A stretch of DNA of 35,046 bases from Deltaproteobacteria bacterium (GTDB taxonomy: Bacteria > Desulfobacterota > Desulfomonilia > UBA1062). The stretch covers positions 1-35,046 of the forward strand of contig JAJFUP010000178.1 of assembly GCA_021372395.1 (NCBI GenBank), written 5' to 3'. The position numbers were made by a program, and so were the translations under genes. Shown here piece after piece: positions 1-35,046 of the stretch. The notes beneath the pieces are model-generated. The model worked only from the letters and a program-made list of their open reading frames with translations, ran no database searches and was not told the DNA's origin. How positions within the stretch are numbered: position 1 is the stretch's first letter; the number at the start of each line of letters is the position of its first letter.

Positions 1-874
1 CCTTCTGGGACGGTCTCGGGTTGTGTCCGCTCGTTTCCTTGGTGAACAACGGAAACATGCAGGAATCCCAGTTCCGCAGGCGCTTGCCGTCACTTCCCTT
101 CACCTCGTCGCTGATGTCGAAGCAATGGCAGGTGGGGCACATATAGGTGCAGGTGCCGCATGCAAGGCACTTCCGATGGATCGTGTCCCAGAACGGGTGC
201 TCGAAGTTCGCATCAAGGAACGGCTTGATCTCCTTGGCCGGAACAGTGGATTTTATCTCCTTCTCGGCTGCGGCGGCAATCTCGTTCTTTCTGGCCTCTG
301 AGGCTGCGTCTGCCTTTGTGTCTCCGAAGAACTTGAGGAGCTTTTCGCCTTTTTCGGTCAGGAATTCCGCCAGGTATGAATCTCCGAGATCGGTGAGAAG
401 GATATCCGCGCCGTCGGTGGATGCGGGGTTGCCGCCCACCGAGGTGCAGAAGCAGGTGGTATAGGGCGGATGCACGCACGCCAGGGCCACCACCGTGGTG
501 TTGTTCCTCTTGTCGATGTAGTACGGATCCTGGTAGCTCTCCTGGTCGAAAAGCATATCGAGCAGGGCAAAACTCCGCGCGTCGCACGGCCTCACCCCGA
601 AGAGAACCGACGGACCGCCTTCATTCACGACATCGGCAAGCTCCATGCCCTTATCGGTACGTATGTACTTCATCAGGGTTTCCGAGCGGGGGAAGAGGAA
701 GCCCTTGGGGGCGTTCTTGGTATTCTTGTACCCCTCGAGTGTAACCTTTTCCCCGTTGATGCGGGTGAACAGCACATTGTCATCGTCCTTCACCGGGGCA
801 TACAGGCTTGTTTCGCCTGCGATCTTTTCCACGATCCCAGCAAGTTCGTTCTTCGCTAACAACCTTTTTTCCAT
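1..874 (-). CDS. HydB/FlxB-like 4Fe-4S electron-transfer subunit (partial, cut at left edge)
   Basis: The first 291 codons are visible from the ATG at 874, and the frame runs off the left edge without a stop. The protein has the GVRPCDARSF segment (about residues 93-102), a CFCTSVGG segment (141-148), and a cysteine cluster at C236, C239, C242, C246, C249 and C251. These are hallmarks of the sulfhydrogenase beta / anaerobic sulfite reductase A type of ferredoxin-domain protein. In known HdrABC-FloxABCD clusters the equivalent subunit, FlxB, passes electrons between an FAD/NAD(P)H subunit (FlxA) and the Hdr complex. It is the last visible gene of the hdr operon, 26 bp after hdrB. A FlxA-like gene would be expected next, outside the window. 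The FlxB assignment is by family resemblance and position. Confidence 0.8.
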   Translation of the reverse strand, partial: MEKRLLAKNELAGIVEKIAGETSLYAPVKDDDNVLFTRINGEKVTLEGYKNTKNAPKGFLFPRSETLMKYIRTDKGMELADVVNEGGPSVLFGVRPCDARSFALLDMLFDQESYQDPYYIDKRNNTTVVALACVHPPYTTCFCTSVGGNPASTDGADILLTDLGDSYLAEFLTEKGEKLLKFFGDTKADAASEARKNEIAAAAEKEIKSTVPAKEIKPFLDANFEHPFWDTIHRKCLACGTCTYMCPTCHCFDISDEVKGSDGKRLRNWDSCMFPLFTKETSGHNPRPSQK

Positions 875-900
875 GGCGCTCTCTACCCTCTATCAGCGTT

Positions 901-1749
901 TTATAGGAGACCAAGGCCCGAAAGAAGGGGCTTCGAGTCGATGTTGTGGAGTTTAATCCAGTCCTGCGAGCCCTTGAGCCCAAGCGCAATACCAATGAGT
1001 TCCGTGAAGTAGAAGACCGGTATTCTCAGCTCGGCCTTCGCCCTCATGTCGAGGTTTGCCATGCAAACCGGGCAGGCCACAGCGATGCAGTTGGCACCGG
1101 CCTCCTTGGCCATTTTCATGAGCTTGTTCACCATGTTGCCCACGATGTCGGACCTGCTTATGGTGAGGCTCCCTCCGCAACAGTCGGTCTTGTACGACCA
1201 CTGTTTCACCTCGGCGCCCAAGGATTCCATCATCTTGTCCAGCAGGACAGGGTTCTCATAGTTGTCGAATTCGCAGACCTCGGGGGGGCGCAGCAGGAGA
1301 CACCCGTAATAGGACACGGGTTTCAGTCCGGTCAGCTGTCGTTGCACCAGGCCTTTCAGGTTGTCGAGTCCGATGTCGTTGTAGATGATGTCGATGGGGT
1401 TTCTCACCCTGGCAGTGCCCTTGTAGGTCCAACCGACAATCTTTTCGATCTCTTTCTTGAGCTTCGGGTCATCTTTGAGGTGATGCTGAGCGCTCTTGAA
1501 ACGGTTGAAGCACGCGGCGCAGGGCACCATCACATCGAGGGCGTCTTTCTCGGCCGCGATCAGGTTCCGTGCCGGCAGTGCCACCGAGAGCTTGAAGTTG
1601 GTGCTGTGTGCCGACGTGGCGCCGCAGCATGACCAGTCCTCCACCTCTTTCAGCTCGATCCCCAGAGCGGCGCTCACCGCCTTGACCGACTGATCGTATT
1701 CCTTGGCCGTGGCATGGAGTGAACATCCAGGGTAGTATGAAACTTTCAA
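901..1749 (-). CDS. hdrB: Heterodisulfide reductase subunit B-like protein (CCG domains)
   Basis: The 282-residue protein has two cysteine-rich CCG domains. The first holds C9, the CC pair in WSCCGA near residue 41, and PCAAC near 77. The second holds YYGC near 150, DCCGG near 191 and ACPVC near 225. In HdrB these cysteines bind the noncubane [4Fe-4S] clusters that reduce a disulfide; here the natural acceptor is unknown. Both cysteine sets look complete, so it should be catalytically competent. The start is a TTG at 1747-1749, supported by a strong ribosome binding site (AAGGAGG, seven bases upstream). It lies 19 bp after hdrC and 26 bp before the HydB-like gene, inside one operon. Cytoplasmic. 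Confidence 0.9.
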   Translation of the reverse strand: MKVSYYPGCSLHATAKEYDQSVKAVSAALGIELKEVEDWSCCGATSAHSTNFKLSVALPARNLIAAEKDALDVMVPCAACFNRFKSAQHHLKDDPKLKKEIEKIVGWTYKGTARVRNPIDIIYNDIGLDNLKGLVQRQLTGLKPVSYYGCLLLRPPEVCEFDNYENPVLLDKMMESLGAEVKQWSYKTDCCGGSLTISRSDIVGNMVNKLMKMAKEAGANCIAVACPVCMANLDMRAKAELRIPVFYFTELIGIALGLKGSQDWIKLHNIDSKPLLSGLGLL

Positions 1750-1768
1750 CGCGTGCCTCCTTTACCCT

Positions 1769-2299
1769 TCATGACTGCTTGGTGGTATCACTGAAAATCT
1801 TCTTCACCGATGCCAGGTTTACGGTCTTGGGAGAGAAGATGGAAAGTTTTCCCTTCATGAACATTCCGAGACCCATGGCCATGTCCGAGAACAGATCTCC
1901 GGAAAGGAGCTTGTAGTGAACCATCATCATGGGCTCGTTGATCCTTCCGTTCATCTTGATGCTGGCGAGGAACGCCTTGTGGAAGGACAGAACGTTCTTC
2001 TCCCGTATGGCGCCTCCGTTCTCGATGGCCATCTGCCGAAGGACATCCATCATGCGGGCGATGTTCACCTCGTTGGGACACCGGGTGACGCAGGTCTCGC
2101 ATGAGGCACACAACCAGATGGTCGCACTGTAGAGCACCTCGTCCTTCATGCCCATCTGGATCATCTTGATGATCTTGTTCGGGTTGTACTCCATGACTGA
2201 GGCAAGCGGGCAACCGGCAGTGCACTTCCGGCAGTGATAACACCTCTGGATGGGCACCCCACCTATCTTCTCGTTCACTTCCTGCAGAAAATCGCTCAT
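1769..2299 (-). CDS. hdrC: Heterodisulfide reductase subunit C-like ferredoxin
   Basis: This 176-residue protein has two classical [4Fe-4S] motifs: CYHCRKCTAGC at residues 20-30 and CASCETCVTRC at about 64-74. That is the HdrC arrangement, in which the two clusters wire HdrA to the HdrB active site. Length fits HdrC. The ATG at 2299 is preceded by a GGAG five bases away. Eighteen bases separate it from the upstream ferredoxin gene and 19 from hdrB, so the genes are almost certainly cotranscribed. The roughly 90-residue C-terminal tail is helical-looking and carries no further cysteine motif. Confidence 0.9.
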   Translation of the reverse strand: MSDFLQEVNEKIGGVPIQRCYHCRKCTAGCPLASVMEYNPNKIIKMIQMGMKDEVLYSATIWLCASCETCVTRCPNEVNIARMMDVLRQMAIENGGAIREKNVLSFHKAFLASIKMNGRINEPMMMVHYKLLSGDLFSDMAMGLGMFMKGKLSIFSPKTVNLASVKKIFSDTTKQS

Positions 2300-2317
2300 A
2301 TCTGCTCCGTATCCGTA

Positions 2318-3325
2318 TTATGGGTGGTAGATGAAATCTTCTTTGTCATTCTCCCGGTACGTGCTCAGAGGCGGCACATCTTCGAGGGAAGACCCGGCCC
2401 GGTGCTCGAAAAGCTCAAAGGCGTCCTTGTCGAGCTTCTTGAGGAAGTTCCTCAAGTCTACGCCCATGGGACACACGGAAACACATGAGCCGCAGTCTAC
2501 GCACCGGCCCACCATGTGGTAGGTCCGCAGCAGCTGGAATATCTGGGTATCTGTCTGGTCTGCACTCAAGCCCACGAACGCAGGCATGGTCTGCTCCACG
2601 AAGCAGGTCTTGCAGTAGCATGAGGGACAGGCGTTCCTGCAGGCATAGCAGCGGATGCATTTGGACATCTCCTTGACGAAGTATGCCCACCGCTCTTCTA
2701 TGGAAAGCTTCTCGAACGCATCGACCTTGTCGAACTCCTTGTCCGCAGGCTTTGCAGGTGCAGGATCCCCGACCATCACGTCGGATATCACCGGGTTGTT
2801 GAACCTGCAGGTGAGGCAATTGTCCGCGAGCACATCACCGAGTGAGACATTCTTTTCGCCGGAGGCAACCTTCACCGCGACCTTGTCGCCCGAAATCGAC
2901 CCTTCGAGGATCTCTTCGCCACCTGCTGCGGCCGAGAGCTTCTTTGCATCGATGTATCCGTTGCAGGGAACACCGATGACGACGATGTCGTCCCTGTCGT
3001 ACTGCCGCTCCTGAAGATGGATCACCAGAGACCGGGAGGTGCATCCCCGTGCCACGATCCCCACGACCTTCTTTCTTTTGTCTTCGGGCTTGACCTTTTT
3101 CTGGGCTTCACGGTGCGTGCTGATGATGTCATGGGCGAACTTCGCCAGGTTCTGCACGCAGGTGGCGTCATACACGAGCTTTTCGGCCTCTTCGGGGCTG
3201 GTAATGAAGCAGGGCGTGGCCGTGAGCGGCAGCGTACCCCTCTCATAGCCGATAACCACGTCCACCTTCTTGTCAGCAAGCAGCTTCCCGGCTTCTTCCC
3301 GCATCTTCTTCTCTACGTTTTCCAC
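2318..3325 (-). CDS. Two-cluster ferredoxin-domain electron-transfer protein of hdr clusters
   Basis: This 335-residue protein has an N-terminal part of about 200 residues containing GCTSRSLVIHLQERQ and GVPCNGYID, which resembles the F420-hydrogenase/dehydrogenase beta (FrhB-like) fold. It is followed by two 4Fe-4S motifs, CIRCYACRNACP near residue 223 and CVDCGSCVSVCP near 275, with extra cysteines in SCYCKTCF between them. Such proteins recur in hdr, qmo and flox clusters of Desulfobacterota and probably shuttle electrons between partner dehydrogenases and HdrA. It starts with GTG at 3323-3325, with GAGG seven bases upstream, only 10 bp after the mvhD stop. It may correspond to FlxC, but I cannot settle that from sequence alone. 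Confidence 0.75.
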   Translation of the reverse strand: MENVEKKMREEAGKLLADKKVDVVIGYERGTLPLTATPCFITSPEEAEKLVYDATCVQNLAKFAHDIISTHREAQKKVKPEDKRKKVVGIVARGCTSRSLVIHLQERQYDRDDIVVIGVPCNGYIDAKKLSAAAGGEEILEGSISGDKVAVKVASGEKNVSLGDVLADNCLTCRFNNPVISDVMVGDPAPAKPADKEFDKVDAFEKLSIEERWAYFVKEMSKCIRCYACRNACPSCYCKTCFVEQTMPAFVGLSADQTDTQIFQLLRTYHMVGRCVDCGSCVSVCPMGVDLRNFLKKLDKDAFELFEHRAGSSLEDVPPLSTYRENDKEDFIYHP

Positions 3326-3335
3326 GGCTTATCCT

Positions 3336-3773
3336 CTATAGGGTTTTGACAAATTTCCTGGCGGGGCCGAGATCCCTGACCTTCGCGGTCACCCCCTTGA
3401 TAATCTGGGCGAATCGATCACCCTCGGAGGCAGAGCACCACGTGAACATGGTCCGGTCCGGTTCCATACCGATATAGGTAAGGTACCGCTTGAGCATCGC
3501 GAACTTCCTGCGGGCCGAGTAGTTTCCGGTGATGTAGTGGCATTCACCGGGGTGACAGCCTGAAACGAGGACTCCGTCCGCACCTTCCTGGAGTGCTTTC
3601 AGGATGTAGAAAGGATTGATGCGCCCGGTGCAGGGGACCCGTAAAATCCGCACATTCGGCGGATACTGGATCCGGCTGATCCCTGCGAGGTCTGCACCGG
3701 CATAGGTGCACCAGTTGCATACGATAGCGATGATTTTCGGTTCCCATCCATCGGTCGTCATTGCTTCAGCCAT
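3336..3773 (-). CDS. mvhD: MvhD/FlxD-like [2Fe-2S] electron-transfer subunit
   Basis: This 145-residue protein carries the full MvhD cysteine pattern: CNWCTYAGAD, RVPCTGRINP, GCHPGECHY and WCSASEGDRF. In methanogens MvhD links the [NiFe] hydrogenase to HdrA. In bacterial Hdr-Flx complexes the equivalent is FlxD. Its place directly after the hdrA-like gene, with a 56 bp gap, fits this linking role. The ATG at 3773 has GGAG five bases upstream. No hydrogenase catalytic subunit is visible in this window, so the electron donor may be NAD(P)H through the FlxAB side or an unlinked dehydrogenase. Confidence 0.9.
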   Translation of the reverse strand: MAEAMTTDGWEPKIIAIVCNWCTYAGADLAGISRIQYPPNVRILRVPCTGRINPFYILKALQEGADGVLVSGCHPGECHYITGNYSARRKFAMLKRYLTYIGMEPDRTMFTWCSASEGDRFAQIIKGVTAKVRDLGPARKFVKTL

Positions 3774-3829
3774 ACTGTCTCCATTCTCAAAACTGTACCC
3801 TTTCTCGCGAGTGATTCAGAAAAAGGTTC

Positions 3830-6800
3830 TTATGCTGCAAACGCTGCAATCTGGATCAGCACCTCTTCATTCGTAAACCCGTTCAAGTCCACCGCGTTCA
3901 TACGGCAGGATGCCGTACATACGCCGCATCCCTTGCACAGGACAGTGTTCACCACTGCCGCGCCTTCGGTCGCGTCCACTGCTATCGCACCGAACGGGCA
4001 GTTCAGCTCACACAGGCCGCAGGCAGCGCAGCGTTCCTTGTTGACAAAGGCTGTCTTGCCTTCGGCCTCAATGAAGTCCTTGGTGAGGATCGTGCTTGCC
4101 CTCGAAACAGCCGCGTTGGCCTGGACGATTGAGTCCTCGCTCAGCTTGGGCGCATGGGACATGCCGCACATGAACACCCCGTCCGTGGCAAAATCCACCG
4201 GCCGCAGCTTCACATGTGCCTCGAGGAAGAAACCGTCCTGATTGGTCGGGACCTTCAGCATCTTCCCGATCTCCTCGTTCTGAGGGTTCGGCACCGTACC
4301 TACGCTCAGCGCAAGCATGTCGGCGAAGATGGTCACCGGAGAGTTCAGGATCGGGTCAAAGACCTGGATGGCAAGCTTCTCGCCATTGTCTATGACCTCG
4401 GGCTTGCGGTCTTCGTCGTAGCGGACGAACTTGACATTGAGCTCGCGCGCCTTCTTGTAGAAGTCTTCCTTGAGCCCGAAGGTCCGGATGTCGCGGTAGA
4501 TGATGGTCACGTCCTTGTCCGGGTCCATCTCCTTGAGCTTCAGCGCGTTCTTCATGGCCTCGCTGCAACAGTAGCGGCTGCAGTAAGGCCGCTCCTTTGT
4601 GCGTGACCCCACGCACTGGATCATGACGATGCTGCCGGCCTTGCCGACCTCGGCGTCTTTCTTTGCAATGAGGCCTTCCAGGTCACGCTGGGTGATGACC
4701 TTGTTCGACGTGCCATGCAGGTATTCGTCGGTTTCAAGCTCATAGGCGCCGGTGGCGACGATCACGACCCCGTGCTCGAACTTGGCCTCGCCGGCCTTGT
4801 TCCTGATGGTTGTCTTGTAGTTGCCGATGAAGCCTTCAATCTTCTCGATGACGGCCCCGGCATGGACATGTATCAGCTCATTGTCGTTGATCTTCTTCAG
4901 GAGCTTGGCGAGATGCGCCTTCGCGTCGAGGCCCTCGAGGGTATAGTGCAGCTTGGCGTAGTTCCCGCCGAGCGCATCTTCCTTCTCGACGATATGCGAC
5001 TCGAAACCCTGGTCGGCGAAAGACAGGGCCGCGGTAATACCGGCCAGGCCGCCGCCGATGATGAGCACCGCATGGTTGACTTTCAGCTGACCCGGCTTGA
5101 GGGGCTTGAGATACTCGGCCTTTGCAACGGCCATACGCACGAGGTCCTTGGCCTTCAACGTGGCTGCCGCGGGCTCGTTCATATGGACCCAGGAAGCCTG
5201 GTCGCGGATGTTTGCCATCTCGAAGAGGTAGCGGTTCAGTCCTGCCTTTTCGCAGTTCTCCTGGAAAAGCCCTTCGTGAGTCCTCGGTGAACACGAGGCT
5301 ACAACGACCCGCGTGAGATTCTGTTCCTTGATGACCTCACCCATCTTCACGGCCGTGTCCTGCGAGCAGGTGAAGAGGTTGTCCGTGGTATAGACCACGT
5401 TCGGGAGGGTCTTGGCGTAGTCCACGACCGCGGGGACGTCCACGACGCCGCCGATATTGATGCCGCAGTGGCACACGAACACGCCGGTCCTCGGGCCGAT
5501 GCCCTTGATGTCCTTCTCCAGGGGAACGTCGGCCTCTGCAATCATGGTGCCCCTGCGGTCCGCAAGCAGTCCGGATGCGCAGGCAGCGGCGCTGCTCGCC
5601 TCCATGACCGTCTCCGGGATGTCCTTTGGTCCGCCGAATGCACCGCAGACGAAAACGCCTTCCCTGCTGGTCTCCACGGGATTCTCCAGGGATGTCCTGC
5701 AGAAGCCGTGCTCTTCGAGCTCTATGCCGAGCGCCTTGGCGAGTTTCTCGGCATCTTTGGGCGGGGTGAGCCCGACGGAGAGCACCACCATGTCGAATTC
5801 TTCCTCGATGAGCGTACCGTCTTCCTGCACATAGGTCATGAGCAGATTCTTGGACTGCTGCAGTTCCTTTACCGCAGACGGCATGGAACGGATGTAGCGT
5901 ATCCCGTACTCATCCTTGGCGCGGTTCACGAAGCGGTCGAAGTCCTTGCCGTGGGCGCGGATATCCATGAAGAAAATGGTCGGCTCCAGGCCCTTCGCAT
6001 GCTCCTTGCCGATGATGGCCTCTTTGGTGGCGTACATGCAGCATACCGACGAACACCAGGAGTTGCCGCAGTTGGTGTCGCGGGACCCCACGCACTGGAT
6101 GAATGCGATCTTCTTGGGTTCCTTGTGGTCGGAGAGCCTCTGTACATGCCCGAAATACGGGCCCGATGCCGAGAGGAGACGCTCGAACTGGATGGAGGTG
6201 ACCACGTTTTCATAGGTGCCGAAGCCATACTCGCCGCGAAGTCCTGCATCGAAGGTTTCGAATCCGGCTGCCGCGATAACCGCACCGACCTCGACGGTCT
6301 CCACCTCGTATTGCTCGTCGTGGATGATGGCCTTTGCAAGGCAGGCATTTACGCATTGATAGCACTCGGAGCAGATGCCGCAGCTCAAGCACCGATTGGC
6401 CTCGGCCACGGCAGCCTCTTCGGTCATACCCTGAATGACCTCGCCGAAGTGGGCCTTCCGTGCATCAGGGTCGAGATGCGACATGTGCACCCGCGGGGCC
6501 TTGGGCACGTCCGTCAATTCCTTCTCGTCCTTCTCCGCAAGCCGCACGTGCAGTTTGGAATAGGATACGCCCAGTTCATCGGACACCCCGCTGATGTCCT
6601 GGTCTGCGAGGCCCTTGGTCCAGTACTTGACCCTGCCCTCTTTCACGTCCACATTCGTGAGGTACCGGTCGATGGATATCGCCGCTTCCTTGCCTGCATT
6701 GACCGCTTCGACCACGGTGGCTGCTCCGGTCATGGCATCACCGCCGGCGAACACGCCTGGCATGCCTGTGGCAAAGGTGAACGGTTCGACATCGATGGTC

Positions 6801-8344
6801 TTCCACGCGCTCAAGGTGATGCCGCTCTCCTTCGGGAGGAAAGAGAGGTCCGCGGACTGGCCGATGGCCGGCACGATGGCATCCGCCTCCACCACGAACT
6901 CGGACCCTTTGACCGGGACAGGTCTGCGCCTGCCGCTGGAGTCGGGTTCACCGAGTTCCATCCGGATGCATTCGATGCCCTTGACCTTACGGGGGTTCTG
7001 AATGTCGCTGACGACACGAACCGGGGCCACGAGGAAGTTCATCTTGATCCCTTCTTCTATGGCTTCTTCGATCTCTTCCGGGGCTGCCGGCATTTCTGCG
7101 CGGGATCTGCGGTAGAGGATGAATACATCCTTCGAGCCTGTGCGGACCGCGGTCCTCACCGCGTCCATGGCCACGTTGCCGCCGCCGATGACCGCGACCT
7201 TGTCGCCCAGGAAGACCTTTTCGCCCAGATTCACGCGTTTCAGATAATCGATTCCGTGGATGACGCCTTCGAGGTCTTCGCCGGGTATGTCGAGCTTCGT
7301 GCTGATGTGCGTTCCACAGCCGAGGAACAGGGCATCGTGCTTTTTCCTCAGATCCTCGAAGGAGATGTCCTTTCCGATTTTCGTATTGCAGATGATCTTT
7401 ACGCCCAGGTCTTCGATGACCTTGATTTCGGCCCTGATGACATCCCTGGGAAGACGGTACTCGGGAATGCCCAGCGTGAGCCAGCCACCGGGGATCGGGG
7501 CGGCTTCGTACACCGTGACATCATAGCCTTCGACAGCGAGGTAGTAGGCTGCGCTCAAGCCTGCCGGACCGGCGCCCACGATACCGACCGTCTTGCCCTT
7601 CTTTTCCTTCACCTCGGGAACGTACCGGGTCTGGGCATCCAGATCGAGGTCTGCGACGAAACGCTTCAGATGCATGATGTCCACGGACTCGTCCACCTTG
7701 GCACGCTGGCACGCCTTCTCGCAGGGGTGGTTGCACACGCGGCCGCAGACGGCCGGGAAGGGATTGTCCTTCTTGATAAGCTTCAGGGCATCCTGGTACT
7801 TGCCCGTCTGGATGAGGGCCACATAACCCTGCACGCTGATATGCGTGGGGCAGGCGGCCTTACAGGGAGAGGTGCCTGTCTTGTCGATGGCGAACCCGCT
7901 CGGTATGGCCTGCGGGAAGTGCCGGTAGATGGCCTTGCGATCCCCCAGATTCTCGTTGAAGTCGGAGGACACGGTGACCGGGCAGACATTGGCGCAGTCG
8001 CCGCAGCCCGTACACTTGCTCAGGTCGACGTACCGCGGTGTCTTCAGGAGCTTGACCGTGAACTTGCCCGGTTCGCCCTGTACCGACTCCACTGTCCGGC
8101 GGGTGAGAATCTGAACGTTGGGGTGTCGCCCGACCTCCACGAGCTTTGGAGAGAGGATGCACGCAGAGCAGTCATTCGTGGGGAAGGTCTTGTCGAGCTG
8201 GGCCATTACCCCGCCGATGCTGATCCCGTTATCCACGAGATAGACCTTCATGCCCGAATTCGCCAGATCCAGTGATGCCTGGATGCCCGCGATACCCGAC
8301 CCGACAACCATTATTGCGCCGATCTTTTCGCTGTCTTTAATCAC
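3830..8344 (-). CDS. hdrA: Giant HdrA-type flavoprotein with inserted GltD/NfnB-like module
   Basis: About 1,504 residues, more than twice a simple HdrA. In order: an HdrA FAD motif (VVGSGIAG, near 13), a CTGCGDCANVC cluster (111-121), then an inserted glutamate-synthase-small-subunit-like module. That module has cysteines of the Fer4_20 type (161-212), an FAD motif (IVGAGPAG, about 255) and an NAD(P)H motif (VIGGGNVAMD, about 385), and ends near 565. The chain continues with a CLSCGICSECYQC cluster (652-664), the rest of the first HdrA unit, CHCGINIGG (958), a second HdrA-like FAD motif (IIGGGLAG, about 1095) and two C-terminal ferredoxin clusters (1439-1449, 1470-1480). HdrA performs flavin-based electron bifurcation; the insert suggests direct NAD(P)H input. 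A GTG at 8351-8353 is also in frame, but the GTG at 8342-8344 has AAAAGGG eight bases upstream and is preferred. Confidence 0.9.
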   Translation of the reverse strand: MIKDSEKIGAIMVVGSGIAGIQASLDLANSGMKVYLVDNGISIGGVMAQLDKTFPTNDCSACILSPKLVEVGRHPNVQILTRRTVESVQGEPGKFTVKLLKTPRYVDLSKCTGCGDCANVCPVTVSSDFNENLGDRKAIYRHFPQAIPSGFAIDKTGTSPCKAACPTHISVQGYVALIQTGKYQDALKLIKKDNPFPAVCGRVCNHPCEKACQRAKVDESVDIMHLKRFVADLDLDAQTRYVPEVKEKKGKTVGIVGAGPAGLSAAYYLAVEGYDVTVYEAAPIPGGWLTLGIPEYRLPRDVIRAEIKVIEDLGVKIICNTKIGKDISFEDLRKKHDALFLGCGTHISTKLDIPGEDLEGVIHGIDYLKRVNLGEKVFLGDKVAVIGGGNVAMDAVRTAVRTGSKDVFILYRRSRAEMPAAPEEIEEAIEEGIKMNFLVAPVRVVSDIQNPRKVKGIECIRMELGEPDSSGRRRPVPVKGSEFVVEADAIVPAIGQSADLSFLPKESGITLSAWKTIDVEPFTFATGMPGVFAGGDAMTGAATVVEAVNAGKEAAISIDRYLTNVDVKEGRVKYWTKGLADQDISGVSDELGVSYSKLHVRLAEKDEKELTDVPKAPRVHMSHLDPDARKAHFGEVIQGMTEEAAVAEANRCLSCGICSECYQCVNACLAKAIIHDEQYEVETVEVGAVIAAAGFETFDAGLRGEYGFGTYENVVTSIQFERLLSASGPYFGHVQRLSDHKEPKKIAFIQCVGSRDTNCGNSWCSSVCCMYATKEAIIGKEHAKGLEPTIFFMDIRAHGKDFDRFVNRAKDEYGIRYIRSMPSAVKELQQSKNLLMTYVQEDGTLIEEEFDMVVLSVGLTPPKDAEKLAKALGIELEEHGFCRTSLENPVETSREGVFVCGAFGGPKDIPETVMEASSAAACASGLLADRRGTMIAEADVPLEKDIKGIGPRTGVFVCHCGINIGGVVDVPAVVDYAKTLPNVVYTTDNLFTCSQDTAVKMGEVIKEQNLTRVVVASCSPRTHEGLFQENCEKAGLNRYLFEMANIRDQASWVHMNEPAAATLKAKDLVRMAVAKAEYLKPLKPGQLKVNHAVLIIGGGLAGITAALSFADQGFESHIVEKEDALGGNYAKLHYTLEGLDAKAHLAKLLKKINDNELIHVHAGAVIEKIEGFIGNYKTTIRNKAGEAKFEHGVVIVATGAYELETDEYLHGTSNKVITQRDLEGLIAKKDAEVGKAGSIVMIQCVGSRTKERPYCSRYCCSEAMKNALKLKEMDPDKDVTIIYRDIRTFGLKEDFYKKARELNVKFVRYDEDRKPEVIDNGEKLAIQVFDPILNSPVTIFADMLALSVGTVPNPQNEEIGKMLKVPTNQDGFFLEAHVKLRPVDFATDGVFMCGMSHAPKLSEDSIVQANAAVSRASTILTKDFIEAEGKTAFVNKERCAACGLCELNCPFGAIAVDATEGAAVVNTVLCKGCGVCTASCRMNAVDLNGFTNEEVLIQIAAFAA

Positions 8345-8386
8345 TTGGCACACCCTTTTGTGAATGAATACTCATTTCTTTTACCA

Positions 8387-8416
8387 AACATAACATAGCC
8401 TTTTTGGCCAAGTCAA
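8387..8416 (-). promoter_or_regulatory. Candidate sigma-70 promoter of the hdr operon
   Basis: On the minus strand TTGACT (8411-8416) and TATGTT (8387-8392) are separated by 18 bp, about 45 bp upstream of the hdrA start, in an AT-rich stretch that contrasts with the GC-rich genes. Matches are five of six for the -35 and four of six for the -10. No other good promoter is visible inside the operon. Confidence 0.5.
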
Positions 8417-8443
8417 CACTTAGACTCAAGATCGAAGGGAATT

Positions 8444-8464
8444 GTTTGTTTTTTTCTAACAAAC
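8444..8464. repeat. Inverted repeat upstream of the hdr promoter (possible operator)
   Basis: GTTTGTT (8444-8450) and AACAAAC (8458-8464) are a perfect 7 bp inverted repeat around a 7 bp T-rich spacer. It lies about 28 bp upstream of the proposed -35 box of the hdr operon, a typical activator position. No regulator gene is adjacent, so its role is a guess. Confidence 0.35.
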
Positions 8465-8775
8465 TGTTTTTCTGATCTTTGATGTCATTTTTTGTGAAAT
8501 ATTATCATAAGGCAATAATAGTTCTTACTGCCGGGCGTGATGCCTGGTGTTCCGAGTGAATGAGCCCTCATCTCGCAGCTCAGGCTTGGCTCCCAGCACC
8601 CCCGAAAGGCCCGGAGCAGTGATGCCGGGGCCTCCTCGCACGAAGAGACCCCGTTCATGGGCAGGCATGCCCGATCCGGAAGAAACCGGACATCTGCCCC
8701 GTTCACTCCCCACCACCGGCGTCATCCTATCCGGCCATTCCCGGCTCAAAGGTCACGTCCACCAGGAGGGCGGCT
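8465..8775. other. Intergenic stretch between the lyase gene and the hdr operon
   Basis: The stretch is GC-rich from about 8525 and holds no convincing gene. Short minus-strand open frames here have arginine/glycine/proline-rich low-complexity content and no family signature. A stem of GGCCCGG with CCGGGGCC (8608-8632) could act in 3'-end formation of the lyase transcript, but it lacks a U-tract on the minus strand. I see no RNA gene. Confidence 0.4.
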
Positions 8776-10221
8776 TCAGAAGCCGTCCCCGAAATCCTTT
8801 CTGAACGCTGCGGCCAGACGTCCCCCCCACCCTCTCAGCGGTTCGAGCTTCCCGAAGAAGAACCTCAGAACCGGAGGCTCCTCGACGAACCTGAGCCCCT
8901 GCACCAGGTCCCGGTGCTGGAAAAGCCAGGTCAGGCGGTCCACCGCATACTCGATGTGCGACAGGGTGTATACTCTCCGGGGCACAGCCAGGCGCGCCAG
9001 CTCGAGGTCGGATGGCACGTCGTTTCCGTCCTTGTCCCGGTCCATGGACACGGTCCCCCGCTCCATGCTCCGTATCCCGGAACTGAGGTAAATGGCTGCT
9101 GCCAGGGCTCCCGCCGGATACTCGATCTGAGGGATGTGGGGCAGGAACCGCATGGCATCCACATGGCAGGCCAGGCCGCCCGGAGGGGTGACCACGGGCA
9201 CCCCGTTTTCGATCAGGCGCTCGGCAAAGTAGCGGATGAACTCCACCGAGCTCCCGGCAACATCAATGTCGGTCATCTCGTGGATGCCCACGGCCATGGC
9301 CTCGATCTCCTTCGTGGACATGCCGCCGTACGTCAGGAACCCTTCATACACCGGCAGCCAGGGCATGATTGCATCGTAGTGATCCTTGTTGTTGGTGGCG
9401 ATGAACCCGCCGCGGACGCAGCAGCTCTTCCTGCCCGAGAGATAGAACACATCCGCGAGCGTGGCGATCTCCCGGATGATGTCGCGGATGGACACATCCG
9501 CGTACCCGATTTCGCGCTGCTTGATCAGGTAGGCGTTTTCCGAGATCAGGCTGCCGTCCACCACCAGCATGATGCCGTGCCGCGAGGTGATGTCGCGCAC
9601 GGCCTTGAGGTTCGCCAGGGCAAAAGGCTGCCCGCCTATGAGGTTCGTCGTGGCCTCCATCCTGACAAAGGAGATCTTGTCGGCACCGCGGGTGCGTATG
9701 GCGTCCTCCAGCTTGTTCAGATCGAGATTACCCTTGAACGGCACCGTGCTCCGGGTGTTGAGGGCCTCGTCGGTGTATATCTCCAGCACGCTGCCGCCGG
9801 CCAACTCGAAATGTGCCTTGGTGGTGGTGAAATGGTAATTCATGGCAGCCGTGAAGCCCGGCTTCACAAAGACCTTCGCGATGAGGTTCTCCGCGGCCCG
9901 GCCCTGATGAACGGGGAGCACGTACTTGAGCCCGAAGACCTCCTCGATGGCGTCCTTCAACCGGAAGAAGCTCTCGGAACCGGCATAGGCATCATCGGAG
10001 ACCATCATGGCCCCGAGCTGCCTGTCGCTCATCGCATTGGTGCCGCTGTCGGTGAGCATGTCGAGGAACACGTCCCTGGTGCGCAGAAGAAAGGTGTTGT
10101 AGCCTCCTTCTTCGATGGCCTGCAATCGCCTGCCACAGGGCACAAGCTCTTTTTTCTGCACGATCTTTACCTGGTGCATCTCCATGGGGAGCAACCTTCC
10201 ATCTGCAAGTCGTATGTTCAT
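8776..10221 (-). CDS. Tyrosine phenol-lyase/tryptophanase-family PLP enzyme (divergent)
   Basis: This 481-residue beta-eliminating lyase would convert an aromatic amino acid to pyruvate, ammonia and the ring compound. The N-terminal GYNTFLL and TDSGTNAMSD blocks, DDAYAGS, and SGRKS with the presumed PLP lysine K265 are family features. By alignment from memory with Citrobacter tyrosine phenol-lyase, FTTT (131-134, matching T124) and R388 in SIRSMERG-like context (matching R381, the phenol-ring ligand) are tyrosine-lyase-like, while E. coli tryptophanase has Asp and Ile there. R410 matches the substrate-carboxylate arginine. Oddly, the position of R217, near the PLP phenolate, is leucine (L225, in DGSLISENA), so the specificity or reaction may differ. 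The start is ATG at 10219-10221 with AGGAGG nine bases upstream. A tyrosine-rich leader precedes the gene. Confidence 0.85.
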   Translation of the reverse strand: MNIRLADGRLLPMEMHQVKIVQKKELVPCGRRLQAIEEGGYNTFLLRTRDVFLDMLTDSGTNAMSDRQLGAMMVSDDAYAGSESFFRLKDAIEEVFGLKYVLPVHQGRAAENLIAKVFVKPGFTAAMNYHFTTTKAHFELAGGSVLEIYTDEALNTRSTVPFKGNLDLNKLEDAIRTRGADKISFVRMEATTNLIGGQPFALANLKAVRDITSRHGIMLVVDGSLISENAYLIKQREIGYADVSIRDIIREIATLADVFYLSGRKSCCVRGGFIATNNKDHYDAIMPWLPVYEGFLTYGGMSTKEIEAMAVGIHEMTDIDVAGSSVEFIRYFAERLIENGVPVVTPPGGLACHVDAMRFLPHIPQIEYPAGALAAAIYLSSGIRSMERGTVSMDRDKDGNDVPSDLELARLAVPRRVYTLSHIEYAVDRLTWLFQHRDLVQGLRFVEEPPVLRFFFGKLEPLRGWGGRLAAAFRKDFGDGF

Positions 10222-10230
10222 GGTGCGAAG

Positions 10231-10236
10231 CCTCCT
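10231..10236 (-). promoter_or_regulatory. Strong ribosome binding site of the lyase gene
   Basis: The minus strand reads AGGAGG nine bases before the ATG, a full Shine-Dalgarno match that fixes the start. It is independent of the leader peptide, whose stop codon lies about 146 bases upstream. Confidence 0.75.
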
Positions 10237-10360
10237 GTCTCATACTGTTGGTATTTTCCTGTCGCATGCCCGTTAAGGCCGATACGCGGGGGCGCAAAAA
10301 AAAGGCGCAGCCGGATTCGGATGAGAATAAACGGTTCGCAGAGATGAGATGTTCGATTGT

Positions 10361-10380
10361 CCCCGGGCTAAAAGCCGGGG
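10361..10380 (-). promoter_or_regulatory. GC hairpin overlapping the leader-peptide stop codon
   Basis: On the minus strand CCCCGGCT and AGCCCGGGG pair around a short T-rich loop, with one extra base in the 3' arm. The 5' arm is made of the leader's final Pro-Gly-Phe codons, and the UAG lies at the start of the 3' arm. A ribosome finishing the leader would melt the hairpin; one stalled on the tyrosine codons would leave it free to form. About 65 bases downstream an eight-U tract (plus-strand A-run 10296-10303) follows a weak GC stem and may be the actual termination point. The mechanism is inferred. Confidence 0.5.
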
Positions 10381-10433
10381 TAGAGATAGTAGTATTTGGA
10401 GGTCCGGGTTTGTGCAGTTTTCTGAGCTGTCAT
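10368..10433 (-). CDS. Tyrosine-rich leader peptide upstream of the lyase gene
   Basis: A 21-codon open frame on the lyase strand begins ATG at 10433 and ends TAG at 10368. Its last nine residues are KYYYLYPGF, so four of five consecutive codons are tyrosine. It sits between a candidate promoter and the lyase start and leads into a GC hairpin that covers its stop codon. Tyrosine codons right before a hairpin, upstream of a gene for a tyrosine-lyase-like enzyme, are what a tyrosine-sensing leader would look like. TnaC in front of tnaA is the known analogue for tryptophan, where the nascent peptide stalls the ribosome. The ribosome binding site is weak (only GAAGAA near the ATG), which lowers confidence. 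Confidence 0.6.
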   Translation of the reverse strand: MTAQKTAQTRTSKYYYLYPGF

Positions 10434-10461
10434 GTTCTTCATGTCATACCGTGTGGATTAT

Positions 10462-10490
10462 TCTCTACCTTATTTTTCTTCCCCGGTCAA
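10462..10490 (-). promoter_or_regulatory. Candidate promoter of the leader-lyase transcript
   Basis: The minus strand has TTGACC (10485-10490) and TAGAGA (10462-10467) with a 17 bp spacer, in an A-rich stretch. Transcription would start near 10455, giving about 22 bases before the leader ATG. The -35 is good and the -10 is poor. Confidence 0.35.
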
Positions 10491-10572
10491 GGGCCTGGCT
10501 GCTGGGAGGACGTTTCCTCTGCAATCTTTCGAAGACCGCCCCGATGTGGTATTAAAAGGTTGTGAGGTGCGG

Positions 10573-11199
10573 ATGAGGCTGCTCGTTCGAGGCGGAAGCA
10601 TCCCTGCAGGGGTCGGGGTCACGAGGAGTTACGTTGACATGCTGGGGAGGTTCTGCGCATCCCGGGGTGTCGAGCTCATCAACCGCAGCCGGCCGTACGA
10701 GAACTCGTTCGACGGCATCAGGTCCTTTCATGAAGACATCGATCCCTTCCGGCCGGAGATCCTCCTGCTCCACTTCGGCATCGACGACGCCTTCTGCCCG
10801 GTCTACCGCTCGGAGTTCAAGGAGAACCTGGTGAGGATCGTCCGCCTGGCCCGGGAGCGGTTCGACCCTCTGATCATCATGCCCACCTCCCACACCTTCG
10901 ACAGCCCGCACGATACGGATGCCCTGAACATCTACTACCGGGCCATACGGGAGGTGTGCCAGGATCTCTCCTGCGAGATGATCCCGTTCCATATCTTCTG
11001 GGCAGGGCATCTCGAGGACCAGGGGCTCAGAAACCGGGAGCTCCTCCAGCAGGACGAACGCTACCCGAATGAAAAAGGCCACGCGGTCTATGCCGGGACG
11101 ATCATGCGCAGGCTCGAGAGGATAATCCCCACGGTGCTTTCAGGCCCCTGCAGCAATCCTTGTGCGCCCGGGCAGACGTGGTACAAAGATCTTCAGTAA
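10573..11199 (+). CDS. SGNH/GDSL-hydrolase-like protein with altered catalytic motifs
   Basis: This 208-residue protein starts at the ATG at 10573, with GAGG five bases upstream. Block I is RGGSIPAGVGVT with the candidate nucleophile Ser9. The block III GxND motif reads GIDD, and the block V DxxHPN motif reads DERYPNEKGH, so the usual Asn is Asp and the usual catalytic His is Tyr. The fold assignment to the SGNH superfamily is good, but classical esterase chemistry is doubtful unless the later His in KGH substitutes. There is no signal peptide from this start. It is followed after 13 bp by a small membrane-protein gene, probably in the same transcript, and diverges from the lyase gene. Confidence 0.7.
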   Translation: MRLLVRGGSIPAGVGVTRSYVDMLGRFCASRGVELINRSRPYENSFDGIRSFHEDIDPFRPEILLLHFGIDDAFCPVYRSEFKENLVRIVRLARERFDPLIIMPTSHTFDSPHDTDALNIYYRAIREVCQDLSCEMIPFHIFWAGHLEDQGLRNRELLQQDERYPNEKGHAVYAGTIMRRLERIIPTVLSGPCSNPCAPGQTWYKDLQ

Positions 11200-11212
11200 A
11201 GGGGGTGCGGAT

Positions 11213-11608
11213 ATGAAACAGAAGTCCATCATGGCGGCGGCCGTCATCTTCGTGCTGTGGTCGCTCATCGACTTCGTCATGCACGGATTCATCCTGGGCA
11301 GTGCCTATGCCCGGACGGCCTTCCTGTGGCGGCCCATGGAGGAGATGAACGCGTGGCTCATCTACCTCGTGACAGCGGTTACCGTGGCAGTGTTCACGGC
11401 GATCTACGCCCTCTTCATCAGGGAGAGGAAGATGGCGGTCGCCCTGCTGTACGGACTGCTGTTCGGGATCGCACTCGGGTTTCCCATGGGATACGGGAGC
11501 TATGCGACCATGCCCATTCCCCTGGTCATCGCCCGCACCTGGTTCTTCGGAACGCTCGTCAAGACGGCCCTCGGCGGAGCGGTTCTGGGTGGGCTCGTGA
11601 AGGAGTGA
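11213..11608 (+). CDS. Small integral membrane protein, unknown function
   Basis: This 131-residue protein has about four hydrophobic segments, near residues 5-30, 45-68, 72-97 and 103-128. Charged residues are largely confined to a loop around RERK. The ATG at 11213 follows a GGGGGTG ribosome binding site. It is 13 bp downstream of the SGNH-like gene, so the two are probably cotranscribed. I do not recognise the family, and no cofactor-binding or catalytic motif stands out. Confidence 0.7.
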   Translation: MKQKSIMAAAVIFVLWSLIDFVMHGFILGSAYARTAFLWRPMEEMNAWLIYLVTAVTVAVFTAIYALFIRERKMAVALLYGLLFGIALGFPMGYGSYATMPIPLVIARTWFFGTLVKTALGGAVLGGLVKE

Positions 11609-11617
11609 GGTCCGGTC

Positions 11618-11637
11618 CTGCCCCCATACCGGGGCAG
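11618..11637. terminator. Hairpin between convergent genes
   Basis: CTGCCCC (11618-11624) and GGGGCAG (11631-11637) form a perfect 7 bp stem with a 6-base loop. It fills the 33 bp gap between the plus-strand membrane gene and the minus-strand CoA-ligase gene. There is no U-tract on either side, but the position suggests a bidirectional 3'-end element. Confidence 0.45.
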
Positions 11638-11641
11638 ACGA

Positions 11642-13129
11642 CTATCGCCCTTGCTCCCGGATCCCCTCGAGATACCTGCCGTAGTGCGCCATGTGGGCGA
11701 AGATGGCGACCACCTCCTCGGGGTTGGACAGGGTGATCACCGGGCCGTAGTCCGTGTATCTCATGGTCAGGCCGCCATCGGTCAGTGCGACCACGAGGAT
11801 GGGCTTGCCCGTCTCCTTCTGGATCTTTCCAATGCCGGACAGGATACGATCCTCCGAGCGGATCTGGTCCTTGAGTATCGAGAGCTTCAGCTCCCGTTTG
11901 AAGATCTTGCCTTCGAGCCTCTCCTGGCATTCGATGAAGTCCTCGAGAAAACTCGACCTGCCCACGATCCCCAGCGCCATCACCATGTCCGTCTCTTCCC
12001 ACCGGGCCAGGGCGCCTATCACCTGGAGGCACATCTCCGGGTCGTCTTCGCCCACGACATCCACCGGGTTGCGCCTGTTCCAGAATGCGGGCAGGTAGGC
12101 ATCGATGACCCGGATGATCTCCGGGGTGAGCTGCGGCATGACGAGCCCCGCCTTTTCACACTGGTCCGCTGCTATGACCCCCCAGCCCCCGCCGAAGCTC
12201 ATCACCCCCACCCTGTTTCCCTTTGGGATGGCAAGATGAGTCATGGCTGCCGAAACGTTCAGGAGCTCGGAGGGCGTGTCCACCTGGATAATGCCGGACT
12301 GGGCGAACATGGCCCTGTAGGCGGCAACCGACCCGGCCATGGAGCCGGTGTGGGACTGGGCGGCCTTCGATCCTGTCGCCGAGTTGCCCCCCTTGAGGGC
12401 AATGACGGGCTTCTTCCTCGTCACCTCGGAGGCGATCTCCATGAACTCCCGGCCGTTCGGTATGCCCTCGATATACATGGCAACGGCCTTGACCTCGTCT
12501 CGTGTTCCCACGTACCTGAGCAGGTCGCCTGCCTTCAGCATGGCCTCGTTCCCGACACCTGCATAGATACTGAGCCCGATGTCCTTGTGGCCTGTCCATT
12601 TCATCATCTGGATCCCGAGGTTGCCGCTCTGCGAGATGATGGAAAGCCCCCCGGGTTTCGGTGCCGTGGGCAGGGGGACCGCCTCGAAGGAATGGTGGGC
12701 CGACACGACCCCCATGGTGTTGGGACCCATGAACACGATGCCCCCTTCGCGGGCGATCTCGATGATCTCCTTCTCGAGCCCGGCGCCTTCTTCCCCTGTC
12801 TCCTTGAACCCCGCCGATATCACCACCGCCGCAGTGATGCCCTTTGCGATGCACTCCCTGAAGGCATCGGGTATCATCTTCGCAGGGATGGTGAAGACCG
12901 CAAGGTCGACCTCTCCGGGAATGGACCCCAGGTCAGGATAGCACTCGACGTTGTAGAGACTCTTCCTGTTGGGGTTCACGGGGTACACCCTGCCCCGGTA
13001 TGACCAGCCCAGGATCGCCGTCAGTATGCGGCTGCCCCATTTGCCCGGCACATCGGAGGCGCCGACAACGGCAACAGACTGCGGGAAGAACATCTTGTCC
13101 AGCTTGCCCATCAATTCTTTCCTGTCCAT
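11642..13129 (-). CDS. ADP-forming acyl-CoA synthetase, alpha-subunit type (CoA-binding plus ligase domains)
   Basis: This 495-residue protein begins at the ATG at 13129, with AAGGAG upstream. Residues about 5-130 form a CoA-binding Rossmann domain (VAVVGASDVPGKWGS). The succinyl-CoA-ligase-like flavodoxin domains follow, including the phosphohistidine motif SHTGSMAGS. This family converts acyl-CoA + ADP + Pi to acid + CoA + ATP, a fermentation-type energy-conserving step. The length and content match an alpha subunit. The ATP-grasp beta part is neither fused nor adjacent, so it must be encoded elsewhere or the protein has another role. The acyl substrate cannot be read from sequence. Confidence 0.85.
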   Translation of the reverse strand: MDRKELMGKLDKMFFPQSVAVVGASDVPGKWGSRILTAILGWSYRGRVYPVNPNRKSLYNVECYPDLGSIPGEVDLAVFTIPAKMIPDAFRECIAKGITAAVVISAGFKETGEEGAGLEKEIIEIAREGGIVFMGPNTMGVVSAHHSFEAVPLPTAPKPGGLSIISQSGNLGIQMMKWTGHKDIGLSIYAGVGNEAMLKAGDLLRYVGTRDEVKAVAMYIEGIPNGREFMEIASEVTRKKPVIALKGGNSATGSKAAQSHTGSMAGSVAAYRAMFAQSGIIQVDTPSELLNVSAAMTHLAIPKGNRVGVMSFGGGWGVIAADQCEKAGLVMPQLTPEIIRVIDAYLPAFWNRRNPVDVVGEDDPEMCLQVIGALARWEETDMVMALGIVGRSSFLEDFIECQERLEGKIFKRELKLSILKDQIRSEDRILSGIGKIQKETGKPILVVALTDGGLTMRYTDYGPVITLSNPEEVVAIFAHMAHYGRYLEGIREQGR

Positions 13130-13292
13130 AAGGTCTCCTTCCCGTATGCGTGGGGTATGTTTCACCGGGATGTTGCTTCAAGTTCTCGATTGTCAGCCAT
13201 AGTTGTTTTCCCTGAATCCGGGATGGAGGCCCGCAGGGGATCTTCTCCATGAATCTCACCGTGGAGGAACGCGCTCGCATTCTTGGTGACTC

Positions 13293-13321
13293 ATAATGTC
13301 ATGGGACCGATACGGAGTCAA
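13293..13321 (-). promoter_or_regulatory. Weak candidate promoter of the acyl-CoA synthetase gene
   Basis: The minus strand has TTGACT (13316-13321), overlapping the acyltransferase stop codon, and CATTAT (13293-13298), with a 17 bp spacer. It would give a leader of about 155 bases. The two genes could equally be cotranscribed. Confidence 0.25.
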
Positions 13322-14076
13322 CTGCCCCCGGGCGCATCAGGGTAATCGGGATTGAACTGGGCCGTGATGATGCCCCTCGTCTTTTCCATGATCTCCGGGA
13401 GCTGCTCCCTGGTGTAGCCCGAGGTCTCCAAAGGATCGCCGACCACCACCTCGATGGGCCCAGGCCGGAAGACGAGGCTCTTCTTGGGCAGCACCCTCCT
13501 GCTCCCGTTCACCGTGACGGGCAGGATGGGCATGCCATTCTCCAGGGCCATGATGAACCCGCCCTTCTTGAACGGCTGGATGCTGCCGTCCACCGACCTG
13601 GTGCCCTCGGCGAAGAACATCACGCTCACCCCTTGAGGGAGGCGGTCCAATCCCTCATGGATGCTCCTGACCGCTTGGTCGCGGTCGGACCTGTCTATGA
13701 AGATGTTCCGTGACACATACAGGGCATAGCCGAACAGAGGCACCTTCCTGAGCTCTTTCTTGATGATCCACCTGAACTGGGTGCCCAGTTTCGTGACCAG
13801 GGCAAGGATGTCGAACTCCGACTGGTGGTTGCTGATGATGATGTACGAGCGTCCCTTGACGATCTTCTCCCGTCCCCTGATCACGGGATGGACGTGCGTG
13901 ACCCCGAGCATGACCCAGGCCCAGATCTTCGAGAGGGAAAAGGCGAGGTTGCCCGTGGAGCTCAGCATGGCTGCCAGGGTGATGGGGATGAACAGCATCA
14001 GCGATGCAGCGGCAGCCCAGAAACTTATCCAGAAGACCTTCATCACACGTACAAAGGCAGATTCCTGCATCGACAT
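13318..14076 (-). CDS. plsC: 1-acyl-glycerol-3-phosphate acyltransferase family (PlsC-like)
   Basis: This 252-residue membrane-associated acyltransferase would add the second acyl chain in phosphatidic acid synthesis. It has an N-terminal hydrophobic segment (about residues 10-35), the NHQSEFD motif (the NHX4D catalytic box), and FAEGTRS matching the FPEGTR block that binds the phosphate. The ATG at 14074-14076 has GAGGTG six bases upstream; open frame continues upstream but has no better start. The catalytic boxes are intact. It is 188 bp upstream of the acyl-CoA synthetase gene on the same strand. Paralogues acting on other acceptors are possible. Confidence 0.85.
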   Translation of the reverse strand: MSMQESAFVRVMKVFWISFWAAAASLMLFIPITLAAMLSSTGNLAFSLSKIWAWVMLGVTHVHPVIRGREKIVKGRSYIIISNHQSEFDILALVTKLGTQFRWIIKKELRKVPLFGYALYVSRNIFIDRSDRDQAVRSIHEGLDRLPQGVSVMFFAEGTRSVDGSIQPFKKGGFIMALENGMPILPVTVNGSRRVLPKKSLVFRPGPIEVVVGDPLETSGYTREQLPEIMEKTRGIITAQFNPDYPDAPGGS

Positions 14077-14452
14077 GGAATTCACCTCACCCGAATATGA
14101 ATCCCCCTGATGCGGTGGGGCCTCAAACAGAGATACCACATCGTGAAAGTATTGTAAAACAGAAGGGCTTGGGCGTTCTTTCCCCACATCCCCGGGCGAT
14201 GCTCCCTGCCGAACGGTATCGGCTGTACCAGGCTGTAATTCTGGCACCGGATCATGCGTCACAGGGGGCATCCCCTTGGTTCATTGGTGAAATCCGCTTT
14301 GGCCTTTCATTCCGAACAAAATCGCGGGTTCAGAAAAAGCCGCATCAATTCCTTCCATTACTATGGTCTCTTGTGATATTGAAATATCCATAAGGTACAC
14401 CTCTGTCACGCTGTTCGCCCACATACGAGATGCAAAGGAGAGAGTTGACACC
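14077..14452. other. Divergent intergenic region with promoter candidates
   Basis: This 376 bp gap lies between plsC (minus) and the first giant gene (plus), so it must carry both promoters. Besides the minus-strand candidate listed separately, there is an inverted repeat GATATT-GA-AATATC at 14375-14388, about 65 bp before the giant gene. I cannot pick a convincing plus-strand -35/-10 pair. No gene or structured RNA is evident. Confidence 0.4.
14130..14158 (-). promoter_or_regulatory. Candidate promoter of plsC
   Basis: The minus strand reads TTTACA (14153-14158), a 17 bp spacer, then TATCTC (14130-14135), with TGG just before the -10 as an extended -10 element. It is about 55 bp upstream of the plsC start. 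Confidence 0.35.
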
Positions 14453-17400
14453 ATGAGCAGAGATCTTACAGACGAAATTCCCTCCAGAAAGATGTTCCAG
14501 TGGCCCGGGGCAAAGGTGCTTCCTTCCCAGCATACCGTTCCCCAGGATATCATACAGTCGCTCACCCACCGGCTGAACCGCCTCCGCGACCAGCATGCCC
14601 TCCTGATGTTCCCTGCGCGGGACCACGGCATCGATGAGCCTTCGCTGTACATCATGGATGTGTTGAGTCCCGTGACCATCACTATCGAGGACCCCTCGAA
14701 CATCGTGTACACCTTCGAGCTCGATCCGGACCGGCTCGACATCCTGGCCATCTGCATACCGGGCTCGGGTGCACCCATCGTATCCAACATCATGGTTTTT
14801 CACGATTATAATGCCAACCTCTACGTGACCAAGCCCCTGAGCACTTACCTGGCCCACTCCCCGGGCCAGATCATCGCCCAGGCCAAGATCCACGAGATCT
14901 CTTCCCTGCTCTTCAACCAGATCTGCCGGGAGATCTCACCGGATGTTCCCCTCCACCAGGTCGGCTTTCAGGACCTTTCTCTCGTGGTGCGCGAATTCAT
15001 CTCCCGGTATTACTACCATGCCCAAACAGACAGCGCGGCCCTGGGAGAACCGTTCTCCTGGGAGTTGTTCGAGCAGCTCTTCACCCCGGAGAAGCTCTTC
15101 GGTTTCATGAATTCCAGGGCTGTCCAGAAGAGGATCTCCGAAGGATTTGCACCGATCCATATCATCGCCTGCCTCCTGGAGAAGATCGACACCTTTTGCC
15201 GGGACCCGCTCTCCTCCATAGGGGCCAAGAAGGTGAGCAGCATCACCCTGGAACAGGTGGACAAGATCGTGGAGGAGAGCACCCTCGACGCATTCCTGTT
15301 CCCGAAGAAGGTCATCGCGCAGACCATCGCCTCCCTGAGCGGGAACGACATCCTTGCCCGCATCGCGCAGCGCTACTCCCTGGATTTCCTCACGTATGCC
15401 CTCATCTCCCAGTACGGCCCCATCCACAAGGCGAGGAAGGCCCTCGAGAAGCTCAAGATCCTCCAGTACGATCTCACCGAGAACCTGGTGAAATCGGGTG
15501 TTTACGATTTCGACACAAGCAGGAGGATCGTGAACAAGAACACCGAGGCCTTCGAGCGGACCTCTGCCGGAAAGTCCGACGATGCCTTGAGCGAGAACAT
15601 CATACGCACCCTGTTCGACCCCTTCCGCATCGATTTCATGAAGCAGCTCTCGCAGCTCCTCATGGACCGGAGGCTCATCACGAGCGACGAGGCGGCTACG
15701 TTCTTTGCGGGCGACCGGACCTTCTTCGACAGCGCGGGAAAGGTTCAGGATTTCCTCGACAAGAGCCGCCAGGTGACCGAGCTGGACAGGCAGATCGTCA
15801 CGGACAAGCTCCGCACCTGGACCTCCTTCATGGATGACATCGCCTCCTCGTTCCTGGTGAAGTGGAAGCACTGGAGGGACTGCGTCAATGCCGAGATATC
15901 CGGGCTGAACCAGTGCAGGCTCATCCCGCCTGACATGAAGGGGAAGATCATCCTGGACGAGCTGAACCGTCTGCTGGCCTATCTGTTCACGCGGGTGTAC
16001 CTGAATGTTCCCAGGTTCAAAGACCTGAGGAAGCCCACCGTGGTCTTCATCCATGGGGGAGCAGGGGTGGGCAAGAGCACCATCGGGAACGTGATCTCGA
16101 AGAAACTGGGCATACCCACCTACTTCAGGGCCACCATCACCCGTGCGGTCATGCGTCATTTCATCCCCATGCACCTCTGCCCGGAGGTTCACCGGTCGAG
16201 CTACCAGGGGAGGCCCACGATCGAGGGTTTCTACGAGCAGAGCTTCAGCATCTCCAAGGCCATAGAAGCGGTTCTGGACCGGGCCATCAAGGAAAACACG
16301 AGTGTCATGATCGAAAGCGGGGTGCTCCTGCCGGGGACCCTTTCGAGACAGTATTACGAGAGGGCCAACATCGTGGAGGTCCTGCTCGCGGCCCCCGAGA
16401 ACAAGATAACCCACCGGCGCATGCTCGTCGGCTCCGTCTCGCTCGGCAAGGACAAGAACAAGAGGCTGAACAATTTCCATCCCATCCGCCTCATCGATTT
16501 CGTCATGAAAAAGCTCGCAAAAGACCGTGAGATCACCGTGATCGAGCACAAGGACATGCAGGACATCATTTCGGAGATCATGGTGAGGGCCTTGAACCCC
16601 TATACGGACCGCTGGTTCGGCATGATGAGGGAAGACATCATCGAAAAGGTGCTCGCCGAGCACAGGCGCAAGGACGATCTCAGGCGCCAGATGTACGTCC
16701 GGCTCCCCATCACGCGCGAACAGATCAGGCAGACACGGCAGCACCTGCCCGCAGCGGTCGAAAGCGTCGTGGCGTGCCTGGGCAAGGAAAAGATCGATGC
16801 CGTCATCCGCGCTCACGAAGATGTGCTGGAGGAGACCCGGGCCTGCTTCATGAGGCTCAGGACGCAGGAATTCAAGATGCTCAGGTACCTGCTCGGCCAG
16901 ATGGACGACCCGTACGATCACGTCCGGCAGAATCTCTTCTTCATCGTGAACAACTCCCGCAACGCGCCTCAACTCGTGAGCCACCTCAAGGAGATGCTCT
17001 ACCCCGTGCTGCTTGAAAACCTTCACCGTGAGCTGGAACAGGACGGGTATCAACCGGAAGAGCTCCTGGGGAAAGGTTCATTTGAATCATTGGTGTACGA
17101 CTTGTGGAACATCCCTGAGGTAAAGGATATTCACATCGAGAAATACCGCTCCATGGTAAGGAGCTGGGGCGAAAACCTCGAGCATCATGCCAATGACTAC
17201 TTTCTCGCCTACTCCCTGTGGGAAGAGGCCTTCGCCAGGGAGGAAGAGGAACTGGGCGGCCACACCGAGATCACGAGGGACCGTTCCCTCAATATCACGG
17301 TCAAGCAGCTCCATGAGTGCATCCGGTTCATCTATGCCCAGAACACCCCGGGCGTCGAGAACCTCAAGAGCCTCGACAAGCCGCTCATCATCATCGTAAC

Positions 17401-19258
17401 CGGGCCCAGCGGCGCCGGCAAGTCCACCATTGCCAAGGCCCTGAAGCGATCGTTCAACATCCCCACCTCGTTCTCCACGGACCTCATCAGGGAAGACGTG
17501 AGGAAGCTCGTGCCCAAATCCATCTGGCCGCATGTGCACTCATCGAGCTTCAAGATCGAGAGCGCCGTCAGGTCGGAACTTGTCGACGAGTACGAGAGGG
17601 TCAGAGGCACCTCCGACGAAGAGCCGTTCACGCAAGGATGGAGGAAAATGGTCCTCGATCACTATTACTCCCACAGCCTCGTGATCTTCGAAGGGGTGCT
17701 GGCGACCATCAAACGCCAGATTGAGCGCAACCAGAGCCTCATCATCGAGGGGATCCCGCTGATACCCGGCGTTCTTCCCCCCTGGTACTACGAGGATGCC
17801 AACATCATCCAGATCGTCGTCACCATCTCCGACGAGTACGAACACCTCACCAGGTGGGACAAGCGCAGCGTGGAACAGCCCGACCGCTACAAGGAGGGAT
17901 CCCGTCGCTACAAGGAGGACTTCATACCGATACGCTTCATCACGAAGCGCCTCGAAGAGATGGCAGCGGTTGCAGGCCTGAAAATCGTCGAAAACTCGAA
18001 TCTCGAAGAGTCCATTCAGGAAGCGGTGGAGCACGTGGGCGGTCCCATAGCCGACCGGTACTCCTACATTCCCGACGAGGTCAGAAGAGCCACATGCCTC
18101 GACCTGTCCCACCGCTCGAGGAAACCCCTCAAGACCTGGGGCGCATGGTGCACCGACATCGACGACACCGTTATCCTGTCCGGCAAGATGCCCTCCGAGA
18201 GCCAGCTCAAATCCATAAACGCGTTCGTACGTGCATTGGCAGCCAAGAAGGTAGCCTGGGTCCCCATGTCGGGCGTCTCCTTCGAGAAGATCAAGCCCCG
18301 GATCCTGGACAGGATAGACCCGGAACTCAAAGAGCACATGCTCTTCTACGGCGGGGACGGCAGCAGCAGGTACTTCTACAACAAGGAAACCCTCGGGTGG
18401 GAGAAAGACCCCTCCTTCGAGCGGCTCCTCTCCGACGCCCAGGCCATCGCCATCATGGGCCTTGCGGACTTCAAGGCACAGCTCGCGACCCTCCTGAGCC
18501 TGGAGGAAAAGCTTCCGCCCGACAGCGACCACGTAAGGCGCATGGTGAAGAAGAGGATGGCCGAGGCGCAGCAGGTGCTCGGAGAAAACGGTTTCGACAG
18601 GCGCCGGGGAATTATCGACGAGCTCAAGGATGTTTTGAAGACACGGGGCTACAACCCGGCAAAGGCGGATTCCTACTACCGGGTGGGCTCAGTCTCCTGG
18701 ATGATGTTGGGCGACATCGATGCACAGAGCTATGCCGAGCCCGAGGCGAAACAGGTGCGGGAGGAGCTCCTGGACCTCGTGGACCGAAGGCTCAGGGAGT
18801 CCGACTTCCTCGCAACCCTTTCGGAGACGAGGACCCGGGTGATCAAGCCCTTCCCCGGCGCACGGGGGATCAAGTTCGTGCTGGAGAGGAACAGCAAGGA
18901 GCGCTGCATCCGCGACATCATCGAGAACCAGGGGCTCTTCGCGGAAGAGATCCTCTTTGCGGGAAACGAGCTCATGGACGGCGGCAACGATTACGTGGTG
19001 ACCCGGATCAAGGGCCTCAACCTGCTGTCCTTCGGCCACAAGACCGAAGAGAACATCCCCTTCGGAGGGCTCGGGGTGGATGCGAACCAGGCGTGGTACG
19101 ACATGCTCGCAGGGCTGCTGGAAAGCCTCCCCATCAATGGGGGCGAGACCTGGGTGAATCTCCTCACGCAGATCATGAAGGGCGAGATCCGCCTGGGTGA
19201 GGGCTCAAGGACTGCGTGTGGCGCTCCGGCCGGGGGCGTCCTCCCTGAAGGCAGGTGA
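14453..19258 (+). CDS. Giant double 2-phosphoglycerate-kinase-like / HAD phosphatase protein
   Basis: 1,601 residues from the ATG at 14453, with AAAGGAG about 12 bases upstream. Residues 1-520 are mostly helical and unrecognised. A P-loop kinase domain follows at about 525-715 with GGAGVGKST (535-543). After a helical linker, a second runs from about 975 to 1200 with GPSGAGKST (984-992). Both continue with an LCPEVHRSSY- or IWPHVHSSSF-type block and an IExGxxLxPG-type segment, the pattern of archaeal 2-phosphoglycerate kinase (COG2074). The first domain has Thr where the second has Asp in STDLIR. The C-terminus (about 1225-1560) is a HAD phosphatase: TDIDDT with D1235/D1237, MSG, K1482 and GNELMDGGND (1504-1513). 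No signal peptide or membrane span, so cytosolic. A dikinase-like giant follows 64 bp later. The substrate is unknown. Confidence 0.75.
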   Translation: MSRDLTDEIPSRKMFQWPGAKVLPSQHTVPQDIIQSLTHRLNRLRDQHALLMFPARDHGIDEPSLYIMDVLSPVTITIEDPSNIVYTFELDPDRLDILAICIPGSGAPIVSNIMVFHDYNANLYVTKPLSTYLAHSPGQIIAQAKIHEISSLLFNQICREISPDVPLHQVGFQDLSLVVREFISRYYYHAQTDSAALGEPFSWELFEQLFTPEKLFGFMNSRAVQKRISEGFAPIHIIACLLEKIDTFCRDPLSSIGAKKVSSITLEQVDKIVEESTLDAFLFPKKVIAQTIASLSGNDILARIAQRYSLDFLTYALISQYGPIHKARKALEKLKILQYDLTENLVKSGVYDFDTSRRIVNKNTEAFERTSAGKSDDALSENIIRTLFDPFRIDFMKQLSQLLMDRRLITSDEAATFFAGDRTFFDSAGKVQDFLDKSRQVTELDRQIVTDKLRTWTSFMDDIASSFLVKWKHWRDCVNAEISGLNQCRLIPPDMKGKIILDELNRLLAYLFTRVYLNVPRFKDLRKPTVVFIHGGAGVGKSTIGNVISKKLGIPTYFRATITRAVMRHFIPMHLCPEVHRSSYQGRPTIEGFYEQSFSISKAIEAVLDRAIKENTSVMIESGVLLPGTLSRQYYERANIVEVLLAAPENKITHRRMLVGSVSLGKDKNKRLNNFHPIRLIDFVMKKLAKDREITVIEHKDMQDIISEIMVRALNPYTDRWFGMMREDIIEKVLAEHRRKDDLRRQMYVRLPITREQIRQTRQHLPAAVESVVACLGKEKIDAVIRAHEDVLEETRACFMRLRTQEFKMLRYLLGQMDDPYDHVRQNLFFIVNNSRNAPQLVSHLKEMLYPVLLENLHRELEQDGYQPEELLGKGSFESLVYDLWNIPEVKDIHIEKYRSMVRSWGENLEHHANDYFLAYSLWEEAFAREEEELGGHTEITRDRSLNITVKQLHECIRFIYAQNTPGVENLKSLDKPLIIIVTGPSGAGKSTIAKALKRSFNIPTSFSTDLIREDVRKLVPKSIWPHVHSSSFKIESAVRSELVDEYERVRGTSDEEPFTQGWRKMVLDHYYSHSLVIFEGVLATIKRQIERNQSLIIEGIPLIPGVLPPWYYEDANIIQIVVTISDEYEHLTRWDKRSVEQPDRYKEGSRRYKEDFIPIRFITKRLEEMAAVAGLKIVENSNLEESIQEAVEHVGGPIADRYSYIPDEVRRATCLDLSHRSRKPLKTWGAWCTDIDDTVILSGKMPSESQLKSINAFVRALAAKKVAWVPMSGVSFEKIKPRILDRIDPELKEHMLFYGGDGSSRYFYNKETLGWEKDPSFERLLSDAQAIAIMGLADFKAQLATLLSLEEKLPPDSDHVRRMVKKRMAEAQQVLGENGFDRRRGIIDELKDVLKTRGYNPAKADSYYRVGSVSWMMLGDIDAQSYAEPEAKQVREELLDLVDRRLRESDFLATLSETRTRVIKPFPGARGIKFVLERNSKERCIRDIIENQGLFAEEILFAGNELMDGGNDYVVTRIKGLNLLSFGHKTEENIPFGGLGVDANQAWYDMLAGLLESLPINGGETWVNLLTQIMKGEIRLGEGSRTACGAPAGGVLPEGR

Positions 19259-19322
19259 CCCCTGCAGTGATACCGTCATTCATGTCCATGGGCCCCACGA
19301 CAGGGCATACCGTGAGGATCTC

Positions 19323-22300
19323 ATGAAAGAGCCGGGGCCTGCACACTGGATCATGGGGCTCCCAGACGCTTCGACCGGTGATGCGATAGACTCCCTGCCA
19401 CAGACGATACAGCGGCTCGTTTCGCAAGACATGCAGGCATACGCCCTTCCCGGGACGATCTCTTCCCGGGTGCTGGGCTTTCTCCTCTCATCTCCCGATC
19501 TCAGGGAAAACAGCCGGAACCTCCTGGAAGGTCGACCGGTGAAGCTTCCCGCGGATCCTGCCCTGGGAGACCGCATCACCGCGGGCCTCGACAGGATGAT
19601 CCTGGCTGCCCTCCCCCTCGAAGGGCCGCACGGTTTCCTCGAGCACGGCCTCGCCCCCCCCGTTGCCTCTGTCAGCCTCGTGGTCGAACTGCCTGCGGGC
19701 TCCATGCTCTTGGTCGCCATGACCCGGCCCTTTTTCGAACGCACCATGACCGGACCTTCCTGGCTGAACATCCTTGCCCAGGTAGTCTTCCGTGAGCTCA
19801 CGATCCGCGTCGAAGGGCTTTCCCCTCTCGAGGCCCGGATCGAAGAATCCAGATACAACTCGTTTCATACCACGGGCTCCGTGATGAGCGACCTCATCAG
19901 GGACAGTCTCCTGTGCTGCGCAGACCGTGGCGAGTTTGAGCGGCTCGAGGAGATCGCAGGTTCTCTCGATGCCCTTGAGGCTCAGCTCCGAGAGATTCCC
20001 GCGGACAGGCTCGGGCCCGGCGGGCTCGCACGTGCACAGGAGCTCGCCCGGGGCGTGTCGCAGGAGGCGGGTTCCCTTGCAAGGCTCTCCCGCATCGAAG
20101 ACTATGCCACGGGCAAACCTCTCATGATCAGGCCTGCGGACATCATCGCGGAGAAAGTGCGAACCGAGCTCAGCATAGCCGAGCTGCCCTGCCTCTACCT
20201 CCCGCCCTACCTTGCAGGCAGTCTCGGGGAGAGGGTTGCAGGGATCACCCACCAGGGCTCTCCCCCGCAGGTGCGCGTGATCAGGGACGTCATCGCGTAC
20301 AAAAGTCCCCCCATGACAATCGGAGACACCCCGCTCGCCGACTCGGTCAGGCACTGGGTGGAGCTCTACCTCGAGTTCTGCGAGAGGAACATCGAGGGTC
20401 TCGAACTGCTCCAGAGCGGAATCATGGGCCCGGCGGACATACACGAGGCCCGGTCGATCATCGATGACATGATCGAGATCCACGGCAAACTCATCGCAGG
20501 TACGGACCAGACGTACCACGAGCAGCTCGAGGCCACCATTGAAGGCTCCGCCGGCAGCGAGACCCTGGGCCTGACCCTCAACAGGCTCATCAACACCATA
20601 CACCAGGACGTGCTCAAAAACGTGTTCGGCGTGTTCAAGGGATGGAAGAACGTCATCGGCGAGGTGAACACCATATCGAGCAAGGCCGTATGCGTCACCA
20701 TCGATGCACAGGGGGGGATGGAGTTCTACCCGGCGAACAAGGTGAACATCATCGATTACTCGGGCGACTTCAGGAGCCCCCGGGCCGTGCCTGCACGCAC
20801 CATCATGGAGTCCTACCTCTCCACAAACGTCCACCTGAGGGACAACTGCTACATCGACTGCATCTCGCACACGAACAAGGCATGGTTCTTCGTGGACCTC
20901 GGCCTCCACGGCGCCAACATCTTCGTGGACCTCGACCCGAACAAGCCCATGATCACTGCAAGCTATGCCGAGGGAAACGTGGAAGACGGCAACATGGCGC
21001 GCATGAGGGTCCTCATGGACACGATGATCGAACTCGGATTCCAGGTGAGCAAGACCGAGATCACTCTCGCTGCGCGCCTTGACGAGAAAACCTCCGGAAC
21101 TCTCGATGCCGGTGAGCTCATCGACAAGGCGGTCTGGACCATCCAGGCCTTTGCGAGTGTGGCTGATTTCGACCAGGAGATCGAGGACGGCCGCATCACG
21201 GACAGGTCGCTGGCCTTCCACCGGCAACGCCTGGCCGCCTCGGGAACCGGCTTCCCGCTCTACATCATCACCAGGGGCGCCATAGAGCTCAAGAAACTGA
21301 GCGAGACCCTGGCCGGGATCAATGCCGCGGCGATCCCCCTGCTCAATTCCGAGCTCAACCGCCTCGGCCTGGAGACGATACCGGAAGGAGACGCGTCCTC
21401 CAAGGCCGTTGAGATGTTCTTCAACCGCCCCATAGCCCGGGGCATTGAAGCAGGCGAGTTCCTCTCCCTTGCAGGAGATCCCCTCTTCCGGAACCCCGGG
21501 TACGAGAGGCCCGACCCCCTGGTCTACCTCGCCGGGCTCCTCCCGGAGGCCTGCCTCACGGAGACTGCGGGCATCGTGAACATCCTGGACAAGGTGGTGG
21601 GGTCGGTCTCCCTCAAGACCTCGGGCCAGGACGCTTTGACCCGGTCCTGCATCCACCTCTCCGGCGAGACCTTGAGCCTCTATGCACTGAGGGACCACGA
21701 CTCGTACAAGCCCATCCGGGCCTTTGCCGCCAACGGGCCCTCCCTGCGCAAGGTGCACGAATCCGACAACATAATCCGCGACCCCGCATCGCTCAGGTCC
21801 CTGCTCGAAAAGCACGGGTACCATCTGGAGGCCATCGAGAAGAGGCTCCAGTGGTCTTCCCCGGTGGGGATGCCCATCAGAGGGATCACCGCAGGCGCCA
21901 TCACCTCCTGCCCCGGCATCGCCACCGGTTTCCTGAGGAAGAACAGGCCCGAAAGCATACCGGATGATTTTCGCTCCTCCATCTTCTCCGACACGCTGCT
22001 CACCCCCGAAGAGGTGGGCAGGCTCCAGGAGGCAGCCGGCTACATCACCACCCGCGACTCCACGCTTTCCCACGCGCAGCTCACGGCGCGCACCTTCGGC
22101 AAGCCGGGAGTGATCCTGCAGGCAGCCCAGTGGTGCGGGGACGGGCCCGAGGCACGGCTTCTCCTTTCGTTCGGCAACCAGCAGAACCGTGCCGTTCAGG
22201 AAGGCGTAGTGGTCACCGTAGACGGCTTCCGCGGCATGGTCGTCCTCCCCGGCGCCTCGCTGAACCCTGAAGAGGATTTCAGCGAGGTCATACACGAGAC

Positions 22301-24107
22301 GTTCTCGCTCCTGGTCTCCATCGAGGCCACCGACCACCCGGAAGAACTGCTCGCACAGCTTCGCGCGCTCATCGCCCGCGCGGGGAATATCAATGTCCTC
22401 GCGTTCATCATCCAGGAGCTCTTCATCTCCCGGACACTTAAGGACAGCGCACACAAACTCTCGATCCTCAAGTGCATCGAGGAGGCTGGCAGGGCCGACT
22501 TCATCACCCCCATGAAGGACCACATGAAGGACATCATCCTGGAATCGCGCAGGAGGCAGCGTGGCGACATCGAGCTGGCCCGGCGAAGGATCACGAGGGC
22601 CGCGGACCTCGAAGAAGCCTTCTTCATGAGCACCAGGCTCCATACCCAACTCCGCAGGGCGGTGGAAATGGAGAACATGGTCTGCCCGCGGGTGGGGCTC
22701 ACGGTCCTCGATTATTTTCACGACCTGGAGGAGATCCGGGCACTTCTCGCCATGAAGAGAACGGAGTTCACGGCCCAGGCCTTGAGAACGATCGAACCCC
22801 TGGTTGCCGACCCCGCATCGCTCGGCGACGTTGAGATGGAAACGGTGCTGCGGACCATCGAAGGCGCATCGCTTCCCCTTCCCGGGAACACGGGCACTGA
22901 CGGACCTCTCTCCGGATACCTGCTCCGGCTCGAGCCCCTGGTGAAAGATCGCCTGAAACGCTTCGCGGAATCGAAAGAATCCCGCGTCGTCGGCCTGGGA
23001 AAAGCGGGCAGGATCATTGCCGGATTTGTGGGCAACAAGGCGGCATCCCTGGGCGAGCTTGAGAGGGATCTGCCCGGGCTTGCCATCCCCCCCGGCTTCA
23101 TCCTGACCACGCTTGGTATTCAAGAGCTCGTCCTGCAGAACAGGCATCTCGCAGAAAAAGTGAAGGCCACCCTCCATGCCCATGCCTCCAACCATGCATC
23201 ATGCTTCCGGCAGATCCTCCCCCTGGTGAGTGCTTTCACCTTCCCCACGGACACAGAGCAGAAGATCACCACCTTGTACCACGACCTCGAACGGGGCATG
23301 TCCGGACAGGACAAGATCACGGAGATCGAGAGGCTCTTGGGGCTGTGCGGCATCGATGGCAAGCTTCCGGCAGGGGCCGGTGACACCGGGGAGGACGCGA
23401 GCGACCTGACCATCGATGAGGCATTTTTGTGCCTGGGCATACCGGAGCCCATCCTCGCCCCCTTAAGGAGCAGGTACGAGAGCGAGGGCGGAGGGTTCGT
23501 GGTGGTGAGATCCTCCTCCATCCACGAGGACACGCGTACGGACATGATGGCAGGGAGGTTCATGTCGTACCCGTACGTCAGGGGGAAAAAATTCCTCATG
23601 GAGTCGATCCTCAAGTGCCTTGCCTACTCCTGGGTGGAGACCGGCAAGGTTACCGAGAACCAGCCCGTGCTCATCCATCTCCAGGTGGAATCGGACGTGG
23701 CCATGGTGGTGAACTCCATCAACCTCTCGGAGCACCGCTGGGACGAGGTGATCGTCAATGCAGCCTGGGGAGCCGGCGCCGGGCTTGTCTCCTCGCAGGT
23801 CGAGAGCGACCTCTATGTGCTGGATGCCGCAAGCTTCACCGTCAAGCACACGGTCCAAAACACCAAGAAGACCAGGACCGTCTTCGACCGTGAGGCGGGC
23901 CACGGCACCACCACGGCCATGATCTCCGACAGGTCGGAGCAGCGCAGAAAAACCCTGAGCGAGGAGGATGCGGCACGGGTGGCACGGCTTGCCCGGAAGA
24001 TCCACGATTTCTACGGCTACCCCGTGGACATCGAGGCGGTGATGCGGCTGGGCATCATCCACGTGGTGCAGGTGAGGCCCCTGGTCTTTCCCCTCTCCCC
24101 GGACTGA
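19323..24107 (+). CDS. Giant dikinase-like protein: phosphohistidine swivel then PEP-synthase-type ATP-grasp domain
   Basis: 1,594 residues from the ATG at 19323, with GAGG five bases upstream, 64 bp after the previous giant. Residues 1-850 are unrecognised and include a conserved-looking middle (about 455-620). Residues about 855-980 match the PEP-utiliser swivel domain: AGAITSCPGIATG, then TLSHAQLTAR with candidate phosphohistidine H917 and GKPGVIL. A helical linker leads to a PPDK/PEP-synthase ATP-binding domain (about 1235-1588): VGNKAASLGEL, VVRSSSIHED...MAGRF, AAWGAGAGLVS, and GYPVDIEAV...VVQVRPL. The C-terminal PEP/pyruvate TIM barrel of PEP synthase is absent. Swivel-before-ATP-domain order is that of glucan water dikinase, which moves the beta-phosphate of ATP through the histidine to an acceptor. 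The acceptor here is unknown, and the pairing with kinase/HAD modules next door is suggestive. Confidence 0.75.
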   Translation: MKEPGPAHWIMGLPDASTGDAIDSLPQTIQRLVSQDMQAYALPGTISSRVLGFLLSSPDLRENSRNLLEGRPVKLPADPALGDRITAGLDRMILAALPLEGPHGFLEHGLAPPVASVSLVVELPAGSMLLVAMTRPFFERTMTGPSWLNILAQVVFRELTIRVEGLSPLEARIEESRYNSFHTTGSVMSDLIRDSLLCCADRGEFERLEEIAGSLDALEAQLREIPADRLGPGGLARAQELARGVSQEAGSLARLSRIEDYATGKPLMIRPADIIAEKVRTELSIAELPCLYLPPYLAGSLGERVAGITHQGSPPQVRVIRDVIAYKSPPMTIGDTPLADSVRHWVELYLEFCERNIEGLELLQSGIMGPADIHEARSIIDDMIEIHGKLIAGTDQTYHEQLEATIEGSAGSETLGLTLNRLINTIHQDVLKNVFGVFKGWKNVIGEVNTISSKAVCVTIDAQGGMEFYPANKVNIIDYSGDFRSPRAVPARTIMESYLSTNVHLRDNCYIDCISHTNKAWFFVDLGLHGANIFVDLDPNKPMITASYAEGNVEDGNMARMRVLMDTMIELGFQVSKTEITLAARLDEKTSGTLDAGELIDKAVWTIQAFASVADFDQEIEDGRITDRSLAFHRQRLAASGTGFPLYIITRGAIELKKLSETLAGINAAAIPLLNSELNRLGLETIPEGDASSKAVEMFFNRPIARGIEAGEFLSLAGDPLFRNPGYERPDPLVYLAGLLPEACLTETAGIVNILDKVVGSVSLKTSGQDALTRSCIHLSGETLSLYALRDHDSYKPIRAFAANGPSLRKVHESDNIIRDPASLRSLLEKHGYHLEAIEKRLQWSSPVGMPIRGITAGAITSCPGIATGFLRKNRPESIPDDFRSSIFSDTLLTPEEVGRLQEAAGYITTRDSTLSHAQLTARTFGKPGVILQAAQWCGDGPEARLLLSFGNQQNRAVQEGVVVTVDGFRGMVVLPGASLNPEEDFSEVIHETFSLLVSIEATDHPEELLAQLRALIARAGNINVLAFIIQELFISRTLKDSAHKLSILKCIEEAGRADFITPMKDHMKDIILESRRRQRGDIELARRRITRAADLEEAFFMSTRLHTQLRRAVEMENMVCPRVGLTVLDYFHDLEEIRALLAMKRTEFTAQALRTIEPLVADPASLGDVEMETVLRTIEGASLPLPGNTGTDGPLSGYLLRLEPLVKDRLKRFAESKESRVVGLGKAGRIIAGFVGNKAASLGELERDLPGLAIPPGFILTTLGIQELVLQNRHLAEKVKATLHAHASNHASCFRQILPLVSAFTFPTDTEQKITTLYHDLERGMSGQDKITEIERLLGLCGIDGKLPAGAGDTGEDASDLTIDEAFLCLGIPEPILAPLRSRYESEGGGFVVVRSSSIHEDTRTDMMAGRFMSYPYVRGKKFLMESILKCLAYSWVETGKVTENQPVLIHLQVESDVAMVVNSINLSEHRWDEVIVNAAWGAGAGLVSSQVESDLYVLDAASFTVKHTVQNTKKTRTVFDREAGHGTTTAMISDRSEQRRKTLSEEDAARVARLARKIHDFYGYPVDIEAVMRLGIIHVVQVRPLVFPLSPD

Positions 24108-24121
24108 GATGACACACGGTG

Positions 24122-24171
24122 CCGCACTCCCGTGCGGAAACGTCCCGCGGCATTCCCTGCCCACCGGCAGG
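24122..24171 (+). terminator. Twin hairpins after the giant-gene pair
   Basis: CCGCAC-TCCC-GTGCGG (24122-24137) and CCTGCC-CACC-GGCAGG (24156-24171) are two perfect 6 bp stems directly after the dikinase-like stop codon. Neither is followed by a U-tract, so this may be a Rho-dependent or processed 3' end. Confidence 0.4.
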
Positions 24172-24188
24172 TCAAGAACTTGTTTGTC

Positions 24189-24218
24189 TTGACACCCAAA
24201 GGACTCTTCCACTATAGT
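24189..24218 (+). promoter_or_regulatory. Sigma-70 promoter of the amino-acid ABC transporter operon
   Basis: TTGACA (24189-24194, six of six) and TATAGT (24213-24218, five of six) are separated by 18 bp. They lie about 95 bp before the ATPase gene, in the only AT-rich stretch there. A small hairpin, GGATAT-ATTACC-ATATCC (24270-24287), lies in the leader just before the ribosome binding region and could be an operator or a translation-control element. Confidence 0.7.
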
Positions 24219-24313
24219 TTTCAGGGCCGATTCATTGAAAAGAAACATGACACACCCATGAAACTTTCCGGATATATTACCATATCCCGAGGGGAGATGA
24301 GGCAGAAACACGC

Positions 24314-25042
24314 ATGATCACCTTCAAGAACGTGAACAAATGGTTCGGCGATCTTCATGTACTCAACGACATCAATTTCCACGTGGATCCAGGAGAAGTG
24401 GTGGTGGTCTGCGGTCCTTCCGGGTCGGGGAAGAGCACCCTCATCCGGTGCATAAACAAGCTCGAGCCCATCCAGCATGGAGAAATCTACGTCGACAGCA
24501 TGCCCATCCACGACCCCAAGATTAACCTCCGAAGGCTCAGGGAGGAGATCGGGTTCGTGTTCCAACAGTTCAACCTCTACCCCCACATGACGGCCCTGGA
24601 GAACATCATGCTCGCACCCATCCACGTGCGTAAGCAGAAGCGCGACGAGGCAGAGGCCTACGCCCAGGAACTGCTCAAGAAGGTGGGGATCTCGGAGAAG
24701 GCCCATGCATACCCGGACCAGCTCTCCGGAGGCCAGCAGCAGCGCGTGGCCATTGCCAGGGGCCTGGCCATGCGGCCCAAGATCATGCTCTTCGACGAGC
24801 CCACCTCCGCCCTGGACCCCGAGATGATCAACGAGGTGCTCGATGTCATGAAGACCCTGGCACGCGAGGGCATGACCATGGTGGTGGTCACCCACGAGAT
24901 GGGATTCGCCCGCGAGGTGGCGAACCGGGTCGACTTCATGGACGAGGGCCAGCTCATCGAAAGTGCCCCGCCGGATATGTTCTTCTCCCATGCAAGACAC
25001 GAGCGGACCAAGGTGTTCCTCAGCAAGATCTTGACCCACTAG
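24314..25042 (+). CDS. glnQ: Polar amino-acid ABC transporter ATP-binding protein (GlnQ/HisP family)
   Basis: This 242-residue ABC ATPase has Walker [10 protein letters not shown] (about 35-43), the Q-loop in FVFQQFNL, signature LSGGQQQR (about 137), Walker [13 protein letters not shown] and the switch histidine in VVVTHEM. Length and the [16 protein letters not shown] segment are typical of polar amino-acid importers of the GlnQ/HisP type. It energises the double permease encoded two genes downstream. The ATG at 24314 follows GATGAGG about 11 bases upstream. It is the first gene of a three-gene importer operon. The substrate amino acid cannot be told from the ATPase. Confidence 0.93.
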
Positions 25043-25100
25043 GGGTTGATCGGCATTTAATAACGGAAGAGCATTTTTTCACACTAAGGAGGAGGAGGAA

Positions 25101-25952
25101 ATGAAAAAACTGTTCATGGGAGTCATCACAGCACTGGTACTCATGGTTCTTGCCGGTCCGTCCGTGTGTCTCGCAGGGCCGACGTACGACAAGGTCAACA
25201 AGGACGGCGCGGTGAGCGTCGGACTGATGTACGAAAGCATCCCTGCCGCATACTTCAACGACAAGAACGAATGGGTGGGGTTCGATGTGGACATCGCCAC
25301 CGAGGTCGTCAAACGTATCGGCGGCTACATGGGCAAAAACCTCAAGATGGAGCGGGTCAAGCTGAACAACAAGACCAGGATCTCGTTCCTCACCTCGGGC
25401 AGGATCGACATGTCCGCCGCCAATATGACGCACAAACGCGAGCGCGACAAGACCATCGACTTCTCCATCACCTACTTCTTCGACGGCCAGAAGATCCTTG
25501 CCAAGAAAGGCAAGTTCAAGAGCCACAAGGACTTTGTGGGCAAGAAGCTCGCATCCATGCAGGGGACCACGAGCGAGAAGAACGCGGTTGCGCTCTTGAA
25601 ACAGCTCGGAGACAAGAATGCGGAGAAGAACGTGATCAGTTTCCAGGACGAACCTTCCTGCTTCCTGGCACTCAAACAGGGCAAGGTTGCCGGGTGGACC
25701 ACGGACAGCACGATCCTCATCGGCTACGCAGCCAAGGAGCCCGGCAAGTATGAGCTCGTGGGCGACTTCTTCAGCAACGAGCCTTACGGGATCGGCGTGC
25801 CTCAGGACGACAGCGCATGGAGAGACGCCATCAACTTCGCGCTCCAGGATATGTGGAACGACGGCACGTACAAGAAGATCTACGACAAGTGGTATGGCCC
25901 CAAGACGCCCTACTACTTCCCTCTGACCGAGAAGATAGAAACCTGGCCTTGA
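25101..25952 (+). CDS. Periplasmic amino-acid-binding protein (SBP family 3)
   Basis: This 283-residue protein has a clear signal peptide: a KK start, a hydrophobic core, and probable cleavage after CLA near residue 26. The mature part is a family 3 solute-binding protein (GFDVDIATEVVKRI, TSGRIDMSAANMTHKRER, DFSITYF), as in glutamate/aspartate or glutamine importers. The ATG at 25101 has AAGGAGG nearby, a strong ribosome binding site fitting an abundant protein. It lies between the ATPase and permease genes. An arginine in the THKRER block, and the following acidic segment, match alpha-amino-acid binding. Exact specificity is unknown. Confidence 0.9.
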   Translation: MKKLFMGVITALVLMVLAGPSVCLAGPTYDKVNKDGAVSVGLMYESIPAAYFNDKNEWVGFDVDIATEVVKRIGGYMGKNLKMERVKLNNKTRISFLTSGRIDMSAANMTHKRERDKTIDFSITYFFDGQKILAKKGKFKSHKDFVGKKLASMQGTTSEKNAVALLKQLGDKNAEKNVISFQDEPSCFLALKQGKVAGWTTDSTILIGYAAKEPGKYELVGDFFSNEPYGIGVPQDDSAWRDAINFALQDMWNDGTYKKIYDKWYGPKTPYYFPLTEKIETWP

Positions 25953-25985
25953 TGGGTAGCTGAGTCGTTGACAAAGAAACTACGG

Positions 25986-26020
25986 GGGTCTGCGGTTCAG
26001 TCTGGTGCGGCCGCAGACCC
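25986..26020 (+). promoter_or_regulatory. Stable intercistronic hairpin between binding-protein and permease genes
   Basis: GGGTCTGCGG (25986-25995) and CCGCAGACCC (26011-26020) form a perfect 10 bp stem with a 15-base loop, 33 bases after the binding-protein stop codon. There is no U-tract. Such hairpins commonly protect the binding-protein mRNA or attenuate the permease, setting a high binding-protein to permease ratio. Confidence 0.7.
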
Positions 26021-26072
26021 TCACAAGGAGTAAGACCATCACCATGGGCGCATCGGCAGCTCAGAGGCACAC

Positions 26073-27875
26073 GTGAAGCAGACGACCAAGCAGCTGCTCC
26101 AGCAGATCTGTGTCGTTGCGGCCATTGCGTTCGCATTCTACCTCCTGTTCAGCCATGAACAGTTCGGGTACGATTTCAACTGGGCCATCCTCTGGGAGGT
26201 GAACCCCACCTACCACGAAATCTTCGGCCTCTGGCTCCTCAAGGGCCTGGTGCTGACCCTCGAGATAACCTTCATCAGCACGGGCATCGCGCTCCTCCTG
26301 GGGACCGTCTTCGGCATAGCCAGGCTCTCGCGTTTCAAACCCACCTATGCCATAGCAACGGCCTATGTTGAATTCTTCAGGAACACCCCCCTGCTCGTCC
26401 AGCTGTTCTTCTGGTACTTCGCCTTCCCCATGGTCCTGCCGCAGACCGTCCAGACATTCCTCAACGAGCACGGACTCGAGTTCTGGGCCGCCACCATAGG
26501 CCTGGGCATCTACACAGGCTCGTTCGTGGCCGAGATCGTGAGGGCCGGCATTCAGGCCATCCCCCACGGCCACATAGAGGCGGCTCAGTCTTCCGGGCTC
26601 TCCGGGGCTCAGATGCTCCGGCACGTTGTCCTTCCCCAGGCGTTCCGCATCATCATCCCGCCCCTGGGGAGCGAATTCCTGAACAACATGAAGAATTCGT
26701 CGCTCGCCATGACCATCGCGGTTGGGGAGCTCTGCTGGCAGTCGCAGCAGATCGAGTCGTTCACCTTCCGCGGCTTCGAGGCAACCTCGGCGGCGTCCCT
26801 CATCTACCTGACCCTCTCCATCACGATCTCCATGATCATGAACACCGTCAATCATCACCTCAAGGTCGGCCAGGCCCGGCAGCTCACGGCCATGGACAGG
26901 TTTCTCGGCATGCTCTTCCTGCCTTTGAGCCTCCTGGGCAGAGGAATCGGTGCCCTCTTCACCTGGGTAAAGAGGGTCTTCCAGCTCGGCGAGTATGCCC
27001 CGGTACACGAGGAAGCCCTCTATGCATCGGTATGGTCCCGTCTCGCGGAACACCTCTGGAAGTGGCTCGTCCTGGCAGCCAGGGGCCTGTTTGCAGCGCT
27101 GCTCGCCGGGCTTATCCTCCTGATCGTGCTCATGCTGTTCAAATTCAACTGGGGCATCGTGGGAAGCAACTTCCGTTCCCTGCTCATCTGGACCTTTCCC
27201 CACGGCGGCGAGGGCGAGATCTTCTTCGGCCTGGGCGGGCTATCACTCAGCATCATCCTTGCCCTCATATCCTTGTTTGCAAGCTTCTTCATCGGGCTTT
27301 TCCTCGGGCTCGGCAGGCTGAGCAAAAACGCGTTTCTCAGCACTCCAAGCGTGCTCTATATCGAAATCATCCGGGGGAATCCGCTGATCATGGTCATCTT
27401 CTGGGTGTACTTCTTCTCCCCCATCATGACCGGGATGCAGATCGATGTGTTCTGGAGCGCAACCATCGCCTTCACCATCTTCTCCGGAGCCTACATCGCG
27501 GAGATCGTCAGGGCCGGGGTGAGCGCCATCCCGAGAGGCCAGGTCGAAGCCGCCACCGCTTCCGGGCTCTCCTACTACAAGATCATGCGCCATGTGGTGC
27601 TGCCACAGGCCTTCAAGATCATGATCCCGGCTTTCGTGGGCCAGTTCATCTCCTTGTTCAAAGACACGTCGCTCGCTTACATCATCGGGGTATTCGAGCT
27701 CACCACCGTGGCCCAGACCATCAACAAGAGGCTCATGATCTTCCCGTTCGAGATCTATACCACCATCGCCGTGCTCTATTTCCTCTGCTGCTTCAGCATG
27801 TCCTACGTCGCGCGCAGGCTCGAAGCACGGTATACGCTTACCCAAAGAGGCTTCAGCTCGGTCACTGCGTCTTAA
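26073..27875 (+). CDS. Tandem-fused polar amino-acid ABC permease (two permease units in one chain)
   Basis: This 600-residue protein joins two HisM/GlnP-type permease units. Each unit has its own EAA loop that docks on the ATPase: EAAQSSGLSGAQMLRHVVLPQ in the first and EAATASGLSYYKIMRHVVLPQ in the second. Each also has an R(N/G)(T/N)PL motif (FFRNTPLL and IIRGNPLI). Most relatives encode these units as two genes, so the fusion gives a ready-made heterodimer. A linker with extra hydrophobic segments separates them. The start is GTG at 26073 with AGAGG five bases upstream; a stop codon upstream and no other start leave no alternative. It is the last gene of the operon. Confidence 0.9.
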   Translation: MKQTTKQLLQQICVVAAIAFAFYLLFSHEQFGYDFNWAILWEVNPTYHEIFGLWLLKGLVLTLEITFISTGIALLLGTVFGIARLSRFKPTYAIATAYVEFFRNTPLLVQLFFWYFAFPMVLPQTVQTFLNEHGLEFWAATIGLGIYTGSFVAEIVRAGIQAIPHGHIEAAQSSGLSGAQMLRHVVLPQAFRIIIPPLGSEFLNNMKNSSLAMTIAVGELCWQSQQIESFTFRGFEATSAASLIYLTLSITISMIMNTVNHHLKVGQARQLTAMDRFLGMLFLPLSLLGRGIGALFTWVKRVFQLGEYAPVHEEALYASVWSRLAEHLWKWLVLAARGLFAALLAGLILLIVLMLFKFNWGIVGSNFRSLLIWTFPHGGEGEIFFGLGGLSLSIILALISLFASFFIGLFLGLGRLSKNAFLSTPSVLYIEIIRGNPLIMVIFWVYFFSPIMTGMQIDVFWSATIAFTIFSGAYIAEIVRAGVSAIPRGQVEAATASGLSYYKIMRHVVLPQAFKIMIPAFVGQFISLFKDTSLAYIIGVFELTTVAQTINKRLMIFPFEIYTTIAVLYFLCCFSMSYVARRLEARYTLTQRGFSSVTAS

Positions 27876-27912
27876 CCGGCACTGCGTCCCGGGCTTGCCT
27901 TTCTGCAGCCCC

Positions 27913-27938
27913 CTCGTGGCCCCGACAGGCTCCACGAG
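27913..27938 (+). terminator. Hairpin after the permease gene
   Basis: CTCGTGG (27913-27919) and CCACGAG (27932-27938) form a perfect 7 bp stem around a 12-base loop, 37 bases after the permease stop codon. It lacks a U-tract and is offered only as a candidate 3'-end structure of the importer operon. Confidence 0.4.
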
Positions 27939-27957
27939 ACAATGTGCTCCCGGTGTT

Positions 27958-27970
27958 TGTCAAAATGACA
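27958..27970. promoter_or_regulatory. Upstream palindrome, probable enhancer site 1
   Basis: TGTCA-AAA-TGACA is a perfect palindrome centred about 175 bp upstream of the predicted sigma-54 start site. A near-identical copy at 28039-28051 and two TGTCA half-sites at 27998-28010 make this look like the binding array of a bacterial enhancer-binding protein. The activator gene is not in the window. Confidence 0.55.
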
Positions 27971-27997
27971 GGTAATAACGGATGTTTTTCATTTTTT

Positions 27998-28010
27998 TGT
28001 CAATTTGTCA
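27998..28010. promoter_or_regulatory. Tandem TGTCA half-sites
   Basis: Two direct TGTCA copies, at 27998-28002 and 28006-28010, are spaced 8 bp apart between the two palindromes. They share the half-site sequence of the flanking enhancer sites. Confidence 0.35.
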
Positions 28011-28038
28011 CACCTGATGAGCATAAATCGGGTTGGGT

Positions 28039-28051
28039 TGTCAAAATGGCA
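28039..28051. promoter_or_regulatory. Upstream palindrome, probable enhancer site 2
   Basis: TGTCA-AAA-TGGCA differs from the perfect palindrome at 27958-27970 at one base and lies 81 bp from it. Centred near -95 from the predicted start site, it is at a standard distance for activation from a sigma-54 promoter. Confidence 0.55.
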
Positions 28052-28113
28052 TCATCATCCGCATCATTGTTTTATTATACTAATTATATCAATTGGTTAT
28101 ATAGTTTTACTCC

Positions 28114-28128
28114 TGGCATGAACCTTGC
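28114..28128 (+). promoter_or_regulatory. Sigma-54 (RpoN) promoter
   Basis: TGGCATGAACCTTGC matches the -24/-12 consensus TGGCACG-N4-TTGC at all but one base, with the invariant GG and GC exactly spaced. Transcription would begin near 28140, 30 bases before the first small gene. The AT-rich flank and upstream palindromes support it. Confidence 0.8.
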
Positions 28129-28169
28129 CTTATCATCCGGGTAGAAATAAATTGAAAAGGAGAAGCGAG

Positions 28170-28346
28170 ATGATAGCCCTCTGGATTGTGATCGGTTGCC
28201 TGTTCTTGACCGGGATCGGGATCAGATTCATGTATCGTGTCCTGGGACTCACCCCTGCGGAAGCAACCGCTGTGTTCGTGCTCATCGTCATGCTCGTGGG
28301 CGTCAATACCGGCCCGGCCCGGCAGTTCATCGGACAGCTTTTCTAA
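28170..28346 (+). CDS. Small membrane protein (58 aa), first gene of the sigma-54 operon
   Basis: The 58-residue protein starts at the ATG at 28170, with AAGGAG seven bases upstream. It has two hydrophobic segments, about residues 2-20 and 28-45, joined by a loop with RFMYRVLGLTPAEA, and ends GPARQFIGQLF. I do not recognise a family. Its position right after a sigma-54 promoter, with two further tiny membrane-protein genes behind it, argues that it is real. It is probably an inner-membrane protein or a small accessory subunit. Confidence 0.7.
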   Translation: MIALWIVIGCLFLTGIGIRFMYRVLGLTPAEATAVFVLIVMLVGVNTGPARQFIGQLF

Positions 28347-28369
28347 GACGACAGACAGGGAAGAGGACC

Positions 28370-28609
28370 GTGAAACGGATCAAGAGATACCGGGTACCGA
28401 GGAAACTCCTCAGCAGGATCTCCAGGATCAGCGCGCTGAGCTTTGTCCTTGTGATCATGACATTCCTGGGTCTCTATGCAGGGCTCTATATCGATAAAAT
28501 CACGAACATGGCGCCCAACTTTACCCTGCTCGGTCTCGTCATAGGGATCGTTCTGGGCTTCAGGGGCTTCCTGCATGAAGCCATGATTGAAAGGAGAGGA
28601 GAATCATGA
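28370..28609 (+). CDS. AtpZ/AtpI-like small membrane protein
   Basis: This 79-residue protein starts with GTG at 28370, with GAGG close upstream. After a basic N-terminus (about 20 residues rich in K and R) come two hydrophobic segments, about 23-42 and 50-67. The pattern GLYAGLYIDKI...PNFTLLGLVIGIVLGFRG matches the AtpZ/AtpI family, in which a short protein with a (G)xxLD-type turn and a GLxxGxxxGF helix accompanies ATP synthase or other membrane systems. No ATP synthase genes are here, so this is a stand-alone relative. Its stop codon overlaps the next start (ATGA). Confidence 0.65.
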   Translation: MKRIKRYRVPRKLLSRISRISALSFVLVIMTFLGLYAGLYIDKITNMAPNFTLLGLVIGIVLGFRGFLHEAMIERRGES

Positions 28610-28713
28610 CAATCGCACTCATCGCCACCGGCATCGTGTCTTTCATCTTCATCGCTGCACGTTTCGCTGCACGGGTTGCCGTGAAGGAACCCGCAGAATC
28701 CAGGGTGAAGTAA
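28606..28713 (+). CDS. Tiny single-span membrane protein (35 aa)
   Basis: The 35-residue frame starts at the ATG at 28606, overlapping the preceding stop codon as ATGA, with AAGGAGAGGAG upstream. It has one hydrophobic helix (about residues 2-18, with GIVSFIFIAARF) followed by a charged tail ending EPAESRVK. Translational coupling, a good ribosome binding site and a terminator 60 bases downstream support it as a genuine gene too short for most gene finders. Function unknown. Confidence 0.6.
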   Translation: MTIALIATGIVSFIFIAARFAARVAVKEPAESRVK

Positions 28714-28774
28714 CTCCCCCGCACAAGAAGCGGCCATACTCTCGAACATACTGTCTCCAAAGCATAACCCTCTA

Positions 28775-28802
28775 GGGCCACCTTTCAAGGTGCCCCTTTT
28801 TT
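28775..28802 (+). terminator. Rho-independent terminator of the sigma-54 operon
   Basis: The arms GGGCCACCTT and AAGGTGCCC pair with one mismatch around a two-base loop and are followed by a six-T run (28797-28802). This is the clearest intrinsic terminator in the window. Confidence 0.85.
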
Positions 28803-28920
28803 CGTTGACCGACCCCTCGATCATGCGGGTACCGGCATTCACGAGGGCGTGAAATTCAATTGACCGGGCACTGTCTTTCGCTTACCCTTGAAGGCGCAGT
28901 CATCTCTTGAGGGGGTTGCC

Positions 28921-29517
28921 ATGATATCACGGGTCGATCACGTAGCCATAGCCGTTCAGAATTACGAGAGTGCCCTATGGTTCTTCACCTCCATCCTCGG
29001 GGCTATCCCGGGCTCATCCGGCGAGGATACCGGCATGAAGTACTACTGGGAAAACCTCTACCTCGGCGATCTGAGCAGGCTCGAACTCCTCACCCCCACG
29101 GGCAGGGGAAGCTTCATCGACAAGTTCCTGAGCGACAGGGAGGGCGGCGTACACCACATCGCGCTCCAGACGCCCGACATCAACGAAGCCAAGGCCGTGC
29201 TGGAGGAGAATTCCATCCCGTACTTCGGGTTCAATGACTTCGGGCAGGTATGGAAGGAGCTCTTCATCCACCCCAGGAATGCCTTCGGTGCCCTCATCCA
29301 GATCGCCGAGTTCAATGCGGACGACTGGATTGCGCCCTCGGTCAGGATGCCACGGGAAAACAGATGGGATGTCCAGAAGACCGATCAGGGGGTAAACGTG
29401 AGATTCGCTCACCCCGGAGGCGGTACGGTGAGTCTCCCCCTGGACACGGACGAGATTCAAAGGCTCATCCATGACCTGAGCGAGTCCCTGAAGCCATCCA
29501 ATGACCATGAGAACTAG
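28921..29517 (+). CDS. VOC-superfamily protein, methylmalonyl-CoA-epimerase-like
   Basis: This 198-residue protein starts at the ATG at 28921, with GAGGGGG five bases upstream. Residues about 5-130 form a glyoxalase/VOC fold: VDHVAIAV (first His), RLELLTP (Glu), GVHHIALQT (His) and ALIQIAEF (Glu), the four metal-ligand positions used by methylmalonyl-CoA epimerase. That enzyme interconverts the R and S forms of methylmalonyl-CoA in propionate metabolism. A C-terminal extension of about 60 residues is not standard, so another VOC reaction is possible. No mutase or carboxylase gene is adjacent. Confidence 0.75.
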   Translation: MISRVDHVAIAVQNYESALWFFTSILGAIPGSSGEDTGMKYYWENLYLGDLSRLELLTPTGRGSFIDKFLSDREGGVHHIALQTPDINEAKAVLEENSIPYFGFNDFGQVWKELFIHPRNAFGALIQIAEFNADDWIAPSVRMPRENRWDVQKTDQGVNVRFAHPGGGTVSLPLDTDEIQRLIHDLSESLKPSNDHEN

Positions 29518-29627
29518 TGCATGAGGGCAAACGGACGACAGGTCCGGCCTTCAAGCATTTCAGAGAAGCGGTCATCCCTGGAGCGTCAGGGTGGTCATCC
29601 TGACAGGGAGAGGCCGGAGTCGAATCC

Positions 29628-31019
29628 ATGAGTCTCTCCATCCACGTGGACAGTGCCATCAAAGTATTCGAGGCTGATCTCCCAAAAGAGGTTCTGTATG
29701 CCATCGAGGCCGATCTGACGCTGCCGAATCCCAAGTGGGAGCAGGTGGAAACGTACAGCAGAAGCCGCAGGAGGAACTTCCAGCCCGAATTCATCACCTA
29801 CTTCCACAGAAAGAACGGCGTCCTCATCATGCCCAGAGGCTACATCCATACCCTGCATCACCACCTCAAAGGGCTTCCCTACCGGATCGTGGACAGGACG
29901 CGGACCCTGGAGCCGGTTGAAATCCCTTTCAAGGCAACGCTCTATCCCTACCAGAAAACGGCGGTTCAAGACGCCACCAACAGGAGGTTCGGCGTGATCG
30001 AGGCGCCTCCGGGTGCCGGCAAGACCGTGATTGCGCTGAAGATCATCGCCCACAGGCAGCAGCGGGCGCTGGTGATCGTGCACACCAAGGAGCTCATGTA
30101 CCAGTGGCTCAAGCGTTCGGTGGAATTCCTCGGCCTGCCCGAGGACGAGATCGGACTCATCGGTGACGGCAACAGGCGCATCGGGGAGAGGCTCACCATC
30201 GCCATCATCAACTCGCTCTACCGGAGCATCGACGAGGTGAAGCCATGCACGGGTCACCTCATCGTGGACGAGTGCCACCACATCCCGGCGCGCACCTTCA
30301 CCGACGCGGTGAGCACGTTCGACTGCCCCTACATGCTGGGTCTTTCCGCCACCCCGTACCGGAGAGACAACCTGACCAGGATCATCTACTTCTTCCTCGG
30401 CGACCGGATACACCGGATCAGGCCCCAGGAGCTCCAGGCCATCGAGAAGATCATGCGGGCCAGGCTGATCCTGCGCCATACCGGATGCTCCTATCTCTTC
30501 GACGCTGACGAGTACCAGTACATGATATCCGCACTGGTGAACGACACAAAACGCAACAGGCTCATCGTGGATGACGTCTGCGGGCGGGCCGGCACCCCCG
30601 GCGGAGGTATCGCGCTGGTCATCTCCGACCGGGTCTCCCACTGCGAGGAACTCTACCGGGGTATCTGCTCACACGGCATCAATGCCTGCCTGCTCACCGG
30701 CTCGGTTCCCGTCAGGGAACGTTCCCGGATCGTGAAGGCACTGAACTGCAACGAGGCGCAGGTTCTGGTGGCCACCGCCCAGCTCATCGGCGAAGGGTTC
30801 GACCTCAAGCAGCTCTCCTCCATCTTCCTGGCAACCCCCATCAAGTTCACCGGCAGGGTGAAGCAGTACATCGGCAGGATCCTCCGGGTGATAGAGGGCA
30901 AGGAGGATGCACTGATCTTCGACTACCTCGACACCAACGGCATGCTGAAAAGCAGCTTCCAGTCGCGCCTGTGGGCCTACCACGACATGGGCGTGAAGCT
31001 GGAGTCTATCCAGGACTGA
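29628..31019 (+). CDS. Superfamily 2 helicase, XPB/Rad25-like
   Basis: This 463-residue DNA-dependent ATPase has a Q-motif-like YPYQKTAV (106-113), motif I APPGAGKT (126-133), motif II DECHH (214-218), motif III SATPYR (240-245), then LVATAQLIGEGFD and the motif VI arginine fingers in QYIGRILR. All helicase motifs are intact. The DECH variant and short accessory regions resemble XPB-type and phage-type enzymes. A roughly 100-residue N-terminal domain precedes the helicase core. The ATG at 29628 has GGAG eight bases upstream. Its role could be repair, restriction or defence; it converges with a SLOG-like gene. Confidence 0.85.
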   Translation: MSLSIHVDSAIKVFEADLPKEVLYAIEADLTLPNPKWEQVETYSRSRRRNFQPEFITYFHRKNGVLIMPRGYIHTLHHHLKGLPYRIVDRTRTLEPVEIPFKATLYPYQKTAVQDATNRRFGVIEAPPGAGKTVIALKIIAHRQQRALVIVHTKELMYQWLKRSVEFLGLPEDEIGLIGDGNRRIGERLTIAIINSLYRSIDEVKPCTGHLIVDECHHIPARTFTDAVSTFDCPYMLGLSATPYRRDNLTRIIYFFLGDRIHRIRPQELQAIEKIMRARLILRHTGCSYLFDADEYQYMISALVNDTKRNRLIVDDVCGRAGTPGGGIALVISDRVSHCEELYRGICSHGINACLLTGSVPVRERSRIVKALNCNEAQVLVATAQLIGEGFDLKQLSSIFLATPIKFTGRVKQYIGRILRVIEGKEDALIFDYLDTNGMLKSSFQSRLWAYHDMGVKLESIQD

Positions 31020-31075
31020 GTGCACGACGAATGCGACCGTCGCCCGGGTCGGGGCGGACCGGTCGCACCGTGTGA

Positions 31076-31633
31076 TCAGGCGAACGTCCTCTCGAACAAT
31101 TCGGCAATAGCCTTTTTGCCGTTCTCTTCGAGGAAGCGTGTCCCCGTTCCGGTGAAATGAACGTGGCTGATGACAGGTTCGTCTCCTCTCCGGCATTCGA
31201 TCCAGTCCACCTGGTTCCAGGTAAACCATGCATCACGTTTCTGATCGAATACGAACAACGGCTTGTTGCACAGCTTGGCAAGCTCTGCCCCCCACCCTGT
31301 GCCGCCCTTCACGGTCTTGTCTTCCAGTATCTCTCCCACCACGTAAATCTCCTGCCCGCTGTTCACCTGATACCAGATGCTCTGCAGGACATTGCGAATC
31401 GTGGGATTTGTCGTGAAACGGCGATTCATCAATCGCGAAACGTACTCCAGGCTCACGTCCCCATTCTTCAGTTCTTCGTGGGTCAGGACACGCAGGCCCC
31501 GCCGACGGACAATACTGTGTCCCTCAAACGAGAAGTTCACTTCGTCAATGCCGCAACGCTCCGCATTCGCCCCAAACTCCTCCTCGGCCCCTTTAATGCC
31601 GCCGCTAAACAGGATCATGTCTGCTTTGTTCAT
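31076..31633 (-). CDS. SLOG-like nucleotide-binding protein, unknown function
   Basis: This 185-residue protein starts at the ATG at 31631-31633, with AAAGGA six bases upstream; an in-frame ATG 18 bases earlier lacks such a site. It opens with DMILFSGGIKGAEEEFG and has, near residue 110, the glycine-rich GGTGWGAELAKLCNKPLFVFD. This Rossmann-like pattern recalls SLOG/DprA-type domains that bind nucleotides or nucleotide-derived signals. The C-terminus is a short TGTGTRFLEENGKKAI segment. Some SLOG proteins are effectors or sensors in defence systems. The link is a weak, family-level inference. Confidence 0.6.
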   Translation of the reverse strand: MNKADMILFSGGIKGAEEEFGANAERCGIDEVNFSFEGHSIVRRRGLRVLTHEELKNGDVSLEYVSRLMNRRFTTNPTIRNVLQSIWYQVNSGQEIYVVGEILEDKTVKGGTGWGAELAKLCNKPLFVFDQKRDAWFTWNQVDWIECRRGDEPVISHVHFTGTGTRFLEENGKKAIAELFERTFA

Positions 31634-32052
31634 ATCCATTCCTTTCTTCATGCCCTGTTCTTGTGTGTGCGCTGAAGGAAGTCCAGGGATAGCTTCGGTC
31701 AGCCCGTTGAAGAATTGCAGCCTCTAGCATGCCCATGCCTGTCTTGGAAGGATTATTTTAAGGCGCTGCAATTGAATGGCAACCGTCCGGGCCAGAAGAA
31801 AACAGCACTGCAATGCATGTTTTATCTTGATATACGGAGTGAATTTTCATTACATGATATGAATTGACACAGAGTGAATAGGCAATGCACCAGCACTTGG
31901 ATTGATACTTTCATATGGAGGCTATCGTTCAGGCTGTCCATGATCTCATATGAAGCGCTTTCAAAATACGGTGTCCCTTGTGGAAAAAGGCCCGGTACGA
32001 CGGCTAAGAGTCCGGCAGCTTTGATAACAATGGCACCGGAAAGAGGGTATTC
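31634..32052. other. Intergenic region before the RND gene
   Basis: A 419 bp stretch, AT-rich between about 31740 and 31960, separates the divergent SLOG-like and RND genes. It holds the minus-strand promoter listed separately. A TTGACA at about 31864 lacks a matching -10 box, and a short plus-strand open frame (31874-32056) has no ribosome binding site or family signature. No RNA gene is evident. Confidence 0.4.
31755..31782 (-). promoter_or_regulatory. Candidate sigma-70 promoter of the SLOG-like gene
   Basis: On the minus strand TTGCCA (31777-31782) and TAAAAT (31755-31760) are each five of six matches with a 16 bp spacer, about 120 bp upstream of the SLOG-like start. Confidence 0.5.
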
Positions 32053-34419
32053 GTGAAGAAGATCATCCGTTTCTGCCTGTACCACCCGTACTGGGTCATC
32101 GCTGCAGTCGTGATTGCCACAATCCTCTTCGCATCGCAGATACCCAGGATCAGGATGGACCCGCGCGTGGAGGTCATGCTGAAACCGGACAACCCGGTGG
32201 TGCGGGTGTTCGTCTCGAACAAGCAGGACTTCGAGCCCTACGCGGATATCATCGTGGGTATGCTCCACACCAATATCTACACCCCCGACTCTCTGGAAAA
32301 GCTCCACCAGGTCGCCCAGGAGATCGTGCAGGTCGAGGGGATAGAGAAGGCCACCTACATCCTGAACGTGAAGAACATCCAGGGCAGCCCCAACGGCCTC
32401 GATGTGTCTCCCATGGTCAAGGAAGGCACGGTCCCCCGGACGGATGAAGAGATCGCCGTACTGAAAAAGAAGATCGATTCATGGGATATCTACAAGGATG
32501 CATATGTCACGCGGGACGGCACAGGCGCGGCCATCTCCGTCGTGCTCAAGAAGAACGTCCAGACGGACGACATCATCCCCATCTACTATGCCATGACGGA
32601 TATCATGAAGAAACATGAAGGCCCCGAGCGGTTCTTCATCTCCGGCACCAAGGTCCTGGAAGCACTTCAGAGCCACTACATGATCACGGACCTGACGGTG
32701 CTCCCCCCGCTGGTCTGCGTGGTCCTTCTCGGATTCCTCTTCTTCTTTTTCAGAAACTTACGGGGCATGCTCCTGCCCGTCATCTCCGTGGGCATCTCGG
32801 CCGTCTGGACCGTGGGGTTGATGTCCATCACGGGGGTTCCCCTGACCCTCGTCACCACCGCACTGCCCGTTGCGCTCATGGCCTGCGGGTCGGCCTACGG
32901 GATCCATGTGGTGGAGAACATACTCGCCGATTACCGTGAGGGGAAGACGGGCAAGAGCGGCATCAGCGGGGCAGTGGAACGCGTCTGGATCCCGGTGGTC
33001 ATGGCTGCGCTCACCACCATGGCCTCCTTCATATCCCTGTGCACGACCTCCATCGTACCCATGATCAACATGGGCCTGCTCTCCGCCTTCGGGCTGGCCG
33101 TCGCCATGACCCTGGCCCTGACGTTCATTCCGGCAGTGATCTCGCTCATCGATGCGCGCGGGAAGACACACCTCGCCGCTTCGCGCCCTCACTCCAAGAG
33201 AGATGTCGTAGGCCCCATCCTGAGAGGTTTTTCCTACATCAGCATCCACAAAAGCTGGTGGGTCGTCGCTGTGAGCCTCATCGTGCTGGCGACGTCCATA
33301 CTCCTGGGAAGGCACGTCAAGAGCGACATGAACCTTGTGGAAGACTTCCGCGAGCGCAGCCCCATCAGGATTGCAGACCAGATCCTCAACAAGAATTTCG
33401 GCGGCACCTCTCTGTTCAATGTGGTGGTGGAAACCATGCACCCGGATGACATGAAGGAGCCTGCCGTCCTCAAGGACATGGAAAGGCTCCAGCAGGAGCT
33501 CATGGCCTTCGACGAGATCGGGAAGGCGGTGTCCGTGGTCGACTTTGTCAAGCGCATGAACCAGTCCATGCACGACGGGAACCCGGCGTATTACACCATC
33601 CCTGAATCAAAAGACCTCATCGCCCAGTATTTTCTCCTGTACTCCTTCTCGGGCGGAGGGAGCGAGCTCGACAGCGTCGTGAACTATGATTTCCAGAAGG
33701 GGCAGATCCTCCTCCAGATGAAGTCCCAGAGCGGGTACCTGGCTCAGGATGTCGCCGACACCGTGGAGCGGTTCAAGAAAACCGAGCAGGGAGATGGACT
33801 CATAAAGGGGATCTTCACCACGGGCCTTGCCATGCTGGCCAAGGAATTCAACCATATCGTGGTCACGAGCCAGATCCGGAGCTTCATCTTCTCGTTCATC
33901 CTGTGCTTCTTCATCACCACCGGCGTGTTTCGATCGTTCAAGCTCGGCATCTACAGCATGGTCCCGCTCCTCGTTCCCATCATGCTGGATTTCGCCATCA
34001 TGGCCGTGACCGGGATCAAGCTCAATGCGGCAACGGCGACAGTGGCGAGCATAGACATCGGCATGGGCATCGACTACTCCATCCACTTCCTGAACAGGTA
34101 CCGGCACGAAATCAGGCAGGGCTGCACGGTGGAGACAGCCATCGACCGGGCACTCAACACCGCGGGGCGCGGCATCATCTACAATGCGCTGGCCGTGTCT
34201 GCGGGCTTTCTCGTTCTCGCGCCCTCGCAGTTCGTCATCATCTCCCAGATGGGGATGCTCGTGGCCATCGACATGGTTACCATTGCCTTGTCCGCGCTGA
34301 CGTTCCTGCCCGCGTGTATCCGGCTTCTCCCTCCGAACCTCGCCAGGGAGACGGCACACGAACCCGTGGCAGAAACCCATCCCCTGGGAGAGCGGGCAGA
34401 CTCCATCGACCAGGCATGA
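32053..34419 (+). CDS. RND-superfamily exporter (MMPL/COG1033 type)
   Basis: This 788-residue inner-membrane protein starts with GTG at 32053, with AGAGGG five bases upstream. It has an N-terminal span, a periplasmic domain (about residues 30-210), a block of about five spans, a second periplasmic domain, and a second block. Two similar halves are visible: LVTTALPVALMACGSAYGIHVVENIL in the first and ATVASIDIGMGIDYSIHFLNRYR in the second, the sterol-sensing-like core with its conserved acidic/glycine helix. Such single-subunit RND proteins export lipids or hydrophobic compounds. It converges with an AsmA-like gene also linked to envelope lipid handling. Confidence 0.88.
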   Translation: MKKIIRFCLYHPYWVIAAVVIATILFASQIPRIRMDPRVEVMLKPDNPVVRVFVSNKQDFEPYADIIVGMLHTNIYTPDSLEKLHQVAQEIVQVEGIEKATYILNVKNIQGSPNGLDVSPMVKEGTVPRTDEEIAVLKKKIDSWDIYKDAYVTRDGTGAAISVVLKKNVQTDDIIPIYYAMTDIMKKHEGPERFFISGTKVLEALQSHYMITDLTVLPPLVCVVLLGFLFFFFRNLRGMLLPVISVGISAVWTVGLMSITGVPLTLVTTALPVALMACGSAYGIHVVENILADYREGKTGKSGISGAVERVWIPVVMAALTTMASFISLCTTSIVPMINMGLLSAFGLAVAMTLALTFIPAVISLIDARGKTHLAASRPHSKRDVVGPILRGFSYISIHKSWWVVAVSLIVLATSILLGRHVKSDMNLVEDFRERSPIRIADQILNKNFGGTSLFNVVVETMHPDDMKEPAVLKDMERLQQELMAFDEIGKAVSVVDFVKRMNQSMHDGNPAYYTIPESKDLIAQYFLLYSFSGGGSELDSVVNYDFQKGQILLQMKSQSGYLAQDVADTVERFKKTEQGDGLIKGIFTTGLAMLAKEFNHIVVTSQIRSFIFSFILCFFITTGVFRSFKLGIYSMVPLLVPIMLDFAIMAVTGIKLNAATATVASIDIGMGIDYSIHFLNRYRHEIRQGCTVETAIDRALNTAGRGIIYNALAVSAGFLVLAPSQFVIISQMGMLVAIDMVTIALSALTFLPACIRLLPPNLARETAHEPVAETHPLGERADSIDQA

Positions 34420-34430
34420 ATGGAGGGATC

Positions 34431-34460
34431 ATACCGGTTTTATTCAGGGAAAACCGGTAT
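34431..34460. terminator. Hairpin between convergent RND and AsmA-like genes
   Basis: ATACCGGTTTT (34431-34441) and AAAACCGGTAT (34450-34460) form a perfect 11 bp stem with an 8-base loop, in the 62 bp gap between the two stop codons. T-rich bases lie inside the stem on either strand rather than in a classical tail. It is probably a bidirectional terminator. Confidence 0.6.
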
Positions 34461-34481
34461 GGCGCCCCCCAACCACAATCC

Positions 34482-35046
34482 TTACTTTTTCTTCAACAGC
34501 CCGTCCAGCAGGTTTTCAATGGCCTTGCCCGTGTCCTGCTGTGTCCCCGGAGGAAGCACGGTCTTGTCCTGCAACTTCTGCAGTCCCTTGCCCAGGGCCT
34601 TCTGGGTATAGTACCTGGCCAGTGCACTGCCCAGCACATTCGCCTCCACCATGGGGACGGGCTTTTTCAGCGTGCCCTTGATGGTCAGCGGCAGAACGAG
34701 CCTGTTCTGGTCGTTCATGAGGGCGGAGAACGCCTGTCCCCTGGCTCCGAGACGCTGGGAGAACCGTTTGGGCAGCACGACCTGACCCTTGAGGTCGAGC
34801 TGGTTCGTCTCCATGCTGATGGTGCCCTTCAGCCGCGACTCGGTGTCCACATCTCTCCCGCTGCTGATATTCAGGATCTGCATGGTGTCCACATTGATCA
34901 CCTTGCGCGCAAGATCCACCTGTGTGCTCATGGACTCGAAACGCGTGGTCTGATACTTCTGGACCTCGGCCGGTGCGAGGCCGAAGGCCTCGGGCAGGCC
35001 GGGCACCCTCATGAGGGATCCCAGCACGCTGCCCCCGAGATCGAAG
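34482..35046 (-). CDS. AsmA-like protein, C-terminal part (cut at right edge)
   Basis: The frame is open from its stop codon at 34482 through the right edge, so the start lies outside. About 188 residues are visible, starting FDLGGSVLGSLMRVPG. They show alternating beta-strand-like repeats (TRFESMSTQVDLARKVI, VDTESRLKGTISMETNQLDLKG) ending in LPLTIKGTLKKP, which is the layout of the AsmA C-terminal domain. A helical tail ends GLLKKK. AsmA-like proteins are periplasmic bridges thought to help move lipids to the outer membrane. An ATG-like GTG at 35027 is probably internal. No enzyme motif is expected. Confidence 0.7.
   Translation of the reverse strand, partial: FDLGGSVLGSLMRVPGLPEAFGLAPAEVQKYQTTRFESMSTQVDLARKVINVDTMQILNISSGRDVDTESRLKGTISMETNQLDLKGQVVLPKRFSQRLGARGQAFSALMNDQNRLVLPLTIKGTLKKPVPMVEANVLGSALARYYTQKALGKGLQKLQDKTVLPPGTQQDTGKAIENLLDGLLKKK

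Follow-up and report, generated by a model that had tools for sequence, protein, structure and literature searches.

Does the short, tyrosine-rich reading frame that precedes a lyase gene in this deltaproteobacterial contig encode a leader peptide through which tyrosine controls that gene? The window, which is the whole stretch of 35,046 nucleotides that was analyzed, carries both genes on its minus strand (Table 1). The original prediction described a tyrosine-rich frame of 21 codons before the lyase gene, and this frame is real: translation of 10368..10433 (-), starting at the ATG at 10433, gives MTAQKTAQTRTSKYYYLYPGF followed by a stop codon, 146 nt from the lyase ATG (10221). An in-frame ATG at 10442 would lengthen the peptide by MKN. 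Four of five consecutive codons near the end of the leader specify tyrosine (YYY-L-Y), and shuffling the 300 nt before the lyase gene gave a short frame with at least four tyrosines among its eight final codons in 2 of 20,000 cases. If the first ATG is taken as its start, the frame of an SGNH hydrolase on the opposite strand, 10432-11199 (+), extends into the leader. The true start of the hydrolase is probably the ATG at 10573, which follows GAGGTG, and the leader promoter would then stay free.

Table 1. Features of the leader-lyase region, in window positions
Feature	Position	Strand	Remarks
TPL-like beta-eliminating lyase, 481 aa	8776..10221	minus	Pfam PF01212, E 8e-61
Shine-Dalgarno sequence AGGAGG of the lyase	10231..10236	minus	direct reading
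Conserved C/T-rich block, candidate Rho-binding (rut) region	10331..10360	minus	directly after hairpin
G+C hairpin	10361..10380	minus	CCCCGG (10380..10375) pairs with CCGGGG (10366..10361), 6 bp
Leader peptide gene	10368..10442	minus	(MKN)MTAQKTAQTRTSKYYYLYPGF-TAG, 24 codons from ATG 10442
-10-like TAGAGA, weak	10462..10467	minus	17-nt spacer; tentative
-35-like TTGACC	10485..10490	minus	TTGAC common to three genomes

The closest solved (PDB) relatives of the lyase are tyrosine phenol-lyases (TPLs; best E 8e-135), ahead of tryptophanases. The protein scores 504.2 bits with the NCBIfam TPL equivalog TIGR02618, below its cut-off of 720.7, and it is therefore called TPL-like rather than a member of that equivalog. 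The claim that it has a TPL-like ring pocket was borne out, in that all five of the pocket residues compared, which lie around the phenol ring, are kept (T124, M379, R381, F448 and F449 in Citrobacter freundii numbering). In TPL, Thr-124 and Arg-381 bind the tyrosine hydroxyl (PMC11301627). Complete relatives from the same clade, with 56-78% identity, also keep the five residues; the exceptions are L051, which is apparently frameshifted and unaligned there, and the truncated L059. The tryptophanase-type relatives differ: at about 40% identity, they mostly have D, V/C, I/V, H and F at these positions, which is the tryptophanase pattern. The substrate of the lyase is very likely tyrosine or a closely similar compound. 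In the phylum, a more distant genome has two tandem tryptophanase-family genes (L004 / L007, G054:C32:111573-114335), the second of which contains three in-frame stops (two TAG and one TAA).

Downstream of the lyase, after a gap of roughly 420 nt, lies a gene group (901-8353, minus strand) consisting of a large HdrA/GltD-like fusion (1507 aa) and MvhD/VhuD-, HdrC- and HdrB-like genes, apparently an electron-bifurcating complex. Elsewhere in the window, 14363-24107 (+) holds two adjacent very large frames of 1631 and 1636 aa, the first with two P-loop kinase-like regions (AAA_18 and Cytidylate_kin2).

Comparison of the upstream regions of related genomes had been proposed as a check on the leader, and it was carried out. 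Among 60 relatives searched, close lyases were found in only two other genomes of the class, G011 and G021, each from another genus of the same family as the window, and a search of public genomes returned the same two loci (L009 in G011 and L059 in G021). Both keep the tyrosine run and the hairpin: their upstream frames start with GTG and end in VYYYLYPGC and CSYYYLYPGC, and YYYLYPGC-stop lies with the same hairpin at the same position before the lyase. At the DNA level, the YYYLYPG pattern occurs once in each of the three lyase genomes and is absent from the other 39 of the class, and an RNA model of the leader element matches the same three of 42 class genomes. The presence of the leader therefore coincides completely with that of the lyase. 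The leader, hairpin, post-stop block and lyase gene are conserved as a unit. The neighboring genes differ, with a divergent SGNH hydrolase in the window, a sigma-54 activator in G011 and a TatD-like gene in G021. The recurrence of YYYLYPG[F/C]-stop in two other genera is the strongest evidence against a chance origin of the frame.

Beyond these three genomes, all from one family of the class, the leader was not found. None of about 70 more distant lyases has a YYYLYPG-type short frame within 600 nt; these leaderless lyases come from several phyla, and some are 68-76% identical to the window lyase. The leader pattern had no match anywhere in 25 lyase-bearing genomes, the RNA model had none among the more distant lyase relatives, and a relaxed pattern run across 395 genomes of the phylum matched the window, G011 and unrelated, chance-like sites that lack the tyrosine motif. 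More distant lyases of the clade lack the leader, and it is therefore a device of one lineage, not a general trait of the enzyme family. The original prediction of a tyrosine-sensing leader thus stands as regards a conserved, apparently translated, tyrosine-rich leader before a TPL-like lyase gene, and is narrowed to a single lineage.

Several other short frames were encountered in these searches. A few tyrosine- or tryptophan-containing frames upstream of lyases in Bacteroidales, L071 among them, occur singly, are rich in A+T and were put down to chance, as was an IMG/VR contig in which the match to the 27-base pattern falls within a phage gene but not in frame. A lyase of 76% identity is preceded by a frame of 21 codons, MMLSLSPRILPHAFEARGLRY (L010:2841-2906, +), and the final part of this frame overlaps with a perfect hairpin, GAAGCCCGCGGGCTTC; the architecture is similar, without a tyrosine run, and the likeness may be due to chance. 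In G021, an extra short frame with a good Shine-Dalgarno sequence, MKTSLEAEHGTGPSGSCRACGAAFVLRGRNTMFY (L059:2821-2925, +), lies between leader and lyase, and L009 has a shorter one with the related start MKTLSETEETR that ends at the lyase ATG. These two are possibly a second, decaying leader or a small gene.

The proposal that the terminal leader codons form one arm of a GC hairpin was confirmed by the pairing listed in Table 1, with the Pro-Gly codons CCC GGC as the 5' arm and the leader stop codon (TAG, 10370..10368) in the loop. Both arms are invariant across the three genomes, and so the stem offers no covariation evidence. Over 300 nt, the leader region folds no better than its shuffles (z -0.02), and only the local 6-bp hairpin is notable. 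An Rfam 15 scan of the window gave no match above the gathering score. Upstream, the counterparts of the -10-like element in the two relatives are TATATA and TATAAA, TA-rich and 17 nt after TTGAC; a consensus scan of the window found no promoter site at its threshold, which makes the -10 assignment tentative. The distance from TTGAC to the conserved core CTCTACCCCGGC is fixed (105, 107 and 107 nt), whereas that from the core to the lyase varies (164, 202 and 341). In the two relatives the GTG start coincides with the expected 5' end of the transcript, and leader translation may thus be leaderless or nearly so. The block directly after the hairpin has no stable structure of its own in any of the three genomes and is mostly unstructured. 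Invariant columns make up 0.5-0.6 of this block, compared with 0.16-0.28 farther downstream. In the 80 nt after the hairpin, C and G number 28 and 13 in the window, 19 and 10 in L009, and 19 and 16 in L059.

One must ask whether the frame is translated at all, since the conserved stretch could instead be an untranslated RNA or DNA control element, such as a promoter or operator with a hairpin, in which the frame is incidental. Conservation of CTCTACCCCGGC and the hairpin arms at every position would fit such an element, as would the poorly conserved N-terminal half of the peptide and the lack of a visible Shine-Dalgarno sequence before the leader. However, the pattern of change within the core argues for coding. 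The three tyrosine codons vary at third positions only (TAC TAC TAT, TAC TAT TAC and TAT TAT TAT), the stop codon alternates between TAG and TAA, of the five columns that vary within the nine final codons, four are synonymous by direct reading, and the frame is open in all three genomes from a start near the predicted transcript start. The length change within the peptide, just before the tyrosine run, amounts to two codons, and single-base indels occur directly after the stop, with some gaps placed differently in a second alignment of the three leaders. The fraction of invariant columns peaks at 0.8 on the tyrosine run and hairpin, compared with 0.16-0.28 in the rest of the spacer; and the four-fold sites of the lyase are only 49-60% identical between genomes, whereas the leader core is invariant. 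An untranslated element is accordingly improbable, and the unit is, with high probability, a genuine regulatory leader that is translated.

Granted translation, the chief rival to a tnaC-like device is codon-based sensing of charged tRNA-Tyr, in which scarcity of Tyr-tRNA would slow the ribosome on YYY-L-Y. Where the ribosome stands would then decide the states of the hairpin and a downstream (Rho-type) terminator, and the peptide itself would not be sensed. Four tyrosine codons in five are typical of attenuator leaders, and the Pro-Gly pair may be fixed merely as the codons that form the hairpin arm. The hairpin begins at the codon that follows the last tyrosine and has the stop codon in its loop, a layout like that of the trp 1:2 hairpin. 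However, the leader region showed none of the mutually exclusive hairpins, with an intrinsic terminator as the last, that mark a classical attenuator. A consensus scan of the gene strand between leader and lyase detected no intrinsic terminator in the three genomes, and folding before every T-run of the three spacers gave no convincing one (just two weak folds, of -2.9 and -6.2 kcal/mol, one per relative). Candidate downstream partners for the CCGGGG arm exist in each genome, but none is common to all three. These two results speak against a classical competing-hairpin attenuator. Furthermore, derepression at tyrosine starvation would have the wrong sign for an enzyme that degrades tyrosine. 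On balance, codon-based attenuation seems unlikely. A translated leader might also sense something other than tyrosine, for example phenol, which the lyase should release, to judge by the TPL reaction, or it might act only through translation coupling or mRNA stability. The tyrosine run and the tyrosine-type pocket both point to tyrosine, and a leader-lyase spacing that ranges from 146 to 323 nt argues against direct coupling; these readings are very unlikely.

The tnaC-like device is favored by the lack of an intrinsic terminator or a conserved competing hairpin, by a conserved, mostly unstructured block at the position of the tnaC rut site, and by a full-length rho gene in two of the three genomes (G000 and G011); in the G021 assembly, which is 93% complete, full-length Rho was not found. 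In such a device, translation of the leader would proceed as far as YYYLYPG[F/C]. With ample tyrosine, the ribosome would stall at or next to the stop codon, with the Tyr/Pro-Gly C-terminus responding to tyrosine in the exit tunnel, and the stalled ribosome would melt the hairpin and cover the conserved block just after the stop. With the block shielded, the lyase would be expressed and would split tyrosine. At low tyrosine, the ribosome would leave, and the exposed block would let Rho load and end transcription before the lyase. We infer the following from the sequences: leader translation, stalling, the tyrosine ligand, the involvement of Rho and the sign of control. Certain observations count against the scheme: the unit is represented by three sequences of a single family and is missing from the more distant lyases, the post-hairpin excess of C over G is weak in L059 (19/16), a run of tyrosine codons is also a hallmark of codon-based attenuation, and the TnaC residues needed for tryptophan sensing are without counterpart in the leader. 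The mechanism as a whole, in which tyrosine-dependent stalling shields a Rho site before the lyase, has in our judgment an even chance of being right. A bolder reading is a nascent-peptide arrest sensor for free tyrosine that evolved apart from TnaC. It would have a recognition motif of its own, YYYLYPG[F/C]-stop, would control a lyase that degrades tyrosine in one family of the class, and would be translated from a start at or near the transcript 5' end. That reading is offered tentatively, as a possibility on which we would place somewhat less than even confidence.

The leader is best seen as a lineage-specific invention, a variant of leader-peptide control represented by three genomes. To our knowledge, arrest peptides that respond to a free amino acid are few, with TnaC and tryptophan as the model example. 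If the tnaC-like reading is true, a tyrosine counterpart before the sister enzyme would mean that the same regulatory solution has arisen twice with a different peptide, and the two peptides could then be compared directly to learn how the ribosome tunnel distinguishes tyrosine from tryptophan. We know of no earlier leader-peptide control of a tyrosine phenol-lyase, and a literature search, whose coverage excluded most subscription papers, found no paper on a tyrosine leader peptide of a TPL gene.

The resemblance to tnaC of E. coli and Proteus vulgaris lies in a short leader of similar length (21-29 versus 24 codons), a downstream lyase of the same enzyme family, the prominence of the matching amino acid in the leader, a proline near the C-terminus, the lack of an intrinsic terminator, and the position of a candidate rut block, which directly follows the stop. 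The precedent for the last feature is the Rho-binding site of tnaC, which lies right after the leader stop (PMC8429421). The residues listed as needed in TnaC are Trp12, Asp16, Ile19 and the C-terminal Pro24 before the stop (PMC8429421). In contrast, the three leaders contain no tryptophan, leave W12, D16, I19 and P24-stop unmatched, and have their proline third from last; with these essential residues missing, the leader is not a TnaC homologue. It also ends in YYYLYPG[F/C] with UAG or UAA where tnaC uses UGA, has a hairpin over the stop codon, and has an apparently (near-)leaderless start with no visible Shine-Dalgarno sequence. Classical attenuators of the trpL, pheL and hisL type share the run of relevant codons and the hairpin overlapping the leader end. 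They differ from the present case, which lacks both a U-tract terminator and competing hairpins that are conserved, and they precede synthesis genes, whereas the gene downstream here degrades the amino acid. The tyrosine phenol-lyase of Citrobacter freundii is regulated by TyrR, a DNA-binding protein that senses tyrosine. Control of the enzyme would thus be linked to tyrosine in both cases, through the TyrR protein there and through the proposed leader peptide here.
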